From Candidatus Obscuribacterales bacterium (lineage in GTDB: Bacteria; Cyanobacteriota; Vampirovibrionia; Obscuribacterales; Obscuribacteraceae), in contig JAIETZ010000002.1 in NCBI GenBank assembly GCA_019744775.1, positions 62,001-126,000 on the forward strand: a stretch of 64,000 nt of DNA, given 5' to 3'. The position numbers were made by a program, and so were the translations under genes. The first letter of the stretch is position 1. Every line of letters starts with the position of its first letter. Shown one piece after another: positions 1 to 64,000 of the stretch. A model generated the notes under the pieces. It was not told where the DNA came from and ran no database searches. It saw only the letters and a program-made list of their open reading frames with translations.

Positions 1-1089
1 TATTTGCGCAGCGTCGCTGAAATAGGTGGCCGCATTGGCAGTGTAATAGTTGCCACTCTCAGCCTGACCAGCGTTATTGTAAGCTGTCGCTAGATTTTCA
101 TAGGCTTGATCTGATTTATCACCCAGTATATTTACCACCACAGAATAGTTGTTTGCTGCATTTACATAGGCTTGACCTGCCTGATTAGGATGACCGGCAG
201 CAGTAAAGGCGACCCCTGCATTTTCATAAGCCTGCGCCAGATTGTTATAATCCTGTACTGATGAGGCGCCGCCAACATTTATCGCCCCACTAAAGTAAAG
301 CGCTGCACCCTCGTAGGCTTGCGCAGCTTCATTATGATGACCTGCAGCTGTGTAAGCCGCCCCGGCATTTGCGTAGGCTTGCGCTGCGTTATCGTAAGCT
401 TGAGCCGAATTGTTATTTTCGAGATTAACCACCGCGCTGTAGTTTAGCGCTGCATTGTTGTAGGCTTCAGCAGCCTCGTTGTTGTGATGCGCATCACTAA
501 AGTTTATTGCCGCATTGTTGTATGCACTACCTGCTTCATTGTAGTGATGAAGCCCACTCAATAATTGTCCCGCATTGTCATAGGCGGCAGCCGCCTCATT
601 ATGATGACCACCATTAGCCTCAGCAAGTCCTAAGTTATTGTATTCGTGAGCCTCGTTTGCGGTGTCTTTAACATGAGCATAATCTGTTGCAGAGTTTTGA
701 AAATCTTTTGCTGCAGAATCATACACTTGATGATTCTCGTAAATATTACCGGCGCTATCCCACTCGTGTGCTGCCTGATGATAGTGTCCGCCAGCTTCCT
801 CCTTTTGTGCCGTTTGTTCATCTTGATGTGCTTGTTCCTGCCAACTCGGACCAGAGCCGTGAGCTGATTCGTGATGCGTACCAGATCCCGTTGGATCCGG
901 CACTCCTCCATGAGGTGTCAGCGGCGGTGCTATAGGTATCTTCGTTGTCTCGCTGGTTGCATGGGCTGCCACACCGCCCAATCTTTTGAGCATTTCTTCA
1001 GGAGTTTCAGACTGTATAGATGGCAGCTCTTGATAGACAACACTTCCTTTGCGATTGTCCTTGCCCTTCTTATTATTCTTCCTTGCCAT
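1..1089 (-). CDS. Giant TPR/SNAP-like repeat protein with Gly-Gly leader (3' end outside window)
   Basis: An open frame runs from ATG at 1089 to the left edge without a stop (363 codons seen). The start is preceded by AGAGAGG. The N-terminus is basic (MARKNNKKGK), followed by the segment ELPSIQSETPEEMLKRLGG, a Pro/Gly linker with TKIPIAPPLTPHGGVPDPTG, and then about 20-residue helical repeats rich in Ala, Tyr, Asn and the motif GHHNEAAQAY. The repeats resemble alpha-SNAP/TPR helices. It is a paralogue of the next two genes and the third gene of a leftward tandem array, 54 bases after the preceding stop. The Gly-Gly at residues 38-39 is identical in all three proteins. Function is not known; export by the neighbouring C39-type transporter is inferred. 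Confidence 0.85.
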   Translation of the reverse strand, partial: MARKNNKKGKDNRKGSVVYQELPSIQSETPEEMLKRLGGVAAHATSETTKIPIAPPLTPHGGVPDPTGSGTHHESAHGSGPSWQEQAHQDEQTAQKEEAGGHYHQAAHEWDSAGNIYENHQVYDSAAKDFQNSATDYAHVKDTANEAHEYNNLGLAEANGGHHNEAAAAYDNAGQLLSGLHHYNEAGSAYNNAAINFSDAHHNNEAAEAYNNAALNYSAVVNLENNNSAQAYDNAAQAYANAGAAYTAAGHHNEAAQAYEGAALYFSGAINVGGASSVQDYNNLAQAYENAGVAFTAAGHPNQAGQAYVNAANNYSVVVNILGDKSDQAYENLATAYNNAGQAESGNYYTANAATYFSDAAQI

Positions 1090-1143
1090 AAAATCTTGCC
1101 TCTCTTAAAATCCCTTTTCGTGTTATGTCATCTCGTATCGTCA

Positions 1144-3654
1144 CTAAGTGGGCGGACACTGAGAAGCCAATTGCTTGGCTAATTTCTCCCGCTCAGTATC
1201 AGGTGGCGTTGTGCCGGCAAAGTAGCCAGCAGCGTCAGCAAGTTGAGACTTTGCCTCAGCCCAAGTGGAAGAAGCGGCACTTCCGCTTTCTAGTCCGGCT
1301 GCGGACTTGAAAGCATTGTAGGCGTCTTGCAAATCTTTTTGACCATTTTGAGAGTTACTTTGATCTTGATCTTTGGCCGCTTCTATAAAGTTACTACCGG
1401 CATTCTGCCAAGCCTTCGTTGCAGAGTCAGGTTCGTTAGCCTTGCCGTAATATGTTGCCGCATTTTCGTACGCTTGCGCGGCATCCTTGTAGACATGATT
1501 AGTATTGAAATCAGAACCGACGTGGTCATAACATTCTCCTGCGTCTCTAAATGCCCTTAGAGTCTCACTGCTATGATCCGGCATTTTCACAAAAGACTGC
1601 CCTAAACCAGCATATGCTTCAGCTCGATCTTGCCATTGTTGAGCGGTAGGATCGGCGTCAATTTTGAAAGCTTTCAGGTAATCATTTACCGAATGAGCAA
1701 ACTGCTCCCCTACCTTCGACAAAGGCTCACCTAAGCTTTGCATCGCTAGACCTAAACCATAGTGTGCTTGAGCTAAACCCATTAAAAGCTGACTTGAACT
1801 TTCCTCCGCACCGGAGACAGAATAAAATTCCTGTATAGCGTTATTGAAAGCTGTAACCGCCTCATGATGATGACCTAAACTTTGATAAGCCTGCCCTTGA
1901 CCTGCATACGCAAGTCCCATTTCTGCATTCTCCTGATTTGTCGGCTGGAGCACGTTATTGAAATTTGACATTGCGTTGTTAAAGGCCGTCAAAGCATCGT
2001 TATAATGTCCTGCCCGAAGATAAGCCTCTCCCTGACTAGTGTATGCCTGTCCAATGTTTGCCCAAGCCTGATCTTTAGTGTCACCGCCCTGAACGATTGC
2101 GCTATAGGCTCCTGCCTCGTTGCCGTAGGCTTGAGCGGCCTCATTGTAATGGCCGGCTTGACTGAAGGCCTGTCCTGCCTGACCGTAAGCTTCCGCAGCC
2201 TGATTGTGGTGACCTGCCCCGCTTAAAATTAGTGCTGCACTGTTGAACTCACCTGCTGCCGCATTTGGATGATTGTTGCTCAGATCGTTTTGTCCATTCA
2301 TCATGTCAAACGCCGCCTGCGCTCCATTTTGATCACCGGCTTTGCCGAAAGCTTTTCCTGCGTTGTCGTAAGCGTGTGCAGCATCAGTGTGTTGACCGAG
2401 TGTGCCGTAGAGATATCCTGCACTGTCGTATGCCTGTGCAGCCTCATTGTGATTGCCTACTTTGCTGAATTCAACACCACCCTCTTCGTAGGATTTCGCA
2501 GCGAAAGAAGATAGTCCGGCCTCGCTATAAGCTTGACCTCCTTTTACAAACATTTGGGCCGCATTACTGTAATCATGCGCTGCGCGGAAATCGAGAGCGG
2601 CGTGATCAAAGCAGATACCTGCGTCTTTTTCTGCTCTATGTGCTTCACTCTCATGTCCGTTGTTTGCTAAAGAAATGGCCAATTGAGCACATGCTTCAGC
2701 TCTATCTTGCCATTGCTGGACAGTGGGCGCATTGTCACCTTCAAAGGCATTCTGGTAATTCTCAACCGCCAATCCGAACTGTCTCTCGCACCCGGATTCA
2801 CCTAAGTTCTGCATCGCCAACCCTAAACCATAGTGTGCCTGTGCTAAACCCATTAACAGCTGCGTGCCGGGAGTATCCACTTCATTGGAGGCGTTGTGAA
2901 AGTCTGTCACTGCTGAATTAAAAGCGGCAATTGCATCATTGGGATGACCCAAGCTTTGATAAGCTCGTCCTTGACCAGTGTAGGCCAGAGCTATATCAAC
3001 TAATTGCACGGCTGTTGGTTGAGCAATATTGTTGAAATTTGTCAGCGCGTTATTAAACGCCGTCAAAGCCTCATTATGGTGACCGGCATCCAAGTAAGCC
3101 TGTCCGGCTTGTTCGTAAGCAACGCCTGACTTATCGTGATGTCCGGCTGCCTCAAATGCTGCTCCCGCATTGTTGTACTCTTGCGCTTCACTTGCCTTGT
3201 CGCCGACCTTTGCATAATCTGTAGCCGAATTTTGATAGTCTGTTGCTGCGGAGTTATAAACATCATGCTTGTCGTAAATAGTTCCGGCGGCATCCCAGTC
3301 CTTTGCTGCTTGATGATAATGACCGGAGGTTTCCGCCGTTTTAGCTGCTTCTTCGTCCTGAGACACTTGATTGTGCCAATCGGGGGTAGCACCCAGATGT
3401 CCTGACTCGTGATGAGCCGGCGGAGTCGTAACCGAATGCGCACCAGCTCCTGTCGGGTCCGGCACTCCTCCTACATGAGGCGTCAACGACGGCGCAATTG
3501 GTATCCTCGTCGACCCACTGGTCGCGTGTGCAGCCACACCACCCAATCTCTTGAGCATTTCTGCAGGAGTTTCAGATTCCAGCGAGGGCAACTCTTGATA
3601 CATAACGCTGCTCTTGGGGCTTGCCTTACCCTTCTTGTTATTTTTCCGAGACAT
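1144..3654 (-). CDS. TPR/SNAP-like repeat protein with Gly-Gly leader, 836 aa
   Basis: Second of three tandem paralogues. Start ATG at 3654 follows the purine-rich GGGAGAGG. Residues 1-39 hold the basic start MSRKNNKKGK and a segment ending MLKRLGG. Residues about 40-100 are a Pro/Gly/His-rich linker. The rest is tandem helical repeats of about 20 residues (NEAAQAYDSAGYLYGTLGQH type) interrupted by longer variant units containing LLMGLAQAHYGLGLAMQ, which occurs twice; the protein therefore has an internal duplication of about 350 residues. No classical signal peptide or membrane helix is visible, so if exported it would use a non-Sec route. Alpha-SNAP and TPR repeats normally mediate protein-protein contacts; the ligand here is unknown. 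Confidence 0.88.
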   Translation of the reverse strand: MSRKNNKKGKASPKSSVMYQELPSLESETPAEMLKRLGGVAAHATSGSTRIPIAPSLTPHVGGVPDPTGAGAHSVTTPPAHHESGHLGATPDWHNQVSQDEEAAKTAETSGHYHQAAKDWDAAGTIYDKHDVYNSAATDYQNSATDYAKVGDKASEAQEYNNAGAAFEAAGHHDKSGVAYEQAGQAYLDAGHHNEALTAFNNALTNFNNIAQPTAVQLVDIALAYTGQGRAYQSLGHPNDAIAAFNSAVTDFHNASNEVDTPGTQLLMGLAQAHYGLGLAMQNLGESGCERQFGLAVENYQNAFEGDNAPTVQQWQDRAEACAQLAISLANNGHESEAHRAEKDAGICFDHAALDFRAAHDYSNAAQMFVKGGQAYSEAGLSSFAAKSYEEGGVEFSKVGNHNEAAQAYDSAGYLYGTLGQHTDAAHAYDNAGKAFGKAGDQNGAQAAFDMMNGQNDLSNNHPNAAAGEFNSAALILSGAGHHNQAAEAYGQAGQAFSQAGHYNEAAQAYGNEAGAYSAIVQGGDTKDQAWANIGQAYTSQGEAYLRAGHYNDALTAFNNAMSNFNNVLQPTNQENAEMGLAYAGQGQAYQSLGHHHEAVTAFNNAIQEFYSVSGAEESSSQLLMGLAQAHYGLGLAMQSLGEPLSKVGEQFAHSVNDYLKAFKIDADPTAQQWQDRAEAYAGLGQSFVKMPDHSSETLRAFRDAGECYDHVGSDFNTNHVYKDAAQAYENAATYYGKANEPDSATKAWQNAGSNFIEAAKDQDQSNSQNGQKDLQDAYNAFKSAAGLESGSAASSTWAEAKSQLADAAGYFAGTTPPDTEREKLAKQLASQCPPT

Positions 3655-3737
3655 AAAAACATACCTCTCCCAAAGGTCCCATTTTGCCTGCGCCTACTAA
3701 GAAACGTACTCTACTCCTGTGGAAAATCTGTGAAGCA

Positions 3738-6700
3738 TCAAGCCGGTGGGCACTCGGACGCCAATTTACCGGCAGCGACTGCCTGAGAGGAATCACCAGC
3801 CGTTTCATAAGCCTGTGCTGCCTTATTGAACGCATCTCTTGCTTGGGTCGGATCATCATTGACCCTGGCTTGCGCGCCCTGCTGCATGTAGCCGGCCGCC
3901 TTAGTTAAATTGGAAAATTCCGTACTTTGATCTCCTGAACTTTGATAGGCTTCCACTGCATTACCATAGGCTGCTGCTGCCTTATTAAAATGGCCGGCCC
4001 TTGCATAAGCATTTCCGGCGTTCTCGTATGCTTGTCCTAAGTCGGCAGTCGATTCGGCCAGTCCCGCAGCTTTTTCGTAAGCAGCTGCTGCTTCATTAAA
4101 GTGATCGGCAGATGCATAAGCATTTCCAGCACAGTTATAGGCAAACGATGCTTCACCTGCTGACTGGAAGCCTGTTGCTGCCGCCATAAAGTCCTTGGCT
4201 GCTTTATTGGGATCCCCGTTGGCTCGAGCTAGTTCTCCTTGCTGCATATCGCTAGCTGCTTTTGCTTGATTAGGGTGATTTTGTGCATAATTGCTTGCTG
4301 CTTGACCAAAGGCTGCTGCCGCTTTATTAAAGTGTCCGGCACTGTCATAGGCGCTTCCTGCCGAATCATAGTAATAAGCTGCCGTTGATTTTTCATCCTG
4401 GGTAGCATACGGTCCCTCAGATGCAGCGTGGTATGCATTGCCGGCACTCTCGAAAGCGGCAGCGGCAGTGTTGAAATGACATGTTTGTAAGTAATACTTC
4501 CCTGCATAACTAAAAGCATTGCCTGCTTGATTGTGATTGCCGGCGTTTTGATAATCCTTACCTGCGCTTTCGTAGGCAGCTGCGGCCTTATTAGGATGAA
4601 TGGGTTGACTGGACGAGTAGTTGTTGCCGGCCTGAAAGAAGTTGTCGGCTGCCTCCTTATAGTAGCCCTGTTGCTCAACACCAGTTGAGTTGTGCGCGGC
4701 ACCCTCGTAAGCTTCTCCTGCCCGATACAAATCACCAACTTGTTTGTAGTAGTGTCCTGCTTGCTGGTAGGCAGATGCTGCTCGATTAGTATCACCGGCA
4801 CTTTGATAAGCACTCGCTGCTTGCGCAAAATCTAGTGCCGCTTGTGCGTGTTCATTGGTAGCCAAAGATTGCTCGGCTTGTTGCATATAGCCGGCTGCTT
4901 CTGCTTCACGGGGATGCCCTGCTTCTGTATAAGCTGTCGCTACTTTTCCATAGGCATCTGCTGCGTGATTGAAATTGCCATTCTCAACGTATGCATTTGC
5001 TGCCTGATTGTATTCTTGAGCTGCCTCATTGTGCTTGCCTGCACTTTGATAGGCATTGCCTGCGCTTTCATAGGCTGCCCCTGCACGTTCATAATGCGAT
5101 CTTTCTTCAAAGCGATATGCCGCCTTGGCAAAATTACTTGCTGCGTCTGCTGGTTGGTTGTTGGCTAAATCCTGCTCCGCCTGTTGCATATAGCCGGCTG
5201 TCTTTGCCTCAAAGGAATTACCTGCCTGGTTATATCTGCTTACTGCATTGCCATAGGCGGCGGACGCCTGATTAAAATGACCGGCAGTTTCAAAGGCATT
5301 GCCTGCACTTTCAAAAGCATTTCCTGCTTGGTTGGGATGTCCGGCACTTTTTTCAGCATTGCCTGCACTTTCAAAGGCCTTTCCTGCATTTTCATAGTCG
5401 TTAGCTTTCAAAAAATTGACTGCTGCATAACTAAATTGATTGGCCGCCAGCGCATAATTTTTCGCATCAGAGTATGCTTTGCCTTCCATGTTCTGCGCTT
5501 CAGCCATTTTCTCCCAATTGTGCTCATTGTTGTAAATCACAGCTGCACTTTGAAAAGCTGCTGCTGCTTTATTGAAATGGCCAAGACTTTCATAAGCATT
5601 GCCGGCGTTTTCGTAATCAGCTGCTGCCTGATTGGGATGGCTGGTGCTTGCAGCAGTCGCAGCCTTGGTGAAGTCTTGCGCTGCGTTAGTGTAAGAGGCA
5701 GTGGCATCCTGCCCGGCTAGAGTACAGGCATATGCTGTCTCCATCCAGACTTGTCCGGCTTGGCTATAATCACCTTTGCCTTCCATTCTTTGCGCTGCCG
5801 TCTGATAGTAACTTATGGCATAGGCAAACTGTTGCTGTGCTCCTGGACCCATTCCTTCTTGAGCTATATACTGCTCACCGTACTGCATCTGTCCGGCGGC
5901 ATCAGCTAAATGGGTATGACCGGCTTTAGTGAATGCAGCTTGCGCCTCACCATAAGCTGTTATAGCCTGATTGTAATGATTGGCTTGGCTGAAAATTTGC
6001 GCGGCACTACTGAATGCCAGCCCGGCTTCTGTCGGATGACCAGCAGCAAGATCGGACTCCGCCTGACCAAGATAAGAGGTAGCTTTTGCTTCATTGGGAT
6101 GACCGGCCGAGGCAAATGACGTGCCCGCTTCATTGTAAGCGGCCCCTGCCTTGGCATAATCACCTGCTGCCAGGTAGGCACCGGCAGTGGCTACGAAGTT
6201 TGTTGCCGCGTTTTCATAAGCAGCCTTGGCCTCGTTAGGATGATGGGCTGCCGCGTAAGCTAATGCGGCGCTCTCGTATGCTTGGGCTACATTTTGCCAC
6301 GCCTCACCTGATTTGTCTCCACCGTTAACAACGGCACTGTAGGCTCCTGCTGCACTTTCATATGCTGCGGCGGCTTTATTGTGATGACCAGCTGTCGTGA
6401 ATGCTTGCGCGGCACTGTCGTAAGCTGCCCCTGCCTTATTGTTATGACCAGCTTCTGAGAATGCTGTTGCTGCATTTTCGTAAGCTGCCGCTGCCTCATT
6501 TGGATGATGGTTTGCTATGTCCGCATCAGCGGCGTCTTTGTAGTTTGTTGCCGCATTTTCAAAAGCTGTCTTGGCTTCATTAGGATGGTGCGCTGCCGTG
6601 AAAGCCGTTGCGGCGTTTTCATAAGCACCTGCTGCCTTGTTGGGATCATGGAATGCGGCACCAGCGTTGTTATAGCTTGCCGCAGCATTATCGTTTGCTG

Positions 6701-8249
6701 TCGCAGCCTGGTTAGGGTGCTTGCCTGCCGTGTAAGCTGCTGCCGCCAAACTGTAAGCTTGGGCTAAATTCGCATAAGCCTCACCTGACGTGATACCATC
6801 CACGGTGATAACCGAGTTGTAGTTGCCGGCAGCATTTTCGTAAGCTTGCGCGGCCTTGTCGGGAAACTTGGCTGTTGTAAAAGCGGCTCCGGCATTTTCG
6901 TAAGCTATCCCAGCCTCGTTGAAATGATCGGACAACTGGAAATTTACACCGGCCTTATCATAGGCTGCCGCAGCATCGGCAGGATCATGTGAGGCAGAAA
7001 AAGCTGCCGCTGCAGTATTGAAATCTGCTGCAGCACTTTCAAAGGCCTCCATAGCTTTGTCAACATGCCCACCTGCCATGTAGGCATGCGCTGCATTACT
7101 GTTAGCTTGCGCCACATTTTCCCAAGCCTCACCTGATCTGTCCCCACCCTCAATAACTTCATTGAAGACTTGCGCGGACTTTTCGTAAGCGGCTGCGGCT
7201 TGATTATGATGATTGGCGTTGCTGAAGATTTGCGCGGCATTACTGAAAGCTTGCCCGGCTTCATTGAGATGACCGGCACTGAGGTCTAATTCGGCCTTCA
7301 TCATATCGGAAGTTGCATTAGCTTCATTGGGATGATTTGCTTGACTCAAAGCCGTTGAGGCATGTTGGTATGCAATTGCAGCTTCACTATGATTACCAGC
7401 TTGGCTAAGGATCTGCGCTGCCTGATCGTAAGCTTGTGCCGCTTCATTGTGATGACCTGCCTGATTTAAGGCGTACCCGGCACCATCGTAAGCTTGTGCC
7501 GCCTGATTGGGGTGATGAGAGATCAAAATTTGCGCCGCATTCTCAAAAGCCTGTGCAGCGGCACTAGGATCATTGGCCACAAGAAGTCCTACTGCATTGC
7601 TCATGTCAAAGGCTGCCTGAGCTTCATTGGGATGATTGGCCGCTTCAAAAGCCGTTGCCGCATTGCTGTAGGATGTTGCCGCCTTGCTAAAATTTTCGGC
7701 AGATGTAAATGCTTGCCCGGCGTGAAAATAATCGCGGGCGGCATCGTTATGATCAGTTGCCTGAGAAGCCGCTTTGTCAAAAGCATGTCCAGCGTTGTTG
7801 AATTCTTGCACTTCCGCTGTCTTATCGCCAGCCGTGCCATAATCCGTCGCTGAATTTTGATAATCTTTTGCTGCCGCTTTGTATACATCATGATTGTCGT
7901 AAATTGTGCCGGCATTACTCCAGTCTTGTGCAGCCTGATGATAGTGTCCTGCGCTTTCCGCCGTTTTTGCCGCTTGTTCGTCCTGATGAGCTTGTTCCTG
8001 CCACTCGTGATGGGTAGGCGGCGGAGGAGCAATATGCCCGCCCGTTCCTGTCGGGTCCGGCACCCCTCCATGCGGCGTCAGCGGCGGAGCAATTGGTATC
8101 TTCGTTGTCTCACTGGTTGCGTGCGCTGCCACGCCGCCCAATCTCTTGAGCATTTCTTCAGGAGATTCAGATTCTATGGATGGCAGTTCTTGATAGACAA
8201 CGTTGCTCTTAGGACTAGCCTTGGCCTTCTTGTTGTTTTTCCTAGACAT
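3738..8249 (-). CDS. Very large TPR/SNAP-like repeat protein with Gly-Gly leader, 1503 aa
   Basis: First and longest gene of the leftward array, 83 bases ahead of the next. ATG at 8249 is preceded by GGGAGAA. The N-terminus is nearly identical to its paralogues: basic residues 1-10, then ELPSIESESPEEMLKRLGG with Gly38-Gly39, then TTKIPIAPPLTPHGG. About seventy units of a 20-residue helix repeat follow (pattern AAxAYxxAGxAFxxAGHxNE). Composition is dominated by Ala, Asn, Tyr, Gln and His, which is unusual for a cytoplasmic scaffold. No transmembrane segment is seen. The N-terminal E(-8)M(-7) and GG(-2,-1) spacing partly fits double-glycine leaders of C39-processed peptides; position -4 is Arg where a hydrophobic residue is usual. 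Role as an exported repeat protein is inference. Confidence 0.9.
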   Translation of the reverse strand: MSRKNNKKAKASPKSNVVYQELPSIESESPEEMLKRLGGVAAHATSETTKIPIAPPLTPHGGVPDPTGTGGHIAPPPPTHHEWQEQAHQDEQAAKTAESAGHYHQAAQDWSNAGTIYDNHDVYKAAAKDYQNSATDYGTAGDKTAEVQEFNNAGHAFDKAASQATDHNDAARDYFHAGQAFTSAENFSKAATSYSNAATAFEAANHPNEAQAAFDMSNAVGLLVANDPSAAAQAFENAAQILISHHPNQAAQAYDGAGYALNQAGHHNEAAQAYDQAAQILSQAGNHSEAAIAYQHASTALSQANHPNEANATSDMMKAELDLSAGHLNEAGQAFSNAAQIFSNANHHNQAAAAYEKSAQVFNEVIEGGDRSGEAWENVAQANSNAAHAYMAGGHVDKAMEAFESAAADFNTAAAAFSASHDPADAAAAYDKAGVNFQLSDHFNEAGIAYENAGAAFTTAKFPDKAAQAYENAAGNYNSVITVDGITSGEAYANLAQAYSLAAAAYTAGKHPNQAATANDNAAASYNNAGAAFHDPNKAAGAYENAATAFTAAHHPNEAKTAFENAATNYKDAADADIANHHPNEAAAAYENAATAFSEAGHNNKAGAAYDSAAQAFTTAGHHNKAAAAYESAAGAYSAVVNGGDKSGEAWQNVAQAYESAALAYAAAHHPNEAKAAYENAATNFVATAGAYLAAGDYAKAGAAYNEAGTSFASAGHPNEAKATSYLGQAESDLAAGHPTEAGLAFSSAAQIFSQANHYNQAITAYGEAQAAFTKAGHTHLADAAGQMQYGEQYIAQEGMGPGAQQQFAYAISYYQTAAQRMEGKGDYSQAGQVWMETAYACTLAGQDATASYTNAAQDFTKAATAASTSHPNQAAADYENAGNAYESLGHFNKAAAAFQSAAVIYNNEHNWEKMAEAQNMEGKAYSDAKNYALAANQFSYAAVNFLKANDYENAGKAFESAGNAEKSAGHPNQAGNAFESAGNAFETAGHFNQASAAYGNAVSRYNQAGNSFEAKTAGYMQQAEQDLANNQPADAASNFAKAAYRFEERSHYERAGAAYESAGNAYQSAGKHNEAAQEYNQAANAYVENGNFNHAADAYGKVATAYTEAGHPREAEAAGYMQQAEQSLATNEHAQAALDFAQAASAYQSAGDTNRAASAYQQAGHYYKQVGDLYRAGEAYEGAAHNSTGVEQQGYYKEAADNFFQAGNNYSSSQPIHPNKAAAAYESAGKDYQNAGNHNQAGNAFSYAGKYYLQTCHFNTAAAAFESAGNAYHAASEGPYATQDEKSTAAYYYDSAGSAYDSAGHFNKAAAAFGQAASNYAQNHPNQAKAASDMQQGELARANGDPNKAAKDFMAAATGFQSAGEASFAYNCAGNAYASADHFNEAAAAYEKAAGLAESTADLGQAYENAGNAYARAGHFNKAAAAYGNAVEAYQSSGDQSTEFSNLTKAAGYMQQGAQARVNDDPTQARDAFNKAAQAYETAGDSSQAVAAGKLASECPPA

Positions 8250-8459
8250 AAACGCTTACTTCTCCCAAAAAGTAATAACCCAGCCAGCTTTTGCCACAGG
8301 ACATATAGATCCAAGACCTAAGTGCTGGAACTTCTACCACTATCTAATTAACTACCCAATGATTAAGCCGGATAACGCAGTATTGCTGCCTTTGACGATT
8401 AAACTTGGGTCTTTCGTGCCACTAACTAACCTACTGCCAAGTTGTGAAAATTTTGTGGA

Positions 8460-8969
8460 TCACATAACGACGTAATCAGCTGCCTGCTTATATTCTTTCA
8501 TTGTACAGGGATGTTCATCAGCCGCTTCCAAAAGCGCCGTGCCTGGCACCGGGTGAAAACGATCCCGCTTAATTTCAAATTCCGTCAGCTTAAATCCATT
8601 GGCATCGAGCAGCTGAACAATAAAAGTGCCGCTTGCCGGCGGAATTTGCGAGGCAGTTACCGTATACCGAAGTACGCCCCGTCCGAACATATCGCGTTTG
8701 TCATTAAAGGTGGTGCTTAGTTGGACCGTAGCACCTTGTATTGTGGTCACTGGGTGCTGCTTCCACCTTATTATCGGATACTTGCGCAACTCCCACTCGC
8801 ATTGCTTAGGCTGGCATTTCTTAGATTGCTGGATATTTTTCACAGGCGCCGGTGATATTTCCGCATGCAGTGGAACTGGCTTTTCTTCTTGAGCAAAACA
8901 AGCACCGGTCAGCCCTGGCACGGACAAAATGGCGGCAGTCGCAGCAATTCTTTGAAGTCCTTTAAACAT
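8460..8969 (-). CDS. Small secreted protein of unknown function, 169 aa
   Basis: Starts with a clear Sec signal peptide: basic MFKGLQR, a hydrophobic stretch to residue about 24, and a probable cleavage after ACFA. The mature part has alternating hydrophobic residues suggesting a beta-sandwich, with FIVQLLDANGFKLTEFEI weakly recalling FxLYD-type domains. The gene sits between the repeat-protein array and the divergent secretion operon, transcribed towards the array with a gap of about 210 bases. Possible links to the secretion system are by position only. The family is not recognised. Confidence 0.75.
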   Translation of the reverse strand: MFKGLQRIAATAAILSVPGLTGACFAQEEKPVPLHAEISPAPVKNIQQSKKCQPKQCEWELRKYPIIRWKQHPVTTIQGATVQLSTTFNDKRDMFGRGVLRYTVTASQIPPASGTFIVQLLDANGFKLTEFEIKRDRFHPVPGTALLEAADEHPCTMKEYKQAADYVVM

Positions 8970-9057
8970 TTAGTCGGCATCAACCTCAGTATCAGACCAG
9001 CAAAAGTATACAGCACCGAGGATGTCATGCACGCAGAATCACGGCTCTGATTTAAGC

Positions 9058-9071
9058 AAGTGATATCACTT
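9058..9071. promoter_or_regulatory. Perfect 14-bp palindrome upstream of secretion operon
   Basis: AAGTGATATCACTT is its own reverse complement and lies 47 bases before the GTG start of the first operon gene, inside the 148-base divergent spacer. It is placed like an operator. No convincing -35/-10 pair was found with it. Confidence 0.4.
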
Positions 9072-9117
9072 ATTGGAAGAGTGGTAGGAAACTAATAGGA
9101 AATAGGCGATAACTGGC

Positions 9118-9894
9118 GTGACAGAAGAGTCTTTATTAAATGAAGAAGATGATGACCTAATCGCCAAAATTGGCGACAGAGATATTGTTTCCTCAGATAT
9201 CGTAGACTGCTTGCTTGCAACAAAAAACTGGCAAGTAATCGACGATTGTCTTGATCAGCTTTTGATAGAAGCAAAATGCGACCAATATCAAATTCAAACA
9301 ACGGATGAAGAAGTGTCCACCTACATGACCTCCTTTCGACAGAAAAACCAGTTGCTTTCCGTAGAAGATACACGTGCCTGGCTGGATAAGCATCACTTAG
9401 ACGATGATGATTTTCTGCAACTATGTCAATTCGATGTACGAGTAGACAAATTGAAAAACAAACTCTTTCAGGACAAAGTGGATGAGGCCTTTACCTACAA
9501 AAAACAAGCCCTTCAGACACTGGAGCTGTACAAAATTGTCGTTGCCAATGAGGAGGCCGCACGTGAGATAGTCAGTTCTGTGCTAGAAGGGTCTAGTTTT
9601 TTTGAATATGCGCGCAAATACAGTATCGATAAGGAAAACGCCAAGTCCTGTGGCTATGCGGGCTATGTTAAGCTGAAAGATCTGCCGCCTAATGTGCAGG
9701 ACTTGCTGATAAAAGGGCAAGTCGGCGAAGTCTTGGGACCTTTAAAGGTCAACAAAAATTTCGAGATCTATCTGATAGAAAGCGTTCAAGTACCCTCTTT
9801 GGACGATAATTGTAGAAAACAAATCGTCGATGATCTGTTTGCCGAATGGTTAGCTGACACTAAAACACGCTCTAACATTGAACTGTTTATATGA
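9118..9894 (+). CDS. PpiC-type (parvulin/SurA-like) peptidyl-prolyl isomerase
   Basis: GTG start. The protein has 258 residues, an acidic N-terminus and no signal peptide. Residues about 15-130 resemble the helical SurA_N-type chaperone region and residues about 138-228 a rotamase domain (LYKIVVANEEAAREI, FFEYARKYSID, CGYAGYVKLKDLP, GQVGEVLGPLKV). Cyanobacterial C39-transporter operons commonly contain such an isomerase, presumably handling the substrate in the cytoplasm before export. The stop overlaps the next start by four bases (ATGA), indicating translational coupling. The absence of a signal peptide distinguishes it from periplasmic SurA and fits a substrate-side role. Confidence 0.85.
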   Translation: MTEESLLNEEDDDLIAKIGDRDIVSSDIVDCLLATKNWQVIDDCLDQLLIEAKCDQYQIQTTDEEVSTYMTSFRQKNQLLSVEDTRAWLDKHHLDDDDFLQLCQFDVRVDKLKNKLFQDKVDEAFTYKKQALQTLELYKIVVANEEAAREIVSSVLEGSSFFEYARKYSIDKENAKSCGYAGYVKLKDLPPNVQDLLIKGQVGEVLGPLKVNKNFEIYLIESVQVPSLDDNCRKQIVDDLFAEWLADTKTRSNIELFI

Positions 9895-11549
9895 ATCCGG
9901 AATCTGAATCCAACAAATTGCATGCGGTAGAACCGGACAAGCTGGGCACAGCTGAGGTAGTGTCAAGTCGCCGCGGCCCGGTTCGGGTCGAATTCAACAT
10001 TGATAACGGCATGCTTCTTCGCCTGGTTGGCATCATAACTGTTCTTTTACTAGCGTGGTCGTGGTTTATGGAGCTGGATGAGATCACGCAGGCTCCCGGC
10101 GAAATAATTCCGTTTGAACAAGTGCATCCCATTAGAGCCGGTTTCGATAGCAAGATCGAAGCGATTTACGTGAAACAAGGCGACTATGTAAAAAAGGGTG
10201 ACTTGTTGTTGAAGCTGGATGCAAAAACTTTTGGGGCCGAATTACAGAAGGACCAGCAAGAACTTGAACTAGCCAAGCAAGAGTTAGAGAGTCACCAACA
10301 CGCATGCCGGATCTTAAACGCTTATATGAAAGATCCCCACACCATGCCCGCTGATCTCTCCAAAGTAAATGAGGTAGCCAGGGCGATAAGCGATCTCTAC
10401 GCGGCAGGAAGACACATGGAGCGAGCCGAGCTTGATATGCGTTCGACGAGTGAAGACGGAAGCAATATTCCCGAATTCAGTGCTCTAAGATCCCAGCACC
10501 AGAGCATCGCTGAAAACCGCAGGCTAAAAGAAGAAGCACTGGCTAATAGGGGCAAACACTTTTTGCTGGAAGAACAAAAAATCCGCAACCGGATCAATTC
10601 CCTTAAACAACAAGTAGATCTGCAGAAGTTGGCAGTAGACAAACAGCGTAGTTCACTGGATGGCGCACAGAAGCAACTCGCCGCCTACGAGCGTGTGCTA
10701 AAAATTGGCGCTTCATCAAAAATCGAAGTTCTGGACGCTCGAATTAGGATGGAGGACAGACAAAAAGACCTTACTAGTGCCGAATCAAAACAACGCGACT
10801 TGGAAGGACAGCTTGAATCAGCCAAACATGAACTGGCTGAACTTCAATCGTCCAATTCCATGCAAATAGCAGAAATGCAAGCCGGAATCGGCAACATTGC
10901 CAGCCAGGCTGCACAAACAAGAATGCGCATGAGGTCAGTTGAACGTGATTACCAAGCTTCCAAAGCATCGTATCACGTGGCTTTGCGAGCAGCCGATTCA
11001 ACTTATGCCAGCGAACTTAGTGAGATAAACAATATAAAGAAACAAATTGAGGAGCTCAATGCCTCAATCAGTTCGACGGAACGCTCTTATCTTAAAGGAG
11101 AACTGCGGGCACCTGTTGCCGGCACTATAGCACTCATGAATTTTCAGGGTGTGGGAGAAGCGGTGCACCATGGAGACGAAATTCTAACCATTGTGCCTGC
11201 AAACGAGCATCTTGTTGCCAGTGTTAATGTGCCCAATGAGCAGATAGCTTTTTTGCGGCCGGGTGAATTAGTAAAACTGCAATTTCCCGCTTATCCGTAC
11301 CAACAATATGGAATCATTCCGGCCAAGATAAGCACGATCGCTGCCTATCCACATGAGGACAAGGAGCATCCCCCTAGCTTTAGGGTTATCCTTGATCCAC
11401 AGCGGGAGTGGATAGTCTGTCGCAATCGCAAAATTCCCTTACGCCAGGGGCTGGAAGTCGAAGCTCAGTTAGTGCTAAGAAAGCGCCGGCTGCTGATAAC
11501 ACTTCTGGGTCCGCTTTTACGGTTAAAATACGAGCACTTTAAGGCATGA
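9891..11549 (+). CDS. HlyD-family membrane fusion protein (first copy)
   Basis: 552 residues. One transmembrane helix near residues 44-62 (LLRLVGIITVLLLAWSWFM) follows a cytoplasmic N-terminus. Next come a split biotinyl-lipoyl-like domain (GFDSKIEAIYVKQGDYVKKGDLLLKLDA and later LRAPVAGTIALMNFQGVGEAVHHGD), a long coiled-coil hairpin (about residues 110-390), and a beta-barrel domain with LQFPAYPYQQYGIIPAKI. Such adaptors link an inner-membrane ABC transporter to TolC. It is coupled by ATGA overlaps to both neighbours. Length is usual for cyanobacterial-type HlyD proteins. Confidence 0.93.
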   Translation: MNPESESNKLHAVEPDKLGTAEVVSSRRGPVRVEFNIDNGMLLRLVGIITVLLLAWSWFMELDEITQAPGEIIPFEQVHPIRAGFDSKIEAIYVKQGDYVKKGDLLLKLDAKTFGAELQKDQQELELAKQELESHQHACRILNAYMKDPHTMPADLSKVNEVARAISDLYAAGRHMERAELDMRSTSEDGSNIPEFSALRSQHQSIAENRRLKEEALANRGKHFLLEEQKIRNRINSLKQQVDLQKLAVDKQRSSLDGAQKQLAAYERVLKIGASSKIEVLDARIRMEDRQKDLTSAESKQRDLEGQLESAKHELAELQSSNSMQIAEMQAGIGNIASQAAQTRMRMRSVERDYQASKASYHVALRAADSTYASELSEINNIKKQIEELNASISSTERSYLKGELRAPVAGTIALMNFQGVGEAVHHGDEILTIVPANEHLVASVNVPNEQIAFLRPGELVKLQFPAYPYQQYGIIPAKISTIAAYPHEDKEHPPSFRVILDPQREWIVCRNRKIPLRQGLEVEAQLVLRKRRLLITLLGPLLRLKYEHFKA

Positions 11550-14500
11550 CGAACATGAATCCGGGCACGTCAATTGATGCACAAATAGAAAGTCACCTGC
11601 GCAATCACGAGCTTTGGGCGAATCTCACTGACGCGGAATTTCAGAAATTAGCCCAGAGCCTAAGACCGGAAAAACTCGAGCTCGGCGACACTCTACGCGA
11701 AAAATCAGCGTCTGAAATTGACATATTAGCTATCGGCAAAATGCGTTTGTTTAAGCGCTCGGATACTCAAGAACAGACTATTTGTACGCTGGATACAATC
11801 GGCGAGTGTTTTTCAGACAGTTGGCTTAAGAACATTGATAATGTGTCGGCACGCGCTTCTGAACAGTCGGTTGTATTACGAACAGAGGCATCCATTCTGG
11901 AAGAGTTAGCTCAGCAGAACCAGTCTTTTGCTAAAGCTTTGACACAGTACCGGCAAAACGTTGAGTTTCTTGGTTTTCTACGCACGCATGCACCCTTTGA
12001 TGGCATAGCTCCCAACAAGACAAAAGTTCTAACACGCTACCTACAAGGATTGCTCCTAACTGGTGGTGTAAATGTCACAACCAAAGGTCTGCACATCATC
12101 AAAAACGGATCGATTGAATTCAGTGATATCTCCGGCAGTCAGACTTTGCATGCCGGTGATTACTTTATCACCGATAATTTTGGTCCCTTCAAAAGTACTG
12201 GACATGACTTCACAGTCAAAGAGTCGGCGGAATTTATTTTTCTCAGCGCAGATCAATACACTGCGGTTGTCAGCCACCACTCCGACGTCGCAGAAGCATT
12301 GAGCAATTTCGGACAATCCCCTTCTGCAACACCAAAAATCATTCCCAGTGCAACACCAACGGCGTCTTACAGACAAGCTAGTCAACCAAGCGCCGCCGAA
12401 GAGGTCGAAGAATCGCTGCCTACAAAGCTGAGCAAGCTTCTGCACCAATATCCTGTTATCATGCAACAAAGCCAAATGGATTGCGGAATCACCTGTCTGG
12501 CTATGGTGGCACTATTTTTCGGCAAGCGACTGGATATAAACGATTTGCGCGAACGTGCCGGTGTTAGTGTGGAAGGCACCAATCTTTTATCTCTGGCTGA
12601 AACTGCCGAGCAATTTGGTTTTATGACCAGAGGAATTAGAGGCACTTATGAAGGGTTATTGACTGCCAAACTACCTTTGATTTGTTTCTGGAAACAAAAT
12701 CACTTTGTTGTATTGTACGAGATCAACAAGCACGAAGCGCGCATTGGTGATCCAGCCGAAGGGCTTTTGACAATAAGTCGCGAAGAGTTCACTCGCGATT
12801 TTTCAAAGAGCGCGTTGGAACTAGTGCCCACTGTTGAGCTAAAGCGAGCTCCTGGGCAAAAGAATCCGCTGACCGTCCTTTGGCCACTGGCCAAACCATA
12901 CAAAAAACAAATTCGCGATGTCCTCTTAGCCGGCATTGTTTATCAAGCACTGATGATCATCACGCCGTTTTTCTCACAAACAATTATCGATCGCGTCATC
13001 GTCCACGAAGACATTTCCATGCTCAACATGCTGCTTATCGGCATGCTGTTGGTTACCTGCTTTCAATCGGCTTTGACCTTTGCCCGTGGCGTTTTGCTTT
13101 CGACGCTTTCAACCAAAATTGATCATGCGCTGTTTGTGCAGTTTTTCAAACACTTGCTGAGTTTACCTTTGAAATTCTTTGAGCAGCGTACAACCGGCGA
13201 CGTGCTGGCACGCTTCAACGAAAATGCTCGCATCACTGCTTTCTTATCAGGCAGCACCATTACTGTCTTACTTGATAGCTCAATGGCCCTTATTTATCTG
13301 GCCGTGCTCTTCTATTACAATTGGGCATTTGGTCTTACTACATTGGCTTATGTTGCAGTCTTAGCCTTTCTCACTTTTGCCTACACGCCACTCTTGCGCG
13401 GGTACAGCAACGAACTCTTTAAAAAAACAGTAGCCAATGATTCCTGTGTAATAGAAACAGTTCATGGTGTAGAGAAAATCAAATCCGCCGCCGCTGAAAA
13501 TCGCACGCGCTGGAAATGGGAAATTATATTCGTAGACAAACTCAGTGTCTCCTTTCGACAACAGCTTGCCTACAATGGCTATAGCGTCTTCACACAGCTT
13601 GTGCATATTGCCGGTCGCATGCTTCTAATGTGGCTTGGCGCGCATCTAGTCATAGCAAAAACCTTCACTGTTGGTCAATATATGGCTGTAATGATGATGT
13701 CGGCGTTTGTTATTGATCCCATAATGCGCGTTATTTCTATGTGGCAACAATTGCAGGGAGTCAACATCTCTCTTGAAAGAATTGGCGATGTATTTAGAAG
13801 TCAACCAGAACAGATTGGCACAAAAACCCGCATGCCCGACGTTCAAGGCTTCATAGAATTCAAAAATGTTACTTTCCGATATAACGAGCAAGCCAGTAAA
13901 AATGTTTTGCTCAACGTCTCTTACTCTGTAAAACCGGATCAAATGATAGCGATAGTTGGACGCTCCGGCTGTGGCAAAACCACAATTGCTCGATTGATAC
14001 AAGGACTGTATCTGCCGTCATCAGGTGCTGTCTTAATTGATGGGGTGGAAACAACCCAAATGGAATTATCCGATCTGCGTAAAAGAACAGGCGTAGTGGC
14101 CCAACAGGAATATTTCTTTACCGGCACCGTTCGCGAAAACATCGCATTCTACGTCCCAGACGCTCCTCTGGAGAAAATTATTGCCGCCTCTAAAATGGCC
14201 GGCATTCACGATAAGATTCAGACAATGGGTAGCGGCTACGACACGCAATTGAGCGAAGGGGGTCAAAACTTATCCGGCGGCGAAAGACAGAGAATGGCAA
14301 TCGCGCGAGCACTCTTACATGAACCGCGCATTCTGATTCTGGATGAAGCGACAAGCGCGCTGGATAGTGAATCGGAGAAGCACATTCAAACCTGTCTGGA
14401 GACAATTCGCAAGGGTCGCACAATGATTGTCATTGCTCACCGCCTTTCCACCATCAAGAGTGCAGATCTCATTCTGGTTGTCGATCAAGGTCAAATTGTG

Positions 14501-14575
14501 GAAGGCGGCAAACATGACGAACTTCTGCAAAAGAAAGGCTTGTATTTCCAACTCTGCAGTCAGCAGTCTATATAA
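11546..14575 (+). CDS. C39-peptidase ABC transporter with N-terminal cyclic-nucleotide-binding-like domains
   Basis: 1009 residues. Residues about 15-250 hold two degenerate cNMP-binding-like folds. Residues about 300-425 are a C39 peptidase with its catalytic set intact: Cys313 in MDCGITCL, His386 in NHFVVL and Asp402 in GDPAEG. A six-helix exporter domain follows (about 455-745), then the ATPase with Walker A GRSGCGKTT (805-813), signature LSGGE (909-913), Walker B ILILDE (929-934) and the H-loop IAHRLS. The layout matches peptidase-containing ABC transporters that cut a leader after Gly-Gly and export the cargo, and is like cyanobacterial HetC. Fusion to cNMP-like domains suggests ligand or conformational control, but the binding residues look eroded. 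Confidence 0.95.
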   Translation: MTNMNPGTSIDAQIESHLRNHELWANLTDAEFQKLAQSLRPEKLELGDTLREKSASEIDILAIGKMRLFKRSDTQEQTICTLDTIGECFSDSWLKNIDNVSARASEQSVVLRTEASILEELAQQNQSFAKALTQYRQNVEFLGFLRTHAPFDGIAPNKTKVLTRYLQGLLLTGGVNVTTKGLHIIKNGSIEFSDISGSQTLHAGDYFITDNFGPFKSTGHDFTVKESAEFIFLSADQYTAVVSHHSDVAEALSNFGQSPSATPKIIPSATPTASYRQASQPSAAEEVEESLPTKLSKLLHQYPVIMQQSQMDCGITCLAMVALFFGKRLDINDLRERAGVSVEGTNLLSLAETAEQFGFMTRGIRGTYEGLLTAKLPLICFWKQNHFVVLYEINKHEARIGDPAEGLLTISREEFTRDFSKSALELVPTVELKRAPGQKNPLTVLWPLAKPYKKQIRDVLLAGIVYQALMIITPFFSQTIIDRVIVHEDISMLNMLLIGMLLVTCFQSALTFARGVLLSTLSTKIDHALFVQFFKHLLSLPLKFFEQRTTGDVLARFNENARITAFLSGSTITVLLDSSMALIYLAVLFYYNWAFGLTTLAYVAVLAFLTFAYTPLLRGYSNELFKKTVANDSCVIETVHGVEKIKSAAAENRTRWKWEIIFVDKLSVSFRQQLAYNGYSVFTQLVHIAGRMLLMWLGAHLVIAKTFTVGQYMAVMMMSAFVIDPIMRVISMWQQLQGVNISLERIGDVFRSQPEQIGTKTRMPDVQGFIEFKNVTFRYNEQASKNVLLNVSYSVKPDQMIAIVGRSGCGKTTIARLIQGLYLPSSGAVLIDGVETTQMELSDLRKRTGVVAQQEYFFTGTVRENIAFYVPDAPLEKIIAASKMAGIHDKIQTMGSGYDTQLSEGGQNLSGGERQRMAIARALLHEPRILILDEATSALDSESEKHIQTCLETIRKGRTMIVIAHRLSTIKSADLILVVDQGQIVEGGKHDELLQKKGLYFQLCSQQSI

Positions 14576-14578
14576 ATT

Positions 14579-16216
14579 ATGCAGCATCAAGAGTTTTCCC
14601 AGCTTGAAAAATCCAATCAAATATCGGAACAGATGCAATTTGCTGTCTTCGAGAGTCATGGACAGGCAGCGCAACTTGCGCTTTACGCCCTTGGTGTAGT
14701 AATGATCGTTGGATTTATCTGGGCAGCACTTGTTGAGAGCGATATCTGCGCTGAAGCAACCGGCAAACTTGAGCCATTGAATCGCGTGCAATTTATCCAA
14801 CCTGCCGCAGATGGAACTATAGCTGAGTATAGAGTTCGCGATGGACAACATGTTTCGGCAGGAGAAATTCTTGTCTTACTAAATACTGTAAGGGCCGAAG
14901 CAGAATTGAATAAAAAAGAGCAGGAATTATTCATCCTTGAACATCAACTCAAAGATCATGAAGACGCGAAAGGTGCCCTTTCGCGCATTATCGCAAATCC
15001 TGAATCAATTAGTGACGTCAGCCTGGCAGTGCCTGAGTCTTATCGCATTGCCGGGCAGTTGTTTACAGCAAAAAAATCCCTCGATGCTGCCGCATATGAT
15101 ATATCCGGAGCAAATACAGGACATACCACGGCAATGTCACCACAAATGGCTTTTTTGCGCGCGCAAAGGCAAGCCCTTAACGCAGCTAAGGCGGAAAGAA
15201 TTAATTCAGTTAAGCACAGGACAGCAGCACGAGAAGCGGAAAGAAAAAAACTTGAGGCCAGAGCTGCTTCACTGGAAGCGGATTTGCAAAAGGCACGTAT
15301 TGAACTTTCTCAGGCGGAAGCTTCATTAGCTGATGCGAAAAAAGAAATGGATATATACGAAAAGGGGCGCCGATTGGGAGTAGCCTCTGAAGTTAAATTC
15401 CTGGATGTGAAGAACTATATGAATCAGAGGGAGTATGCCGTTGCTCAACTAAAACTACAAATTAGCGATCTGGAGCAAGCTGTTAAATCCGCGCACGTGG
15501 ATCTTGAATCCAAGAAATTGTCTTACAATGCCGAGCGCCTGGACATGGAGGCACAAATTAGAGGACAGGAAACTCAAATTTCAAGTGTGCCATTGTCTAT
15601 GAACGAATCAGTACGAGCACTTGAGCACAGGCAGGCGGAATTTGAGGTTGCTTCTTACAATGCCCGTGCTCGCTATGCCATGGAATTGAAGGAAATAAGT
15701 TCTTTGGAGAAAAAGATCATTGCCTGTCAGGCTGCCGTTAATGTGCTTAAGGTACAACTCTCCGAAAGGTTCGTTCGCTCACCAATTGATGGAATCGTCT
15801 CCGACCTTACACATCTTCAGCCTGGGCAGATTGTGACGAGGGGACAAACCCTCATGACAATCGTCCCCTCGTTGGACGAGCTAGTCCTAAGGGCTGAAGT
15901 AAACAACAAAGACGTGGGTTTCATCGAAGTCGGGCAAGAGGCACGATTAAAGGTAGACGCTTTTCCTTGTGAAGAATTCGGTATCATTCCCGGTAAGGTG
16001 CTGAGGGTCGGCAATTATCCTGAGCACAAGATAGAAGCAGGCAAAAGGGTCTCAGTCTATAAAGTAAAAATTCGTCCCAATCAATCTTTTCTGCAGGTAG
16101 GAAACAAAAGATACGACCTCAAGCCTGGGCTAATGGTGCATGCAGATATCATCTTACGTAAACGCAGCTGGCTAGCCCTATTGTTTGAGCCGTTGTTGAA
16201 AATCAGCAATAACTGA
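14579..16216 (+). CDS. HlyD-family membrane fusion protein (second copy)
   Basis: 545 residues. Transmembrane helix near residues 38-55, split lipoyl-like domain (IQPAADGTIAEYRVRDGQHVSAGEILVLL and VRSPIDGIVSDLTHLQPGQIVTRGQTLMTIVP), long coiled coil, and the C-terminal barrel motif VDAFPCEEFGIIPGKV. It starts three bases after the transporter stop. It is only moderately similar to the first HlyD of the operon, so the two may form a mixed adaptor ring or serve different substrates. Two HlyD genes flanking one transporter is uncommon. Confidence 0.92.
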   Translation: MQHQEFSQLEKSNQISEQMQFAVFESHGQAAQLALYALGVVMIVGFIWAALVESDICAEATGKLEPLNRVQFIQPAADGTIAEYRVRDGQHVSAGEILVLLNTVRAEAELNKKEQELFILEHQLKDHEDAKGALSRIIANPESISDVSLAVPESYRIAGQLFTAKKSLDAAAYDISGANTGHTTAMSPQMAFLRAQRQALNAAKAERINSVKHRTAAREAERKKLEARAASLEADLQKARIELSQAEASLADAKKEMDIYEKGRRLGVASEVKFLDVKNYMNQREYAVAQLKLQISDLEQAVKSAHVDLESKKLSYNAERLDMEAQIRGQETQISSVPLSMNESVRALEHRQAEFEVASYNARARYAMELKEISSLEKKIIACQAAVNVLKVQLSERFVRSPIDGIVSDLTHLQPGQIVTRGQTLMTIVPSLDELVLRAEVNNKDVGFIEVGQEARLKVDAFPCEEFGIIPGKVLRVGNYPEHKIEAGKRVSVYKVKIRPNQSFLQVGNKRYDLKPGLMVHADIILRKRSWLALLFEPLLKISNN

Positions 16217-16241
16217 TCAAGGTGGGTTAGAATACTTCAAG

Positions 16242-17750
16242 TTGTTACCTGATACCATCGGTTACCAGCTTAACTTGAAGCCTTTCAACCTCACCTTACT
16301 AACAGCGGTAATTTTCAGCTCGTGCGTGTCCATTGCAGCTGCCGAGGATATTCCTGCCGAGATTAAGGATCTTCCGGAAGTGAGTTCGGCGCCTTTAACC
16401 GGCCGCATCCAACTAAACGTGGAGAACATCAAGCAGAAGGAGCCACTTTCACCGGACCTCTCGCCCATTTTAATTGATGCCCGGCGAACTGAACCCCTCT
16501 CTCTGGAAAAGGTATTGTCGGTCGCTGTAGACCGCAACCTCAACTATTTGCAAAATCGCTGGCTGGGACGCTCAGCATTTCTATCCTTTGTCGGCAGCGC
16601 CGCTGCGATGCAACCATACGGTTATGGTTACTCTCTGCAAAATGTCTATCTGACCCAATACGGCACAGCGGCAGCACCGTGGACCGTCAGGCAGCCAACT
16701 GACTATTTGCGTTACAACGTCTATGGTCCAACCATATCCACAGGTGGAACGACACTCTTGAACATGGTCACTAATTACTTCAAGTACAGGGTGGCTTCCT
16801 ACACTGTAAAAACAAGCCTGCAAGACACGATGTTTGAGGCTTGCAACAATTACTTCACCTTATGCCGCGATCTTTCGTTACTGCATGTGAACGACATCGT
16901 AGTTGAAAACTCCAAAGAAATAGTCAATCTTAACCAGGGACTTTTTGATTGCGGCATGGGTACGAAATTGCAGCTGTTGCAGTCCCTAACTCAACTCGCC
17001 TCTGACCGTGAACAACTGGTATCACAGCAGGCACAAACTCGGGTATCGGCAATTAAACTTGCCGTAACGTTGAACATGCCCCTTTCAGACTATATCGTGC
17101 CTGTCTCCAAGCCGCTACAAGAAGCAACGCTAGTCGATCCACAAATCCCGGTAGAGAGGTTAGTCTTTGCTGCCCTGCAACAGCGCCCTGAAATTGCCAG
17201 AGCCCGCAATCAGGTACGTACGGATCTAGCACAAGCTGGGCAGGCATTAACACCAATAATACCTACAGCCAGCTATAGCTCTAACAATGGAGCATTTTTT
17301 CCATCCAATGGTCAAGGCAATACCAGGGGAATACAAAGCACGCTACAACTCACCTGGCAGCTCAACAATTTAGCTATTCCAATTTTGCCCAATTTTGCAT
17401 CTGGTCTTGCTCAGGCCCGATCCGATCAATACGCCTTACGCAATGTCGAGCTGCAGGTGCGATCTGATGTAAGACAGTCATACGACAACTGCTTGGCCTA
17501 CAAAACAAACATTGGAATTGCAAAAATAGCTGCAGCTCAAGCACAAGAACAACTCCAATTGGCGGAAGAAAGACTTAAATCCGGCATTGGCATTAACATC
17601 GACGTTATTCAAGCTCAGTCAGCTTTGACAGTCGCATTGCGCAATTACGTCAACGCCATCTACAGCTATAACATAGAGCAAGCCAAACTACGCCGAGCCA
17701 TCGGCGGTTTTACAATTAGTGCTGTAAGACACAAGCTACGCTACGATTGA
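16242..17750 (+). CDS. TolC-type outer-membrane efflux protein
   Basis: 502 residues from a TTG start. The signal-peptide hydrophobic core is LTLLTAVIFSSCVSIAAA, with cleavage before EDIPAE. The mature protein has the OEP duplicated pattern: helical pairs with SLEKVLSVAVDRNLNYLQNR, a beta segment near PWTVRQPTDYLRYNVYGP, long amphipathic helices (AKIAAAQAQEQLQLAEERLKSG) and the usual NYVNAIYSYNIEQAKLRRAIG ending. It would form the outer-membrane channel for the operon's HlyD/ABC complex. It is the last gene; the next gene is convergent, with 15 bases between stops and no room for a separate terminator. Confidence 0.92.
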   Translation: MLPDTIGYQLNLKPFNLTLLTAVIFSSCVSIAAAEDIPAEIKDLPEVSSAPLTGRIQLNVENIKQKEPLSPDLSPILIDARRTEPLSLEKVLSVAVDRNLNYLQNRWLGRSAFLSFVGSAAAMQPYGYGYSLQNVYLTQYGTAAAPWTVRQPTDYLRYNVYGPTISTGGTTLLNMVTNYFKYRVASYTVKTSLQDTMFEACNNYFTLCRDLSLLHVNDIVVENSKEIVNLNQGLFDCGMGTKLQLLQSLTQLASDREQLVSQQAQTRVSAIKLAVTLNMPLSDYIVPVSKPLQEATLVDPQIPVERLVFAALQQRPEIARARNQVRTDLAQAGQALTPIIPTASYSSNNGAFFPSNGQGNTRGIQSTLQLTWQLNNLAIPILPNFASGLAQARSDQYALRNVELQVRSDVRQSYDNCLAYKTNIGIAKIAAAQAQEQLQLAEERLKSGIGINIDVIQAQSALTVALRNYVNAIYSYNIEQAKLRRAIGGFTISAVRHKLRYD

Positions 17751-17765
17751 TCGCAAAGCTTACGG

Positions 17766-19280
17766 CTATGCGTTCATTACCTGCCTAGATGCCTTATTTA
17801 GCTTCTCTATGGCTATCGGCAAATCAATGGTTTGGATATGCCCGTCCTTAACGATAATTCTGCCATCCACAACCGTATAGGAAGCATTTTGCGGCGTGCA
17901 GAATATCAAGGACGCTACAGGATCAACCATACTGCCACCGGCAAAGGCCACTTGATTTGTGTTGACAGAGAAGAAATCAGCGCGCTTACCGGTTTCCAAA
18001 GAGCCGATATCATCACGGCCAAGGACAGCTGCACCACCAATGGTGGCAATTTCCAAAACATCACGAGCAGACATCCATTGCTTTTTGTCTTCCGGCGGTC
18101 CGCCCTCATTCTCACTCAACAATGTGCGAGCCAGGAGCATAGCCTGCCGTGCTTCAGCCAGCAAGTGTGAACAGTCGTTGCTCGATGAGCCATCCACGCC
18201 AAGACCTACTTTTACACCAGCGTCGCGACACTTCTTAATTGGCGCAATTCCGGATGCAAGACGCATATTTGAAGACGGGCAATGTGCTACACCAGAGCCG
18301 GTCTTAGCATACTGAGCAATTTCAGCGTCATTGACGTGTACTGAGTGGGCAAACCAAACATCATTTCCCAACCAACCCAATTTTTCCATAGCGCCGACCG
18401 GTCTTAGACCGTAACGCTTCAGACAATAACGCTCCTCATCGAGTGATTCGGCCAAATGCGTATGCAATCCGCATTTATGTTTGCGGGCCAGTTTGGCCGA
18501 CTCAATCATCAAATCATCGGTTACTGAAAATGGCGAACATGGAGCGAGCACAATGCGGGTCATGGCACCAGGCGTCATATCATGGTACTTATCAATTACG
18601 CGCTGGCAATCATTCAAAATATCACTTTCATTTTCCACACAACTATCTGGTGGCAGACCTCCCTTTGACTGACCCAGTGACATACTTCCGCGGGAAGCAT
18701 GGAAACGGATTCCCATATCTTTAGCCACCCCAATTGCATCATCAATTTTGCAACCATTAGGGAATACATACTGGTGATCAAATACGGTAGTGCATCCGCT
18801 CAGAGCCAATTCTGCAAGACCAACCTGAACGGCAAGACGCTCGGCATCAGGTGTCATTCTTGCCCACATTGGATAAAGAACGCGCAGCCAATTCCAAACA
18901 TTGCCGTCCTGGCAAGCCGGAGCAACTCTAGTCAAATGCTGGTACAGGTGTTGGTGCGTATTGACCAAACCCGGCAACACAAGGTGACCCTTCATGTCTA
19001 AAACAACTTCAGCGCTTTTAGGCAGAGCACTGCTTTCGCCTACCTGCTTAATGACACCATCTTCAATGTACATGCCACCGTCTTTTATCTCGCGGCGAGA
19101 CTTGTCCATGGTAACCAGCACGGCTGCATTTTTTACCAGCATGGATTTAGGACGCTTACCGGCGACCGACTTTGTCTGGGCTTTACTTTCCAGATCGCTG
19201 CCTATTGCCAGAGCTGAAGCTGTAACGGCAGCACCAGCTAAAAAATCGCGGCGTGATAATCCATCTTCATCGTGAGCCAT
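17766..19280 (-). CDS. Tat-exported amidohydrolase, 8-oxoguanine deaminase-like
   Basis: 504 residues. The N-terminus has a twin-arginine signal (SRRDFLAG with Arg10-Arg11, then an Ala-rich stretch). The catalytic domain is of the TrzA/AtzA/cytosine-deaminase-like amidohydrolase group. Metal ligands appear in TH-Q-HLYQH (His109, His111), LHTHLAES, AHSVHV and GLGVDGSSSND. The stretch SMSLGQSKGGLPPDSCVE closely recalls bacterial 8-oxoguanine deaminases. Predicted reaction: hydrolytic removal of an exocyclic amino group from an oxidised purine or similar ring. A Tat signal would put it outside the cytoplasm, which is odd for nucleobase salvage, so the true substrate could be another aminated heterocycle. 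Confidence 0.85.
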   Translation of the reverse strand: MAHDEDGLSRRDFLAGAAVTASALAIGSDLESKAQTKSVAGKRPKSMLVKNAAVLVTMDKSRREIKDGGMYIEDGVIKQVGESSALPKSAEVVLDMKGHLVLPGLVNTHQHLYQHLTRVAPACQDGNVWNWLRVLYPMWARMTPDAERLAVQVGLAELALSGCTTVFDHQYVFPNGCKIDDAIGVAKDMGIRFHASRGSMSLGQSKGGLPPDSCVENESDILNDCQRVIDKYHDMTPGAMTRIVLAPCSPFSVTDDLMIESAKLARKHKCGLHTHLAESLDEERYCLKRYGLRPVGAMEKLGWLGNDVWFAHSVHVNDAEIAQYAKTGSGVAHCPSSNMRLASGIAPIKKCRDAGVKVGLGVDGSSSNDCSHLLAEARQAMLLARTLLSENEGGPPEDKKQWMSARDVLEIATIGGAAVLGRDDIGSLETGKRADFFSVNTNQVAFAGGSMVDPVASLIFCTPQNASYTVVDGRIIVKDGHIQTIDLPIAIEKLNKASRQVMNA

Positions 19281-19294
19281 GTCATTCTCCTTGT

Positions 19295-21724
19295 TTAGTT
19301 AAGAGCACCAATGAGTTCACCAAAGCCGTGACTACTTGTGCGCAAAATTGTGCGCAAGTCGTTAAGCATGGTAATTCGATTACTTATCAAATTAATTGTC
19401 TCGTTCCAGAAGTGATGAGCCTTACCTTCTGCTGAAAGTTTCTCTATAGTCGACGGACGATCGATATTTTTATTCACAACCCTAGATTCTTTCCAATAAG
19501 CAATTAAATCTTCTCTGCGCGTCCTGTTGGCAGAGCTAAATGGAGAAGGAGCATTGAGATAACGTTCCATAACCGGGGTCAACTTGAAAGAGCTCGGTCC
19601 CTTGCCCAAAGCCGCGTTTATCGCATTGGGCTGCGCCTGACGTCTACCCCAGAAGCCCTGATGCTCTATAACAGATGCGCCGGCCAAACCGGCAATAAGA
19701 TAACCAGAAACAATATTTACGCGATTGGCATCCAAAACAGTCTTTGGATATGAAGACAATCCCATTGAATCAGAAATGATTCCTAAAATACCTATCTGAT
19801 AGAAGTTGAGGTTGTTAGTCAACGTGATTGCCGTATTCTGCCTGCGAATCATTTGATCACGCACTTGCGTCTCAATTAAACTTTGACGTCCAATTTTATC
19901 GCTATCAGAATTGGTGTCTAGGTAGCCTTGCAATACCAGACGCGTGACAGCAATCTTGGCATTCTCATCAGATCGCTCAAGGCTATCTCTAACTAAGGAA
20001 GTAGCACCCAGCAACTTAGCGGCTCCACTTGCGAAAGGATTTAACGAAGCAACTGTGTCATCAGCATCAGGTGATGTTGATTGCGGCCAGACTTGACGTA
20101 ACAAATCTGCCAATTCGCCATCAAATTGCCAGAAGTGTTCTCTCAGCGAACTTAAAAGTGCAATACGGTTGATGACGAGTTTGATGGTGTCCCACTTGCA
20201 TGACGGCATGTTGGCAAGTTTTTCTAAGTCATGACGATTTTTCAGATTCATGGTGGTAACGTGATACTTTGTCCACACATCATTTAGATAATTACGTCTG
20301 GTCTTTCCCTCTTTGCTTAAGGGAGACGTTGAATCAAGATATGCATTTACCAGCGGTGAAAAACCATTATCGGTCTCTGCCCTAAGATGGAAAAAGTCGG
20401 CAAGCGAATTCGGCTTACTCTGATTCTTACGCCAACCACCATGCAATGCCACTAATGTTACCGTGCTCAATATTGTTGCTATAGCATCAGCGGTAATAAA
20501 CAGCTCGTTGCCGGCCTGCCCATATTCCTTCAGATAGCACCAACCGGCACATGCACCCAATGTGCCCATTTGAATAAAGTTGAGTTCAAATAGTTTTTGT
20601 AGAACTGCGCCTCGCCTGGCCATCATTTGTGAAAGCACAACATCATATTGATAATTAAGCTCTTCCTGGCAGCGATCACCGGCAATTTGCATTTCCAAAG
20701 TGGCGATTAACACTGATTGCAGAATCTGTACTTTCAGCTCCTGCTCACGCAAAGGACTAAGCTGTCCGGCACTGTCCTTTAATTCAGCAACCAGGGGTTC
20801 CAATTTAAGCAGGCGCATGGCTTCATCGGCGCCGCCGGAAAGGCTAACATTAACCGCATTCGGGTTAGCGATATCAGAGCTTATCTCTTTTAACAGAGAT
20901 AGGAGCTCCTTGTTAAATCCCATGACAGTCGAATAGAGCGACCAGAGCAAGACAATACGCCTATTCAAAACAAAAATCTTTTTAGACTTTTTATCGTCAA
21001 TACCAGCCAGTGTCTTATCGTTGTTTATGTCAGCGCCAAAGCGTTTTTTCCATACAATATTAAGCTCTTCGCGCCGTGATTTAGCTTCTCCAGGAGCCGG
21101 CATGTTGAAATAACTTGCCACCAATGGCGGCAAATTTCGCCCGTCGACTGGTCTTCCATCAACAATATGCTTAATCGATGCCGGTGGCGCTAAGTGCCTG
21201 GCCCGATCGAACTTGTTATAGACAATATTGATGGTCGGCAATCCGATAGCAAGTCCGGAACCTACCGTCGTGCCGACTGCCGATTGCTTGAATTTTTTTG
21301 CAATTCGAGAATAGGGCTCGAAAAGGCCGTACAAAACCGCCAATTGTGAAAAGTTAGCAACAGTAAACGCCTCATTAATAGTATTTGTCTGCCTCTGCTT
21401 TTTGGACAGCATATCGTATGCATATGCCATTTCAACTTCCAGGCGATTTTCAGCGGACTGCACCTGCAATATTCCTTGCAGGATTCGGCGCAAACAAAAC
21501 GCCCTTAGCTGCACGGATTTTTGCCGGTCAACTGAGCCACCAAGCAATTGCTCAACATCCGTATTGATACCAAGAATATCGGCAGCTTGTGCAGCAGATG
21601 GACTTAATTGCACGCTTGAAGCGATTGCCGGATGAGTCAACCAGGGCTGAATGGTTAGCACGCACAAGATTGTCGCGCATGCACGATGAAAAAGCCGGTT
21701 GAAATTAGAACGCATCAGAACCAC
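19295..21724 (-). CDS. Secreted protein with three copies of an unknown ~250-residue domain
   Basis: 809 residues. The N-terminal hydrophobic segment (ATILCVLTIQPWLTHPAIA) looks like a signal peptide. The rest is three diverged repeats. Each has a helix with an MxxRR or QRQTN start and an NF..G.LG segment, a hydrophobic stretch, a motif P-N-x-(I/S) followed by F-x-P-(V/L)-(M/V), Y-(L/F)-N or D-x-(P/T)-(S/A)-P, then (T/S)RR-E/N-L and W, and a final INRI-LL-LR-type helix followed by an F-x-EL segment. Copies are around residues 90-300, 330-560 and 590-809. The family is not recognised. It lies just upstream of the amidohydrolase on the same strand (15-base gap), so the two are probably cotranscribed. 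Confidence 0.8.
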   Translation of the reverse strand: MVLMRSNFNRLFHRACATILCVLTIQPWLTHPAIASSVQLSPSAAQAADILGINTDVEQLLGGSVDRQKSVQLRAFCLRRILQGILQVQSAENRLEVEMAYAYDMLSKKQRQTNTINEAFTVANFSQLAVLYGLFEPYSRIAKKFKQSAVGTTVGSGLAIGLPTINIVYNKFDRARHLAPPASIKHIVDGRPVDGRNLPPLVASYFNMPAPGEAKSRREELNIVWKKRFGADINNDKTLAGIDDKKSKKIFVLNRRIVLLWSLYSTVMGFNKELLSLLKEISSDIANPNAVNVSLSGGADEAMRLLKLEPLVAELKDSAGQLSPLREQELKVQILQSVLIATLEMQIAGDRCQEELNYQYDVVLSQMMARRGAVLQKLFELNFIQMGTLGACAGWCYLKEYGQAGNELFITADAIATILSTVTLVALHGGWRKNQSKPNSLADFFHLRAETDNGFSPLVNAYLDSTSPLSKEGKTRRNYLNDVWTKYHVTTMNLKNRHDLEKLANMPSCKWDTIKLVINRIALLSSLREHFWQFDGELADLLRQVWPQSTSPDADDTVASLNPFASGAAKLLGATSLVRDSLERSDENAKIAVTRLVLQGYLDTNSDSDKIGRQSLIETQVRDQMIRRQNTAITLTNNLNFYQIGILGIISDSMGLSSYPKTVLDANRVNIVSGYLIAGLAGASVIEHQGFWGRRQAQPNAINAALGKGPSSFKLTPVMERYLNAPSPFSSANRTRREDLIAYWKESRVVNKNIDRPSTIEKLSAEGKAHHFWNETINLISNRITMLNDLRTILRTSSHGFGELIGALN

Positions 21725-22100
21725 ACAGCGATGTTCTCCACTTAAAAAATATCTGATGTGGAGTTTTTTTTCTATAACTACAACCTAAAACTCGGTTGTT
21801 TTAGACATTCAAAGCCTGGTGGCGTATTTGGTAGCAAACGTTGTTCTCAAGTATAGACATTTTTCAAATGGACAATTGTTTTGGACCACGCTTGTCATTT
21901 CAGTTGACCGCGACTGGACGACGCAAAAATTTGTATGGATATCAACTACTGTTCCAAGGCTTCGTCAAGATCCAAAAGGATGATTGTTGGCTCTTAGCAG
22001 TTCATTCTACAGCTCGATAAAAGAAACTTGGGATTGGTCTAACTTTCGTTGGCGAAAATCTAATTGCTGTTCTGGGAGAACACTTATCTAAAGAGGGTGT
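21725..22100. other. Intergenic region without a supported gene
   Basis: No reading frame here has convincing protein features. It holds a small hairpin (ACAACC/GGTTGT, 21780-21800) followed by TTTTAG. It presumably contains the promoter for the leftward secreted-repeat gene. Confidence 0.5.
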
Positions 22101-22289
22101 ATGGACCGAGGAAATGCAAATGACTTGGCAAAAGCACTTGAATTTGTATCACAAGTAATGATCGAAGCTGCAAACAATCCTCAAAAATATGCCGATGAAT
22201 TGATCAAAGCAGGTTTAGAGGCTGATGGATTCAGCAAACGTACGACTACGCCGTGGGCCTTGCCGAGCATGAGCGAGATGTCAGTTTGA
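22101..22289 (+). CDS. Small hypothetical protein, 62 aa
   Basis: ATG is preceded by AGAGGG at a good distance. The peptide is amphipathic and helical (LAKALEFVSQVMIEAANNPQKYADELIKAGLEADGF), followed by a short polar tail. The arrangement of a hydrophobic helix, an NNPQKYADEL segment and a Leu-rich turn loosely recalls Nif11-type leaders, but no Gly-Gly cleavage site follows and the resemblance is weak. It is alone between convergent-looking neighbours. Confidence 0.4.
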   Translation: MDRGNANDLAKALEFVSQVMIEAANNPQKYADELIKAGLEADGFSKRTTTPWALPSMSEMSV

Positions 22290-22312
22290 TGTTCTGCCGC
22301 ACAGTCAGTGGT

Positions 22313-23980
22313 TTATTGATACCGAGTAGCAATCCACTTCTTGTATAGTTCGCTTGATAATTCTGCATAGTACGACGCCCGATCAAGCGCCCAACCTTTC
22401 TCTCCGTAATCACTCATATTTCTAAGCAGGTAGAATAAGCTCTGCGCCGTACTATGCGCACCTTCATAATCACCAGACTTTTGCTGAACTTGCAAAGCTT
22501 CTTCGTACAGCCGCCAAGCTCTATTATGCTCACCGAGGGTTTGAAAATGACTGCCAAGGCGTTCTTTAAATTTACCGATGGCAGGATTCATTTCTCCATA
22601 TATGCCGGTCAATTTATGTATTCCAGCCGAATAAAGTCGAACCGCACTTTGGTGATCAATATCAGCCCAAGCATCAGGGTACCCGTGTTCATAGACTTTT
22701 CTGGGATCCAAAACAACCTTCCAGCCATTTTTTAGTTGTCCCCACAATAGAGGATCAGCGTAGCCGGAAGAGAATCCTGCACGCTCCATAGTTTTCTCAA
22801 GGGGTTCGATTTCTGATGGATACACCTTCTCTGAGAAGTGCTCCCAATCCGAGCGCCATTTTTGATAGGGTCTGATAAACTCAGGCAATTTTTCAATGGT
22901 GCAGTTATGTAATTCTATTTTTTCCAGTGGCTGAATAACCAATGGGCAATTTACCGATCCATAATCATGCTTCAGATTCGCAATTTCACCAGTGTATTTT
23001 GAACGAAGCTCCAAGCAAGTATTAGTTGAATACTCTGGTTCCCACTTTCCCTGAAAGTACTTTAGAATTCCACTAAATGATTTGCCATTAAGTAAATCAC
23101 GCACCATATAAAATGGCTGAAGTGAACTGGAATCCGCAATGATAATGCTATTGAGCATTTGTCCTATGTCATCAAACGGCTTGTACAGAAGCTCAAGATT
23201 GTTATCAACTGGTTTGTACTTATAATTGGAACTAGATCCACCTTTGTGAAGAATGGCATTGCCATCATCATGCAGCTCGATTTTTTCTCCAGTCGGTAAA
23301 TTCCATTCACGCTTTTTAAATAACACGGTTGCATCAGCAAGAGTTTCGCCTGCTTGCTTAGAGACGAGTTGTTCTGTTAGTCCTCCAGCATAGGCAGGAC
23401 GTAAACCGCTAAATTCAGCACCTGTCAACATCGACGCTTGCATGGCATTAGCTGTCATTGCTAGTCCAGGGCGTAACGTTCCGGCAATGTCTACAGCCAA
23501 CGCGCCACCAGTGCCTGCCAGTCCTGTCACTGGATAATCAATAGCCATTGAGCCAAGATTGTAACCGAGCAGTTTTTTATTCGCTTCCAAATGACTTGCG
23601 TTGACGGCCGTATCCCACATAACAGGCGCCGTTCGCATTCCCAGATCTCCGGCAAGCATCAGAGTCCCAGCTACAGGTAGCAGTTTCTGGGCACCGGCAA
23701 GAAATTTATCTGAATTGTGTCCGATGAATGGTTCTATAAATACTTTAGGATTCTTGGTGACCACTGCCAACCCTGCTCCAATCGCGGCAGATGCAACGAC
23801 TTGCATACCTACGGCAGAAAGCGGATTGTCCTTAATTTCATTGACCCTTTCACAAAGCCCATTGAAAGCGGTCTGTGGTACCGAACCTAATAGTTCCATT
23901 TCTCTATGGAAGATACTAGCGACGGAGTTGTCTACTGAGGATAGATGATGGATCCTGTGCTCACGCTGAAAATCAGACAT
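22313..23980 (-). CDS. Hypothetical protein with C-terminal TPR-like helices, 555 aa
   Basis: The N-terminal 200 residues are rich in small residues and have glycine-rich hydrophobic stretches (VVASAAIGAGLAVV, VAGTLMLAGDLGM, VTGLAGTGGALAVDIAG) that could associate with membranes. The centre contains WNLPTGEKIELHDDGNAILHKG and a leucine-rich-like run around FQGKWEPEYSTNT. The C-terminus (about residues 455-550) has two or three TPR-like units (LGSHFQTLGEHNRAWRLYEEALQVQQKSGDYEGAHSTA). No catalytic motif is seen and the family is not recognised. Confidence 0.7.
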   Translation of the reverse strand: MSDFQREHRIHHLSSVDNSVASIFHREMELLGSVPQTAFNGLCERVNEIKDNPLSAVGMQVVASAAIGAGLAVVTKNPKVFIEPFIGHNSDKFLAGAQKLLPVAGTLMLAGDLGMRTAPVMWDTAVNASHLEANKKLLGYNLGSMAIDYPVTGLAGTGGALAVDIAGTLRPGLAMTANAMQASMLTGAEFSGLRPAYAGGLTEQLVSKQAGETLADATVLFKKREWNLPTGEKIELHDDGNAILHKGGSSSNYKYKPVDNNLELLYKPFDDIGQMLNSIIIADSSSLQPFYMVRDLLNGKSFSGILKYFQGKWEPEYSTNTCLELRSKYTGEIANLKHDYGSVNCPLVIQPLEKIELHNCTIEKLPEFIRPYQKWRSDWEHFSEKVYPSEIEPLEKTMERAGFSSGYADPLLWGQLKNGWKVVLDPRKVYEHGYPDAWADIDHQSAVRLYSAGIHKLTGIYGEMNPAIGKFKERLGSHFQTLGEHNRAWRLYEEALQVQQKSGDYEGAHSTAQSLFYLLRNMSDYGEKGWALDRASYYAELSSELYKKWIATRYQ

Positions 23981-24438
23981 TGTTGAAACTCCAAGTCGAC
24001 CAGTAGCTTGCGGTTGAGAATCGACAATGTAACCGGAACCAAATCCGTCGTCATTGGGGGTATTACGAAATAACTGAGGCTTCTACGTACAAACCTGAGC
24101 GTTTGCCTGTTGCTTAAGTAGACCTAGCGTCTGGGATGCGCCCCGACAGTAGACGGATTAATTTGGGATGGGGAGTCGATAGTAGCAGTGCCATCCGATT
24201 TCCATTCTGTTGAGAATCCTTTGCTATAAGCATGGCCCCACTTATCGGTTGACTTGCAATACGCAATAGCAGCGAATTTCGTTCGTGGAGCTTGGTTATA
24301 CGACGATTGATCGAACTGAGGTCTACGCTCCCAGTCAAATTGACGGAGGTGATCATGCTTCGATGGGGAGATCGAAAACCTTAGTTCTGCGCAGCTAGTA
24401 GCTGTTCGCGCGCATCTTAAAAAACGACTCAGAAATCA
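23981..24438. other. Intergenic region, probably regulatory
   Basis: A leftward frame of 80 codons (24114-24356) exists but has no ribosome-binding site or recognisable domain, so I do not call it. Near the right end TTGACA (24439-24444) is followed after 17 bases by TAGTCT, a fair promoter for the next gene. Confidence 0.4.
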
Positions 24439-24510
24439 TTGACATCTACGTCAGGTAGGCATAGTCTGTTCCGAGATATGCACACGTCCTCCAGACTTGG
24501 AGATAGACAT

Positions 24511-24900
24511 ATGTCCGTATGGAAATACCGCGACCGTTGCAGCAAAGAAAAATTCGAATTCGCCAAAAGACTGCGAGCAAACCCGACAAAATCAGAAGCG
24601 CTTCTTTGGGATGCCCTTAGTTATAACAAACTTGGGGTAAAGTTCAGACGGCAGCACGTAATTCTCGGTTGGATTGCTGACTTTTACTGCGCTCGCTATA
24701 GACTAGTCATCGAAATCGACGGCGGTTCACATTCGTCCTTGTGGCAGATGAAGAACGATGACTATCGAGACTCAGCCATGAGAAAGCATGGCTTTATGGT
24801 TTTACGATTGAAGGACAAAACTGTCGAAAACAATCTTCCAGAGGCGCTGGAACAGATTCGAACAGCCATGGCTCGGATTCAGACTCAAGAAGCCGGGTAG
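24511..24900 (+). CDS. DUF559-family, Vsr-like nuclease-fold protein
   Basis: ATG at 24511 follows TTGGAGA, giving 129 residues. An upstream in-frame TTG at 24439 overlaps the likely -35 box and is less probable. The family pattern is complete: FAKRLRANPTKSEALLWDAL, KFRRQHVILGWIADFYC, LVIEIDGGSH, D.YRDSAMRKHGFMVLRL. DUF559 belongs to the restriction-endonuclease-like fold related to Vsr; the D and E-x-D residues are kept. Its biological role is not established. It is a single-gene unit. Confidence 0.85.
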   Translation: MSVWKYRDRCSKEKFEFAKRLRANPTKSEALLWDALSYNKLGVKFRRQHVILGWIADFYCARYRLVIEIDGGSHSSLWQMKNDDYRDSAMRKHGFMVLRLKDKTVENNLPEALEQIRTAMARIQTQEAG

Positions 24901-24977
24901 AAAATGAAACTATAAACTTTCAATTCACTTGACGGATAAAAAATTGATCTCGGCAGCCAGGAAATGCAAATTTAACG

Positions 24978-25013
24978 TGTGTCATATTGACACACATGTA
25001 TCAATATGACACA
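24978..25013. promoter_or_regulatory. higBA operator: 13-bp inverted repeat over the -35 box
   Basis: Arms TGTGTCATATTGA and TCAATATGACACA are exact reverse complements separated by 10 bases. TTGACA (24987-24992) lies across the left arm edge and CACAAT follows 17 bases later, so the palindrome covers the core promoter. This fits autorepression by the HigA antitoxin. Confidence 0.7.
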
Positions 25014-25034
25014 ATAGATACATCAAGAAATACT

Positions 25035-25316
25035 GTGAATATCAACAACCTTAGAGCGATTAATAAGTTCCAGGTGAAGCATCCCGATTGCCGCACCGCC
25101 TTAGATCGCTGGGTTAAGCTAACCCAAATCGCGCAATGGAAACGGCTATTGGATGTTCAAGCCACCTTCCCATCTGCCGAAGACGTGAAGGGCTGGATTG
25201 TTTTCAACATCAAAGGTAATAGCTATCGCCTAATTTCAACAATTCGGTATCCGGAACGCGAAGTTGATATTCACGAAATCATGACGCATGAGCAATACGA
25301 CAGGTGGAAACCATGA
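25035..25316 (+). CDS. higB: HigB-family type II toxin (mRNA interferase)
   Basis: GTG at 25035 is chosen because longer frames would begin inside the operator. The 93 residues match HigB: KFQVKHPDCRTALDRWVKL, W then VFNIKGNSYRLISTIRYP, and the final H-E-x-Y-D-R-W. Family members cleave mRNA on the ribosome and are neutralised by the HTH antitoxin encoded next. Toxin-before-antitoxin order is typical for higBA. The stop overlaps the antitoxin start (ATGA). The pair lies just outside the left end of the ssrA-integrated element, so it is chromosomal as drawn here. Confidence 0.88.
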   Translation: MNINNLRAINKFQVKHPDCRTALDRWVKLTQIAQWKRLLDVQATFPSAEDVKGWIVFNIKGNSYRLISTIRYPEREVDIHEIMTHEQYDRWKP

Positions 25317-25720
25317 GTACAACCTTAGAAGCACCAAAGGAATATTTAAAACTCATAAAACAATTTCCTCTTCTACCCATTAGCAGCGAGTCAAAACTCG
25401 ATGCAGCGATTGAAGTGATGAAAGAACTAACACGCCCAAACAGAAAGCTAACCAATTCAGAAAGCGGTTATCTGAAAATTTTGACCGGCTTGATCAGAGA
25501 ATATGAGTCAAAACATTATGCTCAGGCAACCAATTCACCGCAAGAGATTGTCGAGGCATTGATGGAAGAAGCAGGACTAAATCAGACAGCGTTAGCAGCA
25601 GAGTTGGGCATTGAACGATCAAATCTTTCTGCCTTTCTGTCCCACAATCGACAGCTAAGCAAAACCAATGCTCTAAAAATCGCAGAGCGATTCAAAATTG
25701 ACATTACTGCATTGCTATAG
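25313..25720 (+). CDS. higA: HigA-family antitoxin, XRE HTH
   Basis: Starts at ATG 25313 in an ATGA overlap with the toxin. The C-terminal HTH is clear (EEAGLNQTALAAELGIERSNLSAFLSHNRQLSKTNALKIAERFKI). The first 75 residues are helical and probably bind the toxin. Expected to repress its own promoter at the upstream palindrome. The frame also opens at 25304, three codons earlier, but the overlap start is favoured. Confidence 0.88.
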   Translation: MSTTLEAPKEYLKLIKQFPLLPISSESKLDAAIEVMKELTRPNRKLTNSESGYLKILTGLIREYESKHYAQATNSPQEIVEALMEEAGLNQTALAAELGIERSNLSAFLSHNRQLSKTNALKIAERFKIDITALL

Positions 25721-25737
25721 CATTTATTTGAATTTAA

Positions 25738-25757
25738 AAATGGTGGAGGCGGCGAGA
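25738..25757. repeat. Left attachment site: displaced ssrA 3'-end copy
   Basis: AAATGGTGGAGGCGGCGAGA, identical to 52636-52655, where it forms the 3' end of the tmRNA gene. At this position the flanking sequence does not continue as tmRNA, so this is the fragment left by integration. Confidence 0.85.
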
Positions 25758-25876
25758 GAGTCCTGCTGCCCGACTCGAATTTGTGACAGAATACCGCTTT
25801 CAAGCATGGGGACTGGATTTCAGTTATTTGCTTCATTGTGTTGGATATCACTAGATTATACGGTCTACTACCTAAA

Positions 25877-25898
25877 TTGTGCACAGTTTTGTGCACAA
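25877..25898. repeat. Inverted repeat near the left end of the island
   Basis: TTGTGCACA and TGTGCACAA are perfect reverse complements with GTTT between. A related sequence is found near the right end at 52546-52567, and a looser one near 51172. Candidate integrase or excisionase arm sites. Confidence 0.45.
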
Positions 25899-25959
25899 CC
25901 ACCGCCCAACTAGATTCTGCCAAACACCGTTGATTGGCACCGTTATCGACTTCATCACC

Positions 25960-26826
25960 TTACTTTACCTGCTCACGCAAACGTATTTCTTTCAAATACT
26001 TCTTATAATGGCTTACAAGTTGGTCGTCTGATATGGTTACTCCCGTCGTCCTTTTAATGTCGGATCGGATCTGTGAAAAATAGCCTCTAAGCACCGGCTC
26101 CTTAAGCTTGAGGCGTACTGCTATTTCTGCATAGCTTAAGCCTCGGGTTTTAAGTCTCAAAGCAGTGTGTTCATAGTGTCTGAATTGCTCAAAGACTTTT
26201 ATCGGTACGTATGGACCAGCATAACGCAACGTGCGTCCGTAACGCAAAGCCTGCTTCCACCTCACATCTAGATTAGGGCGATTTATAAAGCCTGGTGGTG
26301 GATTCAGAAGCCACGTTAATAAGGATAAGCATCTGCGACGCCTATGCTCTCGGTACATACGCTGGTAGCCAAAATAATAGGCAATCAATTCCTGCTGGTT
26401 GTTAACCTTTAATTTCTTGGAAGCTGCACAAATTCGCGGACGAATGCTATTACGCTTTATGCTCATCCGGTCGGCTATCTCCACATCAGTTTTGTTATTC
26501 GCTAATAGCGATACTAACTCAAGTTCTTTCGGCGACAATTGGCTAGGAGGAGTAGGCATAAGCATCCATGGACGACGGCTCAAAGTCCAAATGATCTCTT
26601 CGTAAGTTGCTCTGGTCTGTCGCGCTTGCCTTGCCTGCTCTGCTTCTAACCTTTGCTGGTCTTTCTTTTGCCGACGTCTAACCTTTTTCGCTTGCTTCCG
26701 TAAGAAAATTTCCTTGATGAACCGAATATCGCCTTGAAGATCACTAAGCTGCTGGCTGATCTCAACCATCTCTCGTCGAAGTTGAACAATCACTTCTACA
26801 TCGATTGCATGGTGAACATTCTGCAT
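25960..26826 (-). CDS. Protein with two LuxR-like HTH segments
   Basis: ATG at 26826 follows GAGGA; a longer frame to 26889 overlaps the upstream gene. The N-terminal part is a coiled coil rich in Lys/Arg/Gln (RREMVEISQQLSDL, KKVRRRQKKDQQRLEAEQARQA). Two HTH-like segments follow: LSPKELELVSLLANNKTDVEIADRMSIKRNSI and LKTRGLSYAEIAVRLKLKEPVLRGYFSQIRSDI. Both resemble LuxR/sigma-4 recognition helices. Probably a DNA-binding regulator of the island's left end; no effector domain is recognised. Confidence 0.65.
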   Translation of the reverse strand: MQNVHHAIDVEVIVQLRREMVEISQQLSDLQGDIRFIKEIFLRKQAKKVRRRQKKDQQRLEAEQARQARQTRATYEEIIWTLSRRPWMLMPTPPSQLSPKELELVSLLANNKTDVEIADRMSIKRNSIRPRICAASKKLKVNNQQELIAYYFGYQRMYREHRRRRCLSLLTWLLNPPPGFINRPNLDVRWKQALRYGRTLRYAGPYVPIKVFEQFRHYEHTALRLKTRGLSYAEIAVRLKLKEPVLRGYFSQIRSDIKRTTGVTISDDQLVSHYKKYLKEIRLREQVK

Positions 26827-26851
26827 AACTGAAACATCCTCTACCAGAAGG

Positions 26852-27397
26852 CTACGGTCGGATCCACAGCCAGAGGCTAAATACTCCAATAACCAGATGC
26901 AGAATACCTAAAACCACTAGAGCCACCTGCAATGCGTGTGACGTTCTGAAGAAATATTCGCCATCAACACCTTTCTCCTTGTAGTGGCGCATACGGTCAG
27001 CCATAGGCATGTTGGCAGGCAATTCCTTGTTCAAATGTTCAATGTATTTCAACTCACGATTTGTATAAACAAATAGTTTGCCAGCAAGGCGCTCAAACTC
27101 TTCATTCCCAAATATTTGATTATAGGCAAAATATAGATATGCACCAGCAGAACCTATTCCCATAATTGCTGGTAACAGGAAAGCAATTTTCAGATCAGCA
27201 GCCTCTGGTCTCGACAAAACAAACGACATTATTGCGCCAGTGATACCATAAAAGAAAATCGTAAATTGAATCACTATTTTCAGATAGTCAACAACTTCCG
27301 AAGACAGTAATTTGTACCTTTCCCAAAGGATTTGTCTATCTGCCTCATCTTTTTCACTCTCTAAGCGCATTAGGGCATCACTCATAACTGTGTTCAT
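26852..27397 (-). CDS. Membrane protein of unknown function, 181 aa
   Basis: Two adjacent transmembrane helices near residues 40-60 and 70-92 (VIQFTIFFYGITGAIMSFVL, IAFLLPAIMGIGSAGAYLYFAY) and a third at the C-terminus (LQVALVVLGILHLVIGVFSLWLW). A polar, charged central loop lies between. It is directly upstream of the HTH gene on the same strand and likely cotranscribed. The two-helix plus loop layout resembles SLATT-type membrane proteins seen in defence contexts, but I cannot assign it. Confidence 0.65.
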   Translation of the reverse strand: MNTVMSDALMRLESEKDEADRQILWERYKLLSSEVVDYLKIVIQFTIFFYGITGAIMSFVLSRPEAADLKIAFLLPAIMGIGSAGAYLYFAYNQIFGNEEFERLAGKLFVYTNRELKYIEHLNKELPANMPMADRMRHYKEKGVDGEYFFRTSHALQVALVVLGILHLVIGVFSLWLWIRP

Positions 27398-27592
27398 ATT
27401 TGTTCCACCTCATCTATCGTAATTTCCTCCCACTGTTGATCTCAAGGAGGATTAGATTACACATGCATAGACTACTAGAAAGCAACAATACTCGATTCAA
27501 TCTTAATACGAAATTTCTCTACCTATCCAATAGCGCCTGGCATCCAGTATTCCATTCCGCACCTTGCCGATCCCAAAAACTCTTTTAACAAA

Positions 27593-28828
27593 TTGCATCT
27601 ATTTCGGCACTGCATGGTCACTAAATTGCCAGGTAAAATTAGAACTCTCCCACGGAAGGTGTTCATGCGCATTACCAAGAAGCACAATTTGGCAGTAGAT
27701 AGGTTACAGACAAAGCTTTGTGAGTTGCTAAAAGCAATGCCAAGAGTTTCAATTCTTTCACCTTTAGTCTTGACGATCCTTGATAGCCCTCAGCTCAATA
27801 TCGGTATCAGTCTAAGCGTCTTTGGTAGAGACATGCACCTAGACGTAAAAATTGACGAGCAGCATTTATGCTCTGTAGAAACGGACAGTCAAATGTTAGA
27901 GGATATAACATCTGCAATTCTAGGCAAATTCAATGAACTAGTTGCACCAGCATTTTATTACGACAACTATGAAATAGTATTTCGTCATTCCTTTGAAGAT
28001 CAATTGAAAATACTTAGTACCACTGAGGGCACACCAGTCTGTAGATTCTGCAAAGAAACCGAACCGATTTCGACTTTTCACGATAAGGCTCATGCAATTC
28101 CAGAGTGCATAGGAAACAAGAATCTCTTCACTAAATACGAATGCGATAAATGCAATAAGATGTTCGGCATTGGCATGGAAAATCAATTCGGAAGCTGGAG
28201 CAACTTAGAACGAACGCTCTTTCTCATCAAAGGCAAAAAAGGCATTCCAAACTTCGAGGAGGGTAAGGAACAGATAGAATATATTGATAAAACCATAAAA
28301 ATCAAAGTGGCTGATGAAACAAGCGTCACTTTCGACAACGAAAATTCACGAGTGGAATTAACGCTTACATATCGAACATTTATTCCAGAAGCCGTCCTTA
28401 AAACGTTCCACAAAATGGCACTATCCGTAATGCCTGACTCCGAAATGGGCAATTTTCAACATCTTTTACCTTGGATAAGACTGGCAAATCAGAAGCGACC
28501 ATCCAATATACACGGCTCCTTGTTTTCCACATTTCACCCGGCGCCTCAGTTTCAGCTAGGCAATGTAGTTCTTCTAAAAAGAAGAAGTCCGGATTTAAGC
28601 TTGCCATATATGACGTTTGTACTATCGTTTGGGAAGTCGTGCTATCAATTGGTCTTATCCTCTTGCAATGAAAGAGAGTCCAAAGAAGTACCTTTAGTGC
28701 CTTTCTTTAATTGTTACAACGAAGAACTTCCATTGCTTGCCAAAACGTACATATTAGATTTTTCAAGTGATACACCCAACAATGTTCTACGGTCCGAAAG
28801 TTCGCCCTTCTATAGCATTCTCAAATGA
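27593..28828 (+). CDS. HNH endonuclease-domain protein, 411 aa
   Basis: Residues about 145-200 carry a zinc-binding HNH-type motif: VCRFCKETEPISTF, then KAHAIPECIGNKNL, then YECDKCNKMFG. This matches the HNH_5 pattern in which the nuclease His follows the first zinc knuckle. The N-terminal 140 residues and C-terminal 200 residues are unassigned. Its 3' end overlaps the convergent next gene by 42 bases, which is unusual. Accessory genes of this type on mobile islands often act as restriction-like nucleases; that role is only inferred here. Confidence 0.7.
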   Translation: MHLFRHCMVTKLPGKIRTLPRKVFMRITKKHNLAVDRLQTKLCELLKAMPRVSILSPLVLTILDSPQLNIGISLSVFGRDMHLDVKIDEQHLCSVETDSQMLEDITSAILGKFNELVAPAFYYDNYEIVFRHSFEDQLKILSTTEGTPVCRFCKETEPISTFHDKAHAIPECIGNKNLFTKYECDKCNKMFGIGMENQFGSWSNLERTLFLIKGKKGIPNFEEGKEQIEYIDKTIKIKVADETSVTFDNENSRVELTLTYRTFIPEAVLKTFHKMALSVMPDSEMGNFQHLLPWIRLANQKRPSNIHGSLFSTFHPAPQFQLGNVVLLKRRSPDLSLPYMTFVLSFGKSCYQLVLSSCNERESKEVPLVPFFNCYNEELPLLAKTYILDFSSDTPNNVLRSESSPFYSILK

Positions 28829-30697
28829 AGTACCAATTCGCAGAATGGCACATCGGATCAAATTTAGAAGGTTTAGAAAGTGTGTTCGATGCCAGTCACG
28901 CGGAGGGAGCCCCAAACTGGCCGCGGCACTTGAAACGTTCTTGATATTTGGCGAGTGTGCAAGTCCACCGAACAGTCTTAAATCGTAAAGAAAGGCCAGG
29001 GGTTCCATAACAGTACAAACGTTCACATTCAGTTCTCGTAATTCTCGTTGTAAATCCGACAACTGCCCATCCTCCTTTCGCTCTGCTTCAATTACCAGCG
29101 AAAATATCTCTGTAGACTTTGGCTTAAACTGTTGAATGATCAAACACACTAAAACAAGTCGTTGCAACAACTTCCTAGATCCAAGCGATTTGGGGGGATT
29201 TTCATTGTTCAAATGAAGATTGGGTGCAATGTGATTCAGCAGATTCCTTAGAGACTCAGCATTTAATTCATCTAGAACTAGCGTTGAAACTAACGTAGCT
29301 CTCGTTAGGAATACCTCATCGTTAGCGTTTGACGCATAAACCCACTTAATTTGTCGTCCGGCCAAACTATTCAATGAACCATTCCACAACAACTTGTCAC
29401 ACGCTGTGCCAAAAGCCAAACTCAATTGCTTATATTGCTCGTTGAGTTCCTCAAGCGAAGAAACAAGTCTGTTAACCGCGCTCGCTATTGTTTGTTCATC
29501 GGACAAGGATTTCACAATTTCCGACGAAGGCGGCTCTACGACATATTGTTTCCAGTGTGGCCACTCTTCAAATGGGATACCTTCGACAAAGTCTCCTATC
29601 GCGGTCGATATCAATTCATTGCCAATTCGCATAGTACCGCGATGTAGTCCCCAGTAGTCCTGACACACTACAGAGCCGTCATCTCCAACAGAGAACCCCG
29701 ATGCTCCTTCGTACTTTGTTAAGACATCCTGTCGAAAGAAAATTCTATCCAAATAGTCACAATCAACTCCCTCAAATGCATTTGCATCAGATTGATACTC
29801 ATGATGAAATCGTCCTGGCGCAACAAGTCCGTTAATTGTGGGGAGAGTAAAAGCATGTAGATCAAAGGAAGGCGCTTCGGTCCAAGGATTCTCCAAATTT
29901 ATACTTGGCGGTGGTATCTCAAACCATAAATGCAATCTATTCTGTAAAAATGGGTTTTCACGAGTAATGTCCGTTCGCAGTCCACAAACCTGGATAATCG
30001 CCTTGGTTTTCTTTCTTGCGCTACCTAAAATCAGCTCCCCTTTTTTGCATTTTGCTATTACTTCTTCTTCTGGATCAAACATATGAAGGTGTCGAAATTG
30101 TCCAACCAGCAAGGACAACTGACGAGACTTAAGATACCTCATGAGGTATTTGGTCCGAATCTCTACAATTTCCAGAGTATCTTCATTTATTAGCCGACGT
30201 CGAATTACTTCCTCCCCACGGCTAGGGTCCCACCAGATTCCAGTATCCGCAGGTTTTTCTTCAAGCTCCAAATAAAGCCAAAGATCTGGGTTGATGAAAA
30301 ATTTGCTAGTGGTCTTTGCTAAACACAAATAAACTACTGGTTCCCCAGAAATGGGACTAAAGGGAATATTGAACTTATAGAAGGGAGAATAATTGTATTT
30401 TTGTTTTTGCCCGTCAATAGTGACCGTACCAACCGGTTTACCAAGTCCTTGCAAGACACTTCCAACCGATTTCAAACGATCAAATAATTTGGAGAATGCC
30501 CTGGTCGGTATAAGCAAACATTGCCGCATGACAAAATCTTCAACGTTGCTAGTATCCCGTCTAGATAAAACAGTATAGGAACCCAATCTAAACCACTCCC
30601 CATCAATACGATCGGCAAGGAGTTCTCTTGAGAAATCTAGTCCTGGAACACTAATTGCATCCGCTGGAATATCCTGTCTTTCAAGTATTTTTTTCAT
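28787..30697 (-). CDS. Large protein of unknown function, 636 aa
   Basis: No standard catalytic motif seen. A central block (about residues 320-400) reads FFRQDVLTKYEGASGFSVGDDG, W-GL, then GDFVEGIPFEEWPHWKQY, which from memory resembles a widespread uncharacterised bacterial family with an FFRR..L.KYY and LPY-E-HWKSYN pattern. The C-terminal 100 residues include YDLRLFGGLAHSPN followed by LGLPPRDWHRTHFLNLLNLI, a helical region with an R-x4-H pattern that could be HEPN-like. Start ATG is at 30697. Isolated between a convergent HNH gene and an RHH gene. Confidence 0.65.
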   Translation of the reverse strand: MKKILERQDIPADAISVPGLDFSRELLADRIDGEWFRLGSYTVLSRRDTSNVEDFVMRQCLLIPTRAFSKLFDRLKSVGSVLQGLGKPVGTVTIDGQKQKYNYSPFYKFNIPFSPISGEPVVYLCLAKTTSKFFINPDLWLYLELEEKPADTGIWWDPSRGEEVIRRRLINEDTLEIVEIRTKYLMRYLKSRQLSLLVGQFRHLHMFDPEEEVIAKCKKGELILGSARKKTKAIIQVCGLRTDITRENPFLQNRLHLWFEIPPPSINLENPWTEAPSFDLHAFTLPTINGLVAPGRFHHEYQSDANAFEGVDCDYLDRIFFRQDVLTKYEGASGFSVGDDGSVVCQDYWGLHRGTMRIGNELISTAIGDFVEGIPFEEWPHWKQYVVEPPSSEIVKSLSDEQTIASAVNRLVSSLEELNEQYKQLSLAFGTACDKLLWNGSLNSLAGRQIKWVYASNANDEVFLTRATLVSTLVLDELNAESLRNLLNHIAPNLHLNNENPPKSLGSRKLLQRLVLVCLIIQQFKPKSTEIFSLVIEAERKEDGQLSDLQRELRELNVNVCTVMEPLAFLYDLRLFGGLAHSPNIKNVSSAAASLGLPPRDWHRTHFLNLLNLIRCAILRIGTSFENAIEGRTFGP

Positions 30698-30780
30698 TGG
30701 AGCTGTTGTTCCTGTATCACAGGAAATTTTTCCAAAAGTGTACTAATTAGCACCAAATAGAGTAGCTTCATGATTACACA

Positions 30781-31776
30781 TTATGGGGCTATCAGTTGGC
30801 GTTCCATTTCGTTGCCATTTTCTATCCAACGGCAAATGTATGGTTGACCACTATCGACAAAGAACCCCAGGTAGGTATAAACGAAATTAGCAATTGTCTG
30901 ATCGACGGTTGCAGTACCAATCTCAAGAATAACTCGGTTGTTTGGCAAGTCTGGATGTCCCGCCTTCCATCGTTCCGAAAATATATGGACCTCTTTATCA
31001 TTTAGTAATTCATCGTGAGATCCAAGCTTCGTTAATCGTTCTGGCACAAGATTATTTATTAAATCGACCACTTCATCACGCTCCTTGGTTAGTTGTGCAA
31101 CACCATCCTGATCTTGCTCGATTAGCAAGGCTATATGCGCATCATAATGCCGTCGTGCTTCTTGTTGCAGTGTCAAAGCTATAGTTTTTGATAAAACCGG
31201 CCTGACGTCTGCTTTTAGATAACGATCATGCCACTGTTGTTGTTTGAGCGCCTGATGAAAATCAGGTTGGGAAACTATGTATGTCTTGTCCGTCCTCTTT
31301 AAGTCATAAAAATCCAAAATCCGAAGATCAGATTTTGTAGGAAGCTGTTGCCATTCAAGCTTCGTGATGTTGGCACCTCGCTCATTGTGAAAGTGCAAAA
31401 GAGCCAAACCAAGCTCTGATACAACCTCATATTCATCAGCAGAGCTAATCCCGAATTGCCTAACTAACTGGGTGCTTGCTCCAATTTGATAACATGCAAC
31501 TTCGCAGTTACGACTTGGATCGTCCAAAAAGAACCAACAGGTTGGAATACCAGGAGGATGTTGTTCCACAGGTTTCACCCGCACATCTAATCGTCGACCG
31601 TTTTTCAAGTGAATAGATGTCGAATCATGAAATCCGGCGCCTTTATAGTACCGACCAATGATATCCATGACGACTTGGTTGACGCTTAAAGCCTGGTGGT
31701 CAGCAGTTCTTTCCAACCTTCTTTTCCAAACCTCGGGCAATCTCAGGCTATATGTAACGGTCTTCTCAGCGCTCAT
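30781..31776 (-). CDS. Ribbon-helix-helix regulator with unknown C-terminal domain (paralogue 1)
   Basis: ATG at 31776 after AGAGGTGG; an alternative GTG is at 31788. Residues 1-50 are a ribbon-helix-helix: TVTYSLRLPEVWKRRLERTADHQALSVNQVVMDII. The remainder (280 residues) is shared in pattern with the gene at 31964, for example EYEVVSELGLALLHFHNERGANITKLEWQQLP and LKQQQWHDRY. A DNA-binding regulator is likely. The two paralogues are divergent around a 175-base spacer with repeated motifs. Confidence 0.7.
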   Translation of the reverse strand: MSAEKTVTYSLRLPEVWKRRLERTADHQALSVNQVVMDIIGRYYKGAGFHDSTSIHLKNGRRLDVRVKPVEQHPPGIPTCWFFLDDPSRNCEVACYQIGASTQLVRQFGISSADEYEVVSELGLALLHFHNERGANITKLEWQQLPTKSDLRILDFYDLKRTDKTYIVSQPDFHQALKQQQWHDRYLKADVRPVLSKTIALTLQQEARRHYDAHIALLIEQDQDGVAQLTKERDEVVDLINNLVPERLTKLGSHDELLNDKEVHIFSERWKAGHPDLPNNRVILEIGTATVDQTIANFVYTYLGFFVDSGQPYICRWIENGNEMERQLIAP

Positions 31777-31814
31777 TTCATTCACCACCTCTGGCTACCA
31801 ATTTCGATCATGAT

Positions 31815-31847
31815 TACATTTTGTATTCACCACTACATTATGTGTTC
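31815..31847. promoter_or_regulatory. Direct repeat in divergent spacer of RHH paralogues
   Basis: TACATT(T/A)TGT(A/G)TTC occurs twice, starting at 31815 and 31834, a 19-base spacing. A related TACACATTATG lies at about 30774 near the end of the first gene. RHH proteins commonly bind short direct repeats; this is a candidate operator. Confidence 0.35.
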
Positions 31848-31963
31848 TCATACAACCTGGTGTCAATACCTCACGATGCTGGTCAGTCCAGACAGGCGGA
31901 TATCAAGAAGAGTTTTTCGGGATACTCAAGCAGATTGACTTCATCAATAATTCCTGCAAGAAT

Positions 31964-32818
31964 ATGCTTGCAATTTGCAAGTATGTAAATCCAGAGAAAA
32001 TGACAATGCCACCAGACAATACATCAAGCCTAACTATACGTATTCCAGATGAGCACAGAAAACGATTGGACGAGGAAGCCAATCAGCTTGGCAGAAGCCT
32101 CAATCAGCATATGCTTAGACTGATAGACGCACACTTTCTCCAAATCGGGTACAGCAACAATTCGCTCATGTTATGCGGAAGACCATGCGAAGTACGATTC
32201 GAGCTAAGTGAAGACAATCCACATCAAACAACGTACACATTTTTAGTTATTGATCCAAAAAATGATAGAACACAAGCCTACTTTATGATTGGACTAGACC
32301 ATACATTCCTCTCTGACTTAGGAGTCAAGGATAAGCATACTGTTGTTAAAGATGTTGGTCTTGCAGTACTGAGTTTCCACTTCCGCTGTGGAACGGAAAT
32401 CTCCACGTTACGCTGGGATCAAGTCCCGCAAGCGCATTTCCTAAAACGAATACTTTCAATTGATGACGTGCCGAAAGAGGCAAAGACTGTGCAAGACTTT
32501 CTAAACATGTTGGATACTCTCAAGTGGACGGACCGGTACGCTTTCCCAAATCATGAGTCAGAGGCCATACGCACTTTGTTATTGGCCGCAATGAATGGCG
32601 CTGTTGTGAACAAGGATACATCTGATGGAGGCTCGGTAGAGTGCAATGGACAAATATTTCACAACCCTGCAAATCCGACTCTATATTTCAACCTCACACA
32701 AAAGATGTGCATCATGGAACTGCTCGAACTGCAGCCCCTGAAAAATGGCATAACCAACATTACATATCACATCACTACAAAAGGAAAGAACTATCTGAGC
32801 GGTTTATTGTCCTCATAA
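31964..32818 (+). CDS. Ribbon-helix-helix regulator with unknown C-terminal domain (paralogue 2)
   Basis: Up to 284 residues; ATG at 32000 is an alternative start. The RHH region is SSLTIRIPDEHRKRLDEEANQLGRSLNQHMLRLID. The middle region shares KHTVVKDVGLAVLSFHFRCGTEISTLRWDQVPQ with the divergent neighbour, showing common descent. The C-terminal 90 residues differ and end in a possible winged-helix-like segment (LTQKMCIMELLELQPLKNGITNITYHITTKGKNYL). Probably binds DNA in the shared spacer. Confidence 0.7.
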   Translation: MLAICKYVNPEKMTMPPDNTSSLTIRIPDEHRKRLDEEANQLGRSLNQHMLRLIDAHFLQIGYSNNSLMLCGRPCEVRFELSEDNPHQTTYTFLVIDPKNDRTQAYFMIGLDHTFLSDLGVKDKHTVVKDVGLAVLSFHFRCGTEISTLRWDQVPQAHFLKRILSIDDVPKEAKTVQDFLNMLDTLKWTDRYAFPNHESEAIRTLLLAAMNGAVVNKDTSDGGSVECNGQIFHNPANPTLYFNLTQKMCIMELLELQPLKNGITNITYHITTKGKNYLSGLLSS

Positions 32819-32833
32819 CTCATACCTGCTCGA

Positions 32834-33187
32834 ATGAGCGCAAAGAAAAATCCTTGTGGTTTTGAGAGGCCAAAGATGCAAACAATTACACCGGACTTAA
32901 TTGCTACCGTAAAAGACAACGTGAAGATGTTGGACGTTATTTCCGAACACGTCACACTCCAGCCAGCTGGCAATCACTTTACGGGACTCTGCCCATTTCG
33001 CACCCACAGTGCTAAAACTCAGCCATCCTTTCAAGTTGACGCCGAGCGAGGCATATTTAAATGCATTGAGTGTGGCGAAGGTGGGGATGTCTTCGCTTTC
33101 GTGATGAAAACAAAGTCCGTTAATTTTCTTGATGCAGTTCGATATTTGATACATCAGCACAATTGTATTACCAAATTTATAACCTAG
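32834..33187 (+). CDS. Stand-alone DnaG-type CHC2 zinc-finger protein
   Basis: 117 residues, or 103 from ATG 32876, which has GAGAGG upstream. The protein is only the primase zinc-binding domain: LDVISEHVTLQPAGNHFTGLCPFRTHSAKTQPSFQVD then FKCIECGEGGDVFAFVMK. The Cys, His, Cys, Cys zinc ligands are present. The TOPRIM and helicase-binding domains of DnaG are absent. Such fragments occur on plasmids and integrative elements. Here it may support the element's own replication or be a remnant. Confidence 0.75.
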   Translation: MSAKKNPCGFERPKMQTITPDLIATVKDNVKMLDVISEHVTLQPAGNHFTGLCPFRTHSAKTQPSFQVDAERGIFKCIECGEGGDVFAFVMKTKSVNFLDAVRYLIHQHNCITKFIT

Positions 33188-33210
33188 ATCTCCCCAAGAG
33201 GATACAGCTA

Positions 33211-33795
33211 TTGCATTCCGCTACCTTTGATACAAATGTCTATCCGCTCGACAGTGCTATAACGCAACTAGTAAAGGAACACGGTTTCTCTTGCGCTCAT
33301 ATCTCGGTGACCGAAAGGGAGCTTTATGGCACAACAATCGAGCGAGCAATATCCAGCACAATTCCTGAAACAGCCGTGTGGAACGAATCATATTATGATC
33401 ACTCAGTGTACGGTCCTGTGACCATACCAGAAAGCTGGGTACTTGGTGAGTCAGAACTTGGCACGTGCTCTCTTGCTGGTAATCAGGAAGTCGATGTTCT
33501 TGAACTCATTCTGTCAATAATCGGCAACAATTCGTTTCCGCAGCGTGGCAAACGCACTCACTTGAGTAAAGGACAACGTCGGCAACTACGAGATGCCATG
33601 ATTCTTACCGCGCACGTCAGAGATCAACGCGATATATTTGTTTCAAACGATACCAGAGCCTTTGTTAATAACGGGAGACGAGAAATTCTTCAAGACGTTT
33701 TGAAGACAAAGATCATGACAAAGGCAGAGTTTTTAGACTATTTGAAATCATTCAAGACTTATGTTCCGCAAAAAAAAAACAACCTGACGTCATGA
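33211..33795 (+). CDS. PIN-domain-like protein (putative ribonuclease)
   Basis: The start chosen is TTG at 33211, eight bases after AAGAGGA, so the protein begins with MHSATFDTNVYPLD, a typical PIN N-terminus with the first acidic residue in FDTN. A second acidic patch is RDAMILTAHVRDQRDIFVSNDTRAF, like the D...(T/S)nD core of PIN nucleases. A middle insert of about 70 residues (WNESYYDHSVYGPV) is unusual. No antitoxin partner is obvious; the upstream gene is a zinc finger. Metal-dependent RNase activity is predicted from family knowledge only. Confidence 0.6.
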   Translation: MHSATFDTNVYPLDSAITQLVKEHGFSCAHISVTERELYGTTIERAISSTIPETAVWNESYYDHSVYGPVTIPESWVLGESELGTCSLAGNQEVDVLELILSIIGNNSFPQRGKRTHLSKGQRRQLRDAMILTAHVRDQRDIFVSNDTRAFVNNGRREILQDVLKTKIMTKAEFLDYLKSFKTYVPQKKNNLTS

Positions 33796-33901
33796 CCCGT
33801 CTATCGAAAGGCGAACCATATCTGGAGCAACTCTAGTTAGGTGCTTGGGCACCAACTATCCCACTGATAATGCTGGATCGTCAAAGCTGAATCTACTTGC
33901 G

Positions 33902-34612
33902 TCAGTTCCAGGTTTGTTTTTTGGTGGGTAGGTAATCCAACCTAAACTGCGTGTCAATAAATCTCGGACTACCATCTGGCATTGTTTCTTGTGGGCTAGA
34001 GTTTTCTAGTGCTTTTTCCCCGGCGGAATCGGCATAGTCAAAACCGTTACTTCGTACTAGCTTGATGTCCGAAATGGTTCCGTCACGCCAAAGTTTGAAT
34101 TGAAATATTGACCAAGTAAATGTGCCTTTGTTGGGAACGTGGAAGTATCGACGAACCCTTTTTTGCATTCGCTCCATGTATGGTGAAAGGTCTGCAATTG
34201 ACAAGCTTGAAGCAGTAATACCTTCCTGTTCATTTGAAAGTCTCAAATAAATTCTAAGCGGCTGCTTTGCTTGCAATGGTGGTGTATCCACATTACCTAA
34301 CTTTAGAATTTGCTGCTGCGCAATTTTGAACATTCGTAGATCGTTAGTTGCTGTGCCTTTTATGTCTGAGATCTTGCCTGTGGAACTAACTGTAATTTCC
34401 ATCTGGATGGGCACCGTTATCTCAGGATCCTTAATCCACGATTTTTTAATCTGAGTGACAATTTTGTCGCAATAGTCCGACATTGACCCGTCTGTTTTTA
34501 CTGCAGATGTAGTTTGTGCAACAGTGTCTCCACAATAGACCAAGGGTTGTGCGGCTATATACAACATCATTGAGAGCAATACGGGAAACGGAACGGCTTT
34601 CACGGTGGACAT
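33902..34612 (-). CDS. Secreted protein with two TonB-C/TolA-like domains (first copy)
   Basis: 236 residues with an N-terminal signal peptide (PFPVLLSMMLYIAAQPLVYCG). Two segments have the TonB/TolA C-terminal pattern: YCDKIVTQIKKSWIKDPEITVPIQMEITVSSTGKISDIKG and YMERMQKRVRRYFHVPNKGTFTWSIFQFKLWRDGTISDIKLVRSNGF. Without the N-terminal anchor, Pro-rich region or ExbB/D partners it is not a TonB energy transducer. It could be a periplasmic binding or scaffold protein. Related to the next gene. Confidence 0.7.
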   Translation of the reverse strand: MSTVKAVPFPVLLSMMLYIAAQPLVYCGDTVAQTTSAVKTDGSMSDYCDKIVTQIKKSWIKDPEITVPIQMEITVSSTGKISDIKGTATNDLRMFKIAQQQILKLGNVDTPPLQAKQPLRIYLRLSNEQEGITASSLSIADLSPYMERMQKRVRRYFHVPNKGTFTWSIFQFKLWRDGTISDIKLVRSNGFDYADSAGEKALENSSPQETMPDGSPRFIDTQFRLDYLPTKKQTWN

Positions 34613-34730
34613 TTTGGTTGAATTACTCCGGGTTTCATAGGCTACACTGATTGTTGCCGATTATCTCAGTTATTGGCGCTATATAACGAGGAACAGCAGC
34701 GATGGAGAGTAACTGAGTCCTCCTCGCCAA

Positions 34731-35525
34731 TTATTCCACTTGTTTGTGAATTGAATCAATAGTAGGTGATGATTTTATGGACCTATACTCAGGTGGGGTC
34801 TCTCCAGTTTGCAAATCTACTGTCATTCTTAATCCATGATCACTGGCCAAGCCAGCAATTTCGGGGCAAGGTTTAAAGCGAACTGCTTGCAACTTCTCAA
34901 CAATAGCTTGGTCGATGTTTGGCGAATTGGTTGACTGTATTATTCTGACGTTGCGAATTGCTCCATCTGCCTGTATATCAATTTGAACTATTGGGGCGCC
35001 TGTATGGAATCCAGCACTTTCCCACCAGGACGCAATATTTTGTCGGACTGTTTTGATGTGGACTGTTAGCCGTCGACCAGACTGACTGGTACATACCGGT
35101 GAAGTAACAATCCGATTTAGCGAATCTCGTGCCGGTTCAGGTCTAAAAACTGCATCCTTAATGTTACCAGTGTGAAGTTTCGACATGTTGAAGTAAAAAG
35201 CAATTGGCTTTGTTAGTGGACGTACCTTCGTCCACTCGGGGAGTGCCGGGAGCCTCATTTGCTTGATGGCATCCAATGCTTGCTTGTCTAATTTATCGTC
35301 ACCGCTGCTTTCAATAACTACGACCCAAGCTAATGTACCGTCTGGCGCAATAGAAATCTCTGTTATTGGTCCGTTCTCACGAGTCCATGTCTCTGCCAAG
35401 GCGTAGAGCAATCTGTCGCGGTAACCAGGCGCATGAGACGCTAACTGAATGTTTTGTTGTGCATCAGCATAGCTACCACAATAAAATGCTATGACCAAGA
35501 GCAACACCTTATAAAAGAGTTTCAT
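34731..35525 (-). CDS. Secreted protein with two TonB-C/TolA-like domains (second copy)
   Basis: ATG at 35525 follows AGGTG; a longer frame opens at 35543. The signal peptide is FYKVLLLVIAFYCGSYADAQ. The TonB-C-like blocks are RENGPITEISIAPDGTLAWVVVIESSGDDKLDKQALDAI and GAPIVQIDIQADGAIRNVRIIQSTNSPNIDQAIVEKLQAVRF. Same fold pattern and arrangement as the previous gene, so the two are probably ancient duplicates. Exported, function unknown. Confidence 0.7.
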   Translation of the reverse strand: MKLFYKVLLLVIAFYCGSYADAQQNIQLASHAPGYRDRLLYALAETWTRENGPITEISIAPDGTLAWVVVIESSGDDKLDKQALDAIKQMRLPALPEWTKVRPLTKPIAFYFNMSKLHTGNIKDAVFRPEPARDSLNRIVTSPVCTSQSGRRLTVHIKTVRQNIASWWESAGFHTGAPIVQIDIQADGAIRNVRIIQSTNSPNIDQAIVEKLQAVRFKPCPEIAGLASDHGLRMTVDLQTGETPPEYRSIKSSPTIDSIHKQVE

Positions 35526-35532
35526 TGAGCAC

Positions 35533-35817
35533 CTAATGACCATCCAATTTTTGTTTAAATAGAGTGTTAACAGAGTTACAGAGATTCGTTAGTGGATCGG
35601 TTGCACTTTGCAGTTGCTCAATTAGTTCGTTTACTTCTTTTCGAGTAAATTTGACACGTCTGTCAAATTCGTCTTCAAATGTAAAAGTATCGTCATTGAT
35701 TAGAACGGGATTTCCAGTTATCTTCTCCAGCATAATTTTGATATATTCTGGCGGTAATTTGATCATTTGCTCGCACATCCATTTGCGAACCTGTAACTGA
35801 TCTTCGAGCTTTATCAT
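35533..35817 (-). CDS. Small hypothetical protein, 94 aa
   Basis: ATG at 35817 with GGAGC upstream. Charged helical protein (LEDQLQVRKWMCEQMIKLPPEYIKIMLEKITGNPVLINDDTFTFEDEFDRRVKFTRKEVNELIEQLQ). It directly precedes the secreted TonB-C-like gene and likely shares its transcript. No family recognised. Confidence 0.55.
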   Translation of the reverse strand: MIKLEDQLQVRKWMCEQMIKLPPEYIKIMLEKITGNPVLINDDTFTFEDEFDRRVKFTRKEVNELIEQLQSATDPLTNLCNSVNTLFKQKLDGH

Positions 35818-35835
35818 ATTGTCTGCTCCTTTATA

Positions 35836-36108
35836 TCATTCGCCACCACCGCAGACCTTACACGGAACGCCACCGCGCTGCTTCGCTTCCTTCCGGCTAA
35901 TCTTAATGCAATTGACTGTGCAGCGCTTAGCCCAGATGCAATTTGGATCATGATATTTGAGGCTGTGAGTATTGAAATCCACAATGTCTTGAGGACTAGT
36001 AGCAGAAGCAGATTGCAGGGTGGCAAAGCCACTAGGTCTGTCGAGTAAATCGGGACAGACTGTTGTTGCCACCCCCAATGTGACAGCAAGAACAAGCAGT
36101 CGTCCCAT
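35836..36108 (-). CDS. Small secreted protein with Ada-like cysteine motif
   Basis: 90 residues with a short hydrophobic N-terminus (MGRLLVLAVTLGVATTVC). The C-terminal half has HDPNCIWAKRCTVNCIKISRKEAKQRGGVPCKVCGG, resembling the zinc-binding tail H-x3-C...EA...G..PC..C found in Ada-type domains and after some secreted thermonucleases. It is divergent to a secreted thermonuclease gene, which makes a functional link plausible though unproven. Confidence 0.6.
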   Translation of the reverse strand: MGRLLVLAVTLGVATTVCPDLLDRPSGFATLQSASATSPQDIVDFNTHSLKYHDPNCIWAKRCTVNCIKISRKEAKQRGGVPCKVCGGGE

Positions 36109-36189
36109 AGATTAATCTCCGATAGACTTCGAGGTCTCAGTGGTACATATGCCCTAGAAGACTTCCACAGCCATGCACTTCCACGATAA

Positions 36190-36208
36190 AAGTAAAGTAT
36201 GTTTACTT
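36190..36208. promoter_or_regulatory. Inverted repeat before the thermonuclease gene
   Basis: AAGTAAA and TTTACTT with five bases between, 10 bases before the ATG at 36219. Position and size suit an operator, or an mRNA 5' hairpin. Confidence 0.35.
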
Positions 36209-36218
36209 CTCTAGCTAT

Positions 36219-36761
36219 ATGAAAATTGTACGGTCTACGACTTTAATCTTTGGGTTGATTGCCGCTCTATGGTTGCCGGTCTTTGCTCAAGAAACAACCG
36301 GAAAAGTAGTCGGTGTCAGCGATGGAGATACGTTAACAGTTTTGGCAAATCAACAATTAATACGTATCCGCTTAGCCAAAATTGATTGCCCAGAAAAACA
36401 TCAGCCGTTTGGTCAAAAAGCCAAACAATTTACTTCTTCGCTCTCTTATAACAAAACCGTAACTCTAAAAGAGCATGGAAAGGACAGGTACGGTCGAACA
36501 ATTGGCACTGTGTTGTTACCGGATGGCCGTAGCCTGAACAAAGAACTAGTGAGGACAGGACTCGCTTGGTGGTATTCCAAATACGCACCAAATGACACTG
36601 AACTTGATCAATTGCAGTTGCAAGCCAGAGAAACAAAGAAAGGACTATGGTCAGATTCAAATCCAATCCCACCTTGGGAGTTCAGGAAGCAAGAAAAACA
36701 CGATAAATATTCGACAGCACATCCAACGCTACCAAAACCTGGTCCGGCTAGCCCAGAATGA
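36219..36761 (+). CDS. Secreted thermonuclease (SNase family), island copy
   Basis: 180 residues with signal peptide FGLIAALWLPVFAQ. The SNase fold is clear: GKVVGVSDGDTLTV (Ca ligand Asp), IRIRLAKIDCPE (catalytic Arg and Asp), QPFGQKAKQF, KDRYGRTIGTV (catalytic Arg region), ELVRTGLAWWYSKYAPND, and KKGLWSDSNPIPPWEFRK. Predicted to hydrolyse DNA and RNA outside the cytoplasm. A paralogue of similar design is in the prophage at 55414. Its 3' end overlaps the convergent PDZ gene by 33 bases. Confidence 0.9.
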   Translation: MKIVRSTTLIFGLIAALWLPVFAQETTGKVVGVSDGDTLTVLANQQLIRIRLAKIDCPEKHQPFGQKAKQFTSSLSYNKTVTLKEHGKDRYGRTIGTVLLPDGRSLNKELVRTGLAWWYSKYAPNDTELDQLQLQARETKKGLWSDSNPIPPWEFRKQEKHDKYSTAHPTLPKPGPASPE

Positions 36762-37382
36762 ATAATAATCGCCGTACTGAGCTACAGCTCGTGCGTCTAT
36801 CCGCATTAATTGAAACGTCTTTGTTTGCAGTCCTCTCCTAAACCTAATCTGGACGGTCGTGCCCGGGACACCTCGAACTAGACGCTGGAACGTTGCTGGA
36901 TTGTAAGCCTTTCCATTAACCTCAATAACTTGATCGCCCGGATTAACTCCCTGTCGATTAGCATCACTCTGAGGAAAAACAAGCATTACTTCAGCCGTAG
37001 CAAGATTTATTTTGATTCCTAGGACACCAATCGGCGTCTGTCCATGCTTTTGAGCAGGCGCACGTTCTTCCTTGCCCTCTAATACCCATCTGTTGCTGTT
37101 TTCATCCGCAGACAATGGAAACCGTTGGTGCACAGAGTCATATAGCATTGAGGCGTCTGCGTTCCCTTGTTGTGGTAAACGAGATGAATTGTTGTCTAGA
37201 CTACCTGACCTGTAGCTACCAAACGACTCAGTGACTTGGCTACGGCTTCCCTGTCCCTGAATGGCAGTATCCAGAGAACCGTTTCTCTCAGCTCGCAAGT
37301 CGAACGTCTGAGCCATTGCAAGCTGTACGTGAAACAATCCGATAATGAGTATCGCAGAATAGACTCGCATAGCAGTCATCAA
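36729..37382 (-). CDS. Secreted PDZ-domain protein
   Basis: 217 residues. The signal peptide is VYSAILIIGLFHVQLAMA. A low-complexity Ser/Gly/Asn stretch runs to about residue 110, followed by a PDZ domain (TPIGVLGIKINLATAEVMLVFPQSDANRQGVNPGDQVIEVNGKAYNPATFQRLVRGVPGTTVQIRFRRG). No protease domain is attached, so it may be an adaptor for a periplasmic protein. Confidence 0.75.
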   Translation of the reverse strand: MMTAMRVYSAILIIGLFHVQLAMAQTFDLRAERNGSLDTAIQGQGSRSQVTESFGSYRSGSLDNNSSRLPQQGNADASMLYDSVHQRFPLSADENSNRWVLEGKEERAPAQKHGQTPIGVLGIKINLATAEVMLVFPQSDANRQGVNPGDQVIEVNGKAYNPATFQRLVRGVPGTTVQIRFRRGLQTKTFQLMRIDARAVAQYGDYYSFWASRTRFW

Positions 37383-37445
37383 CGCAAAAGTAGAACAAGT
37401 ATTCTCAAGACTATTTTAGCTCTTATAGCCACCTTGAGAAAATTG

Positions 37446-37667
37446 TTAATTCAGCTCAGAATCCGCAAAGGTTACTTTTACTGAAAAGACATCTGCCAGT
37501 TTAATCATCGTAATTAGACTGGGGTTCTTCAAGCCACGTTCAAGTTGTGAAACCCAGGCTCTATCAGCATTTAGCTCGCCAGCCAGGTCTTCCTGCGTCC
37601 AGCCAGCGCCTTCACGCATCTGGCGAAGTAATGCCCCAAATTTGACTACGGGATTAGTCTTTTTCAC
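37446..37667 (-). CDS. XRE-family HTH repressor, 73 aa
   Basis: Compact helix-turn-helix protein: FGALLRQMREGAGWTQEDLAGELNADRAWVSQLERGLKNPSLITMIKLADVF. It is a single-domain regulator and probably controls the adjacent divergent gene through the 32-base palindrome between them. Confidence 0.85.
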   Translation of the reverse strand: MKKTNPVVKFGALLRQMREGAGWTQEDLAGELNADRAWVSQLERGLKNPSLITMIKLADVFSVKVTFADSELN

Positions 37668-37685
37668 CCTAATATTTAATCTTGG

Positions 37686-37717
37686 GGAAGCGATAACTTC
37701 CAGAAGCTATCGCTTCC
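37686..37717. promoter_or_regulatory. 32-bp near-perfect palindrome, likely XRE operator
   Basis: Arms GGAAGCGATAACTTC and GAAGCTATCGCTTCC flank a CA centre, with one mismatched pair. It lies between the divergent XRE gene and 37755. TATATT follows at 37721, so a bound repressor would cover the -35 region of the rightward promoter. Confidence 0.7.
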
Positions 37718-37754
37718 GCTTATATTAGTAATAGACGTGGAAAGGATTTAATTA

Positions 37755-38816
37755 ATGTCGATCAGAATGGTAATTTTATTGATGCTTACATTAATGCCAC
37801 CATCCCTGGCACGTCCCATACCAGATGGAACGCCAATAATTGGCAGAGACAATACTTTTATCACCGCATCTCTTGATGATATTGAGTTAGGAATACCTCT
37901 TGAACACTTTCAGCAAATTGCAACCGTTAAACAATGGCCCCTCAGCTATGTATCTGGTGAAGGCCTCTTAGGGAAAAGAGGTGACTGCAAGGTCTTGCAG
38001 TGGACCAGCACTACTGTCAAAGCGCCAACTTTGCTAGGACATTTACTGCAATCAACACATTTCACTTTTGTAAATGACAATCATACTTACCGGTTGTCCT
38101 CAATAGAAGGGCAAATACCGCTGAACTCTTTCGAGTCATTCGCGACAGACGTTCACCAAAAGTATGGATCGCCTGATGATCACGATGAAAATAGCAAGTT
38201 CGTGCTATTGAATTGGACTCATGGAAAGGATCGTTTTTGTATTCTAATCAGCAAGGGTGATGATTATTTGACCACTATCGTTAGTGATATTCGCCTGGCG
38301 AATCTCGGATTGCTTCAAGAGGGAGGAACTCTTGAGCTAGCCAAACAAATGGCAGTCATATCACCGCAAATTAAAGCCTCTAGGGGCATAGCGGATTTAT
38401 CCGCTGCACCGCTAGCAGAAGTTGTTGTTGCATTGGATACTTCCCCTCGCAATTCACGAGAATATTTTGCAGCCAAAGAATCCTTATATCGTCGAAAAGA
38501 CACAGAGCGTACTCAAGATATCCTCAAAGCAATGGATCTGATTACATTTGGCTCAGAAACATATTCATTACTTTATTCAATAGCCATTCGTCGTGGAGCA
38601 GATCCATTTGAAAAATTGCCCATCTCAACTCTTCTTCCGCTGATGATAGAAAATCGAGATTCAAGCTGGGGCGGACAGTTATGGAACAACTTGCACAAAC
38701 GTCTTCCGAGACTATCGAATAGTGAATTATCCGAAATTGTCAATCTACTTTGGCGATATCCTCGATATCGTTGGTCGCTCGAGGAAGAAATGCAAAAGCG
38801 TGGTATGTCACGCTAA
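37755..38816 (+). CDS. Secreted hypothetical protein, 353 aa
   Basis: ATG follows GGAAAGG. The signal peptide is MVILLMLTLMPPSLA. The mature part contains LDDIELGIPLEHFQQI, a pattern like secreted proteins with a repeated GI/IR-L-G-M segment, also seen in the next gene (GLGKIRLGMSADKVKNLLGKP). It is likely in one transcription unit with that gene and under the XRE operator. Family unknown. Confidence 0.65.
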   Translation: MSIRMVILLMLTLMPPSLARPIPDGTPIIGRDNTFITASLDDIELGIPLEHFQQIATVKQWPLSYVSGEGLLGKRGDCKVLQWTSTTVKAPTLLGHLLQSTHFTFVNDNHTYRLSSIEGQIPLNSFESFATDVHQKYGSPDDHDENSKFVLLNWTHGKDRFCILISKGDDYLTTIVSDIRLANLGLLQEGGTLELAKQMAVISPQIKASRGIADLSAAPLAEVVVALDTSPRNSREYFAAKESLYRRKDTERTQDILKAMDLITFGSETYSLLYSIAIRRGADPFEKLPISTLLPLMIENRDSSWGGQLWNNLHKRLPRLSNSELSEIVNLLWRYPRYRWSLEEEMQKRGMSR

Positions 38817-38865
38817 GTGCGGTGCGTGGCAAAAAAGACAGACCGTGTTCTCAGGAGTTACTAGT

Positions 38866-39948
38866 ATGGCTGCCCTATCCAAACTTTCACTGTTCGGTTA
38901 CATAACAGTCATTATCTGCACGATGAGTATGCACTCCGTACACGCGCTGGATTCTTCATCGGACTTGATAATATCGCCGGGACTTGGCTTAGGAAAAATT
39001 CGGCTCGGCATGTCGGCTGATAAGGTCAAAAATCTTCTTGGCAAACCAACAAGTACAGAAAAGCAGGTTTGGCACTATTCATCAAAGCAAAACTTCCTAA
39101 ACATCTATTTTGATACCGGAAAGGTATCCGAAATCGAATTTGATTCGAGGCGATTTCACACATCAACCGGCATTAGCATCGCCAGTTATCAAAATCAACG
39201 GTGGAGACCGTTGTTTAAGTATTCAGAGGCGAGAGGCGGAGCAATTAATTTCCAAAAGGCCGAACTAAAGACTGGCGGTCTGAGTTTTTTTGTAGTCAAC
39301 CCAGAAAACAATGCTGGTTATCCACCTGCTCCCAGCAGGTATGATACCGGAGTGGTATATAACACGACCAGTCCTAAAAAGGGTGGGATTAAAGTTGACA
39401 ATTGGGAACCTTTACCTAGCTCGGCTGCTAATATAGCGCCGTCACCATCGGGCTTCACGCTTCCACAAGAAAACAAAGAATGCACATCTGATTACGGTGA
39501 ACCTTATTACGGAGTAACTTATGGCCCTGTCCGTTTAGGAGTGTCTTTTAAGTGCTGGAAAGAGATGTTAGATGACCTAGGATATTCTGGTCTCATAGAA
39601 AAGATTCCTCCATCACGAAATAATATAACCACTGCTAACTACATATTGACGCGTCCAGCTCAAGACATGTGGGGCAATCCCTGGGAGCCGATATACACGT
39701 TCGTTGATGACAAAGGTGTCTACCGCCTTGCATTGATTATGGGTTCATTTGGTCTAGATGCTCAGTCTGATTTGATTACCCACATCACAGAAAAGCAAGG
39801 TGAGCCGGATACCGAAAGTGAACCCGGTGCCTTTGTATGGACAAAGAACGACACCAGAATCATGGTCAGTCGCAACAGAGACGAAATCATTGTCTCAATG
39901 TACCAGAATGACCTTTTCCAGAAACTCAAAGCTAGTGCTGCACATTAA
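38866..39948 (+). CDS. Secreted hypothetical protein with repeated IRLGM-type motif
   Basis: ATG at 38866 (AGGAG upstream) gives 361 residues and a normal signal peptide (FGYITVIICTMSMHSVHA). The longer frame from 38722 would bury it and overlap the previous gene. It has IRLGMSADKVKNLLGKPTSTEKQVWHYSSKQNFLNIYFDTGKVSEIEFD, like the SmpA/OmlA-type outer-membrane beta-alpha motif, and a second copy PVRLGVSFKCWKEMLDDLGY. Possibly a periplasmic or lipoprotein-like carrier; no lipobox is seen. Confidence 0.65.
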   Translation: MAALSKLSLFGYITVIICTMSMHSVHALDSSSDLIISPGLGLGKIRLGMSADKVKNLLGKPTSTEKQVWHYSSKQNFLNIYFDTGKVSEIEFDSRRFHTSTGISIASYQNQRWRPLFKYSEARGGAINFQKAELKTGGLSFFVVNPENNAGYPPAPSRYDTGVVYNTTSPKKGGIKVDNWEPLPSSAANIAPSPSGFTLPQENKECTSDYGEPYYGVTYGPVRLGVSFKCWKEMLDDLGYSGLIEKIPPSRNNITTANYILTRPAQDMWGNPWEPIYTFVDDKGVYRLALIMGSFGLDAQSDLITHITEKQGEPDTESEPGAFVWTKNDTRIMVSRNRDEIIVSMYQNDLFQKLKASAAH

Positions 39949-39964
39949 TGAGCTATATCCATCA

Positions 39965-40618
39965 TCAAGAAAGAGGGGGCTGGCGTACAGGGTGTCTTAC
40001 CCGATTGAAAAACTTAAACCTGAACTGGTCTTTGAGCATCCGAACATTCGGCGGACTTCCTCTTCTTATTGCTCCAGTTCTGAGTTCTTCAATCAAAACC
40101 CCAAGTGTCACTGGGATTGCTACCAGTTTACGTACCGGTCGCCTTGCGTCCTCTGGCTTGTGTTCACTACCTTTTTCCAAGTAAGTCACTTCTGAAGGAA
40201 ACAATCTACCCAGGTTAGACATGCATGACAGTCGCTTGCGAAAGTCGCTTTCCCAGGAACCTCTCTGCCTGCACTGGCAGCAAACACACAAACCAGTCCA
40301 TCGATTGCTGCCGCTAAGAAAAGATCCAGCAAAGGATGTTACCAGTACCTTTTCGCAGCATTTTGGACACGTCCCAGTCAACCAATCATTACGCCAAGCC
40401 AACAACAAATAACCAACAACGAGTGGTGTAGCTCTATCGGAATACGCCAAGGAATACCTGGCAAAAGCTGGACGGCAGAAGAAATATTCGCCACAGGCGA
40501 AAATGTCCTTTTCATGTTTAATAATTTGCTGAATATTGTCGCAAAAAAGCTTCCACTCTCTTGCTTCATCAATTTGATTGTTTGATTGTGGATTATAGCC
40601 AGCAAAAATAATCGTCAT
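39965..40618 (-). CDS. Hypothetical protein with cysteine clusters, 217 aa
   Basis: ATG at 40618 (MTIIFAGYNPQ) is preferred; GCGAGG lies upstream. The centre holds CPKCCEKVLV and LCVCCQCRQRGSWES, which could bind zinc. The C-terminus is basic. Not recognised. Confidence 0.5.
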   Translation of the reverse strand: MTIIFAGYNPQSNNQIDEAREWKLFCDNIQQIIKHEKDIFACGEYFFCRPAFARYSLAYSDRATPLVVGYLLLAWRNDWLTGTCPKCCEKVLVTSFAGSFLSGSNRWTGLCVCCQCRQRGSWESDFRKRLSCMSNLGRLFPSEVTYLEKGSEHKPEDARRPVRKLVAIPVTLGVLIEELRTGAIRRGSPPNVRMLKDQFRFKFFNRVRHPVRQPPLS

Positions 40619-40924
40619 AACAGAACCTCGCTTTAGCTGAATTTTTAAAGCGCCAGCAAGCTGAGAAGTCTCAAATCGGCGCCACTTCCATGCTAACAAA
40701 CCCCTAGGCTCGCCACCTCTGGACTCTCACAACATTTTCCGTCTTGCTTGTCTGGTGAACACAAAGTCGACCAAACTCTATACCTGACTATCCCCACCGA
40801 ATTACTAGGACATTTAATGAGATAACCCAGAAACATTATTAAACAAAACGCCGTACCGGAAATTAATGAATCCTCCAGTGGGTATAAGTCCAAAAAAGTA
40901 CTTCGTATCTCAGGAAAACAACTT

Positions 40925-41155
40925 ATGGCTGGAATGATTCAAATTCTAACCGACATGCTTGCTGTCTACTTAATCGTCAAGGGCATTGAAGTTTTACAAA
41001 TCGCACTCGCGTCAACCAGGCAGCAACGGAGTGGCATTATTACGATAGGAATACTGACGTTATTTACATGCATCTACGCTGCCTGGTTTTTTGTAAATTG
41101 GCAAGATGAACAGGCAAAATCAATGCAAAACACTATGAAGACAATCCAGGAATAA
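40925..41155 (+). CDS. Small membrane protein, 76 aa
   Basis: Two transmembrane helices: MIQILTDMLAVYLIVKGIEVLQIAL and IITIGILTLFTCIYAAWFFVNW, with a basic loop between and a polar tail. Single-gene unit; function unknown. Confidence 0.55.
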   Translation: MAGMIQILTDMLAVYLIVKGIEVLQIALASTRQQRSGIITIGILTLFTCIYAAWFFVNWQDEQAKSMQNTMKTIQE

Positions 41156-41234
41156 CCATCGTTAAAACACTTGGCTGATCAACGCCTCAACATTTGGAGG
41201 CATAAGTTTTTAAGATATTGGTGGAGACGGAACA

Positions 41235-41708
41235 GTGATCAAAGAGTCCCCTAAAAAACTAGAATCTGCACCTTTCAACCGCCTAGTAGAGGCATGGCTA
41301 TTCCGAAAGAGCAAGCGTTTCCCCATTGCTGTAATCAAAGACCTCAGGCAACAGCTAATTAAGCAACACTATCGATGTGCATTGTCCAAGGCCCCTCTAA
41401 TCTTTGACAAAAGAAAAGGAACACCAATCAAAAGGAAGGGATGTCATCCTCTGTATGCGGCTATAGATCATAAAGTGCCGGGAGACACAACCCGCGGTTT
41501 CCAAGTCGTATGTTACGACATAAACGATCTTAAGGGGCACATGCCGAGTGACTGCTTTAAAGCCCTGAGGCGCACGAAGGCATGGAAGCAACTAATGCTC
41601 AATTGGAAAAAACAGGCCGAAATTAGTATTTCAGACATTACCGCACTAAAACAACTAATTCCACCAAAAATTATCCATGAAACCGCAGCTAAATCAAACG
41701 AACTTTAA
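41235..41708 (+). CDS. HNH-like protein, 157 aa, paired with a PD-(D/E)xK gene
   Basis: GTG start. It contains a compact motif CALSKAPLIFDKRKG, then HPLYAAIDHKVPGDTTRGFQVVCYDINDLKG, resembling an HNH core in which ...DH... supplies the metal-binding His. The stop is directly followed by the next gene with no spacer, so the two are coupled. Possible two-component nuclease system; unproven. Confidence 0.55.
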   Translation: MIKESPKKLESAPFNRLVEAWLFRKSKRFPIAVIKDLRQQLIKQHYRCALSKAPLIFDKRKGTPIKRKGCHPLYAAIDHKVPGDTTRGFQVVCYDINDLKGHMPSDCFKALRRTKAWKQLMLNWKKQAEISISDITALKQLIPPKIIHETAAKSNEL

Positions 41709-42863
41709 ATGGACGTGTTGATGAATCAACAAGAAAGAATCGAGCTTGGAAAACTAGTCGGTAGAGTAGCAGATTTTGTTGAGCAATTTCCTCACCGTTC
41801 AGCTGACACAATCCCATTTGACCTGATTGGTTCGGTTCTTTACAAACCGTTGTTAGTTGGGCTTGTATCCGCTCGATTAACTGGATCTCGACTAAGCACG
41901 AGCCTCTTCTTAAACACATTCAAGTGGCGGCTAAGCATAGAACAATGTAGCTTCGGCACCCAGAGCATTGGTGTGCACCAGGAAGAAGTAACTCCCGCGA
42001 CCTTATTGCTTGAGGCAGGAATAGCAATGACACCTCCAACCACTCAGGCTAATGCAAGAGCGGCATACACTCTGATTAGATACGGTGATTATTTTGATCA
42101 ACTTCGAGCAAACGATTGTAAGAATCTTGTGTTGCCTATCGAATGCATAGAAATGGAGTCCCGGTTAAAGACTCAGATCAGTGAGGAGTTATCACTTGGA
42201 ATATCCTTTTTGCTGATGAAACGCTACCTTGGCGTCCTTCATATTGCAGATGTCTCTCATGCAATCGTTCACAATTTTGTACAGCTGAAGTCACGCAAAA
42301 ACAAAAAGCGTCCTGACTTTTGTTGTTTGGTTCAAGATAGGCTCTGCTTTGTTGAAAGCAAAGGCAGAGTAACATCCGTAGCTTCAGCCATCAAGCAGGG
42401 TCTGGAACAGCTAGCTTCCGTGGAATCCATTAGCATTCCGCCCTATCAGCACCACTACCTCATTGCCACACACTTTGCATTTGAGAACGGCAAAGTGCCA
42501 ACTACTACTCATATCGTTGATCCAACATTTGAAAACGATCAACCCAAGTCAGTGGATGCAGTAGCTCAACTCATTCGTCTCTCTTATGCCAAAGCTTTTA
42601 GATATGCTCATCGGGACGATCTAGCCGATAGTTTAGTTCGGGGAAAGAATCTAGACATTGATAATTTCGATCTCACAGAAAATGACTTCAAAGCAATCGG
42701 GTTTGACCCGTTTGGAAATCTAATGCTCATTAGTAGTGAAGTTTTAGGACAGCTCAGAGACAATAACATCTCTAGCTTACTAAGCTTAATAGAACCTCGT
42801 CAATTTTCGCAACTAAATAAGATTGTGCTATCCAACGGCATAGCCTTGCGTATTCCCACTTAA
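41709..42863 (+). CDS. Restriction-endonuclease-like protein, 384 aa
   Basis: Residues about 200-225 have RPDFCCLVQDRLCFVESKGRVTS, which fits the PD-x(n)-(D/E)-x-K nuclease core (PDF, then E-S-K). The surrounding predicted mixed alpha-beta pattern is consistent. The N-terminal 190 residues are unassigned. The ATG follows the preceding stop immediately. Predicted DNA-cutting role in defence or competition on this island is inference. Confidence 0.6.
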   Translation: MDVLMNQQERIELGKLVGRVADFVEQFPHRSADTIPFDLIGSVLYKPLLVGLVSARLTGSRLSTSLFLNTFKWRLSIEQCSFGTQSIGVHQEEVTPATLLLEAGIAMTPPTTQANARAAYTLIRYGDYFDQLRANDCKNLVLPIECIEMESRLKTQISEELSLGISFLLMKRYLGVLHIADVSHAIVHNFVQLKSRKNKKRPDFCCLVQDRLCFVESKGRVTSVASAIKQGLEQLASVESISIPPYQHHYLIATHFAFENGKVPTTTHIVDPTFENDQPKSVDAVAQLIRLSYAKAFRYAHRDDLADSLVRGKNLDIDNFDLTENDFKAIGFDPFGNLMLISSEVLGQLRDNNISSLLSLIEPRQFSQLNKIVLSNGIALRIPT

Positions 42864-42891
42864 CCAAGTTATTACCGTTTGTGCGATTTTG

Positions 42892-43278
42892 TTAGTCCCC
42901 TCGTTTTGCTATTTCGACATCAATCTTTGCCTTAGCACTTTTATAGTCTGCTTGCACAGTGCTTAAGTCACTTTTACCATCAGCCGCAAAAAATGACTTA
43001 GGACGAATTTGTTGCACAAATCGTTCCAGAGTTGCTTTAATATCGATTGGTTTAGTAATCTGTCCTAGCGAATGACTATAACTATAGACAACAAGTCCGT
43101 CAAGCTTGTCAGCAGTCGAGATGGCTGCATTCAAGTTAGCAAAATCGGTGGGCGAAGAGCCTTCAATTACTTCTTCTAGGACATGATTCTGTAATTTGCA
43201 AAATTCTTTAATTTGCTCTTCCTGCTCTTTCGTTGTGGGTAATCCTGCATACCCGCATACATAACCAACTAATTTCAT
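42892..43278 (-). CDS. Degenerate resolvase-N-like protein, 128 aa
   Basis: ATG at 43278 has GGAGG eight bases upstream. It looks like the N-terminal domain of a serine recombinase (KLVGYVCGYAGLPTTKEQEEQIKEFC, LDGLVVYSYSHSLG), but the usual RVST-type catalytic serine segment is replaced and the second conserved Arg region is SHSLG. No DNA-binding tail. Probably catalytically dead; could be a regulatory remnant. Confidence 0.55.
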   Translation of the reverse strand: MKLVGYVCGYAGLPTTKEQEEQIKEFCKLQNHVLEEVIEGSSPTDFANLNAAISTADKLDGLVVYSYSHSLGQITKPIDIKATLERFVQQIRPKSFFAADGKSDLSTVQADYKSAKAKIDVEIAKRGD

Positions 43279-43728
43279 AGAGGTATCCTCCATCTCTCAT
43301 ATCAGTACATCACATTATTAACACTGATAGAGTAGACTACGCCAAGCTTTTAACACAATTGATAAATGCCACCGATCAAGCATTATAAACGACCGCATTT
43401 GGAATCTGTAACAATTCGATCCTGACTCTATTACAGCTATAGGCTTACGATCTTTCATAATCAATTCCAAAATCACTGTTCTAGGTATCCAAAGTTTATA
43501 GTAATCGAACGTGGGTCATCACACTCACTAAACTTCATAACTCTGGAGATTGAAAAACATAAAGCTTGCAGTGCTACCAAACAGACAATGACCTTATTTG
43601 TATGTGCCACTCAATCCGAGTATGCGAGCTAGTCTACAACCAAAGACGCTAATACAATTACTAACGTTGATTGTCTACTCAAAAAATAGGGTATATCAAT
43701 TAAGCACTAAACTTTCCGAGGAATCGAT
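43279..43728. other. Intergenic region before the DUF6602-like gene
   Basis: No credible protein frame. Near the right end TTGATT precedes TATATC, a possible promoter for the gene at 43729, and AGGAATCGAT provides its ribosome-binding site. Confidence 0.4.
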
Positions 43729-44577
43729 ATGTCTGGTAAGTTTGAAGATTTGTTCAACAATCCCAAATTTGCAGCACTAGCAGCCAGACCAGTTTTTCCA
43801 AGACTGTGGAAATACTATTCCAGCGTAGCAGATGTGCTGGCAGGAAGTTCGGCGATAGCATCTATATTCCCTAATACAACAGATATTGGTATCCAACGAG
43901 AATGGGTATATGCTGAATTCTTGAAAAACCATCTACCCTCTGTCTGTAACGTCTTTCTTGGCGGCTACGTGTTCGGTATAGATGGACATGAAAGCAAACA
44001 AATGGATGTTATCATCACAACGAATCTATCTCAACGCTATAACATACCGAACACTGTAAAGTCACTCGCATGTATAGAGGGAACACTTGCTGTTGTGTGC
44101 CTTAAGTCTAACCTCAATACAGCAGAACTTAATGACTCATTAGCAAACATAGCATCAATTCCCACTTTAGCTATACGCAATTCGGAAAAATCAATAGAAT
44201 CAGCGAAGAGCAATCTACACGATAATCTACCCGTAAAGATTATTTACGCTCCGAAAGGCATGGATGGTGAAAACGTATTTGTAGCTGTTGAAGAATTCTA
44301 CAAAGCGAACCATTCGATCCCTCGCAAACACTGGCCAGATTTGATTCATGTTAATAAAAAATATCTCTTTATAAAAACGCCTATTGACTCGGGCGCCCCA
44401 AGCAACTACTTGCCCCTTAAAGACGAAGATGGTGCGCTTGGTCTAATTAACGCAGTATACATGATTCAGGATCGCATTCTAACGTCAACTAAACTTGAAC
44501 TAGCTTATATTGAGGCTTTAGTTCCACTACTTACGCATGGATCACTCAAAACAATCTTTGATGGTAAAAACAAATAG
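43729..44577 (+). CDS. DUF6602-like protein, 282 aa
   Basis: The pattern REWVYAEFLKNHLPSVCNVFLGGYVFGIDGHESKQMDVIITTN...LACIEGTLAVVCLKSNLN matches DUF6602-type proteins (E...L, S.Q.DVVI.D, E.V..V.E.K), a predicted nuclease-like fold; here the final E-x-K has become C-L-K-S, so catalytic competence is doubtful. Single gene with ATG at 43729. Commonly found in mobile or defence regions. Confidence 0.6.
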   Translation: MSGKFEDLFNNPKFAALAARPVFPRLWKYYSSVADVLAGSSAIASIFPNTTDIGIQREWVYAEFLKNHLPSVCNVFLGGYVFGIDGHESKQMDVIITTNLSQRYNIPNTVKSLACIEGTLAVVCLKSNLNTAELNDSLANIASIPTLAIRNSEKSIESAKSNLHDNLPVKIIYAPKGMDGENVFVAVEEFYKANHSIPRKHWPDLIHVNKKYLFIKTPIDSGAPSNYLPLKDEDGALGLINAVYMIQDRILTSTKLELAYIEALVPLLTHGSLKTIFDGKNK

Positions 44578-44754
44578 GGCTCCGAATCATTCCAACTCAA
44601 CACGCTTTCCTCTAATTTCTCGTCCTTTCAGCGCTCTTACAAAGCCTAAAAAGCAGCATTAGAGAGACGATGTGCATAACCTTGGATAAAGTTTGTCAGA
44701 CCCTAATGGATTAAACAAATTTGGCTGGCCTCATATACCTACTGAAAGCCTGTC

Positions 44755-45306
44755 TTATGATAAAACTGGCACGTTGCTCGATTTTTGAACGCTGGTAATT
44801 TCTTTTTTCAGTATGTATTCTTTGATAATCTCGATACTGGCCATTTCACCAATTCTGCGCACCGCTGGAGACTTTAAGAATGCTCTGGCAGGATCATCCT
44901 CGATTACATCCGCTTGAGGAGTCGCGCATAAAGCCAACCGATCCAAAAGTTCAGTCTTCCGAGTTTGAAGCTCGCAGAAGGCAGAGCTGATTGCACGAAC
45001 GGCATTGGCTTGATTACAAGCATCACTACGACTATTTCGTAGTTTCGCCAACAGACTATCGCTGCCATCAACGATTAGCCGTTGGATCGTCTTAATTTGT
45101 TGAATGTCTGAATAGAGTTCTTTGGATAACGTAAGCTCATCTTCGTCAACTGTGGACAACCGCCTGCTTCCCAATAGTTTTTTATTCCAGTCAAATAGCT
45201 GGCTAGATTGCAAGTCATACTTTTCCGCCACAGCAGAAAAGCTCGATTCCTGGGCTTCTGCGATAAGGTCAAGTTTTTGTTCTTTAGTGAAGGTTCTTCT
45301 TGGCAT
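44755..45306 (-). CDS. Protein with transposase-type HTH, 183 aa
   Basis: N-terminus: MPRRTFTKEQKLDLIAEAQESSFSAVAEKYDLQSSQLFDWNKKLL, the IS3/IS911 OrfA-type HTH pattern. The rest is helical with no transposase catalytic domain and no insertion-sequence ends nearby. It follows the primase gene on the same strand. It might be a regulator or a small-terminase-like protein; neither is supported beyond the HTH. Confidence 0.55.
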   Translation of the reverse strand: MPRRTFTKEQKLDLIAEAQESSFSAVAEKYDLQSSQLFDWNKKLLGSRRLSTVDEDELTLSKELYSDIQQIKTIQRLIVDGSDSLLAKLRNSRSDACNQANAVRAISSAFCELQTRKTELLDRLALCATPQADVIEDDPARAFLKSPAVRRIGEMASIEIIKEYILKKEITSVQKSSNVPVLS

Positions 45307-45352
45307 AGTCCATGTAGCTTAGGGAATGGCGGTTACGAACATGTGTACGCTC

Positions 45353-45392
45353 AAATCAATCCTACTAGATAATTCCAGTAGGATTGATTTTT
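45353..45392. terminator. Perfect 14-bp hairpin with T-run
   Basis: AAATCAATCCTACT and AGTAGGATTGATTT are exact reverse complements with a 10-base loop, followed on the + strand by TT. It sits between the primase stop and the HTH gene, so it may stop leftward transcription; the T-run on that strand is short. Confidence 0.5.
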
Positions 45393-45490
45393 CGAGCAAC
45401 AACGGATAATTCCGCCGATACCCCAACCTTTCTTCGCTCGCTAAGAATCATGAATCTATTGGAAAACTTGCGTAAAAATCGAAGGACAAA

Positions 45491-46387
45491 TTACCGAGAG
45501 CTACCACAGATAGCCTCACGAATCTCAAGGACGGAGCACCCACGCCAGCAACCAACAGCACCCGTATCAGAAATCCACAAGTGATTATCGTCAGAGTCAC
45601 GTCGAATCAATTTACAGGCAGGACAAGGACCTCTCCAAAACGGTTTTGAAACATCATGGCAGTAGCCATTATCCTCAGCATATCTAACCCAATCCATTTC
45701 CCCTCTGCGAGAACGAATACTGCCAAATCCTGAGCTAGTCCTGACATTTGTGATCTCCCTTGAATCAAGCTCATCCACAAGACTTAACAGGTCATCCGCA
45801 CGGTTCGGACGTTGAGAAGCGAACCATTCCAGCTGACTCTGTATATCTCTTTCTGGACCTTCAAACCAGCCCCTACAGCCATTTGCCTCAGGTTTACGAT
45901 GAATGCCCAGAGGTCCTCTGACAAGATTGCCTAAATCAATTAACTTATCCTGCTTTGGAAAAATTTCTAGATGATTCTCCGCTATACCGGTGCTTCTCAT
46001 AAAAGCCCTTGCAAACCGCCTGAGTGCTCTAGCCGGTACAGGTTGATCAAAGAAGAGCCAAAAATGTCCATCGCGCCCTGGACGTTTACCCTCTTTAATT
46101 ACACGCCATCCATGAGCACTCATTGCATCGGCAAGCTGATTACTACAGCCATCCTCAACATCCGAATCGCCACATAGCCATCGAGACTCACTCTGTAGGT
46201 CATGTCCGTAAAAGCCAATCGTTACCTGTCCAAGGATGTGTGCACAAATTATTGAAGTAGTTACTGGCTGGTAAATTGGTTTATAACCATGCTTTTCACC
46301 GTCAGTCCACTGTTCTGCATACACGTCGAAACGGTTAGCGAATCTCAAGAGAAAAGTTTGCAGCAGATTATCTGAAATACTGTCCAT
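45491..46387 (-). CDS. Archaeo-eukaryotic-type (AEP) primase
   Basis: 298 residues. The primase core is recognised from FANRFDVYAEQW, ICAHILGQVTIGFYGHDLQSESRWLCGDSDVED (metal-binding Asp74, Asp76), GRDGHFWLFFDQPVPARALRRFARAF (His108), and IFPKQDKLIDLGNLVRGPLGIHRK (His163). This matches the AEP branch found in TOTE-like and plasmid or phage replication proteins. The C-terminal 70 residues form a CxxC zinc-finger-like region (CPACKL...GCWRGC). Predicted to synthesise primers for the element's own replication. It follows the helicase gene across the repeat-rich spacer. Confidence 0.8.
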   Translation of the reverse strand: MDSISDNLLQTFLLRFANRFDVYAEQWTDGEKHGYKPIYQPVTTSIICAHILGQVTIGFYGHDLQSESRWLCGDSDVEDGCSNQLADAMSAHGWRVIKEGKRPGRDGHFWLFFDQPVPARALRRFARAFMRSTGIAENHLEIFPKQDKLIDLGNLVRGPLGIHRKPEANGCRGWFEGPERDIQSQLEWFASQRPNRADDLLSLVDELDSREITNVRTSSGFGSIRSRRGEMDWVRYAEDNGYCHDVSKPFWRGPCPACKLIRRDSDDNHLWISDTGAVGCWRGCSVLEIREAICGSSR

Positions 46388-46665
46388 TTATAGTGACCTC
46401 CATAACAGTCAATTCCACTTAACGCCAAACGTCGCAAACGACAATCGGCTCACAAGTATGAGTTGGACCAACAGCCCTGAGCCAACAAAAACGTGCACTA
46501 GCAACACCTTTTGCCGATTCGGCTCAAAAGTCCATCAATTTGAATCAACAGAGAAACAATTTGAGCCGAATTACAGAGAGAGAAACGATTTACTTTATAT
46601 ATCGTTTTCCTGTTATCTGTTGAGCCGAATCGGCGAAATGCGCATCTGTTGTACCTTTCATCGGC
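46388..46665. other. Candidate replication origin with iteron-like repeats
   Basis: The octamer TGAGCCGA or its complement occurs at 46445, 46519, 46562, 46621 and 46661, with near-copies at 46478 (TGAGCCAA) and 46673. Two copies form a wider inverted pair (GCCGATTCGGCTCAA and its complement) around 100 bases apart, enclosing an AT-rich stretch with AACGAT/ATCGTT arms (about 46584-46605). This layout, between a helicase and a primase gene, fits an iteron-type origin; operators for autoregulation are an alternative. Confidence 0.6.
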
Positions 46666-48288
46666 TCACCCATCGGCCCAACGCATTAAGCCGATGACCT
46701 CATCGGGATGTACCAGTCCCAAATCCTCCAAGAAAGGGACAGCATCATCAACTACTTTGTAGAGATAGGACTTGCCTTCCTTGTTGTCTGAAATGCATAG
46801 GCATCCAGAAGTTGTAAGTTCAGAGAGATATCTCTTTGCCGAAGAGTCTGGAACCTTAAGAAGCTGTTGCGCTTTTGCCCTAGTGAACTCTTGATGTCCG
46901 AACTCTTCCTTGAGCAGTGTGAGGTTTTTTCGTCCCCTTGCACTCAACAGATCCAAAACACGAGGAGCATTTGCCGATACTAAATCATAAGCTACTTTGT
47001 AGTCATTAATGTCGGCAACGATATATGATTGGACATTGTCTTCAATTACTTCTCGACAATGCTGGTGCAAAAGAGCGTTTGCCTGTGTGTAGTTCAGAAG
47101 CAAAGGGAATAGTCGTCGTATTGTGACCTCCTGTTTCTTAGGAACAATATGCTTGGCATAAGGAATCTGGACTGGATATGACCTCAATCCTCTATGAAAA
47201 GTTCGCCACGCCTCAACTTCTACTCGCTTGGCATAGTCTAAAGATGCATCAAATGCAATTGAAGCCATTTTAGCCTGCAAATCAAGCACCTTCGCGGTGA
47301 GTTGCGCATCGTCCTTGGTCATACACCAGCTCAACCGATTTGCAAACTCGTCGTTGAACTGATTTTGTTCAAGAGTCGTCGTCAAGGTAAAAGTCGCCGG
47401 ACCTTCAGTAGTATGAACCTGTGCACCAAGTTCTCCCTTCGCACCTTTTTCGACAACAGTTCTTGTAATGCTACCCTCACTTATTAATTGCCTAAATGCT
47501 TGTTGCCAATCATCGTCCTCTCCCTTCTTCAAGATCTTGAGTTCACCGCCAATCACATACTTATGCCTGAGCGAACCAAGATAGAAAAGTGCTCGATTAC
47601 TATAACTGGTACTGTTAATCACGATTTCCGGCGGAAGCAAGTTCGAGGCTTTCACGATTGCATCACTTTTTCCAGAAGCACTTGGACCAGAGAAAACAAA
47701 TCCCATACTTCGCGAAAGAAGCCGCGATCCGTGGCTAATTGAAATCGTGCCAGCCAAATTCATGTCAGCTATGTAGCCGAAGTGTCTTTTTAACGTCTCT
47801 TGGAGTTCATGAGCGATGTTTGGACACGTCTTGATTTCATCAGTTCGCTTGCATATAGCTTTTTGAAATTCCTCTTCCTCTTCCTTGCGCTTGCGCTCTT
47901 CCTCAGGATCCCTATTTTCCTTATTCAGCTGCTGAGCTGATTCCTTTGCGTTCCTTTCCGTTTGCTTCTTGAGAGAGTCGTATATGACTCTATACGTACT
48001 TTTGAGCGTCCTTTTGCCAACATTGTATTTCTTACGAAACTTCTCTAGCTCGACGTCAACTTTAAGCTCGTCAGGCTCGCTTTGTGCAAGCTTCAGGAGA
48101 CTTAGGCGGATGACCTCTTCCTCAGTTTGCAAAGGAATCGTTGGACCAGCAGCGCTTTTGCCTTGCAATTTATTGTGCACGGATGATTTGATCTCATTGC
48201 TTGAGGTAGAATGGGTATCAACATCGTCGAACTGTGCAGCCCCTTGACCCAGGGGCTGTTCCATTGTTGCAGTCATAGTTACCCCCAA
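46666..48288 (-). CDS. P-loop replication ATPase/helicase-like protein, 540 aa
   Basis: Residues 50-150 are a charged helical N-terminus with an Asp/Glu/Lys coiled coil (EEERKRKEEEEEF). Walker A is GPSASGKS (201-208), with a following strand VIGGELKILKKGEDDDWQQAFRQLIS (Walker B-like). The C-terminal 90 residues are a winged-helix segment (EFTRAKAQQLLKVPDSSAKRYLSELTTSGCL). The AAA-like core plus wHTH suits a mobile-element replication protein. It would act with the downstream AEP primase at the repeats between them. Confidence 0.7.
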   Translation of the reverse strand: MGVTMTATMEQPLGQGAAQFDDVDTHSTSSNEIKSSVHNKLQGKSAAGPTIPLQTEEEVIRLSLLKLAQSEPDELKVDVELEKFRKKYNVGKRTLKSTYRVIYDSLKKQTERNAKESAQQLNKENRDPEEERKRKEEEEEFQKAICKRTDEIKTCPNIAHELQETLKRHFGYIADMNLAGTISISHGSRLLSRSMGFVFSGPSASGKSDAIVKASNLLPPEIVINSTSYSNRALFYLGSLRHKYVIGGELKILKKGEDDDWQQAFRQLISEGSITRTVVEKGAKGELGAQVHTTEGPATFTLTTTLEQNQFNDEFANRLSWCMTKDDAQLTAKVLDLQAKMASIAFDASLDYAKRVEVEAWRTFHRGLRSYPVQIPYAKHIVPKKQEVTIRRLFPLLLNYTQANALLHQHCREVIEDNVQSYIVADINDYKVAYDLVSANAPRVLDLLSARGRKNLTLLKEEFGHQEFTRAKAQQLLKVPDSSAKRYLSELTTSGCLCISDNKEGKSYLYKVVDDAVPFLEDLGLVHPDEVIGLMRWADG

Positions 48289-48698
48289 GTTATCCCAGGA
48301 AGCCAGCCAGTTTCATCGATGTGATCGAGTAAATCTATGGTCTCATCAAACTCCTCGCAGGTCGTCACTAACTTAGTCGACTTAACCTCAAGCTCATTTT
48401 GGGTCAAGAAAGAACGAAACGCATCTATATCGACCGGCAAACCGAATTGCAGCAGACATTTCCATACAATTGTTAGCTGTGGTTCTTGCTCAGCACCTTC
48501 AGGCGCGTGTGACCAGCAATAAAGTTTAGTTCCTGACTTGTGTTGAATTTGCCTAAAAACTTCATCGATTGAATAGTAGGCTCTTTCAACATCCCTCGGA
48601 CATTTGCAAACGGTTGTAATCTCGACTAAAAGGTGTTCGTCACCTTTTTCAGTGATTAACTCCTGGAGGATGTGTTCACTATTGAACTGATTAATCAA
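48279..48698 (-). CDS. Hypothetical protein, 139 aa
   Basis: ATG at 48698. Acidic helical protein with no clear domain; FNSEHILQELITEKGDEHLLVEITTVCKCPRDVERAYYSI at the start. Its stop overlaps the helicase start by 10 bases and its start follows the excisionase stop closely, so all three are coupled. Confidence 0.6.
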   Translation of the reverse strand: MINQFNSEHILQELITEKGDEHLLVEITTVCKCPRDVERAYYSIDEVFRQIQHKSGTKLYCWSHAPEGAEQEPQLTIVWKCLLQFGLPVDIDAFRSFLTQNELEVKSTKLVTTCEEFDETIDLLDHIDETGWLPGITWG

Positions 48699-48699
48699 T

Positions 48700-48957
48700 T
48701 TAATTACCTCCTCTTTTTACTGACACATTTTTTGCCTTTGCCCTTGGATCAAAAATGGAAGCAGCGTTGCGATTAAGGTATTCGTCCAGCTGTGCCCTAG
48801 TTATAACGACCCGGCGTCCGATACGAACGTGCCCCAGACGTCCAGTGTGAACCTCGTGCCACCATTTCGTTTGGCTTATCCCATACCTTTGGGAAAGCTC
48901 GGGAATTGAAAAACCTTCCTGTATAACTTCGTTCGATTGTGACTTTCTTGTTGCCAT
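48700..48957 (-). CDS. Excisionase/MerR-like HTH protein, 85 aa
   Basis: Contains FSIPELSQRYGISQTKWWHEVHTGRLGHVRIGRRVVITRAQLDEYLNR, the HTH_17/excisionase pattern. First gene of the leftward replication unit, 100 bases from the divergent regulator-integrase unit; in this position it likely serves as excisionase and switch protein. Confidence 0.75.
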   Translation of the reverse strand: MATRKSQSNEVIQEGFSIPELSQRYGISQTKWWHEVHTGRLGHVRIGRRVVITRAQLDEYLNRNAASIFDPRAKAKNVSVKRGGN

Positions 48958-49057
48958 ATCTTTTGCTACCTCCTGGTGCGTTTTCGCATATTGTCATTGA
49001 GGCTGTTATGCAGTACAATATACATAATTCAGAGTTTAATCAGAGGTCCAAACCGAA

Positions 49058-49999
49058 ATGGCAGGACAGTACAGCCTTTTGAAGCGTCAATATAAGCACT
49101 TTCATCTTAAAGGGGTCATCCTAGAGACGACTTCCGCCAATCCGTCCTTCCTTAAGATTGATTTTGCGTATCAAAAGCATCGAGCCTTTATGCTGGAAAC
49201 TTTTGTAAACGCAACGGACGCCACGAAACTACTCAGGTACCTAAGACGTTTTGGCTTACCGGACAGAAAAAGGATTCAGGAGAATCAGGTACTTTCTAAA
49301 GACCTGGTCACAGAAGCTACAGAAATACTGGTGACTGCAAACGGGTTGTTGAGTATAGCTGCCAGACTGCGATGGCACTTAACTTTGATGGAAGCAGTTC
49401 GGCAAGCCGATCATGATTATCTTAAGCTGTGTGTACAAGCCAACGATTCTGAGTTTCCAGAAGAGCATCCACTTTATAAACCCCATAGAAAATCTAAACT
49501 TCTCTCAATGAGTCCATCGCCTACTGCCAGTGCATACACAGATTGGGAAGATGGACTACTTTCTAGTGATGAAAGTGAAAAAGAATTTGAACGTCATATT
49601 GAACCAAAGGAATGGCAAGGGCAATTGCGACAACGAAACAAAAGACTCGAGTTCACCAGAAGATACATTGCTCACCATATTAATCATCATCTCAGCAATG
49701 TACATCCGACAGTGGATTTCAAAGGAAAAACATTCTTCGATCTGAAGCAGCCGATTGAAGCAATGTACTTGGAATTATTCAATCAGTTTACGGGCGCCAC
49801 CGGGATAATTATTTGCAAAAACCCAAATTGTCCAAAACCCTTATTTGCGGCAAAGCCAAAACAAAAAAGTAAACGCAAGCCAAGAAGCGATAGAAGATTT
49901 TGCGACAGGGCTGGCTGTCAAAAGTGGTATCACGATAACATCGGACGAGTTAGATCGGCCAAACAAACAAAAGGTCCAAAATTGGAGAGACTAAAATGA
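49058..49999 (+). CDS. CGNR-like zinc-finger protein, 313 aa
   Basis: The C-terminal zinc motif is CKNPNCPKPLFAAKPKQ...RRFCDRAGCQKWYHDNI, C-x4-C twice, as in CGNR-type fingers. The first 230 residues are helical and unassigned. It overlaps the integrase start by four bases (ATGA) and shares its promoter. Probably a transcription or recombination accessory factor. Confidence 0.6.
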   Translation: MAGQYSLLKRQYKHFHLKGVILETTSANPSFLKIDFAYQKHRAFMLETFVNATDATKLLRYLRRFGLPDRKRIQENQVLSKDLVTEATEILVTANGLLSIAARLRWHLTLMEAVRQADHDYLKLCVQANDSEFPEEHPLYKPHRKSKLLSMSPSPTASAYTDWEDGLLSSDESEKEFERHIEPKEWQGQLRQRNKRLEFTRRYIAHHINHHLSNVHPTVDFKGKTFFDLKQPIEAMYLELFNQFTGATGIIICKNPNCPKPLFAAKPKQKSKRKPRSDRRFCDRAGCQKWYHDNIGRVRSAKQTKGPKLERLK

Positions 50000-51135
50000 C
50001 CAAAGAAAATAAATCAAATGAAAAAGTGAATAATGGCCTTTACAAGCGTGGGAACAACTGGTGCATTCGCATAATGATAAACGGTATATTGCACCGCAAA
50101 TCAATCGGACCGGAGAAAGCAAAAGCAAAGGCAGTACTTGCAGAACTCAAAAGTCAACGAGCACTATTCCGCGTTACTGGTGATATGTCAGGCTTGGAGG
50201 AATTCTTCAAAATTAGAGAGCGTAAGACTTTTGCCGAAGTCGCAGAGGCATATATTGCTGAAAGACCACACCTAAAGCCAAGCACCCTAAGGGGCTATCG
50301 CGAGATTCTGAAAAACTACCTTCTACCTACATTTGGGAAACTCTATGTCGATCAAATTACCGAAGATCAAATTGCTCGCTTTCAAGCAGACATATCACAA
50401 TCTGTTTCAGCTACTCGCACCAATAACATCCTTGGTCCGTTGCGCTATATCCTAAAAACTTGCGTCCGACGAAAACTAATCGGCGATAATCCTGCCTTAT
50501 ATGTTAGTCAACTCAGAGAGGAAGATCCAAATATTGATCCGTTAACAGCCGATGAGCTAGATAAGGTAATAACGTGTATGAAACCCTATCAGCAACCATT
50601 GTTTCTCTGCCTCGCATGGACTGGAGCAAGACCAGATGAACTATTCGCCTTAAGATGGTCTGATATCGATTTCCAGCGCAACGAAATTCACATTAACAAA
50701 GGGCGAGTTAGAGGACTAGAAAACACAACAAAAACAAAGTCTAGCAAACGAGTCATATACATGCTGTCAGTAGTGAGGCAGATCCTGTCCAGTCTTCACG
50801 CCAGCAGTACCAAACACTTAAATGGCTATGTTTTCCTCAACAAGCATGGACAACCATATGACAAACATGTAGATAGAGAATGGCGGATTGCACTTAGCAA
50901 GGCCGGCGTAAGACATCGCCCGGCTTATCAATTACGCCATACATTTGCGAGCCAATGCTTACAGAATGGTTTGCAACCAACATGGGTATCGAAGATGCTG
51001 GGGCACTCCAGTTTGCAAACCACATTCAAGCATTATGCACGATTTATTGATGACGCGTCTAATATCAATGAGAAACGCCTAGAGGAGTTTCTGTCTAATA
51101 GAAATAGCTCGAATACACGTGCGAGTTCCTCATAA
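49996..51135 (+). CDS. Tyrosine integrase of the ssrA island
   Basis: 379 residues. An N-terminal arm-binding-like domain (YKRGNNWCIRIMINGILHRKSIG) is followed by a core-binding SAM-like domain (TFAEVAEAYIAERPHLKPSTLRGYREIL). The catalytic domain has Arg in TGARPDELFAL, the box AYQLRHTFASQ (Tyr in place of the usual His, as in many integrases), LGHSSLQTTFKHYARFI and the nucleophile Tyr. Located about 1.5 kb from the ssrA junction. It is expected to use the 20-bp ssrA core as attachment sequence. Confidence 0.88.
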   Translation: MTKENKSNEKVNNGLYKRGNNWCIRIMINGILHRKSIGPEKAKAKAVLAELKSQRALFRVTGDMSGLEEFFKIRERKTFAEVAEAYIAERPHLKPSTLRGYREILKNYLLPTFGKLYVDQITEDQIARFQADISQSVSATRTNNILGPLRYILKTCVRRKLIGDNPALYVSQLREEDPNIDPLTADELDKVITCMKPYQQPLFLCLAWTGARPDELFALRWSDIDFQRNEIHINKGRVRGLENTTKTKSSKRVIYMLSVVRQILSSLHASSTKHLNGYVFLNKHGQPYDKHVDREWRIALSKAGVRHRPAYQLRHTFASQCLQNGLQPTWVSKMLGHSSLQTTFKHYARFIDDASNINEKRLEEFLSNRNSSNTRASSS

Positions 51136-51227
51136 CACGCCACTAGCGTGTTTATCGTGGTCTTTCTAAACCTGTGACAATTTTGGTCAATTGATCACTG
51201 ACACTTCTTGTTTTACAATTTGCTATT

Positions 51228-52529
51228 ATGCAAATGCCTACGAATATACGTCAGAATGTTGTCTTTCTTGTGCAAGAACGGTTAAACACTGTTAGTGGGC
51301 AGTCAAACCGCGTAGCCTGCGGAACAGCCTTCTTTGTTGTCGTAATGTCAGGCGAAGGAAAAGGATTTCCTTATCTTGTTACCGCTCGCCATTCATTAGA
51401 ACTCGCAGACAAAAACAAGCCACTATTTGTACGTTACAACACAGCCGCAGGATTTGACGATGCAGAAGTTAAATACGAAGACTGGCATCAACATCCAACG
51501 ACTGATGTAGCCATTCTGCACTTTCCACCACCAGACCGCTCGCTGGTAGTATGTCTTCCAACAAGTATGCTTCTATCAAGCGAGCAAGTAAAAAAAATCC
51601 CCCCGAAAGAGGGCGCTGATGTCCGCTTCATTTCCCTATTCACAGGGCACCCTGGCATACAACGTATTCAGCCGGTTGTGCGTTCGGGGAAAATAGCACT
51701 TCTTCCTCACGAAAAAATAAACATAAGTATGGGACCAGTTACCAAAGGAAACGTGGATGCGTACTTAATAGAAAGCATCTCATGGGGAGGGTGCAGCGGC
51801 GCACCAACTTTTATAGATCATTTCGATCCTACTGCTACTAGCGCTGATCCCAATGCGGTGCAACCGTTTCGACTGCTTGGACTAATCAACGGTCATCATG
51901 AACTCTATGCAGACGTACAGAGCAATGAGGAGTCTCTGGTAGGAGGACGTGTTCCTCTGAATGCTGGAATAGCCATAGTAATTCCAGCACAAGCAATTCT
52001 AGAGCTACTAACCGCCAACGAAGTCGTTTTAACTGAACGCAGCGATCTCAGCCCGACTAGCCTTCGATCAACGATACTTTTGATCAGGCAAGCTCAATCG
52101 CCTTCGGCAATTCATCGCTTCTCTCCAGACACAGCTGCTGCTTTGACCAAACCACAAAGCAGTAGGTCGATATCAGTTACTTCGGACGAATTGGCACGAA
52201 TGGAGATACGCAGTAACAAAGATTATGTTGCTCTTTCTATTGCAGAACGAACACTACTTCTCAATTCGGACTCTACCACTAGGTTGATCGGTTACCTAAA
52301 ACAATTTGCGGGAAGTGGACAGACCGAACCATTACGTATTCTCTCAGCTGGCTCTAATGTCGACTTAGATCTAATGACCATGCAGGATTACGTCGAGCTG
52401 ATTCTCTTTCTACATCTAGAAACTCGTGTCGAAGTTCAGACCCACATTCTTGATAATCAGCTAGTTCCAGATCTAATTAGTGGATTGGAGAGCGCATTCG
52501 CAGACACATTCCCAAACAGTAATGGTTAA
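51228..52529 (+). CDS. Trypsin-like serine protease with C-terminal extension, 433 aa
   Basis: A chymotrypsin-fold triad can be read: His55 in VTARHS, Asp93 in TTDVAIL, Ser190 in WGGCSGAP. No signal peptide is seen, so it acts inside the cell. The C-terminal 160 residues are helical and unassigned. It is cargo between the integrase and the right end. Intracellular trypsin-like proteases occur as effectors in several prokaryotic defence systems; a similar role is possible but not shown. Confidence 0.75.
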   Translation: MQMPTNIRQNVVFLVQERLNTVSGQSNRVACGTAFFVVVMSGEGKGFPYLVTARHSLELADKNKPLFVRYNTAAGFDDAEVKYEDWHQHPTTDVAILHFPPPDRSLVVCLPTSMLLSSEQVKKIPPKEGADVRFISLFTGHPGIQRIQPVVRSGKIALLPHEKINISMGPVTKGNVDAYLIESISWGGCSGAPTFIDHFDPTATSADPNAVQPFRLLGLINGHHELYADVQSNEESLVGGRVPLNAGIAIVIPAQAILELLTANEVVLTERSDLSPTSLRSTILLIRQAQSPSAIHRFSPDTAAALTKPQSSRSISVTSDELARMEIRSNKDYVALSIAERTLLLNSDSTTRLIGYLKQFAGSGQTEPLRILSAGSNVDLDLMTMQDYVELILFLHLETRVEVQTHILDNQLVPDLISGLESAFADTFPNSNG

Positions 52530-52545
52530 ACGAATTGCCTACTAA

Positions 52546-52567
52546 CTGTGCACAGATTTGGTCACAA
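52546..52567. repeat. Inverted-repeat-like site near right end of the island
   Basis: CTGTGCACAG then ATTTG then GTCACAA. It resembles the perfect inverted repeat at 25877-25898 at the other end, as expected for arm-type sites used in integration and excision. Confidence 0.4.
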
Positions 52568-52635
52568 TGACAACCAGTCTACGATAGCACATCCCATTTT
52601 TCAGCAATGGTGATGATTTCAGAGCACAAAGAAGT

Positions 52636-52655
52636 AAATGGTGGAGGCGGCGAGA
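52636..52655. repeat. Right attachment site inside the ssrA 3' end
   Basis: Same 20 bases as 25738-25757. On the minus strand it encodes the last 17 nucleotides of tmRNA plus the first bases after it, including the encoded CCA. Confidence 0.85.
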
Positions 52656-53023
52656 ATCGCACTCGCGTCCAAAGACATCTGGAATTAAGCCACTACAAGT
52701 TTAGTTCGATATTCCACCAGAACCGCTGGCGTAGGCTCGAACGGCCTCCCGGGTTTGCAATTATGTCTTGGCTCAGACTATCAATCGCTAATTTTGTCTG
52801 AGAGCAATCACCGTGGTTAGCCTGATAGCAGCGGGTGATCAAGCCCCTACCAAGCTTCGCTACTTATCTAGTTCGTAGATTAAGCGGCGCGCAAAGCGCG
52901 CGGTGCGAAAGCAACAACGTTGTTGTTGGCATTTGTTTTGTTTTGCTGGGTTTTTGACGAGGTTCCTAGCAACCCCGACCTGCAACTTAAGACCTAACAT
53001 CCCTGTCGAATCTAAACGCCCCC
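52639..53023 (-). ncRNA. ssrA: tmRNA
   Basis: The 5' end GGGGGCG (53023-53017) pairs with CGCCTCC near the 3' end to close the seven-base-pair acceptor stem (one G-U), and CCA is encoded. The 5' part continues TTTAGATTCGACAGGGATG, close to the tmRNA consensus. The tag reading frame (52930-52880, minus) gives ANNNVVAFAPRALRAA followed by TAA, starting with GCC and preceded by AAAACAAAT, as in related bacteria. The T-stem is GCGAG/CTCGC with loop TGCGATT, carrying G at the position normally U. Length about 385. The 3' end is the island's integration target and remains intact. Confidence 0.95.
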
Positions 53024-53032
53024 ATGTCTGCA

Positions 53033-53084
53033 TTGAATGACGCAACATGGTCGTCGTATGTAAATACGAGGAAAGGTCATTCAA
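53033..53084. other. Hairpin-forming inverted repeats upstream of tmRNA
   Basis: TTGAATGAC (53033) pairs with GTCATTCAA (53076), and inside them TCGTAT (53054) pairs with ATACGA. Lies just 5' of tmRNA, so it may shape the precursor or be a regulatory site. Confidence 0.4.
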
Positions 53085-53104
53085 TTATCAGTGTGCAAAG
53101 GGGG

Positions 53105-53226
53105 GAAGCCCCGGACTAATCATTATAACAGGAGCAGGTCGGCGTCAGTCTAGCGCCGTAGCTACCGCCCTCCAAGTGCTTGCGGGTTGGGGCAAGGGCG
53201 GTCCATTTAGCTCCATCCGGGGCTTC
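53105..53226. ncRNA. Highly structured RNA candidate
   Basis: Closing stem GAAGCCCCGGA (53105-53115) with TCCGGGGCTTC (53216-53226), 11 perfect pairs. Nested pairs: GGAGC (53131) with GCTCC (53210), hairpin CGGCG/CGCCG (53140-53158), and hairpin CCGCCCT/AGGGCGG (53165-53201) with CCAA/TTGG inside. No reading frame accounts for this. The rod-like layout recalls 6S RNA, but I see no diagnostic sequence and the strand is undetermined. Confidence 0.45.
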
Positions 53227-53271
53227 TTAGTGTTGTAGACCATAAGGTTTTGGAAATGTTCCCAGCTTCAC

Positions 53272-53290
53272 GGGCGCATGCAATGCGCCC
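53272..53290. repeat. Small GC-rich palindrome (REP-like)
   Basis: GGGCGCAT, loop GCA, ATGCGCCC. Near the stop of prmA; resembles dispersed palindromes of the GTAGGGGCGCAT type seen in many genomes. No T-run, so not a good terminator. Confidence 0.4.
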
Positions 53291-53311
53291 CTACAGTAGG
53301 ACCCGGTGCGG

Positions 53312-54211
53312 TTAGCTTCTAATGGACACAGGGATTCTTTCCAAGGTGATTCCCGCCCATTTTTCGTCTAATTGCTTGTCGACGATTTTTAGCGGATAGC
53401 TGGCAATTGCCTCTTCCAACTTACTTAACTTTTCAACGAGAATTCCGGCACAAATGATGCGTCCGGATGGTCGCAATAGACGTAAGTAATCAATCATTAG
53501 GGCGATATTGTCTTCGCACGTCAAATTTGAAAGTATCAAATCAAATGTCAGATTGTCTAAAACTTCAGTGCTTCCTTGAATGAGCCTGACGTTTTTCACT
53601 TCATTGAGTACGAGATTTTCTGTGGCAACACGAATTGATTCGGAGTCTGTATCGACTGCAACAATCGTTGCTGACGGATTGAGTTTAGCTGCAGCAATTG
53701 AAAGAATTCCGCTGCCTGTACCGACATCAACAACATCATCCGGCACTGCAAAATGTTCCATTGCTTCCATGCAGTAGCGAGTGGTGGCATGAAGTCCTGT
53801 GCCGAATGCCATGCCCGGCTCAATGAGAACCAAATGTCTTTCGCTCAATTGCTCAGGCGTAAGTTCATCCTTCAACCACGGAGGGCAGACGAGAAACATC
53901 ATGCCAATGTTGAAAGGTTTAAATCCTTCCTTCCATTTTGCTAACCAATCTTGATCAGCAATTGTTTGAATGCGCAAAGTCTTGAGACAAGGAGCAAGTC
54001 CGTATTCTTCGAGCAAGGCTTTCACATTGCCAATGTGTTCATCCGTCGCTTTGTCTTCTTCGAAATTTGCTTTGATAAGTACGCGCGAATTTTCCAGCGG
54101 CGCAACTTCGCAGCCGGTAGAACCGTGGCGAATCATTAACCACGACGCCAAATCTTCTTGTTCAGCATCTACTTCAAATTCGAGCTGAAGCCAATTTCGT
54201 TTGTCTGTCAT
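53312..54211 (-). CDS. prmA: Ribosomal protein L11 methyltransferase
   Basis: 299 residues. SAM-binding motif DVGTGSGILSIAAAKL and the PrmA signatures LVLIEPGMAFGTGLHATT (motif before the SAM site) and ILSNLTCEDN are present, with N-terminal LQLEFEVDAEQEDLASWLM and the W(L)AKWKEGFKPF segment. Trimethylates ribosomal protein L11 in the cytoplasm. Length fits the family. It lies between the two mobile elements and is the only host protein gene there. Confidence 0.92.
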   Translation of the reverse strand: MTDKRNWLQLEFEVDAEQEDLASWLMIRHGSTGCEVAPLENSRVLIKANFEEDKATDEHIGNVKALLEEYGLAPCLKTLRIQTIADQDWLAKWKEGFKPFNIGMMFLVCPPWLKDELTPEQLSERHLVLIEPGMAFGTGLHATTRYCMEAMEHFAVPDDVVDVGTGSGILSIAAAKLNPSATIVAVDTDSESIRVATENLVLNEVKNVRLIQGSTEVLDNLTFDLILSNLTCEDNIALMIDYLRLLRPSGRIICAGILVEKLSKLEEAIASYPLKIVDKQLDEKWAGITLERIPVSIRS

Positions 54212-54249
54212 ATCTGGACCATCCCTTGACGACGGGAGGTTTTAAAAAT

Positions 54250-54303
54250 TGCCGGAGGTCGGAGTCGAACCGACACGCCCTTTCAGGCGGATGATTTTGA
54301 GCC
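54250..54303 (-). pseudogene. tRNA-Leu(CAA) 3' half, prophage attachment site
   Basis: On the minus strand the sequence runs CTCAAAA (anticodon loop with CAA), a long variable arm, T arm GTCGG TTCGACT CCGAC, and acceptor CTCCGGC with A73. The 5' half expected to the right is missing and replaced by phage sequence. The intact gene is predicted at the far end of the prophage. Confidence 0.8.
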
Positions 54304-54313
54304 AGGATAGGCT

Positions 54314-54351
54314 GCTACGTAACATTCCCATTCGCTACGTAATATGCCCAT
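54314..54351. repeat. Direct repeat beside attachment site
   Basis: GCTACGTAACATTCCCAT and GCTACGTAATATGCCCAT, 16 of 18 matches, 20 bases apart, right next to the tRNA fragment and before int. Candidate integrase arm sites. Confidence 0.5.
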
Positions 54352-54417
54352 CCATAGTGATAATGACCCCCATCTTTGCGGAATATTAAGGAACGGAGTC
54401 CCTTGGAGAATGAATGT

Positions 54418-55368
54418 ATGAACTATCAATTCGGTAACAAAGCCCCTTCTTTCTTTGTATTGCCTTCGCTGCAGCCAACGCCGGCAGCTCAAACAAAATG
54501 GCAAGAGCCAACCTTGCAGCATCTAATAGATGCTTATTTGGATCGCCATATAAAGAAGGGCAAGAAGGCTGAAAAGGACATAGAGGAAATCCTGAGAAAG
54601 AATGCGCGCCCATTGATGCATAAACCACTATCAGCAATAACGAGTGATGATGCTGAAACCTTGCACCAGGATATAGGTAGACGAGCAAAGATAATTGCTA
54701 ATCGGACAATTCAATACCTACGGGCTGCTTGGAATAAGGGCGTCATTTGGAACATGTGTTATGGGCGGAATCCTTTTGCCGGCATAACTCGGTTTCCGGA
54801 ACGGGCAAGGAATCGCATTCTAAGTGCCGATGAAATGAATAGGTTGTTCTTTGTATTGGATAACTCAAGAAACCGCGATCTGAGAGACTTCGTTTATCTC
54901 GCTCTATTTACTGGCGTTAGAAAAGCAAAGATCTTAAGCATGCGCTGGCAAGACGTTAATGTGCCCGAACATAAATGGAGAACACAAGAGAATAAGAATG
55001 GAGAGGACCAAATCATTCCATTGGGAATGCGTGAACTGGACATCATCTTGTCTCGACCCAGAATATCTCAATGGGTGTTTCCTTCAAAGGTAAGACGTGG
55101 CGCCCCAATTATATGTATTAAGGAAGCATGGAAAGGGTTAACGAGAAAAGCTAAGATCGACGATTTGAATATTCACGATTTGCGCAGAAGCTTAGCTTCA
55201 GCAATGCTAGAAGCTAATGTTAATGTCAAGATCGTTCAATCGGCAATGCATCATAAAACACTCGATACGACATTGCGTGTGTATGGACATACAAGCAAGA
55301 AAGCCGAATTAGAAGCTCGGCAGCTTGTACAAGACCAGTGGCTAGGTCAAGACAAGAAAGCTAGTTAA
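54418..55368 (+). CDS. Prophage tyrosine integrase
   Basis: ATG at 54418 after TTGGAG; a longer frame from TTG 54376 is less likely. About 316 residues. Core-binding region LQHLIDAYLDRHIKKGKKAEKDIEEIL; catalytic Arg in TGVRKAKILSMRW; box NIHDLRRSLASAML; HHKTLDTTLRVYGH with the Tyr nucleophile. It would recombine at the adjacent tRNA-Leu 3' end. Confidence 0.9.
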   Translation: MNYQFGNKAPSFFVLPSLQPTPAAQTKWQEPTLQHLIDAYLDRHIKKGKKAEKDIEEILRKNARPLMHKPLSAITSDDAETLHQDIGRRAKIIANRTIQYLRAAWNKGVIWNMCYGRNPFAGITRFPERARNRILSADEMNRLFFVLDNSRNRDLRDFVYLALFTGVRKAKILSMRWQDVNVPEHKWRTQENKNGEDQIIPLGMRELDIILSRPRISQWVFPSKVRRGAPIICIKEAWKGLTRKAKIDDLNIHDLRRSLASAMLEANVNVKIVQSAMHHKTLDTTLRVYGHTSKKAELEARQLVQDQWLGQDKKAS

Positions 55369-55413
55369 GTAGGTTTCATAATTTGAACTCTTGAGCATGG
55401 CTATTATTTAGCT

Positions 55414-56058
55414 ATGCTCAAGTACTTTCTAGCCCCCATTCTATTTATATGTTTGCTGATTTCAGCAGCCTACTCAGATCCGCTTAAGGTAACCACGAAT
55501 TCAGATGCATTCTATGCACGAATCGTGAATATACACGATGGCGACACAATAACCGTTAAGACAACTAGTGGTGAGCAAATCACCGTTAGATTGGCAGGTA
55601 TTGATGCACCGGAGCTGGATCAGCCATATGGAATGGAAGCTAAGCTATGGCTAGATAACTGGGCGAAAGGTCCCAATCGAGAGATCCTTTCTGTATCAGG
55701 AAGAAGAGCATTAGAAGAGTCTCGCGGGCAATACTTTATACCGACGGGAAGGGATCGCTATGGCAGAACCATTGCTTATATGTATGCAGGGGCTGATGTA
55801 GTGGAAGGTACTCCAGCTAATTACTTCAAGCAATCTAGTATCAATCAAAACTTGGTTGAACTTGGTGCTGCTTGGTGGTTTAGGCGATACGAACCAAGCA
55901 ATCCAGAAATGGAAGCTGCAGAAGTTGATGCGCGTAAGCACAAGCGCGGCTTATGGAATGTAAACAAGAAACAACCTCAACCGATACCACCATGGGAATG
56001 GCGCAAGATGAAGAAAGATCATGCGTTGATGCCTGATGAGCTGAACGAGAAGATATAG
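55414..56058 (+). CDS. Secreted thermonuclease (SNase family), prophage copy
   Basis: 214 residues; signal peptide FLAPILFICLLISAAYS. SNase motifs: ARIVNIHDGDTITVKT, VRLAGIDAPELDQPYGMEAK, RDRYGRTIAYM, NLVELGAAWWFRRYEP, KRGLWNVNKK. Similar domain structure to the island copy at 36219, with a longer insert (about 30 residues). Placed between integrase and HNH; a nuclease carried by a phage as lysogenic cargo is plausible. Confidence 0.88.
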   Translation: MLKYFLAPILFICLLISAAYSDPLKVTTNSDAFYARIVNIHDGDTITVKTTSGEQITVRLAGIDAPELDQPYGMEAKLWLDNWAKGPNREILSVSGRRALEESRGQYFIPTGRDRYGRTIAYMYAGADVVEGTPANYFKQSSINQNLVELGAAWWFRRYEPSNPEMEAAEVDARKHKRGLWNVNKKQPQPIPPWEWRKMKKDHALMPDELNEKI

Positions 56059-56113
56059 ACAAATAGATTAGTTCGGGTAATATACCGTCGCCTTATGTAA
56101 GGATGACGGTATT

Positions 56114-56491
56114 TTGGCAGTAGCACCATTAAAGATCTGTGCAGAAATAGGATGCAAGGCAACGGGCACTAAGTCTCGTTGCGATCAGCATGCATTGAAA
56201 GAGCGTAGAGATCGGGAAGCTAGACGACCCAAGGACCACAACAAAGACTACAACTCAACAGAATGGAAGCAAGAGAGGAAAGAATACCTCGAAGAGAATC
56301 CATTCTGCGAGTGGTTGTTAGATGATGGCTCAACATGCAACCAGATCGCTAAGCATGTAGACCACAAAGAAACATTGCGAGCTGGTGGCAGGAACGACAA
56401 GCGTAACTACCAGGCTTTGTGTCACTCACATCACTCACATAAGACTGCTAAATACGATGGTGGCTTCGGAAATAAGAAGAGGTCAGCATGA
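56114..56491 (+). CDS. Phage HNH endonuclease
   Basis: TTG start; 125 residues. NSTEWKQERKEYLEENPFCEWLLDDGSTCNQIAKHVDHKETLRAGG and NYQALCHSHHSHKTAKYDGG are standard for the HNH protein next to the HK97-type terminase, where it helps specific packaging cleavage. Also has an N-terminal zinc finger (CAEIGCKATGTKSRCDQHA). Confidence 0.88.
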   Translation: MAVAPLKICAEIGCKATGTKSRCDQHALKERRDREARRPKDHNKDYNSTEWKQERKEYLEENPFCEWLLDDGSTCNQIAKHVDHKETLRAGGRNDKRNYQALCHSHHSHKTAKYDGGFGNKKRSA

Positions 56492-56504
56492 GTAAGCAAT
56501 GGTG

Positions 56505-56600
56505 TCATTCAAAATGCAAAGGGGTGGGGGGGTCTAATCTCTACACCTTTTCAACGAAAGACCGCGCGGTGGGGTCGGCGTGTGCGACCGCAGGTTTCAT
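56505..56600. other. Candidate cos site before the small terminase
   Basis: G-rich run (GGGGTGGGGGGGTC) followed by CTCT and GACCGCGCGG near 56560 matches the look of cos regions between HNH and P27-type small terminases. No overlap sequence could be proven. Confidence 0.3.
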
Positions 56601-56632
56601 TAAAGGGGCTTACACCAGATGTGGTGGCTTTA

Positions 56633-57106
56633 ATGGGTAGGAGGGGACCAGCTCCGAAGCCGACCGCGTTGAAAGAAGCGGAAGGCAACCCAGGTAAGCG
56701 CCCATTGAATAAGCGTGAACCAAAACCAGATCTTGCGCTGCCTAAGTGTCCGGATTTTCTGAGCGATTTAGCTAAGAAAGAATGGGATCGGGTAGTGGGT
56801 CAACTGTTTCGGAACAGACTGATGACCGATCTCGATGCCATGAATCTTGCTGGTATGTGCCAGGCATTGAAGCGCGCTGTTGCTGCCGACAAGATTTTAG
56901 AGAAGTCCGGATATACCATGACCACGATGCAGGGCAATGAAATTCAGCGCCCTGAAGTTTCGATTTCTCGTAATTCATGGGCTGAGTATCGGAAGTTTGC
57001 CGTTGAGTTCGGCATGAGTCCCGCTTCGCGCTCACGTATTCAGATCGATAACAATTCAGGTGCCGATGAAGAAGACGCAGCAGACGAAGAAGAATTCTTC
57101 AGCTAA
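56633..57106 (+). CDS. Phage terminase small subunit, P27 family
   Basis: ATG at 56633 begins MGRRGPAPKPTALKEAEGNPGKRPLNKREPKP, the classical P27 start; the open frame reaches back to 56582 (GTG). Contains LAKKEWDRVVGQLFRNRLMTDLDAMNL. Binds the packaging site and hands DNA to the large subunit. It overlaps the large-subunit gene by 47 bases. Confidence 0.92.
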   Translation: MGRRGPAPKPTALKEAEGNPGKRPLNKREPKPDLALPKCPDFLSDLAKKEWDRVVGQLFRNRLMTDLDAMNLAGMCQALKRAVAADKILEKSGYTMTTMQGNEIQRPEVSISRNSWAEYRKFAVEFGMSPASRSRIQIDNNSGADEEDAADEEEFFS

Positions 57107-58661
57107 CGAAGAATTCTGGTTTGATCAGGAAGCGGCTGATCGAGTCATCAAATTCTTCTGCAGGTTCCTGAAGCACACTGATGACGAATGGGCAGGGAAG
57201 CCATTCAAGCCATTACAGTGGCAAGAAGATTTGCTCAGGGAATTGTTCGGCTGGAAAAGAGCAGATGGTACAAGAAGATATCGAACCCTATATCTCGAGA
57301 TTCCCAGAAAGAACGGGAAGTCTACGTTAGCCGCCGCAATCGCTGTGTACCTACTATTTTGTGATGCTCCTGTTCGCGGTCAAATCATCAGCGCCGCCGC
57401 CGACACCGACCAGGCAAAGATCATTTTTGATACAGCGAAGGCAATGATTGAGGCAAGTCCCAAACTTAAGAAGCGGTGCTGGATCTTTAAGAAATACATC
57501 AAGGTCAAGAAGACAGGCGCTATATATAAAGTAGTGTCCGCTGATGCTAGAACCAAGCATGGTACTAAGCCGCACGGAATTCTATTTGATGAATTGCACG
57601 TCCAAAAGACCAGAAGCCTTTACGACGCATTACGCACTGGTCGCGGCACACTTAAGCAGCCATTAGAAATCTTGCTAACCACTGCCGGTGAGAATCCCGA
57701 TAGTCTTTGCGGCAATATCCATGACTATGCAATTAACGTAAGAGATGGAGTATTTCCAGATTCTACCTTCTTGCCTAAGATTTTTGCGGCAGAGAAAACA
57801 GACGACTGGAAAGATCCGAAAGTATGGCTGAAAGCAAATCCTAACCTTGGGTCAGCAATATCTTTTGAGAGCTTGCGTGATGAGTGTGACATGGCGCAAC
57901 GAATGCCGAGTTACGAGAATACATTTAAGCAACTCTATCTGAACATATGGACTGAATCCATGGACGTGTTCATTCCAGAAGCCTTCTGGATTCGAGCCGG
58001 ACGCGATTTAGTCTTGGAGGATTTTGAAGGGCGTAAATGTTGGGCAGCTTTGGACTTATCGAAGCGGATCGACCCTACAGCTTTAGCGCTCTGTTTTCCA
58101 GATGATGACTTCAACAAGTTTTTCAATTTCAATAAGTTCTGGATACCGGCCGATCTGTTGGAGTATCACGAGAAAACCGATCACGTCCCATATAAGTTGT
58201 GGGCAAAAGATCCAAAAGCCAACTTGATACTTACGCCGGGTGATATCGTTGACTACACCTATATCGAAGAAGATCTTCTCAAACTGATGGAACGATTCCA
58301 CATGATGGAATTGGCATTTGACCCGTGGCGAAGTGAGCAATTCAGGACCAGGCTTATTAATAATGAAGGCATTCCGGCAGTGGAGTTCCGACAAGGCACC
58401 CGATCTATGTCTGGTCCGATGATGGATTATGAGGCAATGGTTATCTCACGACAATTTCAGCATGATAGCAATCCGATGATGAAATGGATGATGCGTAACC
58501 TGCTTGCCTATAGAGATTCAAGCGGCAACATCAAGCCAGACAAGAGCAAGAAGAATAGGAGAATTGATGGACCAGTAGCTAGCATCATGGCGCTGGCGAG
58601 AGCTTTGGAACATAAGGACGACGATAGTATTTACAACACGAGAGGATTAATAGTTCTATGA
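57060..58661 (+). CDS. Phage terminase large subunit
   Basis: 533 residues, GTG 57060 or ATG 57066. ATPase: LEIPRKNGKSTLAAAIAVYL (Walker A-like) and HGILFDELH (Walker B with catalytic Glu), LLTTAGENPD coupling motif. Nuclease half with CWAALDLSKRIDPTAL and a further acidic site near LAFDPWRSEQFRTRL. Family of the HK97-type Terminase_1. Drives DNA into procapsids. Confidence 0.93.
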   Translation: MPMKKTQQTKKNSSANEEFWFDQEAADRVIKFFCRFLKHTDDEWAGKPFKPLQWQEDLLRELFGWKRADGTRRYRTLYLEIPRKNGKSTLAAAIAVYLLFCDAPVRGQIISAAADTDQAKIIFDTAKAMIEASPKLKKRCWIFKKYIKVKKTGAIYKVVSADARTKHGTKPHGILFDELHVQKTRSLYDALRTGRGTLKQPLEILLTTAGENPDSLCGNIHDYAINVRDGVFPDSTFLPKIFAAEKTDDWKDPKVWLKANPNLGSAISFESLRDECDMAQRMPSYENTFKQLYLNIWTESMDVFIPEAFWIRAGRDLVLEDFEGRKCWAALDLSKRIDPTALALCFPDDDFNKFFNFNKFWIPADLLEYHEKTDHVPYKLWAKDPKANLILTPGDIVDYTYIEEDLLKLMERFHMMELAFDPWRSEQFRTRLINNEGIPAVEFRQGTRSMSGPMMDYEAMVISRQFQHDSNPMMKWMMRNLLAYRDSSGNIKPDKSKKNRRIDGPVASIMALARALEHKDDDSIYNTRGLIVL

Positions 58662-58873
58662 AAATGAAGCCCGTCGATGAAGACAAAGAAAAAACAATTT
58701 GGTGGAAGGATAAGGAATTTCGGAAAGAGAATCAGCAAGATCTCTGTGTGATCGTCGGATTCATTTTTATTGCATTTGGTTTTTTCTTGATATCGCCTGC
58801 AATATCTTTGATAGTTTCGGGTACAATCCTCGCGGCAATTGGTCTTAGGAGTTATGTGAGTGGGGATTCTTAG
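58658..58873 (+). CDS. Small phage membrane protein, 71 aa
   Basis: ATGA overlap with terminase stop. Two membrane helices (VIVGFIFIAFGFFLI, AISLIVSGTILAAIGL) after a charged N-terminus. Common location between terminase and portal; function unknown, possibly holin-like. Confidence 0.65.
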   Translation: MKMKPVDEDKEKTIWWKDKEFRKENQQDLCVIVGFIFIAFGFFLISPAISLIVSGTILAAIGLRSYVSGDS

Positions 58874-60566
58874 AGGACTGCTCGAAAAGAGATCACATCC
58901 CTCAAATCCTAGTGACAAGATCGTCCAGCTATTTGGTGGCGGTAGCCAGGCTTACACAGGTAGATTTATAAATACCGATCAGGCAATGAGGTATCCAGTC
59001 TTTGCTGCCTGCGTAGGCGTCATTTCGTCTGCTGCCATGACGTTGCCATGGTTCATCTATGAGTACAAAAAGGACGATAAAAAGGAAATAGCCCGAAAGT
59101 TTTCCCTTTATGGATTACTTCATGATCAACCTCATCCTAATTGGACGAGTGCTGACTTTGTTGAATTCATACTTGTCTGTCTGCTTACGAACGGTAATTT
59201 CTATGCTCTGATAGAAAGAACCGAAGGCGGCGTAATTACAAAGCTGACGCCGATTCATCCGTCCAGGGTTCGTATCGATTACGTCAAACTGCTGAAGGAC
59301 GATCCGGAACTGGTGTTTTACTATCAGCCCAAGAATGGTGGCGCTGAGATCCCACTATTTTTAGGCAGGGATTTGTTCTATATAAGAGGAATGAGTCTTG
59401 ACGGTATTTGTGGTGTAAGTCCTATCCGTATGCTTATGGAAGCAATTGGACTTGGACTAGCTGCAGAAGAATTTGGCGCGAAGCTATTCGGTAATGGCGC
59501 TTCTCCGCGTGGCGTGTTGCTTCATCCAAATAAGTTGAATGGAGAGAAAGCAAAGGATCTCCGAGAACAATTTGAACGGGCAAACTCCGGATTGGATAAC
59601 GTCAACCGGGTTGCAGTCCTTGAAGAAGGAATGAAGTTTGAATCTATCTCATTGGCAGCCGATGAAGCCCAGTTCTTAGAGACACGAAAGTTTCAGCGCT
59701 CTGAAATATACGGCGCTATGCGTGTTCAGGCGCATAAGGTTGGGGATCTTGAACACGCGACCTTTTCCAACATTGAGCACCAGAATATTGAATTCGTGCA
59801 ATCGACAATGTTGCCATGGATGCGCCGTATTGAACAATGTGCCCGTCGTGATCTTTTGAGCACTACGGAAAAACTGCTCTATAGCATCGAATTCAAGCTG
59901 GATGGTCTTTTGCGCGGTGACATCAAAACCCGTTATGAGGCTTATGCCATTGGCCGGCAGAATGGATTTTTGAGCGGCAATGATATTCGTGATCTTGAGA
60001 ATATGGAACCGTACGAAGGTGGAGAGATTTATTGGCGACCAGTCAATATGGTGCCAGCAGATACGCCTGTAGCTGTTCCAAAGGAAGCGAGAACTAACAA
60101 TCCTTATCTGATTGGTCTTCAGGAAATAACACAAGAGCGCCGGAATCATGACGCTGTGATTGCCGAAATCAAAAATGTAATTGCTGATGCTGTTCAAAGA
60201 TCGGTATCAAAGGAAAGTAAGGCTCTTACCCGCCAAGTCGAGAAGGTTAGCCGTGGCGGAACCCTCAAGGAATTTCAGTCATGGACTGATGAGTTTTACG
60301 GTCAGTTCCGGACAGAAATGACGACGACTCTAATGCCGGCGGTAAGAGCATTAGGCGCGCTGACAGAAGGATTTTCCGACAAGGCAATCGACGATATTGT
60401 CGGCAAGCACGTTGAAAGGTCTATTCAATTAATAGGCGAAATCATGTCTGGTGATCTTGGATTGTCAGACAAGTTGAAGGAAATGACGCGGGCAATTTCT
60501 GAATGGAAAGAAACCCGTAAAGATGAACTGCTCGATCTTTTGGAGGATAAAGCAAATGGAAGTTAG
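58860..60566 (+). CDS. Phage portal protein, HK97 family
   Basis: GTG at 58860; 568 residues. Family stretches: YPVFAACVGVISSAAMTLPW, LLHDQPHPNWTSADFVEFIL, LTNGNFYALIERTEGG, MSLDGICGVSPIRMLMEAIGLGLAAEEF, FGNGASPRGVLLHPNKL, VQAHKVGDLEHATFSNIEHQNIEFVQ. The C-terminal 150 residues are helical and longer than usual. Forms the dodecameric DNA gate of the capsid. Confidence 0.94.
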   Translation: MGILRGLLEKRSHPSNPSDKIVQLFGGGSQAYTGRFINTDQAMRYPVFAACVGVISSAAMTLPWFIYEYKKDDKKEIARKFSLYGLLHDQPHPNWTSADFVEFILVCLLTNGNFYALIERTEGGVITKLTPIHPSRVRIDYVKLLKDDPELVFYYQPKNGGAEIPLFLGRDLFYIRGMSLDGICGVSPIRMLMEAIGLGLAAEEFGAKLFGNGASPRGVLLHPNKLNGEKAKDLREQFERANSGLDNVNRVAVLEEGMKFESISLAADEAQFLETRKFQRSEIYGAMRVQAHKVGDLEHATFSNIEHQNIEFVQSTMLPWMRRIEQCARRDLLSTTEKLLYSIEFKLDGLLRGDIKTRYEAYAIGRQNGFLSGNDIRDLENMEPYEGGEIYWRPVNMVPADTPVAVPKEARTNNPYLIGLQEITQERRNHDAVIAEIKNVIADAVQRSVSKESKALTRQVEKVSRGGTLKEFQSWTDEFYGQFRTEMTTTLMPAVRALGALTEGFSDKAIDDIVGKHVERSIQLIGEIMSGDLGLSDKLKEMTRAISEWKETRKDELLDLLEDKANGS

Positions 60567-61293
60567 ATCAAATGAAAAATGGTTTGAAAGACGCCATTTG
60601 ACTGAATGTGAACTCCGGGCATCGGACAAAGAAGACAACAAGCCAAACAAGCTTGCCGGTTATGCGGCGCTGTTTAATTCATACAGTGAAGATCTAGGCG
60701 GCTTCCGTGAGATTATCAAGCCAGGTGCTTTTAATCGGAATTTCCCTGATACGGATGTAAGAGCATTGCGCGATCATGAGCCTTCACGGGTATTAGGTCG
60801 CACAAAGTCGGGAACCTTGATTCTGTCGGTGAATTCAAAAGGCTTAGTTTCCGATATCAGTGCTCCGGATACAACCGATGGGCGCGATGTAATGGAACTT
60901 GTTCGCCGTGGTGATGTTGACGGTATGAGCTTTGGCTTCCGGGTCATTACCGACAATTGGCGAATGCAGAATGATGAAGTCATTCGTGAATTGCTCGATG
61001 TCGAATTATTTGATGTATCTGTAGTGACATATCCGGCATATCGTCAAACAACTGTAGCGGTTAGATCATTTGATGTTGAGATCGCGAAGCAATCCACATT
61101 ATTGCCCGCGCTTCGCAAGATTGAGCATGATCTTGAACTAACTGAAGCAGACAGAACATTAGTGACTGAACATCGTTCACTACTGCAGGCTAAACTGCCG
61201 GCTGAATTGCGTGAGAAGTTGTTCAATCCGGAAGTAAGATCTGTGCCGCCAAGTATTTTGAAATTAAAACTTCAACTTGCTGAGCTTGCATAA
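60556..61293 (+). CDS. HK97 prohead protease
   Basis: ATG at 60556 with GGAGGAT upstream, inside the portal end. 245 residues. GYAALFNSYSEDLGGFREIIKPGAF, LRDHEPSRVLGRTKSGTL (catalytic His) and RRGDVDGMSFGFRV (catalytic Ser) are the standard motifs. Cleaves the capsid scaffold during maturation. The C-terminal 60 residues form an extra helical tail. Confidence 0.93.
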   Translation: MEVRSNEKWFERRHLTECELRASDKEDNKPNKLAGYAALFNSYSEDLGGFREIIKPGAFNRNFPDTDVRALRDHEPSRVLGRTKSGTLILSVNSKGLVSDISAPDTTDGRDVMELVRRGDVDGMSFGFRVITDNWRMQNDEVIRELLDVELFDVSVVTYPAYRQTTVAVRSFDVEIAKQSTLLPALRKIEHDLELTEADRTLVTEHRSLLQAKLPAELREKLFNPEVRSVPPSILKLKLQLAELA

Positions 61294-61404
61294 GATAACG
61301 AATCGGGTAATATAAGCCCCGAAAATTTAGGCGCTTGTAGTTAGTAAAGCTGAGTCTGACGCTAACGAAAAGACCAAACAGAAGCCTGACCGCTGAGCCG
61401 GTCA

Positions 61405-61460
61405 AGAGACTGTCGAAAGTAACTCCGTAAATTACGGGGTCGGCAGGCTCTTTTATTTTT
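61405..61460 (+). terminator. Hairpin with T-run between protease and capsid genes
   Basis: AGAGACTGTCGA (61405-61416) pairs with TCGGCAGGCTCT (61440-61451), 11 of 12 including one G-T; inside it is CCGTAAATTACGG; TTTTATTTTT follows. Only about 35 bases remain before the capsid start, so it may act as an attenuator or RNA-processing site rather than end the operon. Confidence 0.65.
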
Positions 61461-61494
61461 GGCAGGTCGATCCCATCCAAAAGGAAGGAAAGAC

Positions 61495-62724
61495 ATGCCA
61501 AATTTAGTTGATTTACAGCAGAAGCGCGGTCAGTTAATTACTGAAGCCCGCGCAATGGTGGACAGAGCTGAAGAAGAAAAGCGTTCACTAACTGAAGAGG
61601 AAAATGTTCGCTACGGCAAGCTGTGGGCTGAACAAGAAACGATTCAGACAAGCATTAAGCGTGAACAAGAATTGGTTGCTGCTGAAAAAGAAATGGCAAC
61701 ACGTGCCGCCGAAAGCAAGAAAGAAGATCGCGCCAAAGGTAATAGTCAGGAACAAGAAGATCGTTCCGGTATTGCTTCTGACGAATACCGCTCCAGTTTC
61801 CTTAAATATGTAAGGAGAGGAAGCGGCGCTTTAAATGAAGGCGAATTCCGCGCGTTGTCTGCTGGAACAGACACAGAGGGCGGCTTCTTGGTTCCCAAGG
61901 AAATGTCGGGTCAGTTGATCAAGGCTTTGGACAATGAAGTTGTTATTCGTGGATTGGCTACTCAATTCAACGCTTTTGATGAACTCGGATTCCCAGAACT
62001 GACCGCTGATCCAGATGATGCTGATTGGACTGTTGAACTTGCAATTGGCAATGAAGACAGTGCAATGGCATTTGGTGAGCGAGAATTCAAGGTAAATCCA
62101 ATTGGCAAGTTGCTCAAGGCTTCAAACAAGATCTTGAGAAATCCCAATTTCAATATGGAAGCGTTTCTTTTGGCAAGACTCGCCTATAAGATGGGCGTAG
62201 CTCAAGAGAAAGCATTCATGACCGGAACAGGTGCTCGTCAACCGCTCGGTATGTTCGTAGCATCCACCAATGGTATTTCTACAGCTCGTGACGTTTCTAC
62301 AGGAAACACCACGACTGAAGTAACCGGTGATGGACTCCGTGCTGCTAAGTGGAATTTGAAATCTCAGTATCAGAAAAATGGTAAGTGGTTATTCCACCGT
62401 AATCTGATGGAAAAGATTTCCAAGCTCAAAGATGGCAATGGTCAGTATCTTTTACAGCCTGGCTTAGCTCAGGATGTCGGAGATGTAGTTCTTAGCCGTC
62501 CCGTGCTCCTGTCTGAGTATGTACCGAATACATACACCACAGCTCAGTACGTCGGTATGTTTGCTGACTTCTCTCACTACTACATCGTTGATTCGTTGAA
62601 GTACAGAGTTCAGCGTTTAGTTGAACTCTATGCGGGTTCCGATCAGACCGGATTTATTGTCCGTGCTGAATTGGATGCTGCTCCAGCTCTTGCTGAAGCA
62701 TTCAGCCGTATCAAGTTAGCGTAA
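61495..62724 (+). CDS. Phage major capsid protein, HK97 fold
   Basis: ATG at 61495 after AAGGAAGG, about 409 residues. N-terminal coiled-coil delta domain (LVDLQQKRGQLITEARAMVDRAEEEKRSLTEEE) to about residue 110, then AGTDTEGGFLVPKEM as mature N-terminus, and HK97 core motifs such as VAQEKAFMTGTGARQPLGMF, LKSQYQKNGKWLFHRNLMEKISKLKDGNGQYLLQPGL and FADFSHYYIVDSLKYRVQRLVELYA. Should be cleaved by the upstream protease. Confidence 0.95.
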   Translation: MPNLVDLQQKRGQLITEARAMVDRAEEEKRSLTEEENVRYGKLWAEQETIQTSIKREQELVAAEKEMATRAAESKKEDRAKGNSQEQEDRSGIASDEYRSSFLKYVRRGSGALNEGEFRALSAGTDTEGGFLVPKEMSGQLIKALDNEVVIRGLATQFNAFDELGFPELTADPDDADWTVELAIGNEDSAMAFGEREFKVNPIGKLLKASNKILRNPNFNMEAFLLARLAYKMGVAQEKAFMTGTGARQPLGMFVASTNGISTARDVSTGNTTTEVTGDGLRAAKWNLKSQYQKNGKWLFHRNLMEKISKLKDGNGQYLLQPGLAQDVGDVVLSRPVLLSEYVPNTYTTAQYVGMFADFSHYYIVDSLKYRVQRLVELYAGSDQTGFIVRAELDAAPALAEAFSRIKLA

Positions 62725-62753
62725 CGAGCGAAATTCACTAAGGAGAATTGAAA

Positions 62754-63191
62754 ATGAATTTGTTAAAGCATGCAAAATTGATCCAGGTGAAGACGAGCTC
62801 TGTCGCCGGCACTTCGGATATTACCTCGGACACAGTTGATACCGAAGGTTATGATGGCGTTGCATTTTTGGTGCCATTTGGCACCATTACATCCGGCGCT
62901 GTCACATCCATTAAGGCTCAACAAGGTGCAGCTTCTGGTATGGGTGACGCTGCCGATCTTCTCGGCTCTGCTCAAACTGTTGCTGATACCGAGTCGGATA
63001 AATCTTTCTGGATGGACTTGTCCAAACCGCGCGAAAGATATGTTCGCTGCATCGTGGATCGTGGAACACAGAACGCCGTAGTTGGTCCGATCTTCGCCAT
63101 TCTGTATGGTCCGCGTGTGAAGCCCGTTTCTCATGGAACCGGCATCTCTGGTGGTGAATTGTCGGTAAGCCCGGCAGAAGGCACTGCCTAA
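62754..63191 (+). CDS. Phage virion protein after capsid, 145 aa
   Basis: ATG at 62754 after AAGGAG. Beta-rich, LIQVKTSSVAGTSDITSDTVDTEGYDGVAFLVPFGTITSGAV... recalls phage proteins with a decoration or head-associated fold found just downstream of capsid genes. No catalytic motif. Confidence 0.75.
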   Translation: MNLLKHAKLIQVKTSSVAGTSDITSDTVDTEGYDGVAFLVPFGTITSGAVTSIKAQQGAASGMGDAADLLGSAQTVADTESDKSFWMDLSKPRERYVRCIVDRGTQNAVVGPIFAILYGPRVKPVSHGTGISGGELSVSPAEGTA

Positions 63192-63254
63192 TTAGGTTGA
63201 GTAGATATCGGCGGGTGGCATAAGTCACCCGCCAACCTCATAGGAGCATAAGAA

Positions 63255-63692
63255 ATGGCTGACGCTACATTTCAATCAAAAATTTATAAAACAAATAATG
63301 GTGACAAGTTAGTAGCTGCAAGCGGTGGTGAAGTTGATTTTGAATCAGGTTCTGCCCTCAAGATAGCTGGTAATGATAGGACTTCCGCGCTAGCAACTGC
63401 CCCAGCTGCTGTAGCTGCTGGTTATAAAATCGCTCGCGGTGAAGTTACTCTTGATGGATCAAATCCAACTTCCGTCACCACTGGACTTGCGACCGTTGTT
63501 GCGGCTATGGCTTGTATCAAGAAAGCTACAACGCCTGGTGATGATCCAATTGCTATTACAGTTGACTATGCTGGCAGTGTTACTGCTGGACAGCTCGATT
63601 TGTATGCCTGGAAAACAGATGGCTCAGATCCGACGTTGGTGGCATCAACCAATAACACGGGTGTCATTAGCTGGATTGCAATAGGTACATAA
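63255..63692 (+). CDS. Phage virion protein, 145 aa
   Basis: ATG after TAGGAG. Ala/Thr/Gly-rich beta protein (YKIARGEVTLDGSNPTSVTTGLATVVAAMACIKKATTPGDDPIAITVDYAGSV). Likely decoration or tail-spike accessory; not identified. Confidence 0.65.
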   Translation: MADATFQSKIYKTNNGDKLVAASGGEVDFESGSALKIAGNDRTSALATAPAAVAAGYKIARGEVTLDGSNPTSVTTGLATVVAAMACIKKATTPGDDPIAITVDYAGSVTAGQLDLYAWKTDGSDPTLVASTNNTGVISWIAIGT

Positions 63693-63704
63693 GGAGTGTA
63701 ATCA

Positions 63705-64000
63705 ATGAGTTACGCCCAAAGGTTTACGGTTGACCTTGTAACGGATGCTAGCGGTGCTGCGACTGGCTATACATCGATTCCAGTGACCGGCAAGATCTCG
63801 CATATTCGCTATGTGAAAGACGGATCAACACCGTTTTCGGATGGTGTTGATTTCGCGATCACGGGTGAAGAGTCCGGCGAGAATATCTGGACAGAAAATG
63901 ATGTCAACGCATCAAAACAGGTTGCCCCGCGGCAAGCTACTCATAGTAATGCCGGTGTCGCTTCATTGTATGCAGCTGGTGGCACCGCTGTTCAAGACAA
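63705..64000 (+). CDS. Phage structural protein, cut by window end
   Basis: ATG at 63705 with AAGGAG upstream; open to the edge (98 codons seen). MSYAQRFTVDLVTDASGAATGY, then FSDGVDFAITGEESGENIWTENDVNASKQVAPRQATHSNAGVA resembles a recurring small phage structural protein found after HK97-type capsids. Confidence 0.7.
   Translation, partial: MSYAQRFTVDLVTDASGAATGYTSIPVTGKISHIRYVKDGSTPFSDGVDFAITGEESGENIWTENDVNASKQVAPRQATHSNAGVASLYAAGGTAVQD

Follow-up and report, generated by a model that had tools for sequence, protein, structure and literature searches.

Related systems

It is established that AEPs occur with helicase partners on cryptic integrated elements (Kazlauskas et al. 2018, PMC5862659). 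In the SaPIs and in SCCmec, the helicase uses its C-terminal domain to bind origin sites that lie just 3' of its own gene (PMC7581432). ICETh2 of Thermus thermophilus HB27 (PMC7693054) encodes a helicase, Hel, which resembles the helicase domain of DnaG and apparently takes part in replication, and a primase-polymerase, Ppol, which apparently does not. Ppol limits the uptake of foreign DNA, and deletion of ppol raised transformation.

The locus presented here, positions 45491-48957, lies in a 64-kb stretch of DNA from a Candidatus Obscuribacterales bacterium, which is referred to in full as the window. A preliminary description had placed in it a P-loop ATPase and an AEP primase, separated by an iteron-like spacer with an AT-rich centre, and had suggested plasmid-like replication of the surrounding island. 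The features it described are confirmed here, and its interpretation is supported in part. Our analysis of the sequence slightly favors reading this section as the replication module of an integrative element of 26.9 kb in the 3' end of ssrA, operating by the mechanism proposed below.

The element and its insertion site

The island proves to be a real unit, whose limits are set by an empty site in a genome of the same genus (G052). In contig L033 of that genome, the counterpart of window positions 24936-25757 (97.4%) is joined to that of positions 52636-53295 (97.7%). The two matches are contiguous and overlap by exactly 20 bp, which defines the element given in Table 1. The insertion is precise, at the 3' end of the tmRNA gene, and ssrA is a recurrent integration site in other genomes of the same family. 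A 15-nt tmRNA match at position 40999 might have marked an inner att site, but it lacks the core and was discounted.

Table 1. Features of the integrative element and their positions in the 64-kb window
Feature	Position	Strand	Remarks
Whole integrative element	25738..52655		26,918 bp (~27 kb)
attL	25738..25757	+	20-bp core AAATGGTGGAGGCGGCGAGA; direct repeat of tmRNA 3' end
AEP primase(-polymerase), TOTE/CAPP type	45491..46387	-	298 aa; C-terminal Cys-rich zinc-ribbon-like tail
Spacer, candidate replication origin	46388..46665		inverted octamer sites flanking AT-rich core
Composite site, TTGAGCCGAATCGGC inverted	46510..46530	-	one of two zero-mismatch matches in the genome
AT-rich centre, candidate unwinding element	46532..46616		85 bp, 32% GC; octamer inside at 46562-46569
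Composite site, TTGAGCCGAATCGGC	46617..46637	+	one of two zero-mismatch matches in the genome
AAA+ ATPase, predicted initiator helicase	46666..48288	-	540 aa from TTG; predicted C-terminal winged helix
orf139, function not assigned	48279..48698	-	operon with xis and ATPase
Excisionase-like HTH_17 protein (xis)	48700..48957	-	Pfam HTH_17 5.4e-9; PHROG excisionase families
313-aa protein	49058..49999	+	zinc-finger-like CxxxxC...CxxxxC motif near the C-terminus; gene precedes int
Tyrosine integrase (int)	49996..51135	+	Phage_integrase 5.5e-23
attR	52636..52655	+	20-bp core within tmRNA 3' end; tmRNA remains intact
tmRNA gene (ssrA)	52639-53023		target of element

The tyrosine integrase, the HTH_17 excisionase-like protein, the 20-bp direct repeat and the precise insertion are together the marks of an integrative mobile element of the tyrosine-recombinase type, and by these marks the section 45491-48957 is part of a precisely bounded element. 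Pfam searches of a set of island proteins that took in part of the cargo but no small ORFs found neither relaxase nor conjugation genes, and on this set the element does not qualify as an ICE or IME. The integrase is 53% identical to that of the element in a family-level relative, G036, and 55-63% identical to the integrases of other ssrA elements in the family. The 313-aa protein encoded upstream of it has no Pfam match.

Besides the ATPase gene, the spacer and the AEP gene, the section contains orf139 and the HTH_17 excisionase-like gene. The genes xis, orf139 and that of the ATPase follow one another in this order in a tightly packed operon, where the stop codon of orf139 abuts an ATG of the ATPase gene; this ATG, at position 48276 just past the stop, is probably the true start.

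The predicted helicase and the primase

The ATPase has the Walker A sequence GPSASGKS, as expected of the P-loop protein first proposed, and matches no Pfam family. In plasmid records, viral contigs and class-level relatives, the C-terminal part of CHC2/toprim primases is homologous to this ATPase. The Walker A motif, the catalytic Glu, the sensor and the Arg finger are conserved in the alignment, with G206, K207, E249, T303 and R318 invariant. Together with a predicted C-terminal winged helix, these features identify the protein, at the level of sequence, as the AAA+ domain found in primase-helicases of the DnaG (CHC2/toprim) type. The AlphaFold model of the core is poor (mean pLDDT 48.8), so the helicase class is drawn from sequence only. 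The predicted winged helix near the C-terminus, with the order H-E-H-H-E-E at residues 450-512, is mostly at pLDDT 70-89. Comparison of the ATPase profile with the PDB returned P-loop and winged-helix fragments only. A tblastn search of phages gave zero matches, as did a scan of viral contigs with the window ATPase as the sole query.

The AEP assigned earlier is likewise borne out by a match to the Pfam family AEP-TOTE (4e-25, 89 bits, cut-off 27). The protein also matches the CAPP crystal structures (PDB codes 7nqd and 7nqf) with E about 1e-15, and its DxD, H and EIFPKQ motifs align with 7nqd. Residues D74, D76 and H108 are invariant, as are C255, C258 and C280 of the tail, and a Cys-rich tail is common to the relatives. 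On these matches the protein is classed in the AEP superfamily, TOTE/CAPP type. A PriCT domain was not matched in Pfam. The AEP gene begins 278 bp beyond the ATPase gene and carries its own SD, GGAGGT, before the ATG.

Two closer assignments of the AEP were ruled out. Full-scoring AEP-TOTE proteins in the same bacterial family are encoded in frames of 565-964 aa and reach 259-307 bits, against 84 bits in 298 aa here, so that this is not a TOTE conflict protein. For a CRISPR-associated Prim-Pol equivalog the NCBIfam cut-off is 200 bits, of which the window protein reaches 108, and no CRISPR gene was recognised nearby. A scan of viral contigs with an alignment of five AEPs gave zero matches, while genome contigs scanned with a narrower AEP alignment yielded three loci: one each in a Candidatus Obscuribacterales bacterium and a Cyanobacteriota bacterium, and a 57-residue match in Nocardia.

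The two proteins are also found together elsewhere. In G036 (L021), tRNA-His is the site of a 9.4-kb element that lies between copies of a 20-21-bp repeat and has the same order as the window: int / two HTH_17-type genes, a small ORF, the ATPase, a spacer and the AEP. The IMG/VR contig L065 encodes a single 903-aa protein containing both an AEP-TOTE domain (3e-19) and an ATPase of the window type (4e-19). In a second viral contig the ATPase is fused to a domain with weak primase similarity, beside a DNA polymerase A. The co-occurrence in G036 and these two contigs support a primase-helicase pair. In small circular records the same ATPase is fused to a CHC2/toprim primase, with XerC-type recombinases adjoining. 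The adjacency of initiator helicase and primase that characterizes a SaPI/SCC-like module is thus present, and adjacency in two elements, the fusion protein and the DnaG-type homology support the view that the ATPase and the AEP form a primase-helicase module.

The octamer cluster in the spacer

Five exact copies of TGAGCCGA, in both orientations, are found at 46445(-), 46519(-), 46562(+), 46621(+) and 46661(-), and copies with one mismatch at 46478(+), 46673(-) and 46687(+), so that the whole cluster spans 46445-46694. The fifth exact copy overlaps the stop codon of the ATPase, and the near copies at 46673 and 46687 are inside the ATPase gene. A sixth exact copy in the window is located outside the cluster, at position 401. 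In the 313 bp from 46388 to 46700, the commonest 8-mer occurs five times without overlap; none of 5000 dinucleotide shuffles of this stretch (0/5000) brought any 8-mer above three copies. By this measure it is the most 8-mer-repetitive 313-bp stretch in the window, where five copies are found nowhere else at that length. That the cluster is chance or sequence bias without function is scarcely tenable against these shuffles and the restriction of the 15-mer described below to the spacer, even though the matching spacer in G036, the nearest relative, lacks significant repeats.

The AT-rich centre reported earlier is also present, with the GC content given in Table 1 against 43% for the island; the lowest GC over 50 bp in the spacer region, 28%, falls in the lowest 0.7% of the window. 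The preliminary description had taken an octamer common throughout the genome as speaking against its reading. For the clustered and extended sites this is not the case, since the 15-mer TTGAGCCGAATCGGC has only two zero-mismatch matches in the 4.1-Mb genome, both in the spacer and inverted to each other, and the inverted octamer pair at 20-50 bp, TCGGCTCA-N20-50-TGAGCCGA, occurs only here. A direct octamer pair at the same spacing is found once elsewhere in the genome, on C11. The inverted-repeat pattern of the spacer gave zero matches in viral contigs.

The term "iteron-like" should be amended: the repeats are significant, but the sites, spaced by 33, 41, 43, 59, 40, 12 and 14 bp, are dispersed and inverted as in origins of the SaPI/SCCmec type and not tandem as in plasmid iterons. 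A classical iteron plasmid was ruled out on this arrangement and on the lack of a Rep-family match among the proteins searched.

Conservation of the repeat cluster was examined in five relatives. The equivalent spacer of G036, the closest relative of the module, has no significant repeats. Repeats in two other genomes were rejected as evidence for a conserved cluster: the significant ATGACGCA cluster of G030 falls in the frame predicted for the AEP and is found again 3 kb away, and the TAGTCCA repeats of G034 are almost wholly inside the end of the upstream gene.

Proposed mechanism and alternatives

From the element boundaries, the gene order, the protein families, the fusion partner and the non-random repeats, which the sequence establishes, we infer excision, binding, melting, helicase and primase activity and replication as follows. 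Int and Xis would release the element in circular form. The ATPase, co-expressed in an operon with Xis, would use its C-terminal winged helix to bind the TGAGCCGA sites 3' of the gene that encodes it, open the AT-rich centre and then work as a helicase. The AEP, encoded next, would lay primers, which a host polymerase would extend. The outcome may be plasmid-like copies, buffering loss of the element or aiding its spread.

In this scheme the spacer would be an origin like those of SaPIs and SCCmec, just 3' of the gene for the initiator helicase. By analogy with those systems this is the likeliest reading of the spacer, held with slightly more confidence than doubt.

Its position directly 3' of the helicase gene, the short sites, the AT-rich centre and the SaPI/SCCmec precedent speak for an origin. 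The absence of significant repeats from the G036 spacer, the strong palindrome and the dispensable primase of ICETh2 count against it.

The spacer might instead be a control region, in which operators or a structured mRNA segment set the expression of the AEP. This is unlikely, and is the alternative that survives best. The spacer is a nested imperfect palindrome. The predicted fold of its mRNA-sense strand reaches -123 kcal/mol (z -7.2), the lowest z among the 210 segments tested over the island on that strand, and that of the opposite strand -90 kcal/mol (z -5.0); the ribosome site of the AEP itself is just past the spacer. However, when the extended sites were held fixed in the shuffles, the excess disappeared from the plus strand (z -0.17) and a small one was left on the mRNA strand (z -2.05, 10/300), which indicates that most of the folding is due to the arrangement of the sites. 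There is a modest case for RNA structure beyond that arrangement. In addition, the spacer matches neither a promoter nor a terminator, tmRNA was the sole Rfam family found, and the divergent int/xis promoter has no octamer copies, all of which argue against a regulatory role.

A division of labor between the two proteins ranks next and is likewise unlikely. Here the ATPase would aid replication and the AEP would serve mainly in defence against incoming DNA, like the Ppol of ICETh2; the repeats may then be an origin independent of the AEP. ICETh2 is the nearest studied parallel, in which deletion of ppol (PMC7693054) spared replication while raising transformation, a result which keeps this alternative alive. 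The window AEP falls in the CAPP/TOTE group and has PADLOC PrimPol matches, and the island also encodes a NucC-like/PD-DExK protein and a trypsin-like protein with a PADLOC match. Against this, the AEP-ATPase fusion in the viral contig and the co-occurrence in the second element point to joint action, and no CRISPR gene or complete defence system was recognised among the neighbours of the AEP.

It is highly improbable that the element is a PICI-like phage satellite, dependent for induction and packaging on a helper phage, for instance the adjoining 43-kb prophage, which is absent from the sister genome. The integrase, the AlpA-like HTH_17 regulator and the primase-helicase-origin layout do resemble those of PICIs, but terminase, capsid, capsid-remodelling and packaging genes were not found in the island among the families searched.

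If the spacer is an origin, the locus would be a compact set of initiator, site and primase in which an AEP is paired with a DnaG-type helicase, which would show that the type of primase can be exchanged while the helicase is kept; it would also provide a mobile replicon for an uncultured, non-photosynthetic lineage of Cyanobacteriota. If the AEP is defensive instead, the locus would be a case for testing the generality of the ICETh2 result. We propose tentatively, and with more doubt than confidence, that a CAPP/TOTE-type primase-polymerase, of a kind familiar from CRISPR and conflict systems, has been recruited into a mobile replicon, with an AAA+ initiator helicase derived from DnaG-type primase-helicases as partner and a compact palindromic origin between the genes that may also be a structured RNA. 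For this Obscuribacterales-related lineage it would be the first proposal of an integrative element that bears an origin and replicates.

Comparison with known systems

Integrated elements with an AEP and a helicase are already known, as noted above. A limited check of the literature found no published description of a CAPP/TOTE-type AEP combined with an AAA+ ATPase of the DnaG type and a palindromic spacer.

CAPP (PDB 7nqd/7nqf, NCBIfam PrimPol_Msp) is the closest solved AEP domain, with aligned catalytic motifs. The window AEP differs from it in the absence of CRISPR genes nearby, in its score below the family cut-off, in its zinc-ribbon-like tail and in its ATPase partner. The class iii elements of Kazlauskas et al. 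(PMC5862659) are similar in having an AEP within an integrated element without phage or conjugation genes, in one case in a tmRNA gene, and helicases adjoining or fused to the AEP. Their AEPs belong to the PrimPol-PV1 supergroup, whereas that of the window matches AEP-TOTE and CAPP.

The CCPol-MP-Cch2 set of SCCmec pattern 2 (PMC7581432) is also a primase-helicase pair on an integrated element with short repeats just 3' of the helicase gene. However, its primase is a derivative of A-family polymerases, its helicase is of the D5/Primase_Cterm type and its recombinases are serine recombinases. The rep/pri/ori module of the SaPIs (PICIs) shares an AEP-type primase and an initiator helicase, and its origin of multiple repeats lies directly 3' of rep (PMC7581432), where the window element has its candidate origin. 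SaPIs are phage-inducible satellites, while no packaging genes were found in the window element among the families searched.

ICETh2 (PMC7693054) is inserted at tRNA-Val and measures 11.3 kb, in contrast to ssrA and 26.9 kb for the window element, and the part of its description consulted mentions no repeat cluster. Both are small elements with a tyrosine integrase and an excisionase, inserted at the 3' end of an RNA gene. In both, by description, a primase-polymerase and a helicase are neighbours, the helicase is related to DnaG, and the pair is fused in relatives (PMC7693054).

Repeated integration at ssrA and the neighbouring prophage

Within this bacterial family ssrA is an integration site that has been used repeatedly (loci L036, L037, L038, L039, L040 and L042). 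At these loci, part of the tmRNA 3' end is repeated 3-8 kb away from the tmRNA gene, and at several of them related integrases accompany different cargo. A segment of 15 nucleotides inside the island is identical to the tmRNA bases immediately past the att core.

A prophage of about 43 kb adjoins prmA. It is also missing from G052, the sister genome of the same genus in which the island site is empty, and in G052 the sequences that match the two prophage ends overlap by 52 bp. The short REP-like repeat located 5' of prmA has many near copies throughout the host genome and its relatives.

Positions of the island and prophage features (window-relative numbering)
Feature	Location	Position
CHC2 (DnaG-type) zinc finger, 117 aa	island	32834-33187
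SNase-like nuclease	island	36219-36761
15-nt tmRNA match	island	40999-41013
DUF6602 protein	island	43729-44577
REP-like repeat	5' of prmA	~53266-53306
Prophage	G000:C2 (host contig)	54250 to ~97640
Integrase	prophage	54376
SNase-like nuclease	prophage	55414-56058
Terminase	prophage	57060-58661
HNH	prophage	
Portal-like protein	prophage	

Nucleic-acid enzymes

The zinc finger stands alone, and the island that encodes it also carries the AEP. Two secreted SNase-like nucleases are present; the island protein matches Pfam SNase (7.8e-29), and the likeness of the prophage protein to it was judged by eye. The DUF6602 protein has PADLOC PD-DExK similarity and weak similarity to the NucC nuclease, and may be defence cargo. 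In an IMG/VR viral contig (L065, 4576-7287), the AAA+ ATPase is fused within a single gene to an AEP-TOTE domain and a PriCT-1-like segment.
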